Positions 1 to 55,127 of a stretch of 55,127 nt of DNA are shown piece by piece. Position 1 is the first letter of the stretch; each line of letters begins with the position of its first letter. The stretch is from Flavobacterium psychrophilum. Lineage in GTDB: Bacteria > Bacteroidota > Bacteroidia > Flavobacteriales > Flavobacteriaceae. Position numbers and translations under genes: made by a program. A model generated the notes under the pieces. It was not told where the DNA came from, did no database searches, and was given only the letters and a program-made list of their open reading frames with translations. The stretch is from assembly GCA_945874225.1 (NCBI GenBank), contig CAMCFT010000025.1, positions 1 to 55,127 on the forward strand. The letters are read 5' to 3'.

Positions 1-1041
1 TTTTATAAAATAATAATTTTTATAATCCCTTTCCAAATCATCAAAATTTGGTATTACTTCTTTTAATTTTTTATCTACTGCTTTAAAAAAAGGAAATTTT
101 TCCAAGCCAACAATGAAAATTAAGAGTTTACTGTCTTTTTTTCTATTGATATAAGCATTGATGCTTTCGTTTTCAATATCAAAATTATTTATGAACTCAC
201 TTAAGAATTTAAACATTCTACTCGCAGCTCCTGAAGCGGGAACGAATTTTGTTAACTTGAAAGATGATTTATTGGCATCAAAAAAAATTGCTTTTTGTTT
301 CAAATCGTTTTCCGATAGTTTCAAAATCCCCTTGGAGACCGTTGCAGGTTCAACCAAAAAGCCTTTAGAAATCCCGTTTTTAAAAATATTTAATTGATTT
401 TTGATGTTTTCTAATGGAATTCCGTGTTCGTAAATCTGCACATAATCAAGGGAGGAAAACCCCATTTTTTTTGCTTTAGCCAAATCATTGACAATTGCAA
501 TAGCTTTGCATAAACGCAAATCTTTATCGCCGGAAAGCGTTATATAAGGTTTCTTGTTATCAATTAATGTCTTTTTGAAAACTGCAAAAACGGATTCCCG
601 CCCTTCGGGTTTGTCTCTCAAATCATCTTTTTCCCAAGGAACATCGATATCCGTCAGAAAAAACAAATCGTATTCGTGTTCAAGAGCAGCTTTATCTAAT
701 TTTGGATTGCAAAAGTTGTAATATACCTCTGAAAATACTTTGGTTACCAATAAATTAGTGTCGCAAAAAAGAAATTTGTTCGCAGTTGACAGAGCGTCAT
801 TTTCTAACTTAGTTTGACCATATGCAATTGGCAACATATCGTCGACATCACAAATTTGCTCTGTCTTATCCCATTTTTCTTGAAGATAATCACGTGCAAA
901 TTCAGGAACCCAAGCCGTTTTAAAATGCTCGGCAAGTTGTATTGCCAATGTGGTTTTTCCGGTAGATTCGGGGCCAAAAAGGGCGATTTTTATTATTTCT
1001 GAACTTCCAGTATTCGGGAGTTGTTTAAGATTTTCTTCCAT
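1..1041 (-). CDS. NadR-like P-loop kinase fused in frame to DUF4301 (3' end outside window)
   Basis: The minus strand is open from an ATG at 1041 to the window edge (347 codons, no stop). Residues ~25-185 form a P-loop nucleotide kinase of the type found beside PnuC: Walker A GPESTGKT, then FARDYL and the FLTDIDVPWEKDDLR stretch typical of NadR ribosylnicotinamide kinase domains. From about residue 193 (MGFSSLDYVQIYEHG) the sequence becomes DUF4301, including the FVPASGAASRMFK motif. There is no stop between the parts. An internal ATG at 465 is where a free-standing DUF4301 protein would start. The ATG at 1041 overlaps the end of pnuC by 49 bp, so the kinase is translationally close to the transporter and probably phosphorylates imported nicotinamide riboside. 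The DUF4301 role is unknown. The reading frame was checked codon by codon. Confidence 0.85.
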   Translation of the reverse strand, partial: MEENLKQLPNTGSSEIIKIALFGPESTGKTTLAIQLAEHFKTAWVPEFARDYLQEKWDKTEQICDVDDMLPIAYGQTKLENDALSTANKFLFCDTNLLVTKVFSEVYYNFCNPKLDKAALEHEYDLFFLTDIDVPWEKDDLRDKPEGRESVFAVFKKTLIDNKKPYITLSGDKDLRLCKAIAIVNDLAKAKKMGFSSLDYVQIYEHGIPLENIKNQLNIFKNGISKGFLVEPATVSKGILKLSENDLKQKAIFFDANKSSFKLTKFVPASGAASRMFKFLSEFINNFDIENESINAYINRKKDSKLLIFIVGLEKFPFFKAVDKKLKEVIPNFDDLERDYKNYYFIK

Positions 1042-1625
1042 TCTAAATAAGCCGAAATAGCTAAAATTGTAAAAATTAGATACTGCAAAGATAACATTCC
1101 TAGTCCGCGATAAGCATATAATGGGGTAACAATTATATCGCCTAAAATCCAAAGCGTCCAATTTTCGATTTTTTTCTTGGCCATATACCACATTCCCGTG
1201 AAAAATATGCCCGAAGCAAAAATATCAATATAATTGTCTTTTTTTATTTCGTAATCAAAGAAATTATATATCCCGAAAACTACAAAAATTGTGATGAAAA
1301 ACAATACGATTCCTATTATTTTTTCTCTATTATCGGTTCTTGTTATTGCAAGATTATCTGTTTCATTTCCTTTTCGAGCCCAGTTGTACCAGCCGTAAAT
1401 ACTCATTATGGTAAAATATCCGTTGATCATCATATCGCCAAGATAACCCGCAATATAAAGCAAATAAGTCGTGATTATTGTGGCTATCAATCCTGTAGGA
1501 TACACCCAAATATTTTCTTTTTTTGCAAACCAAACACTCAAAATTCCGAATACAAAAGCGATAAATTCTAATATGATTTGAGTTGTTGAAGCGTCTTTAT
1601 AGGCATTTAGAAAAAATTCTATCAT
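993..1625 (-). CDS. pnuC: PnuC-family nicotinamide riboside/mononucleotide transporter
   Basis: A 210-residue inner-membrane protein with about seven hydrophobic segments. It carries the PnuC signature around the WYNW motif at residues 79-82 and a GDIIVTPLYAYRGL stretch near the C-terminus. Length fits the family (200-240 aa). PnuC proteins move NAD precursors by facilitated diffusion, and trapping needs phosphorylation. The overlapping downstream gene is a NadR-like kinase, which points to nicotinamide riboside rather than thiamin as substrate; that is inference from context. Translation starts at the ATG at 1625. Confidence 0.9.
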   Translation of the reverse strand: MIEFFLNAYKDASTTQIILEFIAFVFGILSVWFAKKENIWVYPTGLIATIITTYLLYIAGYLGDMMINGYFTIMSIYGWYNWARKGNETDNLAITRTDNREKIIGIVLFFITIFVVFGIYNFFDYEIKKDNYIDIFASGIFFTGMWYMAKKKIENWTLWILGDIIVTPLYAYRGLGMLSLQYLIFTILAISAYLEWKKILNNSRILEVQK

Positions 1626-1644
1626 TTAATTTAATTTAATAAGT

Positions 1645-1713
1645 CCCTCGACTGCGCTCGGGAAGACTAAAAATATGTTTTTAAATTTGTCACATCGAGC
1701 GCAGTCGAGATGC
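1645..1713. repeat. Inverted pair of the CTCGACTGCGCTCG dispersed repeat
   Basis: Two copies of the dispersed element face each other between pnuC and the downstream gene: CCCTCGACTGCGCTCGGG at 1645-1662 and its inverse, ATCGAGCGCAGTCGAGAT, near 1694-1711. Together they can form a hairpin of about 15 bp. The same core recurs near 2465, 3254, 47578 and 51326. Confidence 0.75.
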
Positions 1714-1718
1714 AAGTT

Positions 1719-2462
1719 CTATTTATTAAAAAAATCAACGTCCTTTTCAAAAGCAGTTCCAATGACAACCAAATCTGCGCCAGAATCATAAGCATTTTGA
1801 ATTCCCTGCAAATGTATAATTCCTCCTCCAACAAGTAACGGAATTTTGATGTTTTTAGAAACTAATTGAATCATTTCTAACGGAACAGCTTGTTTTGCGC
1901 CACTTCCCGCTTCAAGATAAATGAGTTTGTTGCCCAGCATTTCGCCTGCTTGGGCTGTTGCCAATGCCAATTCAAGATTATTTCTGTCCAAAGGCGTAGT
2001 TTTACTTACACGTTCTACGGCAGTTTCGGTTCCGCTTTCGATAAGAATATATCCAGTTGAAATAATTTCAAGCTGGGTTTGCTGCAAAATGGGAGCTGCT
2101 TTTACTTGGTGTTCGATTAAATAATCTGGATTTCTGCCCGAAATTAAAGACAGAAACAAAATCGCATCTGCTTTGTTTGAAATTTGAGATGGATTTCCGG
2201 GAAAAAGAACAATGGGTAAAGCCCCCCGACCCCCGAAGGGGGAGGTTTGACGAATTTTTATAATTAAATCATCAATGATATTATTTTCGACAATGCTTCC
2301 GCCAATGAAAATGTGGGTAACAGGTGATTGGATGATTTTTTCGATTAATACTTCCGCATTATTCAAATCGATTTTATCTGGATCGAGGAGAATAGCGAGA
2401 AGTTTCTCGTTATTGGCTTTTGATTTTAGAATGTTGTTGTAGATGTTTTTCATATTTGGCAC
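1719..2462 (-). CDS. Geranylgeranylglyceryl/heptaprenylglyceryl phosphate synthase
   Basis: A 247-residue PcrB/GGGPS-type TIM barrel that joins a polyprenyl diphosphate to sn-glycerol 1-phosphate. Supporting motifs: AILLDPDKID near residue 24 (phosphate/Mg region), HIFIGGSIVE, YLEAGSGAKQAVP and the C-terminal phosphate-binding PLLVGGGI. Bacteroidota carry this family; the lipid product in vivo is less clear. Oddity: residues ~70-82 (RQTSPFGGRGALP) are encoded by a GC-rich palindromic stretch at about 2221-2252 (ccccgacccccgaagggggag). This looks like a dispersed repeat inserted in frame, because the usual family sequence goes directly to the PIVLFPG strand. Confidence 0.88.
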   Translation of the reverse strand: MPNMKNIYNNILKSKANNEKLLAILLDPDKIDLNNAEVLIEKIIQSPVTHIFIGGSIVENNIIDDLIIKIRQTSPFGGRGALPIVLFPGNPSQISNKADAILFLSLISGRNPDYLIEHQVKAAPILQQTQLEIISTGYILIESGTETAVERVSKTTPLDRNNLELALATAQAGEMLGNKLIYLEAGSGAKQAVPLEMIQLVSKNIKIPLLVGGGIIHLQGIQNAYDSGADLVVIGTAFEKDVDFFNK

Positions 2463-2464
2463 AA

Positions 2465-2492
2465 GCCTCTCGACTGCGCTCGAGGTGACAGT
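2465..2492. repeat. Dispersed repeat copy (CTCGACTGCGCTCGAGGTGACAG)
   Basis: An intergenic copy of the CTCGACTGCGCTC element followed by the conserved GTGACA end, located between the two convergent-spaced minus-strand genes. Same family as the copies at 1645-1713, 3254-3280, 47578-47602 and 51324-51350. Confidence 0.75.
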
Positions 2493-2513
2493 CGTGGGTT
2501 TTTTAATTAATTA

Positions 2514-3167
2514 TTAATTTTCGAAAACATAAACTAAGGTGAATCCTTCAAACTCTTCAAAGTCAATAGAAAATTGTTGTTTCACATTTTCCAATTTAAG
2601 AATTGCAGTTGTTTTTTTGTCTTCAATTTCAAATGAATTTACCCAAATATGGTCTTTGAAACTGATTCCTGGTTCGTTTCGGATTTTGAAAATAGCTTCT
2701 TTTGCTCCCCATTTTACGGTTAGTTTTTTGATATAATCTTGAAAATTTGTATCTCCCAAAAGGAGTGATTCTTTATTGTTAACAAACTTATCAGCGATGC
2801 GGGTGATTTTTTCTCTTTGCATTTCGATATCGATTCCGGCTTTTTGGTCACTGATTATTAGGGTTGAAAACTCGTGAGAATGAGAAATAGACACTTCGAC
2901 AGGCTCAGTGTGACAATTATTTGGATTTAGATGTGGCTTTCCAGATTCGTCATAATGCAAATCAAAATCAGAGTATCCTGCTTGTTGTAACAATTTGCGA
3001 ACACTTAAAAAAGCACGTTGGTGCAATTGCGATTTCATTCCGTTTAATCGCAACAAACTTTTTTCGTTCAATTGGACTTCGTCGAACAATTGCTCGTAAG
3101 ATTCGGTTATTTTCCAAACGAGGATTTGTGTTGTGGGACTGAAGTTTATGGTTTTAAATAAAGGCAT
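2514..3167 (-). CDS. 4'-phosphopantetheinyl transferase superfamily protein
   Basis: 217 residues of the Sfp/AcpT superfamily, which transfers phosphopantetheine from CoA to acyl- or peptidyl-carrier proteins. Visible motifs: SISHSHEF (the conserved SHS before the active site), GIDIE at 111-115 (Mg-binding Asp/Glu) and WGAKEAIFKI at 153-162 (W/KEA motif). Residues 86-93 (HTEPVEVS) immediately before SISHS come from a copy of the dispersed repeat (acacttcgacaggctcagtgtgac at 2891-2914). The element therefore sits in frame in a surface loop next to a catalytic segment. The carrier-protein target cannot be told from context. Confidence 0.85.
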   Translation of the reverse strand: MPLFKTINFSPTTQILVWKITESYEQLFDEVQLNEKSLLRLNGMKSQLHQRAFLSVRKLLQQAGYSDFDLHYDESGKPHLNPNNCHTEPVEVSISHSHEFSTLIISDQKAGIDIEMQREKITRIADKFVNNKESLLLGDTNFQDYIKKLTVKWGAKEAIFKIRNEPGISFKDHIWVNSFEIEDKKTTAILKLENVKQQFSIDFEEFEGFTLVYVFEN

Positions 3168-3184
3168 TTTGATATCGATTTTTT

Positions 3185-3280
3185 AGCCCTGATAGCAGTG
3201 AAAATCCCACGCTTTTGGGCGTGGATTGCAACGGATAGCAGGAAATAGCTCCACCCTTCGACTGCGCTCAGGATGACATT
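3185..3280 (+). repeat. Structured dispersed repeat, copy 1 (variable hairpin)
   Basis: A ~95-bp element beginning AGCCCTGATAGCAGTG. It has a hairpin (3203-3212 pairing with 3219-3227, one bulged C, loop TTTTGG), then GATTGCAACGGATAGC, and ends in the dispersed CTTCGACTGCGCTCAGGATGACA unit. A second copy in the same orientation is at 51235-51350. Flanks are conserved but the hairpin stem sequence differs completely while still pairing. Confidence 0.8.
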
Positions 3281-3369
3281 TAAAATTATTTCATTAAAAT
3301 TCAAAAGATTAGGGTATTAAACAATTCATAAATGTTCCTGAATGCTATTTAAATTCTAAAGTTATTACG

Positions 3370-3377
3370 TAAATTTG
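3370..3377 (+). promoter_or_regulatory. Probable ahcY -7 promoter element (TAAATTTG)
   Basis: TAAATTTG fits the Bacteroidota TAnnTTTG -7 element and lies 32 bp before the ahcY ATG. No clear TTG is seen at the -33 position. Confidence 0.5.
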
Positions 3378-3408
3378 CAAAAAATATATAATTACAAATA
3401 TACTATAA

Positions 3409-4725
3409 ATGAGTACAGCAACTATGCCTTATGTGGCTTTCAAAGTAAAAGACATTTCTCTAGCGGCTTGGGGAAGAAAAGAAATTGAATTAGCTGAAGC
3501 TGAAATGCCAGGTTTGATGGCGCTTCGTGCAGAATACAAAAACGAACAGCCACTTGCTGGTGCTCGTATAGCCGGATGTCTGCATATGACTATCCAGACT
3601 GCGGTTTTAATCGAGACTTTAATTGCTCTTGGTGCTGAAGTTACTTGGAGTTCTTGTAACATTTTCTCTACTCAAGATCAAGCTGCTGCTGCAATTGCTG
3701 CTGCTGGGATTCAAGTTTATGCTTGGAAAGGTTTGAACGAAGTAGATTTTGACTGGTGTATTGAGCAAACATTATTCTTTGGCGAAGACAGAAAACCATT
3801 GAATATGATTCTTGATGACGGTGGAGATTTGACCAATATGGTTATTGACCGTTTCCCAGAATTGGTTGCCGGAATAAAAGGATTGTCTGAAGAAACTACT
3901 ACTGGAGTTCACAGATTATACGAAAGAGTAAAAGCTGGAACGTTACCAATGCCTGCTATTAACGTGAATGACTCGGTTACTAAATCGAAATTCGACAATA
4001 AATACGGTTGTAAAGAATCAGCTGTAGATGCTGTTCGTCGTGCAACAGATATTATGCTTGCTGCAAAAAGAGTTGTGGTTTGTGGTTACGGTGACGTAGG
4101 AAAAGGAACTGCGGCTTCTTTTAGAGGTGCTGGTTCTATTGTTACTGTTACTGAAATTGACCCAATTTGTGCGCTTCAAGCTGCAATGGACGGTTTCGAA
4201 GTAAAAAAATTAGACACGGTTATAGGCACAGCAGATATTATTATTACTACAACTGGAAATAAAGACATCGTTTTAGGTTCTCATTTCGAAAAAATGAAAG
4301 ACAAAACTATCGTTTGTAACATTGGACATTTTGATAACGAAATTGATATGGCTTGGTTGAACAAAAACCACGGTGCATCAAAAATCGAAATCAAACCACA
4401 AGTTGACAAATATACTATTGCTGGAAATGACATCATCATTTTAGCTGAAGGTCGTTTGGTAAACCTTGGTTGTGCTACAGGTCACCCAAGTTTTGTAATG
4501 AGTAACTCATTTACAAACCAAACTTTAGCTCAAATCGAATTATGGAAAAACAGCGCAGCATACAACAATGACGTGTATATGTTACCAAAACATTTAGATG
4601 AAAAAGTGGCAATGTTACACTTGGCAAAACTAGGTGTTGAACTAGAAACTTTACGTGTTGACCAAGCAGATTATATAGGTGTTCCCGTTGAAGGACCATT
4701 TAAACCAGAGTATTATAGATATTAG
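3409..4725 (+). CDS. ahcY: Adenosylhomocysteinase
   Basis: 438 residues; catalyses reversible hydrolysis of S-adenosylhomocysteine to adenosine and homocysteine, relieving product inhibition of methyltransferases. Family landmarks: [18 protein letters not shown] at the N-terminus, [20 protein letters not shown], the NAD-binding [24 protein letters not shown] and the C-terminal PFKPEYYRY that closes the neighbouring subunit's NAD site. Full length, cytoplasmic. It forms a single-gene unit with its own promoter and terminator. cysK lies next to it, so two sulfur amino-acid genes are adjacent. Confidence 0.98.
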
Positions 4726-4768
4726 TCGATATACGATTTTTGATATACAAAATACGATATTAGAATTG

Positions 4769-4797
4769 AAACCCTTGCAGTGATGTAAGGGTTTTTT
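4769..4797 (+). terminator. Rho-independent terminator after ahcY
   Basis: AACCCTT and AAGGGTT arms around a GCAGTGATGT loop, followed by a T run. The loop is nearly the same as in the cysK terminator. Confidence 0.85.
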
Positions 4798-4881
4798 GTT
4801 TCCAAGTCAATTTAATCCCTAATGTATTTTTACGTAAATTAGCATTCCTAAAAAAATATTCAAATCACAACATAAACAAAT

Positions 4882-5793
4882 ATGAGAGCAAAAAATATTC
4901 TTGAAACCATTGGAAACACACCCGTGGTTCAAATCAATAAGTTGTTTGGAAACGGCAAAGAAGTTTGGATAAAATTAGAAAAGTCGAATCCGGGAAATAG
5001 CATCAAAGACAGAATTGCTCTCGCAATGATTGAAGATGCCGAAAGCAAAGGGTTATTGAATTCCGATAGCGTAATTATTGAACCAACTTCTGGAAATACA
5101 GGAATAGGTTTAGCATTAGTAGCCGCTGTCAAAGGATACAAAGTTATTTTGGTTATGCCTGATTCAATGAGTGTCGAACGCAGAAAATTAATGGAAATTT
5201 ACGGCGCTGAATTTGTGCTTACGCCTCGTGAAAAAGGAATGAAAGGTGCGATTGAAAAAGCTGCCGAATTAGTCTTAGAAACTCCAAATGCTTGGTCACC
5301 AAAACAGTTTGATAATCCAGCAAATGTTGAAGTTCACGAAAGAACTACCGCACAAGAAATTATTGCAGATTTTCCTAATGGTTTAGATTATGTAATTACA
5401 GGTGTTGGAACCGGCGGACATATTACGGGCGTTGCAAAAGTATTGAAAGCCAAATTCCCTAACTTAAAAGTAATCGCTGTTGAACCCGAATTGTCGCCAG
5501 TATTAAGCGGCGGAACACCAGGACCACATCCTTTGCAAGGAATTGGAGCCGGATTTATCCCGTCTAATTATCATAGTGAATTAATCGATGAAGTTATTCA
5601 AGTAAGCAAAGACGCATCCTTTGAATTCGCCAGAAGAATTGCAAAAGAAGAAGGAATTCTTGTGGGGATTTCAACCGGAGCATCATTAGCAGCAGTGGCT
5701 AAAAAACTTGAAACTATTCCAGATGGAGCAGTTGTACTTACATTTAATTATGATACAGGGGAAAGATATTTATCTATTGAAGGTTTATTTTAA
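4882..5793 (+). CDS. cysK: Cysteine synthase A (O-acetylserine sulfhydrylase)
   Basis: 303-residue PLP enzyme making cysteine from O-acetylserine and sulfide. The PLP lysine is K42 in [11 protein letters not shown]. The substrate loop TSGNTG is at 69-74 and the phosphate-binding [10 protein letters not shown] near 172. The C-terminal GISTGA motif is present. Length matches CysK (about 300-320 aa). A cystathionine beta-synthase-like reaction cannot be excluded but there is no CBS domain. Monocistronic, with a terminator immediately downstream. Confidence 0.95.
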
Positions 5794-5816
5794 ACCTTAA
5801 AAAAATCAAATTATGA

Positions 5817-5844
5817 AAACCTTGCAGTAATGTAAGGTTTTTTT
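5817..5844 (+). terminator. Rho-independent terminator after cysK
   Basis: AACCTT / AAGGTT stem around GCAGTAATGT, then a T7 run. The loop is almost identical to that of the ahcY terminator at 4769. Confidence 0.85.
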
Positions 5845-5998
5845 GTTTGCTGACTTAGCATCGTCGACGGGTTTTCGGTCCGGATTTAATTTACGAATTA
5901 TAGCTATAGACTGGAATTCGATAGTCCGAATAAAAAAATCCATATTCATTTATTCACTAATAAATTAACCCATAACCCCTAAAAATAAAAGTTTATGT

Positions 5999-6006
5999 TA
6001 TCTTTG
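5999..6006 (+). promoter_or_regulatory. Possible -7 element (TATCTTTG) for the DoxX pair
   Basis: TATCTTTG matches TAnnTTTG and sits 73 bp before the first DoxX-like ATG. No strong TTG at -33, so only moderate support. Confidence 0.4.
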
Positions 6007-6078
6007 ATTACAATAAATTTTTTTAGAATATTAACTCTGTCATAAAAATCAAGGAGAAAAAACTTAAACTATAAAATT

Positions 6079-6417
6079 ATGAATATGTATTCTATTATCG
6101 CCCAAGTTGTAATTGCGTTGTCTGTAGCTTATGTTTGGATTTTTAGATTTGACAACATCGTAAAAGAATTCAAACAATATGGACTGTCGGACCTAACCAG
6201 AACTATTGTTGGCGCTTCAAAAATAGCATTGGCAACATTATTAATAACCGGAATATGGTTTCCAACATTAGTATTTATACCAGCTTTATTAATGGCTTTT
6301 TTAATGTTATGCGCGCAGTATTTTCATTTCAAAGTTAAAAACCCATGGTCTAAACACCTGCCTTCTTTACTGCTTTTAGCAGCATCGCTTTTTGTAGCGC
6401 TTTTGGCTTCCAAATAA
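6079..6417 (+). CDS. DoxX-like membrane protein
   Basis: 112 residues with four hydrophobic segments (about 5-22, 46-64, 66-85, 95-111), the size and topology of DoxX-family proteins. It carries the family-like FKQYGL / KIALATLLITGIW pattern. Function is unknown; some relatives are linked to quinol or redox metabolism, but nothing here shows that. It is followed after 7 bp by a second protein of the same length and layout, so the pair looks like an old tandem duplication transcribed together. Confidence 0.75.
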   Translation: MNMYSIIAQVVIALSVAYVWIFRFDNIVKEFKQYGLSDLTRTIVGASKIALATLLITGIWFPTLVFIPALLMAFLMLCAQYFHFKVKNPWSKHLPSLLLLAASLFVALLASK

Positions 6418-6424
6418 TTACTGC

Positions 6425-6763
6425 ATGAATTTATTAAATGTACTTATATTCTTTTCGGCAACTTCTTTTCTGGTGTACGGAATAGCTTATTTTGGCTCAT
6501 CGAATATGAAAAATGAATTTAAACGCTTTGGTCTTGAAAAATTTGGGACATTAACTGCTGTTTTAGAATTGGCGGGAGCCATAGGTTTATTTATAGGCTT
6601 TCAAAATCATACTGTTTTAGTTCTTTCTTCAGGAGGTTTAGCTTTGTTAATGCTTCTTGGCACAATAGTAAGAATAAAGATGAAAGATTCTTTGGTGGTT
6701 TCTTTACCTGCCTTTTTTTACTTTTTATTAAATGCATTTATTTTATATAAAACCTTAGAGTAA
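6425..6763 (+). CDS. DoxX-like membrane protein (paralogue of preceding gene)
   Basis: 112 residues, four hydrophobic segments, with the same spacing of FKRFGLEKFG and a Gly-rich second helix (LELAGAIGLFIGF) as its upstream neighbour, which has FKQYGLSDL followed by a similar helix. Sequence identity is low, so the duplication is old or the two subunits form a heteromer. Seven bases separate the genes, indicating co-transcription. Molecular function is unknown. Confidence 0.72.
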   Translation: MNLLNVLIFFSATSFLVYGIAYFGSSNMKNEFKRFGLEKFGTLTAVLELAGAIGLFIGFQNHTVLVLSSGGLALLMLLGTIVRIKMKDSLVVSLPAFFYFLLNAFILYKTLE

Positions 6764-6837
6764 ATCAATCTGAAACTATAATTATTCTTTATTAAGCGAA
6801 TTTCCACCCATTCTCATCAGACTTAAATTAATACAAA

Positions 6838-6865
6838 AAAACCCGTTTCTCACGAAACGGGTTTT
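6838..6865. terminator. Bidirectional terminator between DoxX pair and rpmA
   Basis: AAACCCGTTTC-TCAC-GAAACGGGTTTT: an 11-bp stem with A and T runs on the two sides, serving the converging transcription units. Confidence 0.85.
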
Positions 6866-6885
6866 CTAATTATTGAGTAAATCAA

Positions 6886-7152
6886 TTATGCTTCAACTTC
6901 AAATGGAAGTATAGATACATAAGATTTATTATCTCTTTTCTTTTGGAAGAAAACAACTCCATCTACTCTTGCGTGTAGTGTGTGATCTTTACTAATGTAA
7001 ACGTTTTCACCTGGATTATGTTTTGAACCTCTTTGTCTAACGATGATGTTCCCTGCAATAGCAGCTTGTCCACCAAAAATCTTAACGCCTAAACGTTTTG
7101 ATTCTGATTCTCTACCATTCTTGGAACTACCGACACCTTTCTTGTGAGCCAT
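6886..7152 (-). CDS. rpmA: 50S ribosomal protein bL27
   Basis: 88 residues. It begins [16 protein letters not shown], the conserved N-terminus of bL27 that reaches the peptidyl-transferase centre, and continues with the [15 protein letters not shown] core. No cleavable N-terminal extension of the Firmicutes type is present. Lies 23 bp downstream of rplU in the usual rplU-rpmA operon. Confidence 0.98.
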
Positions 7153-7175
7153 GACGTATTAGTTTTATATTGTTA

Positions 7176-7601
7176 TTATTCTACTGTATCTTCTTTTTTA
7201 GCCTTTGGAGCTTTTTTTACTTTTGGAGCTGCTACTTCTTCAGTTGCTACTTCAACAGTTTCTTTTTTGGCAGCGGCTTTTTTAGGAGCTGAAGCTGTAA
7301 TACCTTCGATTACAATTTGAGTAAGATACTGTCTGTGACCGTTTCTCTTTTTGTAACCTTTTCTTCTTTTCTTTTTGAAAACGATTACTTTATCTCCTTT
7401 TAAGTGTTGTAACACTTTGGCTTCTACTGAAGCACCTTCTATAGCTGGGGCGCCTATTGTGATTGTACCGTTGTCGTCTAACAAATAAACTTTGTCGAAA
7501 GAAACTTTAGTTCCTTCTTCATTTGCCAAACGGTGAACGTAAACCTTTAGGTCTTTGCTAACTTTGAATTGTTGCCCTGCTATCTCTACGATTGCATACA
7601 T
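7176..7601 (-). CDS. rplU: 50S ribosomal protein bL21 with C-terminal extension
   Basis: 141 residues. The first ~103 match bL21 (MYAIVEIAGQQFKV start, KKRRKGYKKRNGHRQ RNA-binding stretch). The remaining ~38 form a Lys/Ala/Val/Glu-rich low-complexity tail, as seen in many Flavobacteriia. It is the first gene of the rplU-rpmA operon and has a well-formed Bacteroidota promoter upstream. Confidence 0.97.
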   Translation of the reverse strand: MYAIVEIAGQQFKVSKDLKVYVHRLANEEGTKVSFDKVYLLDDNGTITIGAPAIEGASVEAKVLQHLKGDKVIVFKKKRRKGYKKRNGHRQYLTQIVIEGITASAPKKAAAKKETVEVATEEVAAPKVKKAPKAKKEDTVE

Positions 7602-7631
7602 AACAAATTGTTTTATAAATTTTTAAGGTTG

Positions 7632-7661
7632 CAAATATACAATTAAATATTTATTCTGCAA
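7632..7661 (-). promoter_or_regulatory. rplU promoter (TTG ... TATATTTG)
   Basis: On the minus strand, TTGCAG (from 7661) and TATATTTG (7639-7632) are separated by about 19 bp and fit the Bacteroidota -33/-7 consensus. The -7 lies about 30 bp before the rplU ATG. Confidence 0.75.
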
Positions 7662-7869
7662 TTAGTTCCTCCAAAAAAATAGTTGAATTGTTTTATCCTA
7701 TGATTTTCAACGGTTTACCAAAGGTTTGAAGTCGGTTTTTTGAATGAAAATTGTTAAACTTATATCAAAATCATAATGATTTACTATACATCATTAAAAA
7801 AAAGTATTTTTGGTGTAACTATATTTGTTGTTATTTTACCAATTGCAAATAAAATTTTTATTAATCCTC

Positions 7870-9195
7870 ATGAAAAAATCAATAATGGTATTAAGTACAG
7901 CGCTTATGCTTGGAGGAATTGCTTCGGCTCAGAAAGTAGCATTCGAAGAATATAATTTAGACAATGGCATGCATGTTATTTTGCATAACGACCCTTCGGC
8001 GCCAGTGGTAGTAACTTCTGTAATGTACCATGTGGGCTCGAAAGATGAAAACCCGGACAGAACTGGATTTGCACATTTTTTTGAACATTTATTGTTCGAA
8101 GGAACGGAAAACATTAAACGAGGCGAATGGTGGAAAATTGTCTCTTCGAACGGAGGAATAAACAATGCTAACACATCTGATGACCGAACTTATTATTACG
8201 AAGTTTTCCCTTCAAACAATCTAGAATTGGGGCTTTGGATGGAGTCTGAAAGGATGATGCATCCCGTAATCAATCAAATTGGTGTCGACACTCAAAACAG
8301 TGTTATAAAAGAGGAAAAAAGAACTGTTTTCGACAATAAACCTTATGGGAATTTTATTGCCATCGTAAAAGAAAATATGTTCAAAAATCATCCATATCGC
8401 TGGACAACCATTGGTTCGATGAAAGATTTAGATGCTGCCACTTTAGAAGAATTTAAAGCTTTCAATAAAAAATTCTACATCCCAAACAACGCTGTTTTAG
8501 TTGTTGCGGGTGATTTTGAAAAAAAACAAGCAAAGGAATGGATTCGCCACTATTTTGGCACTATCCCAAGAGGTCAAGACTTGAAAAAACAAATTTTTAT
8601 TGAAGAACCAATAACACAAACTATAAAAGCCACTTACGAAGACCCAAATATTCAGATTCCAATGCTTGTTGCATCGTATAGAACTCCCTCTATGAAAACC
8701 AGAGATGCGAGAGTATTAGAAATGATTTCTTCTTTATTAAGTGATGGAAAAAGTTCCATATTGTATAAAAAAATTGTTGATGATAAAAAAATGGCGTTAC
8801 AAATTGGCGCATTTCCTTATAGTCAAGAAGATTATGGAATGTATATTATTTATGGCCTTCCGCTTGGAGAAAATACAACTGCTAGCATTTTAAAAGAAAT
8901 AGACGAAGAAATTGTTAAGTTGCAAACAGAATTAATTTGTGAGAAAGATTACGAAAAATTACAAAATATAATTGACAATCAATTTGTAAACAACAATGCA
9001 AATGTAGAAGAAATTGCCGAAAACCTGGCAAAATACTATTTGCTTTATGGCGACATAAATTTGATTAATACTGAGGTGGAGCTTTTTCATTCCATCACTC
9101 GAGAAGAAATTAGAGATGTTGCCAAAAAATATTTAAATCCAAATCAAAGATTGATTTTGGATTATGTTCCCGTTAAAGAAAAAGCTCAAAACTAA
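7870..9195 (+). CDS. M16 family zinc metallopeptidase (active subunit)
   Basis: The ATG at 7870 was chosen over the upstream in-frame ATG at 7825 because it opens a clean signal peptide (MKKSIMVLSTALMLGGIASA-Q). The mature protein is then an M16/insulinase-type peptidase with the inverted zinc motif HFFEH at residues 69-73 and a downstream glutamate in IKEEKRT. Of 441 residues, about 220 form each half-barrel. It acts in the periplasm or outer envelope. The gene 12 bp downstream encodes a paralogue without the zinc motif; such pairs usually form a heterodimer with one catalytic and one non-catalytic subunit. Confidence 0.93.
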   Translation: MKKSIMVLSTALMLGGIASAQKVAFEEYNLDNGMHVILHNDPSAPVVVTSVMYHVGSKDENPDRTGFAHFFEHLLFEGTENIKRGEWWKIVSSNGGINNANTSDDRTYYYEVFPSNNLELGLWMESERMMHPVINQIGVDTQNSVIKEEKRTVFDNKPYGNFIAIVKENMFKNHPYRWTTIGSMKDLDAATLEEFKAFNKKFYIPNNAVLVVAGDFEKKQAKEWIRHYFGTIPRGQDLKKQIFIEEPITQTIKATYEDPNIQIPMLVASYRTPSMKTRDARVLEMISSLLSDGKSSILYKKIVDDKKMALQIGAFPYSQEDYGMYIIYGLPLGENTTASILKEIDEEIVKLQTELICEKDYEKLQNIIDNQFVNNNANVEEIAENLAKYYLLYGDINLINTEVELFHSITREEIRDVAKKYLNPNQRLILDYVPVKEKAQN

Positions 9196-9207
9196 GACGG
9201 TCAAATC

Positions 9208-10623
9208 ATGAAAAAACTAAATATTCAATTATTCATTTTGCTCTTAACCGGAATTATGCAAGCACAAGAACGCCCACAACCCAAACCTGGAAATGCCCCA
9301 ATAATAAATATCAAAAAACCTCAAACATTTGTATTGGCAAACGGATTGAAAGTGATGATCGTCGAAGATCATAAATTACCCCGAGTAATATGCAATCTTA
9401 CTTTAGACAACGCTCCTTTTGCCGAAGAAAGCAAAAAAGGAGTCGATGATTTGAGCAGCAGATTAATTGGGAATGGGTCTAAAAAAATATCAAAAAATGC
9501 CTTTAATGAAGAGTTAGATTTTCTTGGTGCTGATATCAGTTTCAGTTCACAAGGAGCTTATGCAAGTTCCCTTTCTAAATATGCTGGCCGAATATTAGAA
9601 CTTATGGCCGATGGCGCATTGAATCCTAATTTTGACCAGGCAGAATTTGACAAAGAAAAAGCTAAAATGCTTGAAGGTTTAAAAGCCCAAGAAAAAAATG
9701 TTCCGGCAATTGCCAATAGAGTTGTTAACGCTTTAACTTTTGGAAAACAACATCCTTCCGGTGAATATACTTCTGAGGAAACTCTCAATAACGTTACCCT
9801 CGCCGATATTGAAACTAATTATCAAAACTATTTTGTGCCCGAAAATGCCTATTTAGTAATCATTGGAGATGTAAAATATAAGAATGTTAAACCCATTGTT
9901 GAAGAACTATTTGGATCTTGGGAAAAAAGAAGTATTCCAAAACTAACTTACGCTGCGCCAGAAGACGTCTCTTTTACCCAAATTAATTTTGTGGATGTGC
10001 CAAATGCAGTACAATCGGAAATTTCATTGGTAAACACAATACATTTAAAAATGAGTGACCCTGATTTTTTCCCGGCAGCTATCGCAACTTATGTTCTTGG
10101 CGGTGATTTCAACAGTTATTTAAATATGAATTTAAGAGAGGAACACGGTTGGACTTATGGTGCCAATGCAATCATTGGAGCTGGTAAATATGTTACAAAA
10201 ATGAAATCATCATCGGCGGTAAAAAGTTCCGTTACGGACAGTGCAGTTGTTGAATTTATCAAGGAAATTAAAAGAATCAGAACGGAGAATGTGAGTGATG
10301 AAGTCCTCAAAAATGTAAAAGCAGGATACATCGGACGATTTGTAATGAAGGTTCAGCAACCCCAAGCGGTGGCGCGATACGCATTGAATATCGAAACAGA
10401 AGGTCTTCCAGAAAATTTTTACGAAAATTACATTAAAACCATAAATGCAGTAACAGCTGATGATGTGAAACGCGCCGCCAATAAATATTTTCTTATTGAC
10501 AATACCCGAATCGTAATTGCAGGAAAAGGTTCGGATGTGATTCCAGGATTAGAAAAACTAAAAATTCCAATATTTTATTATGACAAATATGGAAACCCCA
10601 CAGAGAAACCTATTTTAAAGTAA
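9208..10623 (+). CDS. M16 family protein, non-catalytic partner
   Basis: 471 residues with a signal peptide (MKKLNIQLFILLLTGIMQA-Q) and an M16 fold. The position of the zinc motif reads DDLSSRLIGNG, so the HxxEH residues are absent. The C-terminal half keeps the family's Arg/Tyr substrate-binding region (NLREEHGWTYGA). It is probably the regulatory half of a heterodimer with the preceding HFFEH protein, which is 12 bp upstream. Substrate unknown. Confidence 0.9.
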   Translation: MKKLNIQLFILLLTGIMQAQERPQPKPGNAPIINIKKPQTFVLANGLKVMIVEDHKLPRVICNLTLDNAPFAEESKKGVDDLSSRLIGNGSKKISKNAFNEELDFLGADISFSSQGAYASSLSKYAGRILELMADGALNPNFDQAEFDKEKAKMLEGLKAQEKNVPAIANRVVNALTFGKQHPSGEYTSEETLNNVTLADIETNYQNYFVPENAYLVIIGDVKYKNVKPIVEELFGSWEKRSIPKLTYAAPEDVSFTQINFVDVPNAVQSEISLVNTIHLKMSDPDFFPAAIATYVLGGDFNSYLNMNLREEHGWTYGANAIIGAGKYVTKMKSSSAVKSSVTDSAVVEFIKEIKRIRTENVSDEVLKNVKAGYIGRFVMKVQQPQAVARYALNIETEGLPENFYENYIKTINAVTADDVKRAANKYFLIDNTRIVIAGKGSDVIPGLEKLKIPIFYYDKYGNPTEKPILK

Positions 10624-10642
10624 AAGAGTTGATTAAAAGCAA

Positions 10643-10670
10643 AAAAGACTGTCTGAAAAGGCAGTCTTTG
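10643..10670 (+). terminator. Terminator after the M16 pair
   Basis: AAAGACTGTC-TGAAAA-GGCAGTCTTT stem-loop, then TTTG; it also faces the convergent EamA gene. Confidence 0.8.
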
Positions 10671-10692
10671 TTTATTAACCTATAGCTGAAAA

Positions 10693-11559
10693 CTACTTCT
10701 TTGCTGACAAATAAACCCCAACTAAAATGATAAAAGCCCCCAGAAACTGAACTGGAGTAAGCATTTCACTATCTAACAGTCCCCAGGAAAAAGCAACTAT
10801 AGGAATTAAATAGGTTACTGAAGTAGCAAAAACCGGTGATGAAATTTGTATAATTTTAAAGAAAATAATGTTGGCAATTCCTGTTCCTACAACCCCTAAA
10901 ATCAAAATAAATAATACAGAGTGCTGAACACTTGCAACAGAAATCACTTCAAAAAACCCAGAGAAAAACAAAACTAGAAGTGCTGGTAAAAGCAGAACCA
11001 AAAAATTTCCAGTGGTAATACTCAACGGACTCAAATCCGACAAATATTTCTTGATTAAATTGACATTAGTAGCATAACAAACCGAGGCTATTATAATCAA
11101 AATTGCGTAATAATAATTCTGCTCCGGATGATGAATGGCTCCGTTTATTATTAACAAAAATGTTCCTATTAATCCAATGACAACTCCAAAAAATTGAGCT
11201 CTTCTAAAACTCAAGCCAAAAGCCAAAACACCCAAAACCATAGTGTTCAATGGAGTAAGTGAATTAAGAATTGCACTTACGGAACTATCGATTTGAGTCT
11301 GTGCAATTGCGAATAAAAAACTTGGAATAAACGTTCCCAAGAAAGCCGTCAAGGCTATATATTTCCATTGATGCTGTGGAATTTTTGCCAGACTTTTAAA
11401 CCCTATCAACAACAGAAAAATAGCCGCAAATATTATCCGTAATGACCCTAATTGCATTGGCGCCAAGCCAACTAATCCTCTCTTTATAAGAATAAATGAA
11501 CTTCCCCAAATAAATGCAAGCGTTATCAAGTAAACCCATTTCAACTGTCTTGAATCCAT
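10693..11559 (-). CDS. DMT superfamily (EamA) transporter
   Basis: 288 residues with about ten hydrophobic helices arranged as two EamA repeats of ~140 residues. It starts with the typical WGSSFILIKRGL (helix 1) and contains ALTAFLGTFIPSF and, in repeat 2, GVVGTGIANIIFF. These are inner-membrane exporters or uptake systems for amino acids, nucleosides or other metabolites; the substrate cannot be read from the sequence. Single gene, convergent with the M16 operon. Confidence 0.88.
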   Translation of the reverse strand: MDSRQLKWVYLITLAFIWGSSFILIKRGLVGLAPMQLGSLRIIFAAIFLLLIGFKSLAKIPQHQWKYIALTAFLGTFIPSFLFAIAQTQIDSSVSAILNSLTPLNTMVLGVLAFGLSFRRAQFFGVVIGLIGTFLLIINGAIHHPEQNYYYAILIIIASVCYATNVNLIKKYLSDLSPLSITTGNFLVLLLPALLVLFFSGFFEVISVASVQHSVLFILILGVVGTGIANIIFFKIIQISSPVFATSVTYLIPIVAFSWGLLDSEMLTPVQFLGAFIILVGVYLSAKK

Positions 11560-11617
11560 AAACTAAATTTTAGCTCAAAATTGTAATTATTTTATGAATT
11601 AGCCGTGTTTTTTTTAT

Positions 11618-11625
11618 TATTTTTG
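11618..11625 (+). promoter_or_regulatory. Possible -7 element (TATTTTTG) for the HMA lipoprotein
   Basis: TATTTTTG matches TAnnTTTG, 42 bp upstream of the ATG at 11667. A clear -33 TTG is lacking. Confidence 0.45.
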
Positions 11626-11666
11626 TTTGATATCCTAAAATGATTAATCTTTAAATTTTAACAACA

Positions 11667-12044
11667 ATGAATTTCCCTAAATCAATAATGACAATAATGC
11701 TCTTAAGCCTTATGTTCGTGGGTTGTAAAGAAAAAACAACTGAAAATGTTACTACTGCAGCATCAGAAACCGAAACTCCAAAAGTAAAAAAGGAAATTGC
11801 AGCAGCAAATTTACAAACGGCAAGTTTTACTATCAAAGGGATGACTTGTGAAATAGGTTGTGCCAAAACAATCCAGGAAGAATTAAATGGGCTTGATGGT
11901 GTAAAAACTGCAGCAGTAAATTTTGAAAAAGAGTCAGCAACAGTATCTTTCGACAAAACCGTATTAACGCCTGAAGAACTCACTAAAGTGGTTGAAGCAA
12001 CTGCTGACGGTAAAACGTATACCGTTTCGAATATGAAGTTGTAA
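11667..12044 (+). CDS. Lipoprotein with heavy-metal-associated (HMA) domain
   Basis: 125 residues: a lipoprotein signal peptide with lipobox LMFVGC (Cys ~21), a short charged linker, then an HMA domain (about 53-120). The metal loop is GMTCEIGCAKTI, a CxxxC spacing rather than the usual CxxC. HMA domains bind Cu(I), Zn or similar soft metals. Here it would be tethered in the envelope rather than cytoplasmic, perhaps passing metal to an exporter or buffering it. Monocistronic, with a strong hairpin downstream. The antisense ORF covering it is a shadow. Confidence 0.85.
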   Translation: MNFPKSIMTIMLLSLMFVGCKEKTTENVTTAASETETPKVKKEIAAANLQTASFTIKGMTCEIGCAKTIQEELNGLDGVKTAAVNFEKESATVSFDKTVLTPEELTKVVEATADGKTYTVSNMKL

Positions 12045-12097
12045 TAAGGCAAATCTTATCGATTAATATTACCAAAAATTAAACACAAATAAGGCAT

Positions 12098-12130
12098 AAA
12101 AAAAAGCTTCTCAATTGAGAAGCTTTTTTT
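12098..12130 (+). terminator. Terminator hairpin after the HMA gene, duplicated near tRNA-Leu
   Basis: AAAAAAAAGCTTCTCAATTGAGAAGCTTTTTTT. Almost the same sequence, including the GCATA and TGC flanks, occurs at 13367-13404 beside tRNA-Leu. Confidence 0.8.
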
Positions 12131-12539
12131 ATGCACCCGCTCCCGCACAAATTCTTTCGTGTGGTAGTTTGTTGCAAAAGCTAAACCACACCGGCTCGTT
12201 TGTTCAAGTTCTCTGGTGCTCGATTGGAGTTGAGCAGGAAAAAGACAAAAAAGAAAGTATTGAAAAAGTAAAAATTTAAATCAATAAGAATTTTAAACTG
12301 ATATTAAAAATAAGCAAAGGCGAACCATAAAGGAACGCCTTTTTTGTTCAAATAATCAACAACGGGCAAATTAGCATACTTAAAAACAATTAGTTATATA
12401 AACAAGAAAATAAATTAACTCGTTTACGTGAAACCGTAAGGAATTCAAAAAAAGGAGTTTTAATATTGTTTTTGATTAAAACATCCAAATAATTTAATTA
12501 AAAATAGTGTATTTCACTTAATCTTTAAAACTGTAAATT
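12131..12539. other. Repeat-rich intergenic region upstream of the unknown ORF
   Basis: No credible gene. Contents: a GTGTGGT...ACCACAC hairpin (about 12168-12191); one copy of the CTCGTTTGTCCAAGTTCTCTGGTGCTCGATT repeat family (12194-12226); and a small terminator-like hairpin AAGGCG...CGCCTT-TTTT (12317-12345). The last 190 bases are very AT-rich leader sequence before the ORF at 12540. Confidence 0.6.
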
Positions 12540-13019
12540 ATGTCAAATGTAAACATTAACATTCATTTATTTTGTAGCAATGAAAAGAAAATTTTGCCCG
12601 ATGGTATTAGAGGAATTGAGCAAAATATTTGGTATGACGTTAAAAATAAAGCAAAGAAACAAAATATTTTTCTTGATTTTTCATATGGTTCATCAGACCA
12701 ATGTTTTTGTGTAATAGACTTAAAAGCTGGACAAACTATTCAGTCGTGTTTAAAAAGTTTACAGAAATCCAGTAGTTTTTTTATTAATAATAAAGGAATG
12801 TCTAGTAAGTTTAAGTCTTTACAATTAGTCGATATTTTTAATAGCCAAAAGAATAATGAATTAGAATGGAAAGTGAATATTCGTGTAATGGCAGTTGGTG
12901 AATCGCTTTTTGATAGAATGGCTGATTATAATTTTATTCAATCACAAAAAGACATAAACAAAATATTTGAAATAGATGACGCATTCGTAGTTCAATATTT
13001 CTTAGACCCAATAAATTAA
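12540..13019 (+). CDS. Hypothetical protein in the tRNA-Leu islet
   Basis: 159 residues; not recognised. Soluble, no signal peptide or membrane helix, several cysteines (11, 54, 56, 70) without a clear metal-binding spacing, alpha/beta-like composition. Codon use is more AT-rich than in neighbouring housekeeping genes, and the gene lies alone between two near-identical terminator hairpins (12094-12134 and 13367-13404). Both points suggest recent acquisition. An upstream AT-rich leader could hold its promoter. It could be a small effector, immunity or orphan phage-type protein; nothing in the sequence decides this. Confidence 0.6.
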   Translation: MSNVNINIHLFCSNEKKILPDGIRGIEQNIWYDVKNKAKKQNIFLDFSYGSSDQCFCVIDLKAGQTIQSCLKSLQKSSSFFINNKGMSSKFKSLQLVDIFNSQKNNELEWKVNIRVMAVGESLFDRMADYNFIQSQKDINKIFEIDDAFVVQYFLDPIN

Positions 13020-13188
13020 AAAAAATATCAAAACTGAATCCAACTATTTATTAAATTAAAAATATCAGTATAAAATTAAATATCGTTACATTAAAAAAAT
13101 GGATTAAGTACGATATTGACAAACATATAAAATAGATAGCACATAATATCAGGAACTCCATACTGGCACTCGTTTGTCCACGTTCTTT

Positions 13189-13341
13189 GGCGCTCGATTG
13201 CATCGAGTACCTACATAAATTAAAAGACAAAAAACGTAGCGTTTGCAATGCGGTTAATCAAAGAAAGTGAGAAGAGACGCGTTTAAAACGCTTTATTTGA
13301 CTTAAAGAAGTAAGTAGGTACTCGATGCAATCGAGCACCAG
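13189..13341. mobile_element. Candidate MITE-like element with ~28-bp inverted termini
   Basis: GCGCTCGATTGCATCGAGTACC (from about 13190) and its inverse GGTACTCGATGCAATCGAGC (to about 13338) face each other across about 100 bp with no ORF. The left end belongs to the same repeat family as 12194-12226 and 54852-54888. The interior has further short hairpins (GCGTTTAAAACGC). No transposase is visible. Confidence 0.5.
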
Positions 13342-13369
13342 ATTATATTATTGACATAGAAATAAGCAT

Positions 13370-13401
13370 AAAAAAAGCTTCTCAAATGAGAAGCTTTTTT
13401 T
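13370..13401 (-). terminator. Terminator of tRNA-Leu
   Basis: AGCTTCTCA-AA-TGAGAAGCT stem flanked by A7 and T7, immediately 3' of the minus-strand tRNA gene. Confidence 0.85.
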
Positions 13402-13402
13402 G

Positions 13403-13484
13403 TGCGGGTAATAGGACTCGAACCTACACGCCTTGCGGCACCAGATCCTAAGTCTGGCATGTCTACCAATTTCACCATACCCGC
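13403..13484 (-). tRNA. tRNA-Leu (anticodon UAG)
   Basis: An 82-nt gene on the minus strand. Acceptor arms GCGGGTA (5') and TACCCGC (3') pair fully, with discriminator A. The anticodon arm CCAGA-CTTAGGA-TCTGG has anticodon TAG. A variable arm (TGCCGCAAGGCG) marks a class II tRNA, and the T arm contains GGTTCGAGTCC. The 3' CCA is not encoded. It reads CUA/CUN leucine codons. The overlapping ORF on this strand is spurious. Confidence 0.97.
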
Positions 13485-13591
13485 AAAATTGTGAGTGCAA
13501 ATATAAGCATAACTTCTAACTTTCAAAGCAATTTACATAAAAATATTCGGTCTCTTTTTTGTACTTTTGAAACTCTAAAAAACTACAAATT

Positions 13592-14980
13592 ATGGAAACC
13601 ATAAAATCATACGTTCAGCAACACAAAGACCGTTTTATCAACGAATTAATCGAATTGTTGAAAATCCCTTCCGTCAGCGCTGATGCCGCTTACCATCAAG
13701 ATATTATCAAAACTGCCAATGCCGTTAAAGCAAGTTTAGAAAAAGCAGGCTGCGATTTTGTCGAAATTTGTGACACACCAGGAAACCCAATTGTGTACGG
13801 CGAAAAAACAATTGACGCCTCATTGCCAACCATTTTGGTTTACGGACATTACGACGTGCAACCAGCAGATCCAATCGAGTTATGGACATCACCTGCATTT
13901 GAACCTGTTATCAAAAAAACCGAAATTCATCCCGAAGGAGCGATTTTTGCCCGTGGTTCTTGCGATGACAAAGGCCAAATGTATATGCACGTAAAGGCTT
14001 TGGAATATATGGTACAATCCAATACTTTGCCTTGTAACGTTAAATTTATGATTGAAGGTGAAGAGGAAATAGGCTCCAAAAGTTTAAGTTGGTTTGTGGA
14101 ACGCAATCAGGAAAAACTAAAAAACGACGTGATTTTAATTTCCGATACTGGAATGATTTCTAATCAACAACCTTCTATCACGACAGGATTACGTGGTTTG
14201 AGTTATGTAGAAGTGGAAGTTACAGGACCAAATCGCGACTTGCATTCAGGTCTTTATGGTGGTGCAGTTGCTAATCCTATCAACGTTTTGGCAAAAATGA
14301 TTGCTTCGCTTCACGACGAAAACAACCACATTACCATTCCAGGTTTTTATGACAAAGTGCAAGAGTTGTCTCCCGAAGAAAGAGCCGAAATGGCAAAAGC
14401 ACCTTTCAATTTAGAAGACTACAAAAAGGCATTGGACTTAAATGATATTTATGGCGAAAAAGGCTATACAACTAATGAAAGAAATTCCATCAGACCAACA
14501 CTTGATGTAAACGGAATTTGGGGAGGATATACTGGCGAAGGAGCAAAAACGGTTATTGCAAGTCAGGCTTTCGCCAAAATTTCGATGCGATTGGTTCCAA
14601 ATCAAGATTGGGAGGAAATCACCGAATTGTTTACTAAACATTTCACCAGTATTGCTCCTGCCGGAGTAAAAGTAAAAGTAAAACCACATCACGGAGGACA
14701 AGGTTATGTAACCCCAACGGACAGCATTGGCTACAAAGCCGCCAATAAAGCTTATACTGAAACCTTTGGAGTCCCTGCAATTCCAGTGCGTTCCGGAGGA
14801 AGTATTCCAATAGTTGCTTTGTTCGAAAAAGAACTAAAAAGTAAAACAATCTTGATGGGATTTGGTTTAGATAGCGATGCCATTCATTCGCCAAACGAAC
14901 ATTTCGGAATTTTTAATTACTTGAAAGGCATTGAAACGATTCCGTTGTTTTATAAATATTTTGTAGAGATGTCTAAATAG
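13592..14980 (+). CDS. M20 family dipeptidase
   Basis: 462-residue cytoplasmic metallodipeptidase of the carnosinase/M20 group. Metal and catalytic residues appear in order: YGHYDVQP (H86, D88), RGSCDDKG (bridging Asp ~125), EGEEEIGS (general base and metal Glu ~156-159), SDTGM, and the dimerisation-domain HSGLYGG. A C-terminal metal His lies in DSDAIHSPNEHF. Hydrolyses dipeptides to amino acids for nutrition. Single gene with a strong terminator at 15131. Confidence 0.94.
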   Translation: METIKSYVQQHKDRFINELIELLKIPSVSADAAYHQDIIKTANAVKASLEKAGCDFVEICDTPGNPIVYGEKTIDASLPTILVYGHYDVQPADPIELWTSPAFEPVIKKTEIHPEGAIFARGSCDDKGQMYMHVKALEYMVQSNTLPCNVKFMIEGEEEIGSKSLSWFVERNQEKLKNDVILISDTGMISNQQPSITTGLRGLSYVEVEVTGPNRDLHSGLYGGAVANPINVLAKMIASLHDENNHITIPGFYDKVQELSPEERAEMAKAPFNLEDYKKALDLNDIYGEKGYTTNERNSIRPTLDVNGIWGGYTGEGAKTVIASQAFAKISMRLVPNQDWEEITELFTKHFTSIAPAGVKVKVKPHHGGQGYVTPTDSIGYKAANKAYTETFGVPAIPVRSGGSIPIVALFEKELKSKTILMGFGLDSDAIHSPNEHFGIFNYLKGIETIPLFYKYFVEMSK

Positions 14981-15025
14981 ATATTTTTTGGACGCAGATA
15001 AAACGGATTCGCAAAAGCGAAAACG

Positions 15026-15127
15026 CGGATAAAAGCTGATTTTACTAGTTGTTTAATACAATTTTAAATCTGTTTTTATCCCTGTTTTTACGAAGTAAAT
15101 CAGTTTGATTCGTGTTCTATTTTTATA
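15026..15127. repeat. 102-bp direct repeat, left copy
   Basis: Begins CGGATAAAAGCTGATTTTA and ends TTCTATTTTTATA. It matches 17258-17359 at 99 of 102 positions. Internally it folds: CGGATAAAAGCTGATTT pairs with AAATCTGTTTTTATCC. The two copies enclose the BlaI/M56 pair. Confidence 0.9.
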
Positions 15128-15130
15128 TTT

Positions 15131-15168
15131 AATCCGTTTATTCTAAATTGAGTAAACGGATTTTTTTT
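15131..15168 (+). terminator. Terminator after the dipeptidase gene
   Basis: A perfect AATCCGTTTA / TAAACGGATT stem (15131-15140 with 15153-15162) followed by T6. Confidence 0.9.
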
Positions 15169-15177
15169 GAAAAAAAT

Positions 15178-15232
15178 TTGGATATTAAATTTATTGTTCT
15201 ACATTTGTAGAGTTAATTCTAAATATGTAGAA
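15178..15232 (+). promoter_or_regulatory. BlaI-family promoter with two operators
   Basis: TTG at 15178-15180 and TACATTTG at 15200-15207 form a Bacteroidota promoter (19-bp spacer). The -7 is embedded in a dyad TTCTACATTTGTAGA (15197-15211). A second dyad, TTCTAAATATGTAGAA, follows at 15217-15232, touching the start codon region. Both resemble BlaI/MecI operators (TACAnnTGTA), so autorepression is likely. Confidence 0.75.
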
Positions 15233-15235
15233 CAA

Positions 15236-15607
15236 ATGTCTTTATCCAACTCCGAAGAACAATTAATGGAACACCTTTGGCAGCTTGAAAAAGCCTTTAT
15301 GAAAGACTTGCTCGAAGCTTACCCAAATCCAAAACCTGCAACAACCACCGTTGCAACTTTATTAAAAAGAATGATTGACAAAAAATTCGTTGCTTATAAC
15401 GAATTTGGAAACTCCCGGGAATATTATCCGTTGGTTAAAAAAACAGATTATTTCTCGAAACACGTAAACGTATTAATTAAAGATTTCTTTAATAATTCGG
15501 CTTCGCAATTTGCTTCTTTCTTTACCACCGAAACAAATTTATCGGCATTGGAACTGGAAGAACTCAAAAAAATAATTGAAAGTGAAATTCAAAAAAAGAA
15601 AAAATGA
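15236..15607 (+). CDS. BlaI/MecI/CopY family transcriptional repressor
   Basis: 123 residues from the ATG at 15236. The upstream in-frame start at 15167 is rejected because it would begin inside the promoter and operators. The N-terminal winged helix (LSNSEEQLMEHLWQLEKAF ... TTTVATLLKRMIDKKFV) and C-terminal dimerisation region are typical. In this family, proteolysis initiated by the partner M56 sensor inactivates the repressor. The stop codon overlaps the M56 start (ATGA). Direct target visible here: its own promoter. Confidence 0.92.
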   Translation: MSLSNSEEQLMEHLWQLEKAFMKDLLEAYPNPKPATTTVATLLKRMIDKKFVAYNEFGNSREYYPLVKKTDYFSKHVNVLIKDFFNNSASQFASFFTTETNLSALELEELKKIIESEIQKKKK

Positions 15608-17247
15608 CCCACTTCCTAATCAAATCGACAATTCCATTATTAGTGCTTTTAGCCATATATCACTTACTATTGGAAAGAGAAAAAATGCACGTCTTCAACA
15701 GGGTTTACTTATTGTTTAGCCTTATTTTTTCGCTTGTAATTCCGTTTATAACAATCGAAGTTATCGAGAAAATGACAAAGCCATTTATTCAAAATAATGC
15801 AATTCAAATCAATCAAGGAAGTATCGCTTTTGTTGAAGAAACTAACTATTTGCCAATTTTACTTTGGAGTATTTATGGTTTGATTACTTTCTTGCTTTCC
15901 ATCCGATTTATAAGAAATATTCTAAAAATTACTTCCAGAATTAAATCAAATACAAAAACTGATTACAAAAATGCTAAATTGGTTTTACTGAAAGAAGAAG
16001 CGCTTCCACACACTTTTTTAAACAACATTTTTATCAATGAAACTGACTTCAATAATAAAAAAATAGAGGCAGAATTATTATCACACGAATTAACTCACGT
16101 TACTCAAAAACATACTTTTGACATATTATTTATAGAAATTTTGAAAACTATTTTCTGGTTCAATCCCGTTTTTATTTTTTATAAAAAAGCCATCCAACTC
16201 AACCACGAATTTCTTGCAGATGAGAAAGTAGTGACCTCGTATGACAATGTTCCGTTTTATCAAAATTTATTACTATCAAAAGCAAACAATAATTCAGCAT
16301 ATTACTTAACCAGCAATTTAAACTATTCCTTAACCAAAAAACGATTAATTATGATGACTAAAACAACATCCCAAACCAAAGCAATTTTGAAAAAAATCGC
16401 TTTAATTCCATTTATTTTTGGATTAGTATTCTTTTTGTGTTTTAAAACAATTGCTCAAGAAAGCAACGCAATAGTTAAAGAACAATCTGACACAAAAGAA
16501 AAACCAACAATGGACAGACGAGATGAATATTACGCTGGAGTGCGAATAATATTTAAAGATTGCAGTAAAAAAATTATCGTCGATAAGCAATACGAAGAAC
16601 TTACCGCAGAGGAAAAAGACAGCTATGTTGCTCCTTATGTTCCAACTCCATTTATAGAGAAATCGCCTAGCAAAAATGAATTTACCGATTTTAAAAACGA
16701 TGGAAAATATGCTATTTGGATAGATGGAAAACACTACCCTAATTCAGAATTAAGTAGATACTCAGCTTCTGACTTTGTATATTTTGTGGGCAGTTCAGTT
16801 AAGAAAAATGCCCGAAGCAAGAAATTTCCACAGCCATTTCAATATAACTTTTACACAAAAATTTATTTTGATAAAAATTTAAAAAACTCTTGGAAAAAAT
16901 TTGGCGGAAAAGAAATAATAAGTACTCGAAACTGCAAGGATCCGTGGGATAAAACTAACAATTTTGAAGAATCAAAAACAACTTTTAAGGAGGATAAAAA
17001 CTCCAAAACTCAAATTTCAGGTATTGAAAAATATTTTGAGGAAACCATTTTTATAATTAAAGATGAAAAAGGCAATCGAATTGGCGAGAAAAAATTCAAC
17101 GAACTTTCAAAGGAAGAAATGAAACATATCCCACCTCCTCCGCCACCTGCATATAAAAGAGAAAATCAAAACGCTCAACAAACTGAAGATGCAAAAAATG
17201 CAAAAGGACCAAAATCAGTTGAAATAATTATGGCGCAAGGCAAGTAA
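15604..17247 (+). CDS. M56 family membrane peptidase (BlaR1-like sensor)
   Basis: 547 residues. N-terminal membrane helices (~5-22, 34-52, 85-103); a cytoplasmic zinc-protease domain with HELTH at 161-165 and HEFLADE at 201-207; a further helix at ~263-285; then a C-terminal periplasmic region containing two related segments (IIFKDCSKKIIVDKQYEELT and FIIKDEKGNRIGEKKFNELS). Unlike BlaR1 there is no penicillin-binding domain, so the signal is unknown. Paired with and translationally coupled to the BlaI-type repressor by a 4-bp overlap. Confidence 0.9.
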   Translation: MTHFLIKSTIPLLVLLAIYHLLLEREKMHVFNRVYLLFSLIFSLVIPFITIEVIEKMTKPFIQNNAIQINQGSIAFVEETNYLPILLWSIYGLITFLLSIRFIRNILKITSRIKSNTKTDYKNAKLVLLKEEALPHTFLNNIFINETDFNNKKIEAELLSHELTHVTQKHTFDILFIEILKTIFWFNPVFIFYKKAIQLNHEFLADEKVVTSYDNVPFYQNLLLSKANNNSAYYLTSNLNYSLTKKRLIMMTKTTSQTKAILKKIALIPFIFGLVFFLCFKTIAQESNAIVKEQSDTKEKPTMDRRDEYYAGVRIIFKDCSKKIIVDKQYEELTAEEKDSYVAPYVPTPFIEKSPSKNEFTDFKNDGKYAIWIDGKHYPNSELSRYSASDFVYFVGSSVKKNARSKKFPQPFQYNFYTKIYFDKNLKNSWKKFGGKEIISTRNCKDPWDKTNNFEESKTTFKEDKNSKTQISGIEKYFEETIFIIKDEKGNRIGEKKFNELSKEEMKHIPPPPPPAYKRENQNAQQTEDAKNAKGPKSVEIIMAQGK

Positions 17248-17257
17248 AATAATAGTA

Positions 17258-17359
17258 CGGATAAAAGCTGATTTTATTAGTTGTTTAATACAATTTTAAA
17301 TCTGTTTTTATCCGTGTTTTTACGAAGTAAATCCGTTTGATTCGTGTTCTATTTTTATA
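17258..17359. repeat. 102-bp direct repeat, right copy
   Basis: 99/102 identical to 15026-15127, same orientation. It lies directly between the M56 gene and the convergent saccharopine dehydrogenase gene and can fold into the same hairpin. Confidence 0.9.
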
Positions 17360-17361
17360 AT

Positions 17362-18723
17362 TTATTTATCAGGATTATACCCCAAATAAGGAACCGCTTC
17401 CTCTTTGAAAACAACACCATATTCTTCTAATTCTTTCAAAATAGGCAAATAAACTTCTTCCCGAATAGGGAGCTGGACTCCAGGAGTTTTAATCTTGCCG
17501 TTCAAGATTAATAATGTTGCCATTGCAAGGGGCAAACCAACGGTTTTCGCCATTGCAGTATAGGTTTGATTTTCGCCGATGCAAACCATTTTAGAATCTA
17601 TTTGCTCTTTTTTGCCATTTATTTCATACCCAAATTTATGATACATCACAATCATATCCTTGTCTTTGGGCTGAAGCGTCCAACTGTCTCCAAGGATTTT
17701 TTCAAGAATTTGTGCTGGAGTGGCGTTTTTTAATCCAACTTTTTTGTTGCTATTGAACAAATCCAACTCCAAAAGTTTATCCCACATAATATCGTCCTGA
17801 TCGATTTTTAAAATCAAACGCATTTTGCTTTCAACAGAATCCGTTGGATGATAGGGTAGAAAAGAATTTACGAATTGTCTATAATTCATATTCTCGGAAT
17901 CTTCCATAACATAGCTGTCATCAGTCATTCCGAGTTGTACAAACATATTCCAAGCTTTCGAAAAACCCACTCTTCGAATAGTTCCTCTATATAAAGTAAG
18001 GATGTTTTCTAAACCATAAATGTCAAGATATTTGAGTGAATCTCTATTCGAATAGGCTTCAAATCTGCCATATCCTTCTACTTCGAGAAATTCGGTTCTG
18101 CGGAATAAATTCCAATACGGTATGTATTTATACGTTCCTTCCTGAAGAAATTTTGCAGCACCACCTTGACCGGCAAGAACAACATTTCGTGGCGCCCAGG
18201 TAAATTTATAATTCCAAACATTTGTATCCGATTCTGGAGCCACTAAACCTCCACAAAAGGATTCAAACAAAAGCATTTTTCCTCCTTTTTTCCTGATTTC
18301 ATTAATAACTTTCATCGCGCTCATATGGTCAATCCCGGGATCAAGACCAATTTCATTCATAAAAATCAAATTGTTTTCTTTTGCCAAAGCATCTAATTCC
18401 TGCATCGCATCACTCACATAGGATGCCGTTGCCATATGTTTTTTATAAACTATACAATCCTTGGCAACCTCAATATGAAGATGTGCTGGTAACATCGAAA
18501 TCACAATATCTGCTTTTTGAATAGCGTTCTTTCTTTGATTTTCATCAAAAACATCTAATGCAATTGCTGTTGCGTTAGGATGATTATTAATCTTGTTTTT
18601 AGCTGATTCCAATGATAAATCCCCAATAACAAGATGCAAATTCTCTTCATCTGACTTATTTAAAAGATATTGAATTAGTGACGAAGCCGATCTTCCCGCT
18701 CCAATGATTAGAATTTCTCTCAT
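17362..18723 (-). CDS. Saccharopine dehydrogenase family protein
   Basis: 453 residues from the ATG at 18723; the earlier ATG at 18744 overlaps the promoter and is rejected. The N-terminal Rossmann motif is ILIIGAGRSASSLIQYLL. It continues with DVFDENQR, SMLPAHLHIEVAKDCI and FMNEIGLDPGIDHMSA, characteristic of the LYS9-type saccharopine dehydrogenase / carboxynorspermidine dehydrogenase superfamily. Likely NAD(P)-dependent, in lysine degradation or polyamine synthesis. Sequence features (AKTVGLPLAMATLLILNGKI) are closer to the saccharopine side, but the substrate is inferred only. Confidence 0.85.
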   Translation of the reverse strand: MREILIIGAGRSASSLIQYLLNKSDEENLHLVIGDLSLESAKNKINNHPNATAIALDVFDENQRKNAIQKADIVISMLPAHLHIEVAKDCIVYKKHMATASYVSDAMQELDALAKENNLIFMNEIGLDPGIDHMSAMKVINEIRKKGGKMLLFESFCGGLVAPESDTNVWNYKFTWAPRNVVLAGQGGAAKFLQEGTYKYIPYWNLFRRTEFLEVEGYGRFEAYSNRDSLKYLDIYGLENILTLYRGTIRRVGFSKAWNMFVQLGMTDDSYVMEDSENMNYRQFVNSFLPYHPTDSVESKMRLILKIDQDDIMWDKLLELDLFNSNKKVGLKNATPAQILEKILGDSWTLQPKDKDMIVMYHKFGYEINGKKEQIDSKMVCIGENQTYTAMAKTVGLPLAMATLLILNGKIKTPGVQLPIREEVYLPILKELEEYGVVFKEEAVPYLGYNPDK

Positions 18724-18741
18724 AATTACATAAATATAACA

Positions 18742-18772
18742 CAAATATATATAATTGTTGTATTTATAACAA
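18742..18772 (-). promoter_or_regulatory. Promoter of the saccharopine dehydrogenase family gene
   Basis: On the minus strand, TTG (18772-18770) and TATATTTG (18749-18742) with a 20-bp spacer, about 20 bp before the chosen ATG. Confidence 0.7.
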
Positions 18773-18836
18773 ATAGTGATTGATTAAAAATAAAAATGTT
18801 TAAATTAATGCAAACAAAAAGTATCGTTAAAATTAA

Positions 18837-18865
18837 TTGCCTTTGATTAGAAAGAGATACTTTTG
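18837..18865 (+). promoter_or_regulatory. Promoter of the DUF423 gene
   Basis: TTG at 18837-18839 and TACTTTTG at 18858-18865 (18-bp spacer), 19 bp before the ATG. Confidence 0.7.
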
Positions 18866-18884
18866 CATAGTAAAAAAATAAAAA

Positions 18885-19271
18885 ATGGACAAAAAAATAA
18901 TTTCTACAGGAGCAATTTTTGGAATGTTAGCCATCATTTTAGGAGCATTTGGCGCACACGCTTTAAAAAAAGTTTTATCAATCGAAGAACTTTCCACATT
19001 CGAAACTGGAGTGAAATATCAAATGTATCACGCCTTATTTTTAGTGTTCATTGGAACGATAAATGAGCTCTCTCAAAAAGCAAAGAAGACAATCTATTAT
19101 TTGGTAGTTTTTGGCGTAATTTTCTTTTCAGGTTCCATTTATTTATTGGCAACAAACAACCTTACCTCATTTGACTTTAAAGTAATTGGATTTATAACCC
19201 CTGTGGGCGGACTCCTATTAATACTGGCTTGGGGCGTTTTATTTATGCAATTTTTAAAGAAAAAATCATAA
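18885..19271 (+). CDS. DUF423 membrane protein
   Basis: 128 residues with four hydrophobic helices. The N-terminal half carries the DUF423 signature: GAIFGMLAIILGAFGAHALK, then FETGVKYQMYHALFL. These small inner-membrane proteins are widespread and of unknown function. Length matches the family (120-130 aa). Own promoter; the next gene, pckA, has a separate promoter, so it is probably monocistronic. Confidence 0.92.
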   Translation: MDKKIISTGAIFGMLAIILGAFGAHALKKVLSIEELSTFETGVKYQMYHALFLVFIGTINELSQKAKKTIYYLVVFGVIFFSGSIYLLATNNLTSFDFKVIGFITPVGGLLLILAWGVLFMQFLKKKS

Positions 19272-19308
19272 AGTTTAGATAAAAAATTTCTAACTGAAAA
19301 ATAATTTC

Positions 19309-19316
19309 TACTTTTG
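19309..19316 (+). promoter_or_regulatory. pckA -7 promoter element (TACTTTTG)
   Basis: TACTTTTG is identical to the -7 of the upstream DUF423 gene and lies 33 bp before the pckA ATG. A TTG at -33 is not evident. Confidence 0.55.
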
Positions 19317-19349
19317 CGCGCATAAATTAAACACACAACACACAAATTT

Positions 19350-20951
19350 ATGGACAACTACGCCTTGTTTACGAAATCGATTTCGTTAAAAAATTTAGGA
19401 ATCGAAAACGCAACCATTCATTATCAATTATCTGCGGAAGAATTACACGAAATTACCTTGCAATCTGAACAAGGAATCGAAAATTCGACTGGAGCTTTAG
19501 CAGTCAATACTGGAGAATTTACTGGACGCTCACCAAAAGATCGATTTATTGTAAAAGACAGTATTACGGAAGACAAAGTGTGGTGGGGAAAAGTCAATAT
19601 TCCTTTCGAACCAGAAGCTTTTGACGCATTATATAATAAAGTAACAGCTTATTTGTCCAATAAAGAAGTTTTTGTAAGAGACTCTTTTGTATGTTCAGAT
19701 GCAAATTATAGACTAAATGTCCGTGTTGTTACCGAAACCGCTTGGGCTAATTTGTTTTGTTTCAATATGTTCTTGAGACCTGAAATAGAAGAATTAGACC
19801 ATTTCACACCTGAATGGACTTTACTTTGTGTTCCAAGTTTTCTTGCTGACCCAGCAATTGACGGAACTCGTCAAAGCAATTTTGCTATTCTAGATTTTAC
19901 CAGAAAAATTGCACTCATTGGAGGAACAGGCTACACAGGCGAAATGAAAAAAGGAATTTTTTCAGCTTTGAATTTTATCCTGCCGGTCTTCAAAAATACG
20001 TTGCCAATGCATTGCAGTGCCAATGTGGGAGATGAAGGTGATACCGCTATTTTCTTTGGATTATCAGGAACAGGAAAAACGACTTTATCGGCAGATCCAG
20101 CTCGAAAACTAATTGGCGACGATGAACACGGTTGGACGAACGAAAATACTGTTTTCAATTTCGAAGGCGGATGTTATGCAAAAGTGATTAATTTGACAGA
20201 CGAAAACGAACCTGATATTTTTAGATCCATAAAAAAAGGCGCTATTTTAGAAAATGTAGTTTTCAAAGAAGGAACTAATGAAGTGGATTATGAAGACGTT
20301 TCCATAACACCTAACACTAGAGTTAGTTATCCAATTTATCATATAGACAATATCCAAGAAGGGTCGATTGGAAAAAATCCAAAAAACATTTTCTTCCTTA
20401 CAGCAGATTCATTTGGGATTTTGCCTCCAATTTCAAAACTGACACCAGGTCAAGCTGCCTATCATTTTATTTCTGGTTACACAGCAAAAGTAGCAGGAAC
20501 CGAAGCTGGAGTTACAGAACCTCAGCCCAATTTTTCAGCTTGTTTTGGAGCACCATTTATGCCATTGCATCCAACAAAATATGCAGAAATGTTGAGCAAA
20601 AAAATGAAAGACGCCAATGTAAAAGTTTGGCTCATCAATACTGGTTGGACGGGAGGTCCTTATGGAACGGGAAGTCGTATGAAATTGAAATACACACGAG
20701 CAATGATTACAGCTGCATTAAACGGAGAATTGGATAATGTAGATTATGTGAATCACAGTGTTTTTGGCATTGCAGAACCACAATCTTGTCCTAATGTTCC
20801 AAGTGAAATATTAAATCCAAGAAATACCTGGGAAGACCCAAATTTATACGATATAAAAGCGGTAGAATTAGCTCAAAAATTCAAAGCTAATTTTACCAAA
20901 TTTGAAGAGTTTGCCAATACCGAAATTATGGAAGGAGCTCCGCTGGTTTAG
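19350..20951 (+). CDS. pckA: Phosphoenolpyruvate carboxykinase (ATP)
   Basis: 533 residues; converts oxaloacetate plus ATP to PEP, ADP and CO2, the entry step of gluconeogenesis. Motifs: TGRSPKDRF (substrate-binding Arg), GLSGTGKTTLSADP (kinase-1a P-loop), LIGDDEHGW (metal-binding) and the SFGILPPISKLTP region. Length and motif order fit the ATP-dependent class, not the GTP class. Monocistronic with promoter and terminator. Confidence 0.98.
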   Translation: MDNYALFTKSISLKNLGIENATIHYQLSAEELHEITLQSEQGIENSTGALAVNTGEFTGRSPKDRFIVKDSITEDKVWWGKVNIPFEPEAFDALYNKVTAYLSNKEVFVRDSFVCSDANYRLNVRVVTETAWANLFCFNMFLRPEIEELDHFTPEWTLLCVPSFLADPAIDGTRQSNFAILDFTRKIALIGGTGYTGEMKKGIFSALNFILPVFKNTLPMHCSANVGDEGDTAIFFGLSGTGKTTLSADPARKLIGDDEHGWTNENTVFNFEGGCYAKVINLTDENEPDIFRSIKKGAILENVVFKEGTNEVDYEDVSITPNTRVSYPIYHIDNIQEGSIGKNPKNIFFLTADSFGILPPISKLTPGQAAYHFISGYTAKVAGTEAGVTEPQPNFSACFGAPFMPLHPTKYAEMLSKKMKDANVKVWLINTGWTGGPYGTGSRMKLKYTRAMITAALNGELDNVDYVNHSVFGIAEPQSCPNVPSEILNPRNTWEDPNLYDIKAVELAQKFKANFTKFEEFANTEIMEGAPLV

Positions 20952-20970
20952 TTAATTATAATTCAAAGAC

Positions 20971-21002
20971 AAAAAAGCTGTTCATTATGGACGGCTTTTT
21001 TT
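20971..21002 (+). terminator. Terminator after pckA
   Basis: AAAAAAGCTGTTC-ATTAT-GGACGGCTTTTTTT, an imperfect stem ending in a T7 run. Confidence 0.8.
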
Positions 21003-21098
21003 ATGTAAAATCAGTTCAAAAATTCATAACAAACGGTAACTTTTGACGTTAAATGCATACTAATCAGCATCAATCATATTCAATCAAAATCAATCGTT

Positions 21099-22199
21099 AT
21101 GTTAAAACAATTCTTCCTCCTTTGTTCCGGAGCCGACAAAAACCTACTCGAAGGTTGCTCTGAAGGTGAACAAACTAAATATGTCGGTATTGGCGCCACT
21201 GTTTTCTTTACTGCAGTTATGGCCTTCATTGCCAGTTCTTATGCTCTTTTTACCGTTTTTGATGATCCATATGTTGCAATGGGATTTGGTCTGGTTTGGG
21301 GTTTGCTCATTTTTAATTTAGATAGATTTATCGTATCCACAATTAGAAAAAGAGATAAATTCAGCAGCGAATTTTTGCAGGCTAGTCCACGAATTATTTT
21401 AGCAATAATAATTGCCATCGTAATTTCGAAACCATTGGAAATTAAAATTTTCGAAAAGGAAATCAACACCGTTTTATTGAAAGAGAAAAACGCAATGGCT
21501 TTGAATAACAAAAAAGAAGTTGCCAATTATTTCAAATCAGATTTAGACAAAAACAAATCAGAAACTAACAATCTGAAAGCTGAAATCACAAAGAAAGAAA
21601 AAGAGGTAAATACCTTGTATGAAACTTATATTACCGAAGCCGAAGGCACAAAAGGCACAATGAAATTAGGGAAAGGACCTGTTTTTAAGGAGAAAATCGC
21701 CAAACATAATTTGGCTTCAGCCGAACTGGATTCTCTGAGAAAAACCAACTTAGCGAAAATTGCAATCAACGACAAAAAAGCTACAACTTTACAAGCTGAT
21801 TTAGACAAAAAGGTAACCGAAACACAGCCCATAATTGAAGGTTTTGATGGTTTAATGGCTAGGATTAATGCATTGGACAAACTGCCTTTGATTCCTTCAT
21901 TATTTATAATGCTGCTGTTTTTAGCAATTGAAACTTCACCAATTATAGCAAAATTATTATCTCCAAAAGGCGAATATGATTATAAATTGGAAGATTTGGA
22001 AACAGCATTGAAAGCCACTTTGACACAAGGCAAATACCAACGCAATTTATTAGTAAAAACCAGCGCATCAATGCACGATAAAGTGTATGAAGATATTGCT
22101 CAGGACAAAGAATTATATAAACTGCAACGTCAGAAAGCAACTGAATTATTGGAACTCCAAGCGCATAATTTTGTAGAGAAACAAAAGAAAACTTTTTGA
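21099..22199 (+). CDS. DUF4407 membrane protein
   Basis: 366 residues. It begins LKQFFLLCSGADKNLLEGCS and GEQTKYVGIGATVFFTAV, the DUF4407 signature. Helices lie at about 30-50, 57-76 and 97-116. A long Lys/Glu-rich coiled coil follows (about 120-240), then a fourth hydrophobic helix (~265-282) and a charged C-terminal tail. Function unknown. The coiled coil between membrane helices suggests a scaffold or mechanosensing role, but this is speculation. Convergent with the Moco cluster. Confidence 0.88.
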   Translation: MLKQFFLLCSGADKNLLEGCSEGEQTKYVGIGATVFFTAVMAFIASSYALFTVFDDPYVAMGFGLVWGLLIFNLDRFIVSTIRKRDKFSSEFLQASPRIILAIIIAIVISKPLEIKIFEKEINTVLLKEKNAMALNNKKEVANYFKSDLDKNKSETNNLKAEITKKEKEVNTLYETYITEAEGTKGTMKLGKGPVFKEKIAKHNLASAELDSLRKTNLAKIAINDKKATTLQADLDKKVTETQPIIEGFDGLMARINALDKLPLIPSLFIMLLFLAIETSPIIAKLLSPKGEYDYKLEDLETALKATLTQGKYQRNLLVKTSASMHDKVYEDIAQDKELYKLQRQKATELLELQAHNFVEKQKKTF

Positions 22200-22260
22200 T
22201 TTAGTAGTTAGATTTGATAATTGTACCCAATGGGTTAACTTATAAAATAACTTCTTATCT

Positions 22261-23169
22261 TTAGTGCTGCTTTCCTTCAACAACCCTAAAAATGTGCAGA
22301 AGAGATGGAAACAAGGCATCCATAGATTCCTGAGCTCCTTTAGTAGAACCGGGCAAGGTCATAATAAGTGTCTTCCCTTTCATTCCAGCAATACCGCGTG
22401 ATAACATTGAAAACGGTGTTCTATCTTGACCATAATTGCGTGCGGCTTCCATAATACCTGGTATTTCTCTATCTAAAAGTGGTTTTATGGCTTCTGGGGA
22501 GTTATCTCTTGGCGAAAGCCCAGTTCCTCCTGTTAGTATAATAAGGTCTATATTTTGTGCATATAAATCCAAGACTTTTTCTTGAATTCCAATAGTATCA
22601 TCTGATATGATGGAATAATCGCTAATGCCAACATTGCAGGATTCTAATTTTTGAATAATTGCTTTCCCGGCTTTATCAAATTTACTGCCTGCAGAAATAC
22701 TATCGGAACATACAATTACAGCCGCTTTCAAATCGGTTCGGAATTTATCGGTAAAATCAGATTTCCCGCCTTTTTTCTCCAATAATTTGATGGAATGAAT
22801 TTCGATTCCTTTATCTATAGGTTTCAGCATATCATACATCGTTAATGCCACAACCGATGCGCCGTGCATTGCCTCTACCTCTACTCCTGTTTTGTAAATG
22901 GTATGCACTTCAACTTCAATACTGATTTCCAACTCCTTTATAGTATAACGAACAGCGGTAAATTCTACTGGAATGGGATGACAATCCGGAATCATATCGC
23001 TGGTGCGTTTTACGGCAAAGAGTCCAGCGGTTTTCGCCATTTCAAAAACATCTCCTTTTGGAACTGTTTTATTGACAATGGCGTCAATTGTTTCTTTTTT
23101 ACTGACTTTTAAAATTGCTTGCGCTTTTGCAATGCGAAGGGTACTCGATTTGAATGTTATATCTACCAT
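22261..23169 (-). CDS. moaCB: MoaC-MoaB fusion: cyclic pyranopterin monophosphate synthase / adenylyltransferase-type
   Basis: 302 residues in two domains. Residues 1-150 are MoaC ([50 protein letters not shown]), which converts the MoaA product to cyclic pyranopterin monophosphate. Residues ~155-302 are MoaB/MogA ([40 protein letters not shown]), which adenylylates molybdopterin before Mo insertion. The fusion joins an early and a late Moco step. Last gene of the minus-strand Moco cluster. Confidence 0.93.
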
Positions 23170-23206
23170 TTGAAGTTTGAAATTAGAAGTTAGGTTTGTT
23201 CTATAG

Positions 23207-23226
23207 CCAACGGTTTCAACCGTTGG
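23207..23226. repeat. Short palindrome between moaE and moaCB
   Basis: CCAACGG-TTTCAA-CCGTTGG, a 7-bp perfect stem without a T run. It could be an intercistronic RNA hairpin or a dispersed palindromic unit. Confidence 0.6.
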
Positions 23227-23241
23227 TTGTTTAGGTATGTT

Positions 23242-23688
23242 TTAAGGTTGATTTTTTTTCCAGACATAAGAATCATCTTCAAAAATTTCTTTTCCCCAGA
23301 TGGGCGTCATCGCTTTTATTTGTTCGACAATATCTTGACAGGCATCAAAGGCTTCTTTGCGGTGTTTAGAAGAAACAAATACAAACAGACATATTTCGCC
23401 TGCTTTTACCACTCCAAGGCTATGATAAATATGCATACACACTAAATTGTATTTGGCAAAAGCCGCTTCTCGTATTTCGTAAAAAAGTTCATCCGCCATA
23501 TCCTGATAGGCTTCATAATTGATAGCAACCACAGTTTTATCCTCAATTATATCGTTTCGAACTTGTCCCAAAAAAATGTCGTGTGCTCCAATATCAGTTT
23601 TTGAGCTGTGTTTGGCAATGCTATTGGCGATAAAATCAGGGGTTATTGGACCATTAATGAACACATTGTGCTTTTTTTTCTCTTTCAT
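23242..23688 (-). CDS. moaE: Molybdopterin synthase catalytic subunit MoaE
   Basis: 148 residues. It contains GQVRNDIIEDKTVVAINYEA and IYHSLGVVKAGEICLFVFVSS, with the catalytic Lys region RKEAFDACQDIVEQIKAMTPIWGKE. It transfers sulfur from thiocarboxylated MoaD to cyclic pyranopterin monophosphate to make the dithiolene. It overlaps the upstream moeB by 4 bp, so it is translationally coupled. Confidence 0.95.
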   Translation of the reverse strand: MKEKKKHNVFINGPITPDFIANSIAKHSSKTDIGAHDIFLGQVRNDIIEDKTVVAINYEAYQDMADELFYEIREAAFAKYNLVCMHIYHSLGVVKAGEICLFVFVSSKHRKEAFDACQDIVEQIKAMTPIWGKEIFEDDSYVWKKNQP

Positions 23689-24809
23689 AGTAAGGTTTTA
23701 TAATTTGTATTTTTCCAATTTTCAATACCTCCAGACAAACTAAATGCTTGACAATTAGGAAATGTTTTTTTTAATAATTGTACACCTTTTGCACTACGTT
23801 GACCCGTTTTGCAAAAGACCACTATTTTATTTTCTTGTGAAATGGTCGAAACTAAATTTTCAAATTCACTCAATGGAATTAATGTAAAATAAAATTCATC
23901 CACATCTGGAAGTTCACCCTTTTCACGAACGTCAATTATGGTGATTTTTTCTTTTATTCTAAGAATATCAAATTCTTCGACGGAAAGCGTTTCAATATTA
24001 AAATTCGCATTACAATTCCATTCATAATTATAGTCTAAAAAAGCTTTTTTGCTTCTTGGAAAATCGACAATTTGATTTGCATTCGAACTAATTTCAAAAT
24101 CATAAAAGGAATTTTCTAAGGCATTGTACGAAATTATTTTATTGGTCAATGCCTTGCCGACACCCGTAATGATTTTCAGTGCTTCGGTGGCTTGCATTGT
24201 TCCAATGATTCCCGGAATCACGCCTAAAACGCCTACATCATTACACGAAGTTGCTGATGCCGAATCGGGTGCTTTTGGAAATAAATCACGGTAATTGGTT
24301 TTACTATTGGTGTCTTTATCCACAAGATTAAAAACGCCAATTTGTCCTTCAAAACGCAAAACAGCACCATAAACCAATGGTTTGTCAAGCAACACGCAGG
24401 CGTCATTTATGAGGTATCGCGTGGCAAAATTATCGGAGCCATCGATGATAATATCGTAGTTTTCCAGAATTTCTAGTGCATTTTTATTGGTAATTTGAAA
24501 ATTATAGGCTTGGATTTTAATTTCTGGGTTGAGTGCTTCTAATCTTTTGGCAGCCGTAATTGCTTTTGATAGGCCTATATCATCAACTGTATAGAGAATT
24601 TGACGTTGTAGATTTGACATTTCGATTACATCAAAATCCACAACGCCAATCGCTCCCACACCGGCAGCTGCAAGGTATTGCAAGGCAGGGCAACCCAAAC
24701 CGCCTGCACCAATTATCAATACTTTTGCTTGAGTAATTTTGTCCTGACCCAGTTGCCCAATTTCTTTGAGTTGTACTTGTCTTTGGTATCTAATATTATG
24801 TAAATTCAT
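23685..24809 (-). CDS. moeB: MoeB/ThiF-type adenylyltransferase with C-terminal rhodanese domain
   Basis: 374 residues. Residues 1-240 are the E1-like adenylating domain (RYQRQVQLKEIGQLGQ, nucleotide loop GAGGLGCPALQYLAAAGVG, DGSDNFATRYLIND). The C-terminal ~100 residues are a rhodanese domain with active-site Cys in VVFCKTGQRSAKG. The enzyme adenylates the MoaD C-terminal Gly-Gly and can itself load sulfur via the rhodanese Cys, as in eukaryotic MOCS3. It lies next to moaD and moaE, which supports a Moco rather than thiamin role. Confidence 0.93.
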   Translation of the reverse strand: MNLHNIRYQRQVQLKEIGQLGQDKITQAKVLIIGAGGLGCPALQYLAAAGVGAIGVVDFDVIEMSNLQRQILYTVDDIGLSKAITAAKRLEALNPEIKIQAYNFQITNKNALEILENYDIIIDGSDNFATRYLINDACVLLDKPLVYGAVLRFEGQIGVFNLVDKDTNSKTNYRDLFPKAPDSASATSCNDVGVLGVIPGIIGTMQATEALKIITGVGKALTNKIISYNALENSFYDFEISSNANQIVDFPRSKKAFLDYNYEWNCNANFNIETLSVEEFDILRIKEKITIIDVREKGELPDVDEFYFTLIPLSEFENLVSTISQENKIVVFCKTGQRSAKGVQLLKKTFPNCQAFSLSGGIENWKNTNYKTLL

Positions 24810-24820
24810 TTTATTAAATT

Positions 24821-25054
24821 TTACCCACCTGAAAATGGCGGAAGTAAAGCTATCGTATCGTTTTCATTGATTGTTGTATTCTCTTGTATCACTTTTTTGT
24901 TTACAGCAATAGAATAGCGAGCTGTGGATAATAGAGGGAATTGTTCTTCCAAATTTTTTATCAACTCATTCGTGTCTTTTATTCCAGCCATTTTCCACGC
25001 TGATTTGCCCATAATGTCGGCAATTTGCCCAAAAAAAAGTAGGTTCATTTCCAT
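24821..25054 (-). CDS. moaD: Molybdopterin synthase sulfur carrier MoaD
   Basis: 77 residues, ubiquitin-like beta-grasp protein. It ends IALLPPFSGG, the Gly-Gly C-terminus that is adenylated by MoeB and thiocarboxylated. It sits 11 bp before moeB and 1 bp after mobA in the operon. Confidence 0.95.
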   Translation of the reverse strand: MEMNLLFFGQIADIMGKSAWKMAGIKDTNELIKNLEEQFPLLSTARYSIAVNKKVIQENTTINENDTIALLPPFSGG

Positions 25055-25055
25055 T

Positions 25056-25643
25056 TTAAATTCGGTTTAATGCGTTGTCAAAATCGGCTTTGGTATTGAT
25101 GTTTTTAAAAAAAGATGCTGCAAAGATTTCGTTGTTTTCAACAGGAATTTTTTTCAACTTGAAGTGTAAAACCATATCTTGTAATTTAACCTTTTCTTGT
25201 TGGATAAGTTGCAACCATTTGTCCTCACAATCTTTAGAATACACTCCAAATAAGGGTTCTAATTTTCCTTGATTTTCCAATAAAACTATTTGCGATTCAT
25301 TTCTGTTTTTAAAAATAAAGTCAACCGCTTCTTTATTCACAAAAGGCATATCGCAACTCACCATGAAATTTAATTTTGTTTCCGAATGCTTCAAAGCGGT
25401 GTAAATTCCGCCAGCGGGTCCAATGTCTTTTATCAAATCCGGAATTACTTCCAATCCAAATTTTTCGTATTCGGGATTATTGGAAACAATAACCAATTTG
25501 TCAAAAATGGGCAGCATTTGCTCAATGACATATTGAATCATTGCTTTACCTTCAAAAAGCAGCAAGCCTTTATCAGTGCCCATTCTGGAACTTTTTCCAC
25601 CTGCCAGAATATATCCGTTTGTGTTTTTTATTTTGGTATCCAT
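25056..25643 (-). CDS. mobA: Molybdenum cofactor guanylyltransferase
   Basis: 195 residues. The N-terminal nucleotidyl-transferase motif GYILAGGKSSRMGTDKGLL and the metal-binding VSCDMPFVN identify MobA, which joins GMP to Mo-molybdopterin to give the MGD cofactor used by DMSO-reductase-family enzymes. The molybdoenzyme at 41.4-43.6 kb is of that family, so this gene is directly relevant to it. Confidence 0.93.
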   Translation of the reverse strand: MDTKIKNTNGYILAGGKSSRMGTDKGLLLFEGKAMIQYVIEQMLPIFDKLVIVSNNPEYEKFGLEVIPDLIKDIGPAGGIYTALKHSETKLNFMVSCDMPFVNKEAVDFIFKNRNESQIVLLENQGKLEPLFGVYSKDCEDKWLQLIQQEKVKLQDMVLHFKLKKIPVENNEIFAASFFKNINTKADFDNALNRI

Positions 25644-25645
25644 AA

Positions 25646-26377
25646 TCAGGTGAAAATTAATTTTATGGAAGCAATAATTAAGACGATAGCCAATAATTTG
25701 TTCAAAAATTCACTTTTAAATTTATTGGCACCAAAATAAGAACCTGCAATTCCACCCATTAATGCAAGGACAATCATCAATCCCATTTCTGTTTTAAATT
25801 CGAAACCTTTGGTAAAAAGACCTGCTAATCCAGCAATTGAATTTACAAAGATGAACAAGGCCGAAACTGTAGCTGTTTTTTTCATATCTGCCCAGTGCAT
25901 CAGTAAAATTATCGGACTCAAAATAATGCCGCCACCTATTCCTATCATTCCTGAAAATAAGCCAATTATTGCTCCTATTAAAAGCGCAAGGGAAACATTT
26001 TGTTTTACATCGAAAGTTGCTGTTTTGAATTTAATTCCCAACAATTTCACTACAGAAAACAGCAAAAGGACCGCCAGAATTTTTTTATACAAAGCGACAT
26101 CTACAGTAATCATTCCTCCAATAAATGCTGCAGGAAAAGAAGCAAGTGCAAAAGGCCAAAATAAATTCCATTTGAAAAAACCACCGCGATAATATTGAAC
26201 AAAAGCAATCAAAGAAACAAAAATATTCAGCAACAAAGCCGTAGGTCGCATTGTTTCCGGGGCAAATGAAAAGAAAGCCATTAGTGCCAAATAGCCGCTT
26301 GCTCCGCCGTGACCCACTGAAGAATAGAGAAAAGCGACCAGCACAAGCAACACATAAAATATAATTTCTAGGTACAT
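25646..26377 (-). CDS. TauE/SafE family membrane transporter
   Basis: 243 residues from the ATG at 26377; the upstream ATG at 26428 would overlap the ModE-like gene and is rejected. About eight helices in two repeats, with VGHGGASGYLALMAF (repeat 1) and GMIGIGGGIILSPIILL (repeat 2), the TauE/SafE signature. Relatives export sulfite, sulfoacetate or other sulfur compounds. It is embedded between a ModE-like regulator and mobA. No modABC transporter is seen in the window, so a role in oxyanion or sulfur-compound transport tied to the molybdoenzyme is plausible but unproven. Confidence 0.88.
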   Translation of the reverse strand: MYLEIIFYVLLVLVAFLYSSVGHGGASGYLALMAFFSFAPETMRPTALLLNIFVSLIAFVQYYRGGFFKWNLFWPFALASFPAAFIGGMITVDVALYKKILAVLLLFSVVKLLGIKFKTATFDVKQNVSLALLIGAIIGLFSGMIGIGGGIILSPIILLMHWADMKKTATVSALFIFVNSIAGLAGLFTKGFEFKTEMGLMIVLALMGGIAGSYFGANKFKSEFLNKLLAIVLIIASIKLIFT

Positions 26378-26381
26378 ACGA

Positions 26382-26714
26382 TTAAATAGTTTTACAGATT
26401 TGCTCTTTAAAATCTTCAAAAGCGGCATTCAATTTGATATAACAAGCAATCAACTCCTCGCCTTCTTTAGTAACTACAGAACCCCCACCACTGGAACCAC
26501 CAGTGTTTTTTATTACAAGAGGAGCTTCCGAAATGGAATTCATTTTTTTGATCATTTCCCAAGCGTGCCGATAGGAAATTTTCATTTCAGTTGCAGCTGC
26601 TTTGATAGAACCCGTTTCTTTGATTTTTTCGAGTAATTCTTTTTTGCCTGAACCCATCAAATGTCCTTTACTGTTTTCTATCGAAAGATGTCCTTTGATT
26701 ATTAAATTTTTCAT
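26382..26714 (-). CDS. ModE-like winged-helix regulator without molybdate-binding domain
   Basis: 110 residues corresponding to the N-terminal LysR-type winged helix of ModE: KKELLEKIKETGSIKAAATEMKISYRHAWEMIKKMN, then TGGSSGGGSVVTKEGEELI. The C-terminal molbindin domains are missing, so any molybdate sensing must be indirect or by another protein. It is 4 bp upstream of the TauE/SafE start and probably begins a second transcript within the Moco cluster. Confidence 0.88.
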   Translation of the reverse strand: MKNLIIKGHLSIENSKGHLMGSGKKELLEKIKETGSIKAAATEMKISYRHAWEMIKKMNSISEAPLVIKNTGGSSGGGSVVTKEGEELIACYIKLNAAFEDFKEQICKTI

Positions 26715-26800
26715 ATCATTATGAATTATATTGACTAGCCCTCTTTAAAAATTTTCAAATCTTGTTGATTTTAAAAAATTAAGAATATTTTTCTTTTGAA

Positions 26801-26859
26801 ACCATTAAGATAATAAGGTTCATTAAGACTTAATTTACTAAATGGTCTTAATGGTTAAA
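26801..26859. repeat. Hairpin between moeA and the ModE-like gene
   Basis: AACCATTAAGA near 26801 pairs with TCTTAATGGTT near 26848-26858. A nested inverted segment, GTTCATTAAGACTTAAT, lies in between. It may be a dispersed palindrome or attenuate read-through from moeA into the downstream genes. Confidence 0.6.
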
Positions 26860-26864
26860 AAAAA

Positions 26865-28040
26865 TCACAAAATCATTCTCACATTTACCAAATCTCCTTT
26901 TTTGAAATTCTCGCCCTCTTCATCAAATTCTATCAGACAATCAGCAACTGCAAATGAATTCAGCTTGTAACTTTCTTGATTATTCAAAACCGTCACCGCT
27001 TTTTCTCCCATTTTCCCTTTAAGAAAATAAGTAAGTCCTGCTTTTTTATTAAAATCTTCTGCCAATGGAAATGCCATTTTCTTAAAATATTCCTTTTGTG
27101 TAAAACTGCTAATTGCCTGAACCACATATTCATAAAAACAACTCATAACCGCTGCAGGATTTCCTGGCAAGGCAAATACCAAGTTTTGATTGTGACGCCC
27201 AAAATAAAAAGGTTTTCCCGGTTTTTGTTTGATTTTGTGGAAGATTTTTTGCACCCCACATTTTTCTAATGAAGCGGGAACCAAATCATAATCACCCACC
27301 GAAACGCCGCCTGTAATAATTAAAATATCTGAACTTAGTTGATTCGAAATCGCTCTTTCAATTTCTTCTTCGACATCGTCGACCACTTCGACTGAAACAG
27401 GATTTATTCCTAATTGCTGTAAGGCTGCAATCAAACCAATTGAGTTGGATTCGAAAATTTTTCCTTCCGTAATCGTTTCATCGGCTTTGGCAAGTTCCTT
27501 TCCAGTTATAATAATACTGACGGTTGGTTTCGAAAAAACATTCACTTTATTGATGCCTATTCCTGCTAAAAAGGAAATAGCAACTGGGGACAATAATTGT
27601 CTTTCTTGCAGTGCTAATTCTCCTTTTTTTGTTTGCGAACCTTGAGGACGAACATTGGCGCCTTTGACCAAAAAAGTATCTAGAATTTGAATCATATTTC
27701 CGTCCCGACTGATTTTTTCTTGCATAACAACCGTGTCGGCACCAGGCGGAGTCGGCGCTCCTGTATAAATTCGTACAGCCTCATTTGTTCCCAATAGTTT
27801 GTTTGAATAATTTCCGGTTTGAATTTCGCCAATTACCGTTAAATTGCTTTTTTTATCCCAGTTTTCATAGGAAAAAGCATAACCATCCATAGCTGATTGA
27901 TCAAATGGGGGCGTGTCCATTACTGCATAAATCGGCTCAGCCAAAGTGCTTCCATTGGCTTCAAGCAAAGGCAACATTTTTACTTTTAAAACACTGCAAT
28001 TTTCTTCGATCAGCTGTTTGGCTTCTGTTACATTTATCAT
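26865..28040 (-). CDS. moeA: Molybdopterin molybdenumtransferase MoeA
   Basis: 391 residues from the ATG at 28040 (MINVTEAKQLIEEN), where the family alignment begins; the ATG at 28088 is rejected. Motifs: PPFDQSAMDGYAF, RIYTGAPTPPGADTVVMQE, GSQTKKGE, and the MogA-like domain ILIITGGVSVGDYD with ALPGNPAAVMSCF. It inserts molybdate into adenylylated molybdopterin. 57 bp downstream of moaA and likely co-transcribed. Confidence 0.95.
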   Translation of the reverse strand: MINVTEAKQLIEENCSVLKVKMLPLLEANGSTLAEPIYAVMDTPPFDQSAMDGYAFSYENWDKKSNLTVIGEIQTGNYSNKLLGTNEAVRIYTGAPTPPGADTVVMQEKISRDGNMIQILDTFLVKGANVRPQGSQTKKGELALQERQLLSPVAISFLAGIGINKVNVFSKPTVSIIITGKELAKADETITEGKIFESNSIGLIAALQQLGINPVSVEVVDDVEEEIERAISNQLSSDILIITGGVSVGDYDLVPASLEKCGVQKIFHKIKQKPGKPFYFGRHNQNLVFALPGNPAAVMSCFYEYVVQAISSFTQKEYFKKMAFPLAEDFNKKAGLTYFLKGKMGEKAVTVLNNQESYKLNSFAVADCLIEFDEEGENFKKGDLVNVRMIL

Positions 28041-28097
28041 ATTATCATTTATTTTCCGATATGCCAAAAAAGGAATAACGGTGTTCAAAAAAAAGGT

Positions 28098-29078
28098 TTA
28101 TCCTCCTATGTTTATCATACTTCTATTGGCAATTTTTGTGGCATCAATTTTTGTATAATCGCCTTCAAATTGTCCGCCCAAAGCTTCGGCTTTACTGGCG
28201 ACACATTGTTTTATTATTGGCACAATATCTTCTGAATTCCGTAATGCAGACAAAATATCGGCTTCGCCTTTTGAAAATAAACAATTTTTCATTTTGCCAT
28301 CAGCGGTCAATCGCATTCGGTTACAATTGCTACAAAACGGAGCGCTCATCGTGCTAATAACAGCAAAAGTGCCTTCGTGACCAAAGGGTTTGAATTTTTT
28401 GGCAGTTTCATTCAAGCCGTCTTTCATTCGGATGAAACTGTATTTTGTTGACGCAACATCTAAAATTTCCTGATAACTAAATACTTTTTGGGTGTTCCAT
28501 TGGTTTTTATCAAAGGGCATAAACTCAATGAATCTTACGTGAATGGGTTGATTTTTCGTCCATTCAATAAAATTGAGTATTTCAGCATCATTTACACCTC
28601 GCATTACGACGGTGTTTATTTTTACGTGAAACCCTTCGTCGATGAGTTGCTGGATATTGTTCCAAACTTTTTCGAAAACGTTGCGCTTGGTAATACTAAA
28701 AAACTGGTCTTTATCGAGCGTGTCAAGACTTAAATTAATCGATTTTATTCCTGCTTTTTTAAAAACCTCGATAAACTCATTTGTTCGCAAACCGTTGGTG
28801 GTTAAAGTAAGTTCAATTGGGTATTTTGAAAGTGCCAATAATATTTTTTCAGCATCTTTTCGAACGAGAGGTTCTCCTCCGGTAAGGCGTATTTTTTGGA
28901 CACCCATTTTTACAAATTCACAGGCGATGGTATCGATTTCGTCCACCGTCATCAAGTTTAAAGAAGGCATAAAAGAGGTGTTTTCGTCTGGAATGCAATA
29001 CTGACATCGAAAATTGCAAACATCGGTAAGCGAAATCCGAAGGTAATCGTGTGCTCTTCCAAAATTATCTTTCAACAT
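28098..29078 (-). CDS. moaA: GTP 3',8-cyclase MoaA
   Basis: 326-residue radical SAM enzyme starting Moco synthesis. N-terminal cluster Cys C21, C25, C28 (CNFRCQYC), SAM-binding LTGGEPLVR, and the C-terminal GTP-binding cluster CSNCNRMRL...C. The C-terminal Gly-Gly (INIGG), needed for activity in this family, is present. First gene of the Moco cluster. A weak TAAATTTG -7 candidate lies on the minus strand at 29159-29152. Confidence 0.96.
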   Translation of the reverse strand: MLKDNFGRAHDYLRISLTDVCNFRCQYCIPDENTSFMPSLNLMTVDEIDTIACEFVKMGVQKIRLTGGEPLVRKDAEKILLALSKYPIELTLTTNGLRTNEFIEVFKKAGIKSINLSLDTLDKDQFFSITKRNVFEKVWNNIQQLIDEGFHVKINTVVMRGVNDAEILNFIEWTKNQPIHVRFIEFMPFDKNQWNTQKVFSYQEILDVASTKYSFIRMKDGLNETAKKFKPFGHEGTFAVISTMSAPFCSNCNRMRLTADGKMKNCLFSKGEADILSALRNSEDIVPIIKQCVASKAEALGGQFEGDYTKIDATKIANRSMINIGG

Positions 29079-29280
29079 ATTTAATAATTTTTCTGTTTTT
29101 CGGCCTATTTATAGGGCTTCACAACATTTGTGAATTGACTTTATTTTGAATCAAATTTAGGCATAATTTTTAAATTCATTCGGAGTTATTATAAATATTT
29201 CAGGTATTTTCATTGATTCATTTTCCAGTTATTCTTAAAGAAAATTTTACCTTGAGTTCAATCTATTATTGCTAACAAAA

Positions 29281-29307
29281 AGCCACGAATTACAAAAATT
29301 CGTGGCT
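29281..29307 (-). terminator. Terminator after the exported rhodanese gene
   Basis: AGCCACGAATT-ACAAA-AATTCGTGGCT, an 11-bp perfect stem followed on the minus strand by TTTTTG. It separates the sulfur locus from the Moco cluster. Confidence 0.9.
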
Positions 29308-29340
29308 AAAAACAATTAAACAAAAATATAAAAAATAAAA

Positions 29341-30210
29341 CTACTTCACACTAAGCTTACCAAGGTAATCCCATTCAGCATAAGCACCTTTGTAATTTTT
29401 TACGTTTTTGAAACCTAAAATATTGGTCATATATGTATAAAGCGTTGCTCCTTTTATTCCTGTTTTACAGTATAATAAATAGGTTTTTTCAGGAGAAAGC
29501 TCTATTCCTGCTAATTTTTTAAATTCATCTGGAGAAATAAAGACATTTGTTCCCGTTTTGACTAAACTTTCGTAAGGAATATTAATTGCTCCTTTTATAT
29601 GCCCATTGCTGTACGTACTTTTTTCATTTCTTATACCATTGAATTCATCTGGCGTACGAGCGTCAATGATTACCACATTAGGATTGCCAATTGCTGATTC
29701 AACATAAGCTGCGTCGGCATTGATTTCGGGAACCAAATTTACAGTAAACGTTTTTGCTTTTACCGTTGGCACTTCCGAAGTCAATTTTATGCGCGCATCC
29801 CTAAAGGCATTCATTTCTTTGTGCAATACTTTTACATCTTTGGCACCTAAATATTTAAAAATCCAATAAACTAAAGTTGCGTATTTCTGAGTTCCTTCGT
29901 CGTAAACCACGATAGAATCGTCATTTGAAACGCCTTTATTGCCTAAGATTTTGGCAACATCTTCTAAAGGCAACATCGAACCATCAATTTTTGGATCTTT
30001 TTCATTTAGAATAATATAAGGAATATTGATTGCGCCTTCGATATGGGATTGAGCATACAATTTATCTTTGCTGGCATCAACAACTACCAAATTGGGTTTT
30101 TCTTTTTTCAAAGCGATAAATTCTTGGGCAGTAATCAGGTCTTGGGCAAAAGCGTTGGTTAGACATAAAATAGTTATCAATAAGAAACTGAATAATTTTG
30201 TTGCATTCAT
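29341..30210 (-). CDS. Exported two-domain rhodanese (thiosulfate sulfurtransferase type)
   Basis: 289 residues with a signal peptide (MNATKLFSFLLITILCLTNAFA-Q), hence periplasmic. The N-terminal rhodanese domain (~25-140) has no Cys at its loop (VVYDEGTQKY). The C-terminal domain (~165-285) has the active Cys248 in YCKTGIKG. This matches the SseA/TST pattern with one active and one inactive domain. It would move sulfane sulfur between donors and thiols. Downstream of the porin but behind its own terminator-separated unit; it is the last gene of the sulfur locus on this side. Confidence 0.88.
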   Translation of the reverse strand: MNATKLFSFLLITILCLTNAFAQDLITAQEFIALKKEKPNLVVVDASKDKLYAQSHIEGAINIPYIILNEKDPKIDGSMLPLEDVAKILGNKGVSNDDSIVVYDEGTQKYATLVYWIFKYLGAKDVKVLHKEMNAFRDARIKLTSEVPTVKAKTFTVNLVPEINADAAYVESAIGNPNVVIIDARTPDEFNGIRNEKSTYSNGHIKGAINIPYESLVKTGTNVFISPDEFKKLAGIELSPEKTYLLYCKTGIKGATLYTYMTNILGFKNVKNYKGAYAEWDYLGKLSVK

Positions 30211-30237
30211 AGCATTTTATTTTTTGAGTTTAAAAAA

Positions 30238-30271
30238 AGTGTGAGTACTATAATTTTATACTACTCACACT
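30238..30271 (-). terminator. Terminator after the porin gene
   Basis: AGTGTGAGTA and TA-CTCACACT arms around an AT-rich loop; on the minus strand a T7 run follows. Confidence 0.85.
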
Positions 30272-30283
30272 CTAATTTTAGTG

Positions 30284-31402
30284 TTATTTAATTACGATTT
30301 GCATTTGAATTTGCAAAACATCTTGGTATGGGGTTCCATAAGGGATTGTAGCATCGGCATAATTGTATTGATAATTAACCTGCAATCTGGTCCATTCGTT
30401 GAAAAAGTAATTTATTCCAGTAGTCCATTTTATTGCCGAATTCCCACTGATACTATTATCAGCATCGTAAGTTTCATATTTTAATACTGGTTCCAATTTC
30501 CATTTTGTTTTGTATAAAGCGGTAAAATAATATCCGCTTCTGTCTACTGAGCCTTCTAAAGTTGTGACTTCGCCACCGCAACCGCCACCAGTTGTGTAGG
30601 AACCTTCATCTGTTCCTTTGATATATTCACCTTGAAAAGTAAAATTTTTGTATTTTACTAAAGCATCAAATCCTAATCTGGTGCGGGAATCTGGTTTAGT
30701 AGCTGTAGTAGAAACAGGCGCGAATTTTCCGGTTTGATAACTTCCACCAAAAGTGATGTATTTGCTTGGAGTAAACGTTAATCTGGAAATATAAGTCATA
30801 TAATTATCGTTCAAAGGTTTGTATTCAGTAGCATCACCAATCACATCTCTACCTTCACCATTCATAATAGCAAATTGGTAACCAATTACGTCTTTGACTC
30901 CTGCTCCCATTTTTATTTTATCGCCAGTTCCTCCTAAGATGGTTATACCCATATCTCGGATAGGCCCAGCTAATTGATTTACAACTTCAGAACGATCTAT
31001 GGTATATAATTTATGACAACCTTGTATTTGTTCCGCACCGAAAGGACTTTTAAATTGACCCACTGCAGCTTTAAAATATTCGCCATAACGGTCATAAGAA
31101 ACATAGGCATCACAGATTCCAAATCCAGCTGCAGGAGCAAACTCCATAATGAAGTAATACGAAAAGTCGTAAGGAATATTCCCCATCACTCCTAGCCTTG
31201 CTCGGTTAAAAAAGTAGCCATTCGTGTCTAAACTCGATGTTCTATCGCCATTTACACCTGTATAAGTGTGCTCGTATTGAGGCTGTATAAATCCCCATAA
31301 TTTGATGCCATCTCCTTCACCAGGACTTTCGCAACCTTGTGAATAACCCATTTGAAATGCAAATGCTATTGCAAAAAATAGTACTATTTTTATTGATTTC
31401 AT
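30284..31402 (-). CDS. Porin of the OprO/OprP (phosphate-selective porin) type
   Basis: 372 residues with a signal peptide ending near FQMGYSQG. Repeating amphipathic strands and a terminal strand (VLQIQMQIVIK) fit a 16-18-strand outer-membrane barrel. N-terminal features IKLWGFIQPQYEHTYTG and FNRARLGVMGNIPYDFSYY are typical of OprO/P-family proteins, which favour anions. In this locus it may admit thiosulfate, sulfate or other sulfur oxyanions (inference). It follows the lipoprotein rhodanese by 97 bp and probably shares its transcript. Confidence 0.85.
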   Translation of the reverse strand: MKSIKIVLFFAIAFAFQMGYSQGCESPGEGDGIKLWGFIQPQYEHTYTGVNGDRTSSLDTNGYFFNRARLGVMGNIPYDFSYYFIMEFAPAAGFGICDAYVSYDRYGEYFKAAVGQFKSPFGAEQIQGCHKLYTIDRSEVVNQLAGPIRDMGITILGGTGDKIKMGAGVKDVIGYQFAIMNGEGRDVIGDATEYKPLNDNYMTYISRLTFTPSKYITFGGSYQTGKFAPVSTTATKPDSRTRLGFDALVKYKNFTFQGEYIKGTDEGSYTTGGGCGGEVTTLEGSVDRSGYYFTALYKTKWKLEPVLKYETYDADNSISGNSAIKWTTGINYFFNEWTRLQVNYQYNYADATIPYGTPYQDVLQIQMQIVIK

Positions 31403-31499
31403 AATAATGATTTTTAATTTTAGATGTAATAGTTTTCAAAAAAAGTTGAATGACTATTACAATTTTTGGTTTGATTATTGGATTAAATGTTTTAAAAAA

Positions 31500-32528
31500 T
31501 TAAATTGGAGCAACATAAGTTCCATCGGTTTTATAATACCCAAAGTTGTTATCCCAAGCGCTTAGATCCCCTTGCCAAGTCGATTTTCTGATAGTCACTG
31601 AACCATTTTTCATAGTATCCCATATAATTCCGTTGGCACCATAGCTTAAACTTTTAGCATTGTCAAAACCTACAACATTCAACCAAGCTGAAGAAATAGA
31701 GGAAGTTTGACCGGTGTAACAATAGGTCACTAAGGTTGTGGCTGCGGGATTAAATTTGTTCAATCCATCAATTGTCAATCCGTCTGCAAAATCTATTCTG
31801 TAGGCACTAGTAATATGTCCATAAGTATCCCAATCCGCTTGCGCCCATTTATTATTGATAAAATAATTAGTTGGATTTGCTAAAACATCGGTTTTAGAAA
31901 CTGTCCAAGCTATATTGGCTAAAGCTATGGCAATTCGTGCTTTAAGAATTTCTTCTCCTGTAGTTTTTCCTGTAGTTAAAACAGGAGATTTAAATTGAGA
32001 AACTGCTGCTGGTGCACCTGTTGTAACCCAATTGGCGTGATTTAATTGAGCCGTATTGGAAGTCCATTTTGCTTGGAAAGCAGAATGCCATCCTGCCATT
32101 CCCCATTTTAAAACATGTGAGGTATAACCACTTAATCTCAAAAAAGCGACAGCACGAGCTGCTGTTTGTCCGGTGTAACACACTACCAAAATAGGTTTGG
32201 TTCCAGCAATAGGTGCAGCAGTCAATATGTTGGCCAAAGCCACATTTACCGCTCCTTTTATATGCCCATTATCAAAATCTACCGCAGAACGAATGTCCAT
32301 TACATAATAATCAGGAACGGAATAGTCGGTAACATTTACATTTATTGTATTTGCTGCTTTTACCCAAGTGGCATCAACTACATTGGCAAAATCTTTCCCG
32401 GTGCTTTTCATATACTCTGTAAGAATAGTATATTCATCAACACTTGCTTCTTCATATTCCCTACAACTTGTAGCTACAAATAGAGGTATAATTACCGCTA
32501 TTAATAAAATTGAAATTCTTTTTCTCAT
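31500..32528 (-). CDS. Lipoprotein with two catalytic rhodanese domains
   Basis: 342 residues. Lipobox FVATSC puts the lipid on Cys22. Two rhodanese domains (~60-150 and ~195-320) each keep a catalytic Cys in near-identical loops: VVCYTGQTAARA (C117) and TYCYTGQTSSIS (C270). Unlike classical TST proteins, both domains look active. It would be tethered in the envelope and handle sulfane sulfur from thiosulfate or polysulfide. Transcribed divergently from the Crp/Fnr regulator, probably together with the porin downstream. Confidence 0.88.
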   Translation of the reverse strand: MRKRISILLIAVIIPLFVATSCREYEEASVDEYTILTEYMKSTGKDFANVVDATWVKAANTINVNVTDYSVPDYYVMDIRSAVDFDNGHIKGAVNVALANILTAAPIAGTKPILVVCYTGQTAARAVAFLRLSGYTSHVLKWGMAGWHSAFQAKWTSNTAQLNHANWVTTGAPAAVSQFKSPVLTTGKTTGEEILKARIAIALANIAWTVSKTDVLANPTNYFINNKWAQADWDTYGHITSAYRIDFADGLTIDGLNKFNPAATTLVTYCYTGQTSSISSAWLNVVGFDNAKSLSYGANGIIWDTMKNGSVTIRKSTWQGDLSAWDNNFGYYKTDGTYVAPI

Positions 32529-32583
32529 GATGTTTAGAAATTAATTTAATTGTTAATAAACTATTGGTTAATTTGGTTATTGT

Positions 32584-32603
32584 GTAAAATAGATGTATTT
32601 TAC
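32584..32603. promoter_or_regulatory. Dyad GTAAAATA-N4-TATTTTAC upstream of the lipoprotein rhodanese
   Basis: A perfect 8+8 bp inverted repeat with a 4-bp centre in the divergent intergenic region, 56 bp upstream of the rhodanese ATG. Candidate operator, possibly for the neighbouring Crp/Fnr protein. Confidence 0.5.
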
Positions 32604-32645
32604 TGATACAAATTTCCGAAATATTAAAAATTTACAACAACTAAG

Positions 32646-32740
32646 ACTGTTGGAATAAAACAGTTTTTTATCTTAAATTTATCAGTTCAAAAGTTGATAA
32701 ATATCAATTTTAAATATGTATTTTTGTTGAATAAAACAGT
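32646..32740. promoter_or_regulatory. Repeated TGTTG(G)AATAAAACAGT sites and promoter of the Crp/Fnr gene
   Basis: The motif TGTTGGAATAAAACAGT at 32648-32664 (within an ACTGTT-N7-AACAGT dyad) recurs as TGTTGAATAAAACAGT at 32725-32740. The second copy overlaps the end of a promoter made of TTG (32694-32696) and TATTTTTG (32719-32726). This suggests autoregulation of the downstream regulator. Confidence 0.55.
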
Positions 32741-32746
32741 AGAAAT

Positions 32747-33427
32747 ATGTTATTAGATTGCTTAAGAGATATCAAACATAGTCACGCATTTAACTTGTTA
32801 AGTGAATCCGATGCAGCCATTTTAAATAAAAATAAAAAGACCCTATTTTATAAAAAAAATGACATTATTCTCAAACAAGGTACCGTTGCCAATAGTATCG
32901 TTTTTAGCAAAACTGGGTTTTTTAAACTGGGTATGGAAGGCAATCAAAAAAATGTTATCTTAATTCTTAAAGGGAATCAAACTTTTTTGGGATTATCGAG
33001 TTTGTTTTGTGAAGAAAAAATTTATTTATACACTGTTACCGCTACTGAAGATTGCGAAGTGGACATTTATGATAATGCATCATTCAAAGAAGTATTAAGT
33101 AGAAATGTGGCTTTCTCTAACGAAATTATCAAATTCCTGAATCATAATTCATCGCGTATTTTTAAGCGTTTTATGAATATGATGGAAAAAAATTCTCGGG
33201 GAAAAGTAGCTTTTATGTTGGTTTGTATGGCGAATAGTGTTTATTTCAATAACGAATACACGATGTCACTCAGTCGTCAAGATATGGCTGATTTTTTAGG
33301 TCTTTCTATGGAAAATGTGATTCGAATTATAAAAGAATTAGAAAATGACGGTTTAATCGAGGTCAACGGAAAATCTTTCAAATTAGTCAATATCGAAAGT
33401 TTACATAAAGTTGGGGAATTTGGCTGA
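32747..33427 (+). CDS. Crp/Fnr family transcriptional regulator
   Basis: 226 residues: a cyclic-nucleotide-binding-type beta barrel (about 20-135), a dimer helix, and a C-terminal helix-turn-helix (SLSRQDMADFLGLSMENVIRI, residues ~175-195). There are two cysteines in the first 110 residues but no N-terminal FNR-type Cys cluster, so oxygen sensing through a 4Fe-4S cluster is unlikely. It is the only regulator of this kind here, lying between the two arms of the sulfur locus, and is its likely controller (inference). Divergent from the rhodanese/porin genes. Confidence 0.9.
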   Translation: MLLDCLRDIKHSHAFNLLSESDAAILNKNKKTLFYKKNDIILKQGTVANSIVFSKTGFFKLGMEGNQKNVILILKGNQTFLGLSSLFCEEKIYLYTVTATEDCEVDIYDNASFKEVLSRNVAFSNEIIKFLNHNSSRIFKRFMNMMEKNSRGKVAFMLVCMANSVYFNNEYTMSLSRQDMADFLGLSMENVIRIIKELENDGLIEVNGKSFKLVNIESLHKVGEFG

Positions 33428-33552
33428 TTTTACTATAAGTTGAAAACAACTAGTACTATCACTACATTAAAATGTCTTAATTCTAAATAGTTTAATCCGA
33501 GTTGAGAGAATTATTCTTGAATTAAGACCTAGTTTAAACATTTTTTTTCTAG

Positions 33553-34047
33553 TTAACAAAATCTACCGTCGTCTTTTATGGTTGTTATTTCAATAACTGC
33601 CTTTTCATACCAACCTATTTTATCTGCTTTTCGAACATCAAAAGCAGGAACAAAAGGCTTGATGTCAAGCAAAGGTGTACCATCAATAATGTCAACTCCA
33701 GTTATATGGAGTATATTGCCATCAACTTTTTCGAGTCGAACAACCGAAAACCCAATTGGATTAGGCCTTCCGGGGGATCTGGTAGCAAAAACACCATGTT
33801 CTGCAGTGTCTAAAAAAGGAATCACTTTTAATGGTGATTTTTTTATCAAGTGCATATGAAAAATCAAGATGATGTGTGAAAACCCTTCAATATCAGTTAA
33901 CCCTTCTACATATTCTTCAAAAACTTCAACCGTAGCTTTGCTGTTGGGCGAAGCCACAGGTTGAATTGGTGTTCCTATTGAATCCTTGAAAGGTGAATTT
34001 ACAATCCCAATAGGTTGATATGAAATTGAACTCTCTTTTTTATCCAC
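33553..34047 (-). CDS. TrmO-type tRNA (t6A37-N6) methyltransferase family protein
   Basis: 164 residues. It starts YQPIGIVNSPFKDSIGTPIQP and has DIEGFSHIILIFHMH, TRSPGRPNPIGFSVVRL and DIIDGTPLLDIKPFVP, the TsaA/TrmO (YaeB/UPF0066) beta-barrel core that methylates N6 of t6A37 with SAM. It lacks the C-terminal extension of E. coli TrmO. It is last in a DUF134-NifX-TrmO trio, 4 bp behind the NifX-like gene. Members in such clusters may not be tRNA enzymes. Confidence 0.85.
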   Translation of the reverse strand: MDKKESSISYQPIGIVNSPFKDSIGTPIQPVASPNSKATVEVFEEYVEGLTDIEGFSHIILIFHMHLIKKSPLKVIPFLDTAEHGVFATRSPGRPNPIGFSVVRLEKVDGNILHITGVDIIDGTPLLDIKPFVPAFDVRKADKIGWYEKAVIEITTIKDDGRFC

Positions 34048-34051
34048 TCAA

Positions 34052-34438
34052 TTAATGATTGTTATTACAAATATGTTCGTGTTTATCATGATTATCGTGA
34101 CTCTTGCAACCTTCGCCAGAATCATCAATTTCACCTTGTATAAAAGCTTCTGCAAGTTGTCTAACATCGCCGCTGCAACCGCGACAAACATCAATACCAT
34201 GATGTTGAAGAACTCTTAACGCTCCATCACCCATACTTCCAGCAAGCATTACATTTACTCCAATTTCTTTTAATATACTTGCAATATTACTTTTGCACCC
34301 ACAACCCTGTGGCGAAGGCAATATTTCAGTTTTTTCAATTTTATTCTCTGCGTTAACTGTAAAAATGGTGTACGCTTCACAGTGACCAAAATGGTCATCT
34401 ACTTCATTTCCTCTTGTAGGAACTGCTAATTTTATCAT
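34052..34438 (-). CDS. NifX/NifB-C-terminal-like Fe/Mo cofactor-binding protein
   Basis: 128 residues with the dinitrogenase iron-molybdenum cofactor-binding fold (IKLAVPTRGNEVDDHFGHCEAYTIF; CGCKSNIASILKEIGVNVMLAGSMGDGAL). Several extra cysteines and a His-rich tail (HDNHDKHEH) suggest metal or cluster binding. No nitrogenase genes are present, so it is a stand-alone member, as often found beside DUF134 regulators. A role in Mo or Fe-S handling for the adjacent molybdoenzyme is possible. Located 52 bp downstream of the DUF134 gene. Confidence 0.85.
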   Translation of the reverse strand: MIKLAVPTRGNEVDDHFGHCEAYTIFTVNAENKIEKTEILPSPQGCGCKSNIASILKEIGVNVMLAGSMGDGALRVLQHHGIDVCRGCSGDVRQLAEAFIQGEIDDSGEGCKSHDNHDKHEHICNNNH

Positions 34439-34490
34439 AATATTATTTATTTAGTGTATGATTTATTCCCACTTAAAATCACACAAATTT

Positions 34491-35105
34491 TTATTTACAA
34501 GAATTATTTGTGGGAGGTTCGTTTTTAATTTCTCCTTTTTTATATAAATACAATTGATGATGGTAACTACCTTCCTTCATCATCTTTTTTCCACATTCAG
34601 GGCAGCTATTCTCCCTGCAAGGTTTCCCTTTTGTATGCGTTATATGAATATTACAATGCACACAAATACAATTACCATTACAATCCTCTTTTCCATTGCT
34701 TTCTATATTTTTGTTCAATCTCCGTAATGTATCGGACTGGCAATAATTACACGAATTAATTTCTTCTTTACTGATACTCAATTTCAAGCATTTTTCACAT
34801 TTGTACCAAAAATCGTCTGTATGATAATTACCTCCTTCTATAAAAATTGCTTTACCTTCAACAAAAGCTTGTGCAATGGCACGCCTTGCTTTTTCATATA
34901 TTCGAGTAAAAGTCGGTCGTGAAACATTCATTTGCACAGCTGATTGTTCTTGAGTAAGCCCTTCATAATCAGATAGGCGCAATGATTCATATTCTTCATA
35001 CAACAAAATAACAGGTTCTAAATCCTTGATTGGCATTCCAAAAGGCCTGAACCCTTCCATAATAGGAGGGTTTACAATAGTTCTGTTACGTTTTGGTCTC
35101 GGCAT
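34491..35105 (-). CDS. DUF134 family DNA-binding protein with zinc-ribbon tail
   Basis: 204 residues. Residues 1-95 are DUF134: MPRPKRNRTI, EYESLRLSDYEGLTQEQSA and VSRPTFTRIYEKARR (sigma-70-region-4-like HTH). The remainder carries several CxxC pairs (CEKC, CNYC, CVHC, CPEC) that look like zinc ribbons. A near-perfect 48-bp palindrome lies just upstream of its start, with the gene's own -7 element on its edge, pointing to autoregulation. It leads the NifX-TrmO genes. Confidence 0.88.
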   Translation of the reverse strand: MPRPKRNRTIVNPPIMEGFRPFGMPIKDLEPVILLYEEYESLRLSDYEGLTQEQSAVQMNVSRPTFTRIYEKARRAIAQAFVEGKAIFIEGGNYHTDDFWYKCEKCLKLSISKEEINSCNYCQSDTLRRLNKNIESNGKEDCNGNCICVHCNIHITHTKGKPCRENSCPECGKKMMKEGSYHHQLYLYKKGEIKNEPPTNNSCK

Positions 35106-35135
35106 ATTATTTTAAAATTAATATCAGTTCCATAC

Positions 35136-35183
35136 AAATATACAAATCATTATGAACATTTGTTCGTAATGATTTGTATATTT
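35136..35183. promoter_or_regulatory. 48-bp near-perfect palindrome upstream of the DUF134 gene
   Basis: Arms 35136-35152 and 35167-35183 are perfectly complementary over 17 bp. The centre adds GAACA-TT-TGTTC pairing (one mismatched pair at 35153/35166). A minus-strand TATATTTG -7 element (35142-35135) overlaps the left end. Likely an operator; it could also form an RNA hairpin after the cytochrome gene. Confidence 0.8.
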
Positions 35184-35275
35184 TTTCAAATTCAAAAAAG
35201 AGTGCTAATAAATTGAAAGATATTGTATTGGTTAACTTCTAAAGTTTACACAAAGTTTGTGATTTGGTTAATTTT

Positions 35276-37072
35276 CTAAGGAACAATGCACGAAGTTTTT
35301 TTAGCTTTCAACATTTTTATATAATTCCCATCGGTCAGGCGTTTTAAAAACTGGGTGTCTTTTTCATGACAATGAACACAAGCTCCCACTTGTAACATCT
35401 TCTTTTGCTCTTTTATATCCAATGGATAAAAATAATTATGAGACGAATAGGTTGTTTTTATATTTAGATCTTTAATAAAACCTATCCAAGCATCTTGTGG
35501 CAATCCGTCTTGAGGGGCATTAGCATAATAAGAGGTGAATTCCCAACGAGCTTTTTTTGATTTAACAACATAACGTAGTGTCCCCTTTCCAAAACCTAAT
35601 GCTTGAGAATTAATATGACATGAAGCACAATCTCGGGCAAATTTGGTAGTAGTATGGGCTGCATTTGGCGCATACCATCTTACAAATTTCTTATCATTCC
35701 CTGTTTTATTTCCTTTAAAACTAGATTTATCCAAGGTCATAATCATTCCCGGAATGGCGGGAACAAACTCTTTATTATTTCCTGTTTTTTTCACGCCAAT
35801 TGTAGGTGGTGCAAAACCAAATTCGGCAACGTGTTCTACCCAACGCCCTTCCGTTTTATCAGCATTGATAATTCGCGGATCATAATCGGTATGACAACCT
35901 ATACAAGTCGGAGCCCAAGCCGTATGACACATACTACACGAAACTTTTTGATGTACATCATCTCTTTTACAGGAAGGTTTAATCGAAAGCTCTTTTTTGT
36001 TGATTTTAGAAACTAAAAAAGCATTTCCCTTGGCATCTTTATAGGTATTTACCAATGGAATAGATCCTTTTTTAGTAACCAAAAAACTATTTGCCGAATG
36101 TTTATACCCTCTTAAAGCATAATCAAAAGCTGAAATATAATCCATTTGCAAAGGCTTCGTTTGAATTGGTTTTCCTTCAGTATGACAATCGGCACAACTT
36201 ATTTTTATGGCGTCGGCTTCGTGTTTATAGGTTTTGCCATCGCCCATTATTTCTTGCGAAACATGGCAATCGATGCAAAGCATTCCTGATTTGTGATGCA
36301 CATCGGGAGTTGTTTTTTCAAAAACTCTTCCATCCATTAAAACGCGATGCTTTATGCTGTTTTTCACTTCTTTTGGAGTAAGTAAAGTTTCACTCCAACC
36401 TTCATAATTAGTAGCAATTCTTCCAGATCGACTGTGGCAACCAAAACATTTAGTATTGTCAACATCAAGATTAATTCTTGGATGAATTTGGTCTTTACTA
36501 TTGGGTTTTGTTCCTGCATCATAATTCAAATGGCAAGCCAAACAACCTCCGCCACGGGATAGTTCATCAACAGCTGCATAATTTGATTTTTCATTTCCTA
36601 AATGACAAGTAGCACATTTGTTTTTGAGATGGATATCAGCAGCAGTTTGTCCTAAATGTTTGATATGAAATAGAGAATCGCTGGGTTTTAATTCATCGAA
36701 AAGATATTTATCGACACTAATAATTCCCGAATTAGTTGTCATCAATGATTTTTGAATGCGATGGAGTTCTTTGGAATGACAGTTTGCCGTAGCACAAGTT
36801 TGGGAAGCATTTTGAAGATTTCCCGGAATCAGAACCATTCCTTTATGAGCTTGGTTTTTATCATTAGAATGAATATTTCCCAAATGACAGGAAGCACAAC
36901 CAATAACTTTGGGATCGTGATACCTACTAAAACCCGTCATTTCGCTATGACAGGACAAACAAGATTCTTTGTTATTGACAACACGATAATCATTATTAGT
37001 TTGCTTACAACCCATTAGCTGTAAAGCAATTAAAAACAAAATGCCTATAAAAAATGTTTTATTTGGAATCAA
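35276..37072 (-). CDS. Multihaem c-type cytochrome lipoprotein (12 probable haem sites)
   Basis: 598 residues. A lipoprotein signal with LQLMGC places Cys22 for acylation. Eleven CxxCH motifs (CLSCH, CASCH twice, CATCH, CLACH, CFGCH, CIDCH, CADCH, CSMCH, CIGCH, CVHCH) and one CX4CH (CATANCH) give about 12 haems. Many other histidines may serve as distal ligands. It is an envelope-bound electron relay or reductase, related in design to octahaem tetrathionate reductases and other multihaem proteins, but the family is not certain. 68 bp downstream of the rhodanese-fold gene, in the same operon as the molybdoenzyme. Confidence 0.9.
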   Translation of the reverse strand: MIPNKTFFIGILFLIALQLMGCKQTNNDYRVVNNKESCLSCHSEMTGFSRYHDPKVIGCASCHLGNIHSNDKNQAHKGMVLIPGNLQNASQTCATANCHSKELHRIQKSLMTTNSGIISVDKYLFDELKPSDSLFHIKHLGQTAADIHLKNKCATCHLGNEKSNYAAVDELSRGGGCLACHLNYDAGTKPNSKDQIHPRINLDVDNTKCFGCHSRSGRIATNYEGWSETLLTPKEVKNSIKHRVLMDGRVFEKTTPDVHHKSGMLCIDCHVSQEIMGDGKTYKHEADAIKISCADCHTEGKPIQTKPLQMDYISAFDYALRGYKHSANSFLVTKKGSIPLVNTYKDAKGNAFLVSKINKKELSIKPSCKRDDVHQKVSCSMCHTAWAPTCIGCHTDYDPRIINADKTEGRWVEHVAEFGFAPPTIGVKKTGNNKEFVPAIPGMIMTLDKSSFKGNKTGNDKKFVRWYAPNAAHTTTKFARDCASCHINSQALGFGKGTLRYVVKSKKARWEFTSYYANAPQDGLPQDAWIGFIKDLNIKTTYSSHNYFYPLDIKEQKKMLQVGACVHCHEKDTQFLKRLTDGNYIKMLKAKKTSCIVP

Positions 37073-37140
37073 AATAGAGTTGAATATTCATCAAAAATAG
37101 TCAATAAATTACAAACTATTTGCCATTTGTAAGTTCGAAA

Positions 37141-37818
37141 TTAACACCCTTCATCTTTTGCAGCAGCTGACTGTGCAGGTTTTACAATCACTTTGGGTTT
37201 TGCTACAGTTGGCTTAGCAACAGCTGTGTTTACTTTGCTACTAGATTTATTGGCGTCTGAAATGAATTTTGCAAAATCTATCACTGGAGTCTCATCATTA
37301 AATATTGTTGGATTTGCGGCAATTTCAGCCCAATTCGCTGCTTTTAAATCATCGTATCCAACAGCTAAATAGCTAACATTTTCAATTCCCATTTGTTTTA
37401 AAATCATAAAAGGAACATTAGCTTCTGATGCTGAACTACCATACAATATCACTTTTTTATTCCCTTCTTTTAAATCCACAAAAAAGTCCATATTATCATC
37501 ATTCATTAGATTCACTTTGTAAATATTTTTGGCTTTAGGCAAATGTCCTTTAGCAAAATCAAACTGACTACGGACGTCCACTAAAATGATAGATTTATCA
37601 TTATTTAAAATCGCTTTCGCTAGTGCTTGAGGAGACACTTGAAAGCTAGCCACTTTTATTTCGGCTAATTCTTTATCAAGTGGTGTAACAAAAGTATATT
37701 TCTCCGTTTTTAAGAATATAAAACCTAGAACTAAAACAATTAGTGTTGCAATAACTCCAAAAGTAATCCAATTGGTCTTGGTAAATTCTGAAGTATCATT
37801 TATAGGGTTTGTGTCCAT
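37141..37818 (-). CDS. Membrane-anchored rhodanese-fold protein with a single C-terminal cysteine (1)
   Basis: 225 residues: a short cytoplasmic N-terminus, one membrane helix (~18-36), a rhodanese fold (~58-165; LVDVRSQFDFAKGHLPKAKNI), then a Pro/Lys/Ala/Val-rich tail of about 30 residues. The catalytic loop reads LYGSSASEAN, with no cysteine. The only cysteine in the protein is residue 225, the last one (AAAKDEGC). A neighbouring paralogue has the same arrangement. By inference the domain is a non-catalytic scaffold carrying a mobile thiol on the periplasmic side, possibly a sulfur carrier. Confidence 0.88.
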   Translation of the reverse strand: MDTNPINDTSEFTKTNWITFGVIATLIVLVLGFIFLKTEKYTFVTPLDKELAEIKVASFQVSPQALAKAILNNDKSIILVDVRSQFDFAKGHLPKAKNIYKVNLMNDDNMDFFVDLKEGNKKVILYGSSASEANVPFMILKQMGIENVSYLAVGYDDLKAANWAEIAANPTIFNDETPVIDFAKFISDANKSSSKVNTAVAKPTVAKPKVIVKPAQSAAAKDEGC

Positions 37819-37875
37819 TTTGATTCTATTAATTTTGTTTCAATTTATGATTGTACTGTAGAAAAAGTTTTATGC

Positions 37876-38598
37876 TTAACAACCTTCATCACCACCGGCT
37901 GCTTTTTTCGGAACAACAACTTTTGGAGTAGGTTTTGCTGCGGATTTTGCTGCGGATTTTGTTTCTGTAGCAGTCGTGTTTTTTTGCACCGCTGCAGTTC
38001 CACCCGGAATAAATTCATCTGGATTTGGCAATCCTAGATGTGCGCCAACAGCCTTGCGAAAACTATAATTTTCGAAAGCTTCTTTTGAATCTGTTTCCAA
38101 AGGTTTTGGAGGATTTAAATACAATTGATAAAATTGATTTAATCCGCCATTTAGGACTTTTAGGTTTTTAATTCCAGCTCTTCGCAAAACAATCCAAACT
38201 TGGTCAGGAACAATAGTACCATTAGAAAATAATACCACATTGTAGGCTTCTGAATCAAAAACAGCTTGATTTTCTTCGGTTAATATTTTTTCATATGGAA
38301 TATTTATTGCTCCAGGAAGCGTGAATTTTCCATACTGAACAGTATCTCTTAAATCCACCAAAAGATAGGATGGATCTTGACCAATAATAACTTTGGCCAA
38401 CTCATCAGGTTGTATAAATCGATTACTATTAACCGATTCTAATAACAAATTACTGGGTGTAACTCCAGTATATTTAGCTGATTTCAAGCTTTTTTGATTT
38501 CTTTTGGCATCAATAGAATTGCTTTTATCAGGCAAAAAAGCCAATACAATGGATAGTACAATTGGTACTAATGCTAAAAATATATATCGTTTTTTCAT
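37876..38598 (-). CDS. Membrane-anchored rhodanese-fold protein with a single C-terminal cysteine (2)
   Basis: 240 residues: an N-terminal signal anchor (~5-21), a rhodanese fold (~60-165; LLVDLRDTVQYGKFTLPGAINIP), a helical insert with NPDEFIPGG, then an Ala/Lys/Pro tail. The active-site loop is VLFSNGTIVPDQ, without cysteine. The sole cysteine is the final residue 240 (AAGGDEGC). Overall identity with the downstream paralogue is low, but the DEGC terminus is shared. That argues for selection on the terminal thiol. Lies 50 bp after the second YeeE half. Confidence 0.88.
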   Translation of the reverse strand: MKKRYIFLALVPIVLSIVLAFLPDKSNSIDAKRNQKSLKSAKYTGVTPSNLLLESVNSNRFIQPDELAKVIIGQDPSYLLVDLRDTVQYGKFTLPGAINIPYEKILTEENQAVFDSEAYNVVLFSNGTIVPDQVWIVLRRAGIKNLKVLNGGLNQFYQLYLNPPKPLETDSKEAFENYSFRKAVGAHLGLPNPDEFIPGGTAAVQKNTTATETKSAAKSAAKPTPKVVVPKKAAGGDEGC

Positions 38599-38648
38599 TT
38601 TAAATTAGATATGAGATAGGAAACATATTGCTGTGAATTTACATTCAA

Positions 38649-39236
38649 TTAATATTCTACACTTTTAACACGTTTACGGATTAGCATTGTTGCATAAAAG
38701 GCAATAATGGCAATTATTGAAATACCAACGGTAAACCAATACGGACTAATATTGAAATATTCTGGCACGGTTATATCGCCTAAATTGCTTGAATTATAAA
38801 AATTTTCAAACAAAGGAAACATTTCAGAGAAAATAAATACGCCAAGAATTATCCCTCCAAAAAACACATAACCATCTAATTTTCCAATTCCTATTGCAGT
38901 AACGCAAGTACCCGGACAAAATCCTCCTGTCACAAAACCCATTCCCATAATGACGCCACCTACTACTATTGGCCAGACTCTAGCTGGCAAACCGTCTAAA
39001 GCAGCCATATTAATCCATCCAAAATAATCCATAAAAAGTAATCCTATGGATGCGGTAATTGCTGCGGTAAAAAACACTCTCAACACGGCAAAATCGTATC
39101 CGTAAAAAACGCCTACCAATTTTCGAGAAGAGGAGAATCCCGATGATTCCAGAACAAATCCAAATGCCATTCCCATAAGGATAGCAATGATATTATTCCA
39201 TTGATCTGACAAAATTTCTGGTATTAATGGTCCCAT
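38649..39236 (-). CDS. YeeE/YedE family transporter, half 2 (GFCPGTC)
   Basis: 195 residues with five or six helices. It carries FGFVLESSGFSSSRKLVG and GMGFVTGGFCPGTCVTA (C107, C111), the signature of one repeat of YeeE/YedE (TsuA) thiosulfate-uptake proteins. In the single-chain family the two repeats are fused; here the other repeat is the next gene upstream. Likely substrate is thiosulfate or a sulfane sulfur passed along the conserved cysteines. Confidence 0.88.
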   Translation of the reverse strand: MGPLIPEILSDQWNNIIAILMGMAFGFVLESSGFSSSRKLVGVFYGYDFAVLRVFFTAAITASIGLLFMDYFGWINMAALDGLPARVWPIVVGGVIMGMGFVTGGFCPGTCVTAIGIGKLDGYVFFGGIILGVFIFSEMFPLFENFYNSSNLGDITVPEYFNISPYWFTVGISIIAIIAFYATMLIRKRVKSVEY

Positions 39237-39334
39237 AATAAAGTTATAAGTTTGAGGTTAGAAGTTAGAGATTAAATCCCTTGTTGCTGTCCACGTTAAT
39301 TTTAATTTTGTTTTTTAAATTTTTGAAGGAGTCG

Positions 39335-39862
39335 TTATATCCATAATTTTCTAAAGAAATAGGCAAAAATATAGGCTCCTCCAAAAATGGAAAGCATCGC
39401 TATATAACCACCCAGTGACAATACGGTCATACCACTCAAAGCTGCTCCGCTAGTACATCCTTTTGCAAATTGTGCTCCAAAACCAAATAAGACTCCGCCT
39501 AATAAAGCAAACCATAAACGTCTTTTAGCAGTGATTTTTGGAGAATGTTGCACTCTAAAAAACACTCTTCCCGATAACGAGCCCGAAATAAAAGCTCCTG
39601 CAACCACTCCTAGTACCTCAAAAACTAACCAATTGCTAATAGGAACTTTGCCCCCTAAAAATTGATCGGCATAATAAGTGTTATTTTCTGCGTGAGTTGG
39701 AGCTACTGAAAGAACGGTTTGAGTTACAATAGCTTTGGCTGCTCCTGAGGCTCCCAATCCTCTTCCTGTAAAAAAGAAGGTCAAAATTAAAATTATACCC
39801 AAAAGAAATCCCCCAAAATAAGGGTTCCAATAAGTGTGTTGTTTATTCTCTTTAATATCCAT
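39335..39862 (-). CDS. YeeE/YedE family transporter, half 1 (AKGCTSG)
   Basis: 175 residues, four or five helices. The second-half motif GGVLFGFGAQFAKGCTSGAALSG (given here in parts: FGFGAQFAKGCTSG, C136) is the other conserved YeeE repeat. Together with the downstream gene it should form a complete sulfur-compound channel. A central loop with HAENNTYYADQFLGG faces one side of the membrane. 17 bp after the NrfD gene, so tightly linked to the oxidoreductase. Confidence 0.88.
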   Translation of the reverse strand: MDIKENKQHTYWNPYFGGFLLGIILILTFFFTGRGLGASGAAKAIVTQTVLSVAPTHAENNTYYADQFLGGKVPISNWLVFEVLGVVAGAFISGSLSGRVFFRVQHSPKITAKRRLWFALLGGVLFGFGAQFAKGCTSGAALSGMTVLSLGGYIAMLSIFGGAYIFAYFFRKLWI

Positions 39863-39879
39863 TTTTTTAAGCTTTTAAT

Positions 39880-40824
39880 TTAATAAAGAATACGTGTTAT
39901 TTGCCCTGCTTCGACCATCAAAACCCTGAAAATCAAACCGCTTACAATAATTAAAATTGCAGGAACAACCACAGGAACTTTATAGCCCATCAATTCGAAA
40001 ACTTCCAAAACTAAAGGCAATAGTAAACCTAAAGCAACGAAGAAACCAAAAAACAAGGTGGTCAAATCGCCTCCTACTAATATTTTAACGGCTTCAATTT
40101 GCATTTCGTTTCCAGCATAATAGCCCATAATCAAGTGGATGATTAAACCTACTTCAATAACAATTAATAAAATGTCGATTTTGCTGAATAAATGTCTTTC
40201 GTGTGATGATTTGGCAAACAAAATAATAGTTGCTGCTGCTGTCGAAAGTCCAGAAACTAAGAATAATGGCCCTAAAATAGCGTTGTTCCAAAGTGGTCGT
40301 GCATTAAATGCTGAAAGTAAAATACCGGTGTAAATTCCCAAAATAATAGTCAATGGTATCAAAGCAATAGCCATATATTTTTTATATTTCACACATAAAT
40401 CCTCTAATTTGAATAGAATTGGAAGTTTGGTGTAATTCAATTTTGGAAACAACTTTCTCAAATCTGAAAAAATCCAAAGAATTGAAAGTGGTGTTACTAT
40501 TAATAAAACCCATGCACCCCAAGACATTGGTGATTCTAAACGAATAGTAGTGTACAGTTTCCAAGAATAAAAAGGATTTCCCAAATCTATAATTAAGGCA
40601 AACAATCCAATTGCCAAAGCAAAAGGGACAATTAGTGGCGCCCATTTTGATGCTCCTTTCAGTTCTTCGTCTTTATTCAAAAGATGGGTAATGGCAGAGA
40701 ACAATAGTATTCCTGCGGATAATCCTCCTAGAAATAAATAAAAGGATATTGGGAACTCCCACAGAGATAAATGTGGATCTATGTGAGGAATGTTTCTTCC
40801 ACTGATGAAAATTTCTTCTTTCAT
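39880..40824 (-). CDS. NrfD/PsrC-type membrane quinone-interacting subunit
   Basis: 314 residues with eight or nine helices. It begins HIDPHLSLWEFPISFYLFLGGLSAG, the conserved first helix of NrfD/PsrC proteins, and ends with GLIFRVLMVEAGQITRILY. In PsrABC-like complexes this subunit exchanges electrons with the quinone pool and anchors the soluble subunits. Gene order Mo subunit, FeS, NrfD is the canonical order of the family. Confidence 0.9.
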   Translation of the reverse strand: MKEEIFISGRNIPHIDPHLSLWEFPISFYLFLGGLSAGILLFSAITHLLNKDEELKGASKWAPLIVPFALAIGLFALIIDLGNPFYSWKLYTTIRLESPMSWGAWVLLIVTPLSILWIFSDLRKLFPKLNYTKLPILFKLEDLCVKYKKYMAIALIPLTIILGIYTGILLSAFNARPLWNNAILGPLFLVSGLSTAAATIILFAKSSHERHLFSKIDILLIVIEVGLIIHLIMGYYAGNEMQIEAVKILVGGDLTTLFFGFFVALGLLLPLVLEVFELMGYKVPVVVPAILIIVSGLIFRVLMVEAGQITRILY

Positions 40825-40860
40825 TTTGTATGAGTTATGGTTAAAGACGAATCTTTTGGT

Positions 40861-41397
40861 TTAAATTAAATAATAAACATTGGGTGATGTTCCAGCTTCT
40901 TTTGCCAAGACTTTGTGTTTTCTAACAGCTAATAATTGGGCTACTTTGCTATTAGAATCATCTAAATCACCAAAATACATACAGTTTGTAGGACAAACCG
41001 AAACACAGGCAGGATCTTGTCCTTTTTTTACTCTGTGTATACAAAATGTGCATTTATCAACTATTCCCAAATCGGGATGTCTATATCTGGCATCGTAAGG
41101 GCAGGATTCTATACAAGCACCACATCCGATACATAAATCTCTGTCTACCAAAACAATTCCTCCTTCTACAATATGACTTGCTTCAGTAGGGCAAGTTCTT
41201 ACACAAGGGGCGTTGTCACAATGATTACATCGTTCTGACCTTAATTCTATATCTACTTCTGGATAAGTCCCATTAACAGATTCGGTTACCCAATCCCTAC
41301 AATATCCTGATGGGACATCGTTTTCTGTTTGACAAGCCACTACACAGTCGCTACATCCTACGCATTTGAGCGTATCTATGACCATTACATATCTCAT
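40861..41397 (-). CDS. 4Fe-4S ferredoxin-type electron transfer subunit (DmsB/PsrB-like)
   Basis: 178 residues with four cysteine sets for [4Fe-4S] clusters: CVGCSDCVVAC, CNHCDNAPCVRTC, CIGCGACIESC and CTFC...CVSVC. It wires the molybdenum subunit to the NrfD membrane subunit. Own signal peptide absent, so it would be exported with the Tat-bearing catalytic subunit. 1 bp separates it from that gene. Confidence 0.93.
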   Translation of the reverse strand: MRYVMVIDTLKCVGCSDCVVACQTENDVPSGYCRDWVTESVNGTYPEVDIELRSERCNHCDNAPCVRTCPTEASHIVEGGIVLVDRDLCIGCGACIESCPYDARYRHPDLGIVDKCTFCIHRVKKGQDPACVSVCPTNCMYFGDLDDSNSKVAQLLAVRKHKVLAKEAGTSPNVYYLI

Positions 41398-41398
41398 C

Positions 41399-43636
41399 TT
41401 AAACTCTTTTTTTAGGATCCTCCGTTAAAATTGTTACAAAATTTCCTCTCATTCCGGTACCTCCCATCAAAGGATCGACCATCAATTTGGTAATCATTTC
41501 GGTATCATTGATGCCTTTTCCGTAAGAACGCTTCATATCTGGATTTTTTTGTCCAAATCCGTGCACCATATATACTGAATCCCAACGAATACGTTCCGTA
41601 AGGCGAACTTTGATAGGAAATGAAGAAACCACTTCGTCTTGATTTTTTAACCACACGGGTTGACCTGATTTTAAGTTCCAAATCTTTCCGACTTTTGGAT
41701 TGACCCAAAGGCTATTTTCACTTCTCAAATCATTCAAATTCGGGCTATTCACCGTTTTGCTAAAGGTGTGCATTGGCGCTCTACCATAATTTAGACGGAA
41801 ATAATCTTTAGGGGGTTGTTCGTGAGCCGTATAAACTGGCATAGGATCCAGGCCTAAATCTTTTAGTTTTTGAGAATACAATTCGATTTTTCCAGAATCA
41901 GTTTTAAAAATATGTTCAGCTCCTTCTTCAATATACAATGGACCACCGGTTCTTGGAAGATTTTTTACTCCAATTTTTTTCATCTCTTCTAAGGAAGTTC
42001 CGACTTGTTTGAATTGCCAATCCAAAATATCCGTATAATCATTAAATTTATAATATTCGCCTAAACCTAATTTCAAACCTATTTGTTTACCAATCCACCA
42101 ACCTGGTTTAGATTCCCAACGAGGAGCAGCGGCTGGCATTCTCAAAGCAATAGACGGCGTTCTAAAGTCTGAATTTCGAAGATCATCATATCTTTCTAAA
42201 TAAGAACATTCGGGCAAAACTACATCGGCATAACCGGCAATTTCTACAGGATAGATATCAATAACTACTAAAAACTCTAAGGCTTTTATGGCTTTCATCA
42301 TCATGTCCTTTTCAGTTGGAACAGATTGAGTAAGATTAGTGCCAGCGACCATCCAAGCTTTTACTTGATGTGTTGTGTCTTCGCCTGGAATAGAAGCACG
42401 AATTACTTCATTAGTAACCCCTTGATTTGCAAAAGGCATATTGACATTCAAATCTTTGGCAACCCAAGCTGGTTCAGGATATTCTGGATGCGGGAATTTT
42501 GGAATTTTTGCTTTTTCATTAAAGTAAAAACCTCCTCTACGTCCCCAAGTGCCTAAGAGCGCATTTAGAATGCCTATGGCACGGGTGCGTTGCGTGTCAT
42601 CGCCATACCAAACCGAATGTCTTCCGGGATGGATCATAGTTGCTGGTGCCGCTTTTCCCATTTCTCGAGCTGAATCCCGAATCATTTTTGGTGTCAAATC
42701 GGTAATGCTATACGCCCACTCTGGTGTAAATTGACGCACATGTTCTTTGAGTTCATCAAATCCAGTGGTGTATTTGGCAACATATTCTTTATCATACAAG
42801 TCTTCAAAAATGATGACATTCATCCATGCTAATAGCAAAGCCATATCGGTAGCAGGACGAATAGGTAACCAATATTTTGATTTACTGGCTACGGTAGATA
42901 AACGAGGATCAACCGTAATAATAGTTACACCTTTATCTATAGCTTCTGAAACTTCTTGCACTTGAGTATTGTGCATATTTTCTCCAATATGGGAACCTAT
43001 AAAGACTAAACATTTAGAATCACGCATATCAGTAGCTTCAGGCGAACCACAACTTTCTCCAAAAGTGAGTTTCAATCCTTCGTCACGAGGGCCACGGCAT
43101 TGAGCAAAGGCTGGCTCAGCGACTGTATCAGAACCATAAGAGCTAAAAAGATGTTCTAAATGACTGCCTATGGCTCCGTGTTTTAGAAGCGCAAAACTTT
43201 CTGCACCATATTTGGATTTTATATCTTTCATTTTGCTTGCCACCAAAGAAATTGCTTCTTCCCAAGATGCTTCGCGAAATACTGATTTTTCTCCTTTTTT
43301 AGAAACTCTGATTAGTGGCGTTTTTAGTCGGTCGTCATCGAAATGCATTCCCAAACCACCAGTTCCTCGGGTACATAATCTCCCTTTACTGTGCGTATCA
43401 ATATCGTTGCCAATAATTTTTTTGATTGTTCCTTTTTCATCTACATAAGTCCAGCCGGCACATTTCCAAAAGCATACATCACAATAGGTAGGAAATCGTT
43501 TTAAATCAGGGCGGTCATAATTGAAATCTTCTTTATTCCCACCAAAAACGTCAACTGAATAAAGCGAACCTGCAACAGCTGCTGCTCCTGCTCCCCACAT
43601 TGAAATTTTTATAAAATCCCTTCTTGATGAATTCAT
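41399..43636 (-). CDS. Tat-exported molybdopterin oxidoreductase, PsrA/PhsA-like catalytic subunit
   Basis: 745 residues. The Tat signal is SRRDFIKISMWGAG. The [4Fe-4S] site is C52, C55, C59 and C88 (CDVCFWKC ... GRLC). The probable Mo ligand is C180 in AQCRGPRDEGLKLTFG, aligned with the polysulfide/thiosulfate reductase group, which uses cysteine. Other bis-MGD contacts: GSHIGENMH, TVDPRLSTVASK, RHSVWYG and VHGFGQKNPDMKRSYGKG. Most likely substrates are polysulfide, thiosulfate or tetrathionate; sulfite or arsenate cannot be ruled out. First gene of an operon through the cytochrome. Confidence 0.9.
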   Translation of the reverse strand: MNSSRRDFIKISMWGAGAAAVAGSLYSVDVFGGNKEDFNYDRPDLKRFPTYCDVCFWKCAGWTYVDEKGTIKKIIGNDIDTHSKGRLCTRGTGGLGMHFDDDRLKTPLIRVSKKGEKSVFREASWEEAISLVASKMKDIKSKYGAESFALLKHGAIGSHLEHLFSSYGSDTVAEPAFAQCRGPRDEGLKLTFGESCGSPEATDMRDSKCLVFIGSHIGENMHNTQVQEVSEAIDKGVTIITVDPRLSTVASKSKYWLPIRPATDMALLLAWMNVIIFEDLYDKEYVAKYTTGFDELKEHVRQFTPEWAYSITDLTPKMIRDSAREMGKAAPATMIHPGRHSVWYGDDTQRTRAIGILNALLGTWGRRGGFYFNEKAKIPKFPHPEYPEPAWVAKDLNVNMPFANQGVTNEVIRASIPGEDTTHQVKAWMVAGTNLTQSVPTEKDMMMKAIKALEFLVVIDIYPVEIAGYADVVLPECSYLERYDDLRNSDFRTPSIALRMPAAAPRWESKPGWWIGKQIGLKLGLGEYYKFNDYTDILDWQFKQVGTSLEEMKKIGVKNLPRTGGPLYIEEGAEHIFKTDSGKIELYSQKLKDLGLDPMPVYTAHEQPPKDYFRLNYGRAPMHTFSKTVNSPNLNDLRSENSLWVNPKVGKIWNLKSGQPVWLKNQDEVVSSFPIKVRLTERIRWDSVYMVHGFGQKNPDMKRSYGKGINDTEMITKLMVDPLMGGTGMRGNFVTILTEDPKKRV

Positions 43637-43733
43637 AATTAATTATTTTATCTTATCTTATTTGTTGTATTCAAAAGCCTATTGTCTTTATAAATATACA
43701 CCTCAAAATTCTATTATTTTGTTGATTTTAGGA

Positions 43734-43747
43734 GTAACAAATGTTAC
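43734..43747. promoter_or_regulatory. Dyad GTAAC-AAAT-GTTAC upstream of the molybdoenzyme operon
   Basis: A 14-bp inverted repeat with perfect 5-bp arms, 98 bp upstream of the molybdoenzyme start and downstream of the FadL gene. Its spacing resembles Crp/Fnr-family operators. The remaining part of 43637-43895 shows no gene. Confidence 0.45.
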
Positions 43748-43895
43748 ACAACAAGGCATTTATAAAAAATAAACTTAACAAATTCGAAATTGTCTGGATA
43801 ACTATTTTTTTTATCGATTATTCTATCGATTTATCTCTAAAAAAGGGATTTCCTTTAGCAGAAACCGCTTTTCATATATTTAAATCAAAACCTGA

Positions 43896-45221
43896 CTATT
43901 TTGTTTGTTTTGCATTAAACTTATAAGAAATTCCAAACATCACTAAATCTGTAGTCATTTCATAACCTATGGTTGTTCCTGGAACCGCTCCATAAGGATT
44001 TGAACTTGATATCATCCTTGGATCAAGCATTTGACCTGAAGTTTTTCCATCGCTAGAACCGTGGTGATAAACAGCATCTAAAGTAATATTGTTGCTTGCC
44101 ACATAGCTAAATCCAAATTGGAAAGCATTTTTAATAATAGCCGTTGCAGGAATATTAAAGAATGTAACATCACTACCTATAGGATTTGAACTATATGTAT
44201 AACCTAGACGCAATGGTAATTTACTAATTCCTTTATATTGAATACCTGCTGATAAAATCGAAACATTATCCCATCCAAATCCTTTTACAGACCCTGTTGG
44301 AGTCCATCCTGTTTCAGAAAAACCATTGGTATTTTTATAATCTACCATTCTATAGTCAAGGGCAATGTCGAAATCGCTTTTTGAATATCCTAAACCAAAT
44401 GAAAGTATTGCAGGATAGTCCATATCGAATTCATTTGTTCCTGTTGAATTATCTAAATAGGTGTTTTTAAATTCAAATTTGCTTAAATTTTGAGTAGTTT
44501 TGTATGAAACACCAGCTTTGAATCCTTTTTTGGAATCGAAGTATAACCCAAATTGTGCTCCAAAACCAGTTGTAGAAGCCTTGTCCGTAGAAGGATAACC
44601 CGCTGTCATAGATGGATTTGCTGTTGGATTTGGCATTAATTGTAAAGTTCCATAATTAAAAGTTGGTTCAACACCTACAGAAAGTTTGTCATTTATTTCA
44701 TAAGCCCAAGTAAAGCCAATTTGCAACAACATATAATCTGATTCTATTCTGCCAAAACCGCCCATACTTTGTGGCATATTGATAGGATTCGTTGTGCTTT
44801 CTGGGAAAGTAACTCCAAATCCGCTGATACCAAAAACAGAAGCACCAAAAGTATGTTTGCTGCCTTCTTTACCCCAAACCATGGCTAATGCAGGCATTGG
44901 CGAAACACCCCTGTCATCTTTTGTTGTTCCACTGTAAAAATTTCCTGTTGGTTGTCCTGATGAGTTATATTCAGGAACAGTGGAATATAATTCTGGTGAA
45001 GAAAAAAACAAACCCACATCTAACTTGATGATTTTGTCATTAAACGCTGAAATAGAGGCTGGATTCCATTGTAAGGCTCCCGATATATCAAGTGGTTGCC
45101 CAGTAGATGCGCCACCCATAGACATATTAAATGCGCCAATTCCTTGCATAATATGACCTGCTTGAGAAAAAGCAAAAGTCGAAAAAATAAAAAAACAAAC
45201 TGGTAATAAAATTTTTTTCAT
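43896..45221 (-). CDS. OmpP1/FadL family outer-membrane channel
   Basis: 441 residues with a signal peptide (ending FSQAGH). The N-terminal hatch segment includes GIGAFNMSMGGASTGQPLDISGALQWNPAS, of which NMSMGGAST and NPAS are FadL-family hallmarks. A beta-barrel with alternating strands follows. These channels admit hydrophobic compounds. It ends 260 bp upstream of the molybdoenzyme operon on the same strand; a shared transcript is possible but not shown. Confidence 0.88.
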   Translation of the reverse strand: MKKILLPVCFFIFSTFAFSQAGHIMQGIGAFNMSMGGASTGQPLDISGALQWNPASISAFNDKIIKLDVGLFFSSPELYSTVPEYNSSGQPTGNFYSGTTKDDRGVSPMPALAMVWGKEGSKHTFGASVFGISGFGVTFPESTTNPINMPQSMGGFGRIESDYMLLQIGFTWAYEINDKLSVGVEPTFNYGTLQLMPNPTANPSMTAGYPSTDKASTTGFGAQFGLYFDSKKGFKAGVSYKTTQNLSKFEFKNTYLDNSTGTNEFDMDYPAILSFGLGYSKSDFDIALDYRMVDYKNTNGFSETGWTPTGSVKGFGWDNVSILSAGIQYKGISKLPLRLGYTYSSNPIGSDVTFFNIPATAIIKNAFQFGFSYVASNNITLDAVYHHGSSDGKTSGQMLDPRMISSSNPYGAVPGTTIGYEMTTDLVMFGISYKFNAKQTK

Positions 45222-45551
45222 GATTAATTAGTATTGATTAAAAATTTAAATAAATTAGAATTTGACCCATATTTATTCAATACTTGTCATTGTCATTGCC
45301 ATTGCTGCAACAAGTGCCACTGCCCTTTTAATAAATATTATATAAAAGTGTTTACCATAAGCGGTCTTATATCCTCATGTAAATTTGCTGCCGAATAATC
45401 GCTTCTGATTTTGTCAAAGCTAAGTGTATTGATTTAACGAATCAAATGTACTCTATAAAAAAAATTCGAAATATGATAATTATCATATAATAAAAAAAAT
45501 CCCCTACAAATACGAATCTGTCGGGGACGCTATCTAAAAAAGACAAGTTTA
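45222..45551. other. Intergenic region with a minus-strand terminator
   Basis: No supported gene. 45492-45526 is a hairpin (TCCCCTACA / TGTCGGGGA, one mismatch) with a T8 run on the minus strand, terminating the PH-SHOCT gene. A short minus-strand reading frame with Met/Ala/Thr repeats near 45270-45340 lacks a good start and is not called. Confidence 0.6.
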
Positions 45552-46238
45552 TTACATATAATTCAATATTTCACGTTTATAAACATCATATTCACCTTGT
45601 AAAATCAATCCGTTATCGAGGAGTTTTTTATAGTTTTGTAATTTTTCGAAAAGTTCGTCTTGAGACAATTCACTTAATTTCTTGTCGCTTGTTGAGAGAG
45701 CTTCTTCTGAAATAATTTCTGAATAATTTGATGCAACAGGAATAATTTCTGCATAATTAAGTACCTCTTCGGTTTCAACTTCTTCAATTGTTTCTAAAGA
45801 TGGTATTTCTTCAATAATTTGGTTTTCATTTGTTGAAACGCCATTTTTTAAAATATCTAATTGTTCTTTGGCAAACGTAAAAATCTTTCTGGCCTGAATT
45901 TTTGGAATATAATTAATGGAAACTTGTATTTGTGTTTTGGTTGAAAACGAAAACTCTGAACCTAAAATGTTCTCTTTTACAAATGTTCCTTCAATTTCGT
46001 CCCAAGTAAAATCAGTAAAATTCATTGTAAGACCTAGATTTTTTGGCTGACAAATAATAATTCGTTTATTCGTAACCACAACACTATCAGGAAAAACGGT
46101 AATCGCTGGTTTTTTCTGAACGGCTATATAACCTATTTCTTCGTTTTTCATTAATAAATCATTCAGTTTTGAAGTGATTTTTTCAATGGCTTTCGGGTCT
46201 TGTTCTTCGTTCAGGAATTTCTTTATTTGATCTTTCAT
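45552..46238 (-). CDS. PH domain and SHOCT domain protein
   Basis: 228 residues. Residues ~30-125 form a bacterial pleckstrin-homology-like domain (ITVFPDSVVVTNKRIIICQP ... TWDEIEGTFVKE). An acidic linker follows (~130-185, Glu-rich), then a C-terminal SHOCT motif (LSQDELFEKLQNYKKLLDNG LILQGEYDVYKREIL). No signal peptide or helix; cytoplasmic. Function unknown; SHOCT modules often mediate oligomerisation. Monocistronic with its own terminator. Confidence 0.8.
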   Translation of the reverse strand: MKDQIKKFLNEEQDPKAIEKITSKLNDLLMKNEEIGYIAVQKKPAITVFPDSVVVTNKRIIICQPKNLGLTMNFTDFTWDEIEGTFVKENILGSEFSFSTKTQIQVSINYIPKIQARKIFTFAKEQLDILKNGVSTNENQIIEEIPSLETIEEVETEEVLNYAEIIPVASNYSEIISEEALSTSDKKLSELSQDELFEKLQNYKKLLDNGLILQGEYDVYKREILNYM

Positions 46239-46331
46239 TGTTTCTATTAGATGTGTTTTTTTAACTGCAAGATTTTGTTTTGCAAAAGTAATGCCTAATT
46301 CTCTAATTGCTTCGCCTGTTCGGTAAATTTT

Positions 46332-46700
46332 TTACCTCGGGTCAAGAATTTCATTTTGTGATTTTTTTGTTAAACTTTTGAAAACCAATTCATAGGAATC
46401 ATCTATCATTTCTTTGACAAATTTGTCTGGAACTTCACTATTTATGGCAATTGTATTCCAATGCACTTTACTCATATGAAAAGCCGGTTTGATGTCGTCA
46501 TATTGCCCGCGCAATTCCTGGGCATATTCTGGATTGCATTTTAAATTCACCGATGGCGTCCCTTTTTCCCATTGGATTAATGAAGATAAAGCAAACATTT
46601 TACCGCCCACTTTAAATACCAATGTGTCTTTATCAAACGGAAAATGTTCGGTTACTCCTTTCTTAGACAGACAATATTCGTAGAAGGTTTCTAGGTTCAT
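46332..46700 (-). CDS. MmcQ/YjbR family protein
   Basis: 122 residues of the MmcQ/YjbR double-wing fold: FPFDKDTLVFKVGGKMFAL, NLKCNPEYAQELR and HMSKVHWNTIAINSEVPDKFV are the conserved segments. Described as DNA-binding-like; biological role unknown. 8 bp downstream of hemW on the same strand, so likely co-transcribed with it. Confidence 0.93.
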   Translation of the reverse strand: MNLETFYEYCLSKKGVTEHFPFDKDTLVFKVGGKMFALSSLIQWEKGTPSVNLKCNPEYAQELRGQYDDIKPAFHMSKVHWNTIAINSEVPDKFVKEMIDDSYELVFKSLTKKSQNEILDPR

Positions 46701-46708
46701 TTTTAAAA

Positions 46709-47902
46709 TTATTTTGAGTTTATCAAAAACAAATCACTTGCGATTCCGTCAGTCAAAAATTTTCCTTTTGGAGTGGTTCGTAAAATCTTCTCGATACGAT
46801 TCCGCCCAAAAGCGAAATCACTCGAAGTGACGATTTCAAGAACGTTATTTTTAATGTGTTTATCTGTTTGTCTGTTGAGATAATCCAAATATTCACTTCC
46901 AAATTCATTTTCAATTCTTTCCAAAGAAACACCCCAAATGGTTCGTAAACCCGTCATAATATATTCGTTATAACGGTCTGTTTTTGATAATATTTCGATT
47001 TCATTTGGCAATTTATTATCCTCCAATGATTTTAAATAAATGGAATTATTTGAAACATTCCAACTTCTAGAAATGCCATCATAACTATGCGCCGAAGGTC
47101 CAATTCCGATATATTTTTTTCCCAACCAATACGCCGAATTATTCTTCGAAAAATAAGTTGGCTTTCCAAAATTCGATAATTCATAATGAATAAACCCATT
47201 CGTTTCAAGGGTTTCAACAAGAATAGAAAAATGTTCTTGCGCTAAATCATCGCTTGGTTTTGCAATTTTTCCGGTTTGAATGAGTTTGCTCAAAGCCGTT
47301 TTAGGTTCTACCGTCAAAGCATAACTCGAAATGTGTGGAATACCAAAAGACAAAGCTGTTTCGATGTTTTGCTTCCATTTTTCGTTGCTCATTCTGGGTA
47401 TTCCGTAAATCAAATCAAGGGAAATATTATCGAAATATTTTGTTGCTTCTTTAAGGCACTCTAAGGCTTCCGCCGAATTGTGAGCACGATTCATCATCAT
47501 TAAATCCTCTTCAAAAAACGACTGAATCCCTATACTTAATCGGTTGATTCCAATGGATTTGTATTCTTCGAAAATGGTTCTCGACTGCGCTCGAACTGAC
47601 AAAATAGTCAAGTCATCTGGATTGGCTTCAAGAGTGATTTCAGGGTTTTCAGAAACAGTATAATTTTCATAAATCGCATCTATCAAATATCGTATTTCGT
47701 CATTCGTCAATATCGAAGGAGTTCCTCCACCGAAATAAATCGTTTCTATCGTTTCATTTTCGAACTCATTTTTACGCAATTTAATTTCTTTGGCCAAAGC
47801 CAAAACCATTTCCTCTTTCTTCTTCATCGAAGTCGAAAAATGAAAGTCGCAATAATGACAAGCCTGTTTGCAAAAAGGGATATGAATGTAGATTCCTGAC
47901 AT
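46709..47902 (-). CDS. hemW: Radical SAM heme chaperone HemW
   Basis: 397 residues. The SAM cluster is CKQACHYC (C11, C15, C18), preceded by GIYIHIPFC. Other motifs: IYFGGGTPSILT, NRLSIGIQSFFEEDL and SSYALTVEPKTAL. It lacks the N-terminal tip of true HemN, consistent with a haem chaperone rather than coproporphyrinogen dehydrogenase. Two in-frame repeat-derived insertions are visible. One is LSVRAQSRTIF before EEYKSIG (47578-47602, dispersed CTCGACTGCGCTCGA element). The other is TSSDFAFGRNRIEKI near the C-terminus (about 46789-46835). The frame stays open through both, so the protein is probably functional. Confidence 0.92.
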   Translation of the reverse strand: MSGIYIHIPFCKQACHYCDFHFSTSMKKKEEMVLALAKEIKLRKNEFENETIETIYFGGGTPSILTNDEIRYLIDAIYENYTVSENPEITLEANPDDLTILSVRAQSRTIFEEYKSIGINRLSIGIQSFFEEDLMMMNRAHNSAEALECLKEATKYFDNISLDLIYGIPRMSNEKWKQNIETALSFGIPHISSYALTVEPKTALSKLIQTGKIAKPSDDLAQEHFSILVETLETNGFIHYELSNFGKPTYFSKNNSAYWLGKKYIGIGPSAHSYDGISRSWNVSNNSIYLKSLEDNKLPNEIEILSKTDRYNEYIMTGLRTIWGVSLERIENEFGSEYLDYLNRQTDKHIKNNVLEIVTSSDFAFGRNRIEKILRTTPKGKFLTDGIASDLFLINSK

Positions 47903-48453
47903 AATAGTGTTCAGTATTCAGTTTTTTAGTGATCAGTTTTGAGCAAGTGTTCAATCTTCAGATTTTAAATAATCCTTTGTGTGTGCTGAACTAAATACTA
48001 TTTACTCCTTTTTACTTCCAAATTTCTCGGGATTTAATAGCATATAATTAATTAGTTTGCCAATTTCCAAGCTTTCAGAAATAAGTTCTTGGTATGTGTC
48101 AATTGAGATATATTTACATTCTTTCGCAAACTCTAACCATACTTGAGTTTCTGAATTTTCCCCATCAGAATCAGTCAGTTTACTATAAAAATGCTTTGCG
48201 TAAATTCTTTTTCTATATGCTTCAGCGATTGTGACTGGAACGCTTCTTGAGGAACGCCTAATTTGATCGGTTAATGAATAGGTTTCTTCTTTTGGAAAGG
48301 TTTTTGTAATTTCAAAAATTCTCATTGCTAATGAAAAAGATTTTTTGTAAGCTAATAAATCTTGAAATCTCATACTTCTTTAATTGTGGTTAATACTGAA
48401 TACCATTATATATTACTACAAACTGAACACTAAAAAGCTGAACACTGATCACT
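47903..48453. mobile_element. Inverted-repeat-bounded cassette carrying a four-helix-bundle ORF
   Basis: Left end 47907-47942 (AGTGTTCAGTATTCAG ... AGTGATCAGT) and right end 48420-48453 read as inverted, imperfect copies. On the right, the minus-strand sequence is AGTGATCAGTGTTCAG ... AGTGTTCAGT. The ruvC stop codon (TGA) is formed within the right repeat, and the left repeat starts next to the hemW start. The segment looks like an insertion of about 550 bp. Confidence 0.55.
48002..48373 (-). CDS. Four-helix bundle protein (23S rRNA intervening-sequence protein family)
   Basis: 123 residues: MRFQDLLAYKKSFSLAMRIFE ... LTDQIRRSSRSVPVTIAEAYRKR is the signature of the S23/IVP family, first known from 23S rRNA intervening sequences and common as scattered single genes in Bacteroidota. 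The segment RRSSRSVPVTIAE and the helical periodicity are intact. It lies inside an inverted-repeat-bounded segment between hemW and ruvC, not in an rRNA gene, suggesting mobility. Molecular function unknown; a nucleic-acid role has been suggested for the family. Confidence 0.9.
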   Translation of the reverse strand: MRFQDLLAYKKSFSLAMRIFEITKTFPKEETYSLTDQIRRSSRSVPVTIAEAYRKRIYAKHFYSKLTDSDGENSETQVWLEFAKECKYISIDTYQELISESLEIGKLINYMLLNPEKFGSKKE

Positions 48454-49003
48454 TTTTTATTCGTTCTTCGTTCTGCTTTACAAAAGCATCCCAACCGGTA
48501 TAACTTTTCGCGCCAACCACTTTTCCGGAATTGAAAAAATGACAAACTGCAGCCGCCAATCCATCTGTTGAATCGAGATTTTTGGGTAATTCCTTTAAGC
48601 CTAATAATTGTTGGAGCATTTTGGCCACTTGTTCTTTGCTGGCATTTCCGTTGCCTGTGATTGCCATTTTTATTTTCTTGGGTTCGTATTCGGTGATGGG
48701 AATATCTCTCGAAAGTCCCGCCGCCATTGCCACACCTTGTGCTCTTCCCAATTTCAACATTGATTGCACATTCTTGCCAAAAAATGGCGCTTCAATCGCA
48801 ATTTCATCTGGATTATGAGTGTCGATTAACTCAATGGTACGTTCGAAAATGATTTTCAGCTTTTGATAATGGTTGTCATATTTAGACAATTGCAATTCGT
48901 TGAGTTGAATAAAATGCATATTCTTTCCGACTACTTTTATCAAACCAAAACCCATAATGGTGGTTCCAGGGTCGATTCCTAATATGATGCGTTCGTTTGC
49001 CAA
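48449..49003 (-). CDS. ruvC: Crossover junction endodeoxyribonuclease RuvC
   Basis: 184 residues. Begins [17 protein letters not shown] with the first catalytic Asp; further acidic residues are in [10 protein letters not shown] and the C-terminal [12 protein letters not shown]. Resolves Holliday junctions with RuvAB. The last codons plus stop are formed at the edge of an inverted repeat belonging to the adjacent cassette, so the tail KNEERIKK may differ from relatives. Confidence 0.95.
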
Positions 49004-49009
49004 AAGATT

Positions 49010-49045
49010 TGTTTAAAGTTTAAAGTTCAAAGTTTAAAGTTTTGT
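49010..49045. repeat. Heptamer tandem repeat (GTTTAAA) between ruvC and the flippase gene
   Basis: Four consecutive units, one degenerate (GTTTAAA GTTTAAA GTTCAAA GTTTAAA), in the divergent promoter region. Too short for CRISPR. Unit number could vary by slippage and alter promoter spacing. Confidence 0.7.
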
Positions 49046-49057
49046 TACTTTGCACTA

Positions 49058-50050
49058 ATGATTTCTATATCTCACAAAGCTAAACAATTCCTTGTACTTC
49101 TTATCAAACTTTTGATTGTTGGCGGTGCATTTTATTTTATTTACAGTCAACTAGCTAATAATAACAAGCTCGATTGGGAGAAATTCCTCATTCTGTTCCA
49201 AAAAAACCAATCGGTTGCTGGAATCAGTTTTATCTTGTTGTTGAGTGTTTTGAATCGGTTTTTCGAAATTTTGAAATGGCAGAACTTAGTTTCCTATCTG
49301 CACGAAATTTCATTGCCAGAAGCAACTAAGCAAGTTCTTGGAGCGCTAACTGCTGGATTATTTACGCCAAATGGCGTGGGTGAATATGCCGGAAAAGCAT
49401 TGTTCTTTGAAAAATCGAAAACCAAAAAAATTGTATTCCTAAATTTGATTTGCAACGGAATCCAGATGATTTTGTCGATTGTATTTGGGGTCTTTGGATT
49501 GTTGTACTTCAACGCAAATTACAATGTCATTACCACAAAAACTGTGGCGATACTTTTTGGATTATTCTTTCTTGTCTTTGTAGTTACCTTTCTCTTGAAA
49601 AAAATCACAATCAAAGGATATTCCATCGAAAAACTGATTCATAAAACCAACGAAATTCCAAAATCGATTCATCAAAAAAATATTTTCTTGGCCGTTTGTC
49701 GGTATTTGATTTTTTCACATCAATATTATTTTCTATTCTTGGCTTTTGATGTTGATTTACCTTATTTAACAATGATGGCAACCATTGCCAGTGTTTATTT
49801 CTTGGCATCCTCATTACCAACTTTCCAGTTTTTGGACTTTGCCGTAAAAGGAAGTGTTGCCGTATATTTCTTTGGAATTCTGGGCGTCAACGAATGGATT
49901 GTAGTTTTTATAAGCACTTTAATGTGGTTTTTGAACGTAGTTTTGCCTGTAATAATTGGCAGTTATTATGTGATGAATTATAAAATCCTCACCCCAACCC
50001 AGTCATTGCGAGGTACGAAGCAATCCAAAGGAGAGGGAGGCGAAACTTAA
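49058..50050 (+). CDS. Flippase-like / lysylphosphatidylglycerol synthase transmembrane domain protein
   Basis: 330 residues, about eight helices, of the UPF0104/LPG-synthase TM family (FFEILKWQNLVSYL, GALTAGLFTPNGVGEYAGKA, FASSLPTFQFLDFAVKG-like region). No cytoplasmic synthetase domain, so it may flip lipids or lipid-linked sugars. The last ~20 residues (TPTQSLRGTKQSKGEGGET) are encoded by two nested dispersed repeats (about 49988-50048) and are unlike the rest. The stop is 4 bp before the glycosyltransferase gene, indicating co-transcription. Confidence 0.85.
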   Translation: MISISHKAKQFLVLLIKLLIVGGAFYFIYSQLANNNKLDWEKFLILFQKNQSVAGISFILLLSVLNRFFEILKWQNLVSYLHEISLPEATKQVLGALTAGLFTPNGVGEYAGKALFFEKSKTKKIVFLNLICNGIQMILSIVFGVFGLLYFNANYNVITTKTVAILFGLFFLVFVVTFLLKKITIKGYSIEKLIHKTNEIPKSIHQKNIFLAVCRYLIFSHQYYFLFLAFDVDLPYLTMMATIASVYFLASSLPTFQFLDFAVKGSVAVYFFGILGVNEWIVVFISTLMWFLNVVLPVIIGSYYVMNYKILTPTQSLRGTKQSKGEGGET

Positions 50051-50054
50051 TAAA

Positions 50055-51164
50055 ATGATTATGATTGCAATTGTTTTATTTTCGGTGGTTTTGGTTTATG
50101 CGGTAACTATTGCCGCCTTAATTTATGGATTTACAAAAGTCAATTCCTTTGATTATATTGGGCTAAAGCCAAAAACAAAATTTTCGATTGTGGTTCCTTT
50201 TCGGAATGAAGCCGAAAATCTGCCAATCCTTTTAGACAGTTTTTCAAAATTAAATTATCCAAATGATTTATTTGAAGTTATTCTGGTTGATGATTGTTCT
50301 AGCGAAGAGTTTATGGTTCCAAGTTTAAAGTATAACGTTTCGGTTAAAAAGAACATTCGGGTTTCAAATTCACCAAAGAAAGATGCGATTTCTACCGCAA
50401 TGCAACTTGTAAAAACGGATTGGATTATTACAACTGATGCGGATTGTGCAGTCAATAAAAACTGGCTATTAGCATTAGATAATTACATTCAATTGAATCC
50501 CGAAGTTTCTATGATTGCTGGTGCTGTAAAATATGAATGCGAGAATTCGTTTTTACATCATTTTCAGCAATTAGATTTGGTGAGTTTACAAGGGGCAACT
50601 ATTGGAAGCTTTGGTCTAAAAAAAGGTTTTATGTGTAATGGCGCCAACTTTGCTTACACCAAATCTTTTTTTCAAGACCTGAATGGCTTTGAAGGAAATG
50701 ATGGAATTGCCAGTGGTGATGATGTTTTTTTGTTGCAAAAAGCGATTGTAAGATTTACTGAAAAAGTTCATTATTTAAAATCTCAAGATACTATTGTTAT
50801 CACAAAACCTATGGCCGATTGGAAATCTTTGTTCTATCAAAGAGTTCGTTGGGCTTCAAAAACGGGTTCGTATCAAAGTAGTTTTGGAAAAGGATTGGGA
50901 TTGGTGGTTTTTGGAGGGAATTTGGTTTGGGTGTTGAGTGTTGGGTGTTGGGTTTTAGGCCTTACTTCTTTTCTAAACATTATTTTGCCATTCCTTTTGA
51001 AATTTATTGTTGACGCGGTTTTGATTTTTAAAGCAACTCATTTCTTGACTAAAAGTAGAATGCGTTATTTGATTTTGGGAAGTTTATTCTATCCGTTTTT
51101 TAGCGTGAGCGTGGCTTTGTATTCCTTGTTTGGAAAATATGAATGGAAAGGAAGGAGATTTTAG
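50055..51164 (+). CDS. Family 2 glycosyltransferase, membrane-bound
   Basis: 369 residues. An N-terminal hydrophobic helix, then a GT-A domain: FSIVVPFRNEAENLP, VDDCSSEEF, TTDADC (DxD-type metal site), FMCNGANFAYTK, GDDVFLL and QRVRWASKTG (QxxRW), the pattern of processive or dolichol-type GT2 enzymes. Two or three C-terminal helices. It would transfer a sugar to a lipid or polysaccharide on the inner membrane. Translationally close to the upstream flippase-like protein, so the two may work in one envelope-glycan pathway. Confidence 0.9.
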   Translation: MIMIAIVLFSVVLVYAVTIAALIYGFTKVNSFDYIGLKPKTKFSIVVPFRNEAENLPILLDSFSKLNYPNDLFEVILVDDCSSEEFMVPSLKYNVSVKKNIRVSNSPKKDAISTAMQLVKTDWIITTDADCAVNKNWLLALDNYIQLNPEVSMIAGAVKYECENSFLHHFQQLDLVSLQGATIGSFGLKKGFMCNGANFAYTKSFFQDLNGFEGNDGIASGDDVFLLQKAIVRFTEKVHYLKSQDTIVITKPMADWKSLFYQRVRWASKTGSYQSSFGKGLGLVVFGGNLVWVLSVGCWVLGLTSFLNIILPFLLKFIVDAVLIFKATHFLTKSRMRYLILGSLFYPFFSVSVALYSLFGKYEWKGRRF

Positions 51165-51234
51165 ATTGCTGATTTTTGATCAACGATTGCTGATTTCAGA
51201 TGTTTTTAGAACAACACTCATTGTTTTGCACTAA

Positions 51235-51350
51235 AGCCCTAGCCCAGATAGCAGTGGAAATCCTTTTCTTTTATTTCTTTAAAAAAAGAAAAGATTGCAA
51301 CGTATAGCTGGAAGAAGCTCCACCATTCGACTACGCTCAGGATGACAAAA
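51235..51350 (+). repeat. Structured dispersed repeat, copy 2 (variable hairpin)
   Basis: Same flanks as 3185-3280: AGCCCAGATAGCAGTGG ... GATTGCAACGTATAGC ... CTCAGGATGACA. Here the hairpin is AATCC-TTTTCTTTT paired with AAAAGAAAA-GATT, again with a bulged C in the same place. Confidence 0.85.
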
Positions 51351-51352
51351 AC

Positions 51353-51835
51353 CTATTCTACTTTAAGAATAACCGGCAAAATAAATTGTGTTTTTACAGG
51401 AATTCCGCGTTTGATGGCTGGGTTCACTTTTGGGAAATCGACCAAACGAGCTTTTAGAATACTATCAATTTTTATGGTATCGTAGGCAACGGAATCTTTT
51501 GGAAATTGAGGTTCGAATTGCATTGTGGCATTTGGAAAAATGGTAACTTTCACCTCAATCGTGTCGAGTTCAGGATAGAGAATCGAGAGCGTGTCAACAC
51601 TTAATTTTTCTTGAATTAGTTGGGTCATATACTCGAAAAAGCATTGCTGGCGTTGGGATTTGTTTTCGATTTTCTCGCAATCAGCTACTGACGGATATTC
51701 GTCGACTTCTTTCCAATTGATGGCTTTCAATTCCTTTTGCAGCAATTCCTTTTCTGATGGCACTTGCTTATCGAAGTACTGACAGGAATTAAAAAGTAGT
51801 GGCAAAAAAAGTAATATTAGAATAATTTTCCTCAT
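51353..51835 (-). CDS. Hypothetical lipoprotein with TonB-C-terminal-like segment
   Basis: 160 residues. Lipobox PLLFNSC places the lipid on Cys18. The body has a Cys pair (VADCEKIENKSQRQQCFFEYM), and the C-terminal ~70 residues (TIEVKVTIFPNATMQFEPQF ... IKRGIPVKTQFILPVILKV) resemble the TonB C-terminal beta-alpha-beta fold. There is no transmembrane energy-transducing helix, so it is not a classical TonB. Function unknown. Divergent from DUF456. Confidence 0.7.
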   Translation of the reverse strand: MRKIILILLFLPLLFNSCQYFDKQVPSEKELLQKELKAINWKEVDEYPSVADCEKIENKSQRQQCFFEYMTQLIQEKLSVDTLSILYPELDTIEVKVTIFPNATMQFEPQFPKDSVAYDTIKIDSILKARLVDFPKVNPAIKRGIPVKTQFILPVILKVE

Positions 51836-51914
51836 ATTCGTTAAAGAAACAAATGCTGTTTAAATTTTGTTTAAAAGTACTGCTTTAATTTTCAAAAATA
51901 CTAAAAAATACTTT

Positions 51915-52415
51915 ATGGATTCGTTGCTGATGATTATTGGTTTTGTGTTGATGATTCTGGGTGTTTTCGGAAGTTTTATGCCTATTTTACCCGGTCCAAG
52001 TTTAAGTTGGCTTGGATTAGTGTTGCTTTATTTTACAAATGCCGTTCCAGCAAATTATTGGATTCTAGGAATTACTTTGCTGATTACCATAATTATTTCG
52101 GTTTTGGATTATGTTATTCCGGCTAAGGGAACCAAGAAATTTGGAGGAAGTTCTTATGGGATTTGGGGAACGAATATTGGTTTGATTGTTGGGATTTTTG
52201 CTCCAATTCCTTTTGGATTTATCATAGGTCCTTTCGTTGGCGCCTTCGTTGGGGAATTGATTTACGATAATAAAGACCATAGCCGAGCCTTGAAAGCGGC
52301 AACTGGTTCTTTTATTGGCTTTTTGGCTTCTAGTTTTATGAAGTTTGTGGTCTGTATGATGTATATGGGGTTGTTCCTTTGGATTGTTTGGAAAAATAAA
52401 TCTGGGTTATTTTAA
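51915..52415 (+). CDS. DUF456 membrane protein
   Basis: 167 residues from the ATG at 51915; the ATG at 51867 is rejected because the DUF456 alignment begins at MDSLLMIIGFVLMILGVFGS. Glycine-rich helices with MPILPGPSLSWLGLVLLYF, KGTKKFGGSSYGIWGTNIG and GFIIGPFVGAFVGELI match DUF456. About five helices. Function unknown. Confidence 0.9.
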   Translation: MDSLLMIIGFVLMILGVFGSFMPILPGPSLSWLGLVLLYFTNAVPANYWILGITLLITIIISVLDYVIPAKGTKKFGGSSYGIWGTNIGLIVGIFAPIPFGFIIGPFVGAFVGELIYDNKDHSRALKAATGSFIGFLASSFMKFVVCMMYMGLFLWIVWKNKSGLF

Positions 52416-52416
52416 A

Positions 52417-52492
52417 AACAGAAACAGCTTTAAATCAAAAAAGCTATCCATCTCGTCATAGTTGACGAGAGAAAGCTTTACATGTTTCTGTT
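52417..52492. repeat. Second structured repeat family, copy 1
   Basis: A 10-bp perfect outer stem, AACAGAAACA (52417-52426) with TGTTTCTGTT (52483-52492), and an inner stem TCTCGTCA-TAGT-TGACGAGA (52451-52470). It shares GAAACAG...ATCAAAAAAGCTATCCA and GAAAGCTTT with 54970-55019, where the inner hairpin is shorter. Downstream of DUF456 it may act in termination. The rest of 52493-52668 shows no gene. Confidence 0.7.
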
Positions 52493-52668
52493 ATAACTGT
52501 TTTTACGTCAAAAATTTTAACTATAGTTTTTCTTTATTAATTTAGACTCATAGGGGACTATTCCATCCTACCGAAGCAGGGCGGTTGGGTGATGGATCAT
52601 CTTGTTCTCTAAAAAAAATATTTTTAAAATTTTTCAAAAAGACAAGTTTGACAAGTTTATTAAATGAA

Positions 52669-52694
52669 AAAGCCTAACACGATGGTTAGGCTTT
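52669..52694. terminator. Terminator hairpin downstream of the 52760 gene
   Basis: AAAGCCTAAC-ACGATG-GTTAGGCTTT: a 10-bp perfect stem with a T run (TTTTTC) on the minus strand. Confidence 0.8.
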
Positions 52695-52759
52695 AAAGAA
52701 ATATTTTTGATTGTATTTAAAATAAAATATTCTTGAAATAGAATTATTTGTTTAACCTA

Positions 52760-53056
52760 TCAATACCTCGTAGATACATCTAGAGATTGATATTCTTTTC
52801 CGTCTATAACATAAGAAGTTCTAGATCCAGCTGAACGTCCTTGGATTTGTTGTATATTAACACCCACAGTATTGTCAACATCGACACTTCCAGATACTTT
52901 AACTGTTCCATTTACATAAGTATCAACACTATTAACCACTTTAACATTTTGACTTGTTGGAATTACCCCTGCGTTTTGAAGCACAACAGCCCATATACCA
53001 AGTGTCATAGAAATTAAAATAACTTTTAGTGAAATATTTTTAGTTTGATTTTCCAT
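52760..53056 (-). CDS. Small membrane-anchored hypothetical protein
   Basis: 98 residues. A short charged N-terminus, one helix (~9-29, KVILISMTLGIWAVVLQNAG), then a repetitive beta-type segment (VKVVNSVDTYVNGTVKVSGSVDVDNTVGVNI) and a polar tail. I recognise this as a recurring small-protein type of Bacteroidota genomes but know no function. The Val/Asn/Gly repeats suggest a short beta-helix or fibre-like structure outside the membrane. Last gene of a small group of secreted proteins. Confidence 0.7.
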   Translation of the reverse strand: MENQTKNISLKVILISMTLGIWAVVLQNAGVIPTSQNVKVVNSVDTYVNGTVKVSGSVDVDNTVGVNIQQIQGRSAGSRTSYVIDGKEYQSLDVSTRY

Positions 53057-53068
53057 TTTTTTAGATTA

Positions 53069-53446
53069 TTAATTGCAGTTACATTTGTAATCAACAACAT
53101 ATTGATGGAACCTTTCTCCTAATGTTGTATTAAGAATTAACATACGGCTATTATAGAAAGAATCCCAATTAAAGGGTGGCACATCACAATAAATATATTT
53201 TTTAGTAGAGTAATGACTTTTATCTGTGTACATCTCTGCAATGACAACAATTTTATTCTCAATAGAAAAAGCTTCTACTTTCTTTAACCACTCAGAATTG
53301 ATTTGTAAGCCATTATCAATTACATCCTTACTTGTGCCATTTTTATATACATATTCAATTAATTGACTACAAGAAGTTGTTTGTCCCTCTACAGAATTAT
53401 AGCTAATTAGAAACAAGGCCGATAAAATAAAAATTAATTTTTTCAT
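53069..53446 (-). CDS. Secreted hypothetical protein, possibly KTSC-like
   Basis: 125 residues with a signal peptide (MKKLIFILSALFLISYNSVEG). The C-terminal half (KKYIYCDVPPFNWDSFYNSR ... ERFHQYVVDY) resembles the small KTSC domain pattern (Y-x-Y-x-x-V-P ... F ... Y), a weak match. Four cysteines in the mature part (CSQL, YCDV, CNC) could form disulfides. Its promoter region and first eight codons are nearly identical to those of the next gene upstream. Confidence 0.65.
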   Translation of the reverse strand: MKKLIFILSALFLISYNSVEGQTTSCSQLIEYVYKNGTSKDVIDNGLQINSEWLKKVEAFSIENKIVVIAEMYTDKSHYSTKKYIYCDVPPFNWDSFYNSRMLILNTTLGERFHQYVVDYKCNCN

Positions 53447-53500
53447 AAATATTATATAATTGTTCCCTACTTATTACGGCATCGGGAATCCATTTTTTTG
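53421..53500. repeat. Duplicated promoter and signal-peptide cassette, copy A
   Basis: 80 bp covering the first eight codons and ~55 bp upstream of the gene at 53069-53446. Nearly identical to 54272-54351, including GTAGGGAACA on the minus strand and the codons for MKKLIFILS. Confidence 0.8.
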
Positions 53501-53514
53501 ATACAAATAGACCT

Positions 53515-54297
53515 TTAATTTGTATAAAGAAAAGTGTACTGAGAAGTTTCATTTCTTGAGTAATCATATGCAACTACTGACACAGGGTAGTTATCATTAT
53601 TATATTGATAAATGAAATTATAAAGTAAAACTCCGTCTTTATATACTTTTGTAACATTGTTTGGAAATAAGAGATAATAAAGCTGAGCGTGTCCTATTAG
53701 AGGACACATATAAGCATCTAATAGACCAAACTTAGTATATAAAACATTAAAAGGATTTATTTTATCATCAACAGTAAATGTATAATCGGCTTGATAATAG
53801 CCTTGTTGTGTTTTTTGTTTTATAATCTGATTGCCGCTGTAAATAAATTCTTCTGCTAAAGAATTGTTCTCTAAGATACTAATTACCTGATTCTGATTGT
53901 TTAAGTTATAAGTATAATCTCTAGGACTTGCTTGGTAAAAAATACTATTATTCGTATAAGATATTGTTTCTAAATCTAGGTTGTTAATAAAACTATAATT
54001 ATAAGTAAAATCTTCTGCATTTGTAGGTTCATGTTGAGTACCTCCAAGTGCGATTTTTTTTATTTTGTTATTTTCATAAACAACTTGATTTCTTTCTATA
54101 AAAAAATCTTTTTCTCCCTCATTATATTTCAATAGAAGACTGTTTTCATAATAGAAAGAGCAGAATTGACTAAAAGCACCACCCACTTCGGTTACTGATT
54201 TTAGTAATTTGACATTCGAATTAACAGGCTGACTATCTTCGGTTTTTGAACACGAAAACATAAAAAAGACTGATAAAATAAAAATTAATTTTTTCAT
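53515..54297 (-). CDS. Lipoprotein with YD-repeat-like beta strands
   Basis: 260 residues. Lipobox FFMFSC puts the lipid on Cys16. The mature part is built of short strand motifs of the form YxYNLNNQNQVISILEN, FIYSGNQIIKQKT and FIYQYNNDNYPVSVVAYD, similar to RHS/YD-like or DUF4595-type lipoproteins of Bacteroidota. Surface or periplasmic; function unknown. Shares its 5' region with the gene downstream. Confidence 0.75.
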   Translation of the reverse strand: MKKLIFILSVFFMFSCSKTEDSQPVNSNVKLLKSVTEVGGAFSQFCSFYYENSLLLKYNEGEKDFFIERNQVVYENNKIKKIALGGTQHEPTNAEDFTYNYSFINNLDLETISYTNNSIFYQASPRDYTYNLNNQNQVISILENNSLAEEFIYSGNQIIKQKTQQGYYQADYTFTVDDKINPFNVLYTKFGLLDAYMCPLIGHAQLYYLLFPNNVTKVYKDGVLLYNFIYQYNNDNYPVSVVAYDYSRNETSQYTFLYTN

Positions 54298-54351
54298 AAA
54301 TATTATATTAATGTTCCCTACTTATAACGGCATCAGGTATCCGTTTTTGTT
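54272..54351. repeat. Duplicated promoter and signal-peptide cassette, copy B
   Basis: The matching copy at the start of the gene at 53515-54297; the homology stops within the signal peptide, after which the two proteins are unrelated. Confidence 0.8.
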
Positions 54352-54446
54352 TTTGATTTTATCTGTTTTTAATTTTGATTCACTTTTCAGATTTGAAGTG
54401 AACAAATCATTACTGGTTATGTGCCATAAACTCTAGTTATAAACTA

Positions 54447-54671
54447 GATAAAAAAATCATTTTAATTAGTTTCGGAAACGCTCTCTGAGAGCTTCGCTTG
54501 GCGAAAGGTTTTACTTAAGAATAGCTTACTAATGAACTGGGGGTAGAAATTTCCCAGATTAGTAGAATAGAAAGAGGTGTTATTAATACCTCTGTGACTA
54601 CTCTGTATGCTATTTCCAAGGTGCTTAAAATTAATGTTTCAGAATTGTTTAAATCTGAAAAAAAGTATTAA
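54447..54671 (+). pseudogene. XRE-family helix-turn-helix regulator, inactivated by three nonsense codons
   Basis: The frame ending with TAA at 54669-54671 reads as an XRE HTH protein (ISQISRIERGVINTSVTTLY, then SKVLKINVSELFKSEKKY). Upstream in the same frame the match continues (SFGNAL-ELRLAKGFT-E-LTNELGV) but is broken by TGA at 54486, TAA at 54516 and TAG at 54522. Where relatives have Arg, Gln and Gln, these correspond to CGA, CAA and CAG with C-to-T changes. No intact start codon is seen. The gene is too interrupted to be functional. Confidence 0.8.
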
Positions 54672-55127
54672 TTGATTGATTCCATACAAACCTAAACTAC
54701 TTTTTTGATGATGCTTTACGGGTTTCCGCCATTAAGGATAGTTTATTTTGAATATGAATAACCTTAACAACTAAAAAACATTGAGTAAGTTGAGATAGAA
54801 CAATTCACTTTAATTTTTCAGCGAGGTTCTTAATAGCCTCACTTACTTTTTATGCAATCGAGCACCAGAGAACTTGGACAAACGAGCGACAGAGTGGTAC
54901 ACCTGAGAAATATAATGGTACACCTTAAAGTATGCCTTTTTTGAAGAAAATAAAGAGAAATATAAGGATAGAAACAGCCCTAAAATCAAAAAAGCTATCC
55001 ACAAAAGTGGAAAGCTTTTCATTGGTCTAACTACTAAACCGTGCTACGAGTTACAAAGTCGTAGCGAAAACAACACAACTATTTTAGATGCTTTTATGGG
55101 GCAAAAAAGCGATTCATCTCTGAATCG
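54672..55127. other. Repeat-rich end region without genes
   Basis: No ORF of note. Contents: a minus-strand copy of the CTCGTTTGTCCAAGTTCTCTGG repeat (54852-54888); two direct TGGTACACC units (about 54895 and 54920); the second copy of the structured AAAAGCT...AAGCTTTT repeat (54970-55019); a GCTACGA...TCGTAGC hairpin (about 55053-55076); and a hairpin AAGCGATTCA-TCTC-TGAATCG cut by the window end. Confidence 0.65.

What the first reader, a model, noticed from the sequence alone, without database searches (positions are those of the whole stretch)
37141..38598. Two rhodanese-fold proteins whose only cysteine is the C-terminal residue: candidate swinging-arm sulfur carriers
Seen in sequence: adjacent genes encode membrane-anchored rhodanese folds whose active-site loops (LYGSSASEAN and LFSNGTIVP) lack cysteine. 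Each protein contains exactly one cysteine, the last residue, in a shared DEGC terminus at the end of a 25-40 residue Ala/Lys/Pro tail. Known: SoxY and DsrC carry sulfur on a C-terminal flexible-arm cysteine; rhodaneses use a loop cysteine. Inference: the catalytic thiol has moved to a mobile arm, making a periplasmic carrier that passes sulfane sulfur between the YeeE channel, the exported rhodaneses and the PsrA-like enzyme. I know of no described family with this design.
Basis: partly seen in the sequence, partly recalled or inferred. Interest (0 to 1): 0.88.

Follow-up and report, generated by a model that had tools for sequence, protein, structure and literature searches.

The report
Rhodanese-fold sulfur carriers with tail cysteine
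Two neighbouring bacterial genes encode membrane-anchored proteins of a sulfur-enzyme fold that have lost the usual reactive cysteine and keep a single one at the very tip of a floppy tail; related proteins keep that tail cysteine and sit beside a sulfur channel and sulfur-handling enzymes, so they look like an undescribed kind of sulfur shuttle.

Summary
Both proteins are rhodanese folds without a loop cysteine, and the only cysteine in each is the last residue. It is not local. A profile search of 395 Bacteroidota genomes gave 62 places in 58 genomes; all 64 carrier ORFs read there have Cys as last or penultimate residue, usually EGC or GGC. Controls: ordinary rhodaneses 0 of 30; other ORFs nearby 1 of 323. 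In 60 of 61 stretches the carrier is fused to (31) or encoded next to (29) the N-terminal half of a split YeeE sulfur channel. 56 of 62 places lie beside a PsrA-like Mo enzyme (26) or an octahaem tetrathionate-reductase-family cytochrome (30); four others beside an SseA-like sulfurtransferase. RhdA and RhdB tails match within a genome although codons differ. The tail is predicted disordered. Best reading: a periplasmic carrier whose tail thiol exchanges sulfane sulfur between exported enzymes and the channel. It works like SoxY but is not SoxY. Sulfur loading is untested. Exceptions: three tail-less homologues; two carriers with loop and tail cysteines.

The parts
37141..37818 (-). RhdA: 225-aa membrane-anchored rhodanese fold, only Cys = residue 225
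37144..37257 (-). RhdA low-complexity tail ending DEGC; terminal Cys codon 37144-37146
   Evidence: tail of variable sequence in homologues, terminal Cys kept
37417..37446 (-). RhdA loop LYGSSASEAN where a rhodanese has its catalytic Cys
37876..38598 (-). RhdB: 240-aa membrane-anchored rhodanese fold, only Cys = residue 240
37879..38010 (-). RhdB disordered tail (residues 197-240) ending GGDEGC; terminal Cys codon 37879-37881
   Evidence: pLDDT below 50 over 197-240
38206..38232 (-). RhdB loop LFSNGTIVP, Ser at the catalytic-Cys position
38649..39236 (-). YeeE1: N-terminal half of a split YeeE/TsuA channel, with the GGFCPGT cysteine (taken as the second channel Cys, by motif)
   Evidence: PF04143 profile positions 10-152
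39335..39862 (-). YeeE2: C-terminal half of the split channel, GCTSG cysteine in the region aligned to StYeeE around C293 (first channel Cys)
   Evidence: PF04143 positions 173-310; alignment to 8j4c
39880..40824 (-). NrfD/PsrC-type membrane subunit
   Evidence: PF03916
40861..41397 (-). PsrB-type 4Fe-4S subunit
41399..43636 (-). PsrA/PhsA-like Mo enzyme with N-terminal twin-arginine motif SRRDFIK
   Evidence: NF012032 PhsA 451 bits, below its cut-off of 694; PF00384
35276..37072 (-). multihaem cytochrome, 11 CXXCH plus one CX4CH, distantly ExtM-like
31500..32528 (-). Rhd2x: exported lipoprotein-type rhodanese protein, two loops with Cys by reading
   Evidence: lipobox in orthologues L002 and L004
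29341..30210 (-). SseA-like sulfurtransferase with loop Cys (LLYCKTGIKG) and a signal-peptide-like start

Best explanation
RhdA and RhdB are periplasmic sulfur carriers. The rhodanese domain no longer has a loop thiol and serves as a membrane-anchored docking body. The working thiol is the C-terminal Cys on a 25-45 residue flexible tail. Likely cycle: an exported sulfur enzyme (PsrABC, octahaem cytochrome, SseA-like or Rhd2x sulfurtransferase, depending on the organism) exchanges sulfane sulfur with the tail Cys as a persulfide or thiosulfonate. The tail then swings to the periplasmic mouth of the split YeeE channel, whose first and second cysteines (C293 and C91 equivalents) are kept, and passes sulfur in or takes it out. 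Shown from sequence and prediction: fold, loss of the loop Cys, conservation of the tail Cys, disorder of the tail, linkage and fusion to YeeE1, linkage to the enzymes. Favoured but not shown: periplasmic side. Inferred only: persulfide chemistry, direction of flow, docking partners.
For: Tail Cys in 64 of 64 carrier ORFs at the 62 places found in 395 genomes, and in the 120 listed (of 3181 matching) homologues of a YeeE1-carrier fusion, 120 of 120, as constant as channel positions C107 (120 of 120) and C113 (119 of 120). 60 of 61 stretches fused to or next to YeeE1. 56 of 62 places co-directional within 8 kb of PsrA or the octahaem cytochrome; genome-level Fisher odds ratio 133, p = 2.7e-39, with no correction for relatedness. 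Four further loci SseA-YeeE2-YeeE1-carrier. RhdA and RhdB tails in the same genome 0.66 identical against 0.37 between genomes, 0 of 20000 permutations as high, n = 29, with codon identity at matching residues only 0.61 against 0.53 expected, 28 pairs. L086 and L088: three adjacent proteins, one of them Rhd2x, share one GGCG tail. Extracytoplasmic side: lipobox on RhdA in two genomes and on tail-bearing Rhd2x proteins in three; twin-arginine motif on PsrA. Tail disordered.
Against: No biochemistry. P0145, P0148 and P0150 are homologues without tail or Cys. Two carriers keep a loop Cys too (L031, L034). In the family sample 24 of 24 RhdB but 22 of 24 RhdA end in Cys: L060 has a tail in another frame, and in G513 (L046) RhdA has no tail, although its RhdB keeps the tail and its Rhd2x ends EGGC. 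The charge pattern does not settle the orientation of RhdA or of the fusion helix. 18 of 43 PsrA loci have no carrier hit nearby; 14 of them are a clade of 43-44% identity, the others include contig ends and a frame-broken carrier. 29 of 59 octahaem places have no carrier hit nearby. G302 has carriers and PsrABC but no PF04143 hit. The within-genome tail likeness is not corrected for phylogeny; the domain-body control was weakly elevated (834 of 20000).
Confidence: 0.68

Rival explanations
1. The carriers act only in sulfur import: the tail Cys is a 'zeroth cysteine' of the YeeE relay, fed by SseA or Rhd2x, and PsrABC or the octahaem cytochrome are neighbours that only share substrates.
For: YeeE1 linkage or fusion in 60 of 61 stretches is tighter than linkage to any one enzyme; four loci have SseA and no PsrA or octahaem cytochrome.
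Against: 56 of 62 places lie beside a reductase-type complex; L071 and L087 have RhdB-RhdA straight after NrfD with no YeeE in between. Of these two genomes G302 has no PF04143 hit, while G609 has four elsewhere.
Confidence: 0.25
2. The terminal Cys is structural or regulatory: it forms an inter-protein disulfide (RhdA-RhdB or with the channel), or senses redox state.
For: RhdA and RhdB are neighbours and their tails resemble each other within a genome.
Against: Many genomes show one carrier only, or one fused to YeeE1; the tail varies in length and sequence and is predicted disordered, unusual for a structural disulfide.
Confidence: 0.12
3. The tail is a sorting or covalent-attachment signal (Cys as anchor or lipid site at the C terminus).
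For: The same tail recurs on three different adjacent proteins in L086 and L088.
Against: The proteins already have an N-terminal segment, a lipobox or a channel fused to them; no hydrophobic segment follows; 1 of 323 other nearby ORFs has a Cys in its last two residues.
Confidence: 0.07
4. The terminal Cys is an inherited accident without function.
For: Only the three tail-less homologues.
Against: Retained in 64 of 64 phylum-wide carrier ORFs while the rest of the tail varies.
Confidence: 0.02

Closest known systems
SoxY of SoxYZ
   Same: Periplasmic carrier with Gly-flanked Cys near the C terminus on a swinging arm (GGCGG; passage in PMC6067878); L086 and L088 tails end GGCG.
   Different: No SoxY domain: Pfam finds only rhodanese in the window proteins. 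Membrane-anchored or channel-fused; long Lys/Ala/Pro tail. Neighbours are PsrABC, octahaem cytochrome or SseA.
Sud of Wolinella and SbdP of Aquifex (rhodaneses that feed sulfur to Psr-type reductases; recalled)
   Same: Rhodanese fold beside a Psr-type reductase; PDB 1qxn (named sulfide dehydrogenase) matches the RhdB profile at E = 0.00065. Of that literature I saw one title, in a reference list; the paper itself is not held.
   Different: Those use a loop Cys (recalled); RhdA and RhdB lack it and carry the thiol on the tail.
YeeD/TsuB with YeeE/TsuA
   Same: A partner protein whose Cys extends the YeeE cysteine relay ('fourth cysteine'; passages in PMC11073785).
   Different: YeeD is cytoplasmic and TusA-like with a CPxP motif; RhdB is a rhodanese fold, favoured to be on the other side of the membrane, at the entry end.
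PmpA/PmpB split YeeE
   Same: Two half-size YeeE proteins, each with one conserved channel Cys (passages in PMC11582611).
   Different: Here YeeE1 and YeeE2 are longer (195 and 175 aa against about 130) and are tied to tail-Cys carriers.
Alr3790 rhodanese-like protein (PDB 3hix, 3ilm)
   Same: Rhodanese domain with no Cys in the loop stretch shown in the profile alignment.
   Different: Only the 106-141 residue chains of the domain were compared; no membrane anchor or tail Cys was examined there.

Membership tests
Rhodanese (fold/domain family PF00581) | rhodanese-like domain above the curated cut-off | tested here: met
   54.8 and 41.4 bits, cut-off 22.2; rhodanese-domain entries as best structural matches of RhdB
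Rhodanese (catalytic sulfurtransferase) | active-site loop Cys | tested here: not met
   Gly or Ser at that position in the window proteins; Cys there in 2 of 79 carriers aligned and in 2 of the 64 phylum ORFs, L031 and L034, with one more (L099) a residue earlier
SoxY | SoxY domain | tested here: not met
   only PF00581 found
SoxY | C-terminal Gly-flanked Cys on an arm | tested here: met
   EGC/GGC, in some GGCG/GGCA/GGCS/GGCT; tail disordered
SoxY | Cys loaded with a sulfur substrate | not testable with these tools
   needs mass spectrometry
DsrC/TusE | DsrC fold and two arm cysteines (recalled) | tested here: not met
   no such Pfam hit; one Cys per window protein
TusA/YeeD | TusA domain with CPxP Cys | tested here: not met
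   no such Pfam hit; no internal Cys in the window proteins
Split YeeE (PmpA/PmpB kind), for 38649-39236 and 39335-39862 | two ORFs matching the two halves of PF04143, with a channel Cys each | tested here: met
   profile positions 10-152 and 173-310; alignment of the second to StYeeE
PhsA thiosulfate reductase, for 41399-43636 | NF012032 curated cut-off of 694 bits | tested here: not met
   451 bits: a relative, substrate unknown
Octahaem tetrathionate reductase family, for the partner in L076 | TIGR04315 above its cut-off | tested here: met
   590 bits, cut-off 375

The most novel reading that the evidence does not exclude
A new class of sulfur carrier: a rhodanese fold that gave up its catalytic thiol and moved it to the tip of a mobile C-terminal arm, tethered to a split YeeE channel as its periplasmic 'zeroth cysteine', so that respiratory sulfur enzymes (PsrABC-like or octahaem cytochrome) act on protein-bound sulfane sulfur and share it with import. 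The arm sequence is kept alike between paralogues of one genome because both dock to the same partner.
Probability: 0.5. Interest if true: 0.87.

Novelty: new variant of a known kind. Interest (0 to 1): 0.78.

Why it matters
Sulfur import into the cytoplasm is called poorly understood in a 2024 study of YeeE-like proteins (abstract of PMC11582611 in the listing), and how sulfur reaches the outer side of such channels is only modelled there (passages). A membrane-tethered or channel-fused carrier with one tail thiol gives that question a small, testable protein. It would also mean that Psr-type and octahaem enzymes in a large phylum may use a protein-bound substrate rather than only free polysulfide, thiosulfate or tetrathionate. 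And it offers a sequence signature (loop-less rhodanese, terminal GC) for proteins whose database names, where one is given, are mostly of the kind 'rhodanese-related' or 'YeeE/YedE family'.

Tried and rejected
Local accident: rejected, because the terminal Cys is phylum-wide. Recent DNA copying as the sole cause of RhdA/RhdB tail likeness: not favoured, because codons at matching residues are nearly as different as codon usage predicts (0.61 against 0.53, 328 sites in 28 pairs); older conversion is not excluded. Charge-based orientation: for RhdB 2.87 Lys/Arg and 0.15 Asp/Glu before the segment, 2.72 and 2.24 after it, which favours N-in; not decisive for RhdA (1.75 and 1.36 before, 2.62 and 1.35 after) or the fusions. 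Structure of the fusion P0154: rhodanese part fairly confident, channel half below pLDDT 50 over residues 1-141, so not used for orientation. PDB sequence search for YeeE1: no hit; YeeE2: StYeeE. Literature: nine answered searches; nothing in the listings or in the passages read (passages only, no paper read whole) describes a rhodanese with a terminal-Cys arm. Most subscription papers are not held, so this is weak evidence of novelty. Rows that miss the terminal Cys, all counted as misses in the 77 of 78 and 68 of 75: P0047, P0112, P0118, P0120, P0122, P0145, P0148, P0150; of these P0122 (loop FCRSG, 157 aa, 606-base contig) looks like a chimera and P0047, P0112, P0118 and P0120 look altered or cut at the end. 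Dropped before a count: L046 and L060, whose RhdA lacks the terminal Cys, before the 29-pair tail test (31 pairs examined); the partial octahaem match in G021, which has stops inside, before the linkage count (59 of the 60 places).

Full report
What was checked. The two ORFs at 37141-37818(-) (here RhdA, 225 aa) and 37876-38598(-) (RhdB, 240 aa) are present as described. Each has an N-terminal hydrophobic segment, a PF00581 rhodanese domain (54.8 and 41.4 bits) and exactly one Cys, the final residue. Gly (RhdA) or Ser (RhdB) stands where a rhodanese has its catalytic Cys. An AlphaFold2 model of RhdB has ten-residue pLDDT means of 91-96 over residues 61-190 and values below 50 over 197-240; its best PDB matches are rhodanese domains.

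Is it more than chance? Database homologues: Cys is last or penultimate in 77 of 78 hits for RhdA and 68 of 75 for RhdB. P0145, P0148 and P0150 are true-looking tail-less relatives; the other five misses look cut, altered or chimeric. A profile of RhdB (alignment A1, 33 rows including the three tail-less ones) searched over 395 Bacteroidota genomes gave 62 places in 58 genomes at E <= 1e-15; at most seven candidates a genome were scored. I read all 62 places in 61 stretches: 64 carrier ORFs (two RhdA were picked up besides), of which 64 have Cys as last (58) or penultimate (6) residue, with endings such as EGGC, REGC, VGGC, RMGC, GGCG, GGCS, FQC. In a family-level sample, 25 of 299 genomes had a match; over the 24 two-carrier loci read (L015, L016, L044-L065), 24 of 24 RhdB and 22 of 24 RhdA end so. 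Controls: 0 of 30 ordinary rhodaneses end in Cys; these are best-scoring PF00581 matches of a 41-genome sample, mostly short single-domain proteins, all 30 with a CxxG loop, so a narrow control. In twenty neighbourhoods of 15-20 kb, 33 of 355 ORFs end so; 32 are carriers, Rhd2x tails or YeeE1 fusions, leaving 1 of 323 others. The profile was built mostly from tail-bearing sequences, but many genome hits align only up to the domain end, so the tail itself was not needed for a hit.

The loop Cys. In an alignment of 79 carriers (window included), Cys stands at the catalytic position in two, L031 and L034, both of which also keep the tail Cys. Over the 64 phylum ORFs the count is the same two, with L099 having a Cys one residue earlier. 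The extra Cys of many flavobacterial RhdB proteins lies in the helix after the loop.

Neighbourhood. In 60 of 61 stretches the carrier is in one ORF with YeeE1 (31) or lies directly after it on the same strand (29); the exception is L016. YeeE1 and YeeE2 are the N- and C-terminal halves of the YeeE/TsuA channel (PF04143 positions 10-152 and 173-310). The first and second channel cysteines (C293 and C91 of StYeeE) are present, by alignment for YeeE2 and by motif for YeeE1. The third, C22, is replaced by Ser by eye along the FG-x-VL motif, using the StYeeE letters shown. [quoted passage not shown] Among 62 places, 26 lie within 8 kb, same strand, of a PsrA relative and 30 of an octahaem cytochrome of the tetrathionate-reductase family (TIGR04315 590 bits against cut-off 375 for L076). 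The six others are G017 (contig end; its PsrA is on another contig), G261 C36, and four loci with SseA-YeeE2-YeeE1-carrier and no PsrA (L100-L103). Of 43 PsrA genomes, 25 have a carrier hit nearby. Of the 18 without, 14 form a clade of 43-44% identity. I looked at eight of the 18 (L090-L097): five of that clade have PsrA-NrfD without YeeE or carrier (L090 is close to a contig end); L095 has PsrA without labelled NrfD, YeeE or carrier; L096 has YeeE and a carrier whose tail lies in another frame; L097 is cut at a contig end and gave no labelled ORF. Of 59 octahaem places, 30 have a carrier nearby. L071 and L087 have the carriers straight after NrfD without YeeE between; G302 has no PF04143 hit and G609 has four elsewhere.

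Fusions. A search with the fusion of L077 listed 120 of 3181 homologues above threshold; in all 120 the last residue is Cys (GGC in 115). Among columns with three or more Cys, only channel positions 107 (120 of 120) and 113 (119 of 120) and the end are constant or nearly so. Some carry NCBI names of Ignavibacteria.

Tail likeness. For 29 genomes with both carriers tailed, RhdA and RhdB tails (last 22 residues) are 0.66 identical within a genome and 0.37 between genomes (0 of 20000 permutations as high); the domain bodies show only weak excess (834 of 20000). In the window's own pair the likeness is modest (0.45). At residues that match, codons match in 0.61 of 328 sites (28 pairs) against 0.53 expected from the genes' own codon usage. 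So the likeness is mostly at protein level, as expected if both tails meet the same partner; it is not corrected for phylogeny, and some genomes are close relatives. In L086 and L088 three adjacent proteins (RhdB, RhdA, Rhd2x) share the same GGCG tail. In G513 RhdA has no tail but Rhd2x ends EGGC.

Which side of the membrane. For: RhdB has a basic N terminus before its segment. The PsrA-like enzyme has a twin-arginine motif. RhdA in L063 and L065 has a lipobox instead of a plain anchor, and the tail-bearing Rhd2x proteins of L063, L065 and L067 have a lipobox. In the fusions a sixth hydrophobic helix separates the five channel helices from the rhodanese domain (low confidence for the channel). 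Not decisive: the charge balance of RhdA and of the fusion helix. I take the periplasm as likely, not shown.

Mechanism. Shown from sequence: a Cys-less docking fold with one conserved thiol on a variable, predicted mobile tail, tied to a sulfur channel and to sulfur enzymes. Inferred: the thiol carries sulfane sulfur between those enzymes and the channel. The window also encodes sulfurtransferases with loop Cys and export-like starts (Rhd2x 31500-32528, SseA 29341-30210) that could load the tail. Direction (import, respiratory reduction, or oxidation) is open.

Comparison. It works like the SoxY arm (GGCGG; passage of PMC6067878) but has no SoxY domain. It stands where Sud-type rhodaneses stand beside Psr (recalled; 1qxn matches weakly) but without their loop Cys. 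It mirrors YeeD at the opposite end of the relay. The nine answered literature searches, and the passages read, show no description of this design (listed in Tried and rejected). I therefore call it a new variant of a known kind: swinging-arm sulfur carriers.

Noticed in passing
window 22261-29078 (-): By the look of the ORFs, a run of molybdenum-cofactor genes (MoaC/Mog-like, MoaE-like, MoeB with rhodanese, MobA-like, MoeA-like, MoaA-like) next to the PsrA operon; names are from reading, not from a family search.
   Followed up: no
window 35276-37072 (-): Cytochrome with 11 CXXCH and one CX4CH motif, distantly like ExtM of selenite/tellurite operons (206.8 bits, cut-off 800); SseA at 29341-30210 is weakly ExtH-like.
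   Followed up: partly
L086:7193-9949 and L088: Three adjacent rhodanese-fold proteins share one GGCG tail.
   Followed up: yes
L067:11-1066 (G513): Where RhdA has no tail, the neighbouring exported Rhd2x ends in EGGC.
   Followed up: partly
L060 (RhdA) and L096 (RhdB): Tail lies in another reading frame than the domain: assembly error or broken gene.
   Followed up: partly
L090-L094: PsrA-NrfD operons of a 43-44% identity clade without YeeE or tail-Cys carriers nearby.
   Followed up: partly
L100-L103: Third setting: SseA-like sulfurtransferase, YeeE2, YeeE1 and a carrier ending in RMGC, without PsrA or octahaem cytochrome.
   Followed up: partly
P0145, P0148, P0150: Homologues with loop Ser but neither tail nor any Cys; neighbourhood not seen.
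   Followed up: no
L031, L034: Carriers with both a loop Cys and the tail Cys, possible intermediates in the shift of the thiol.
   Followed up: no
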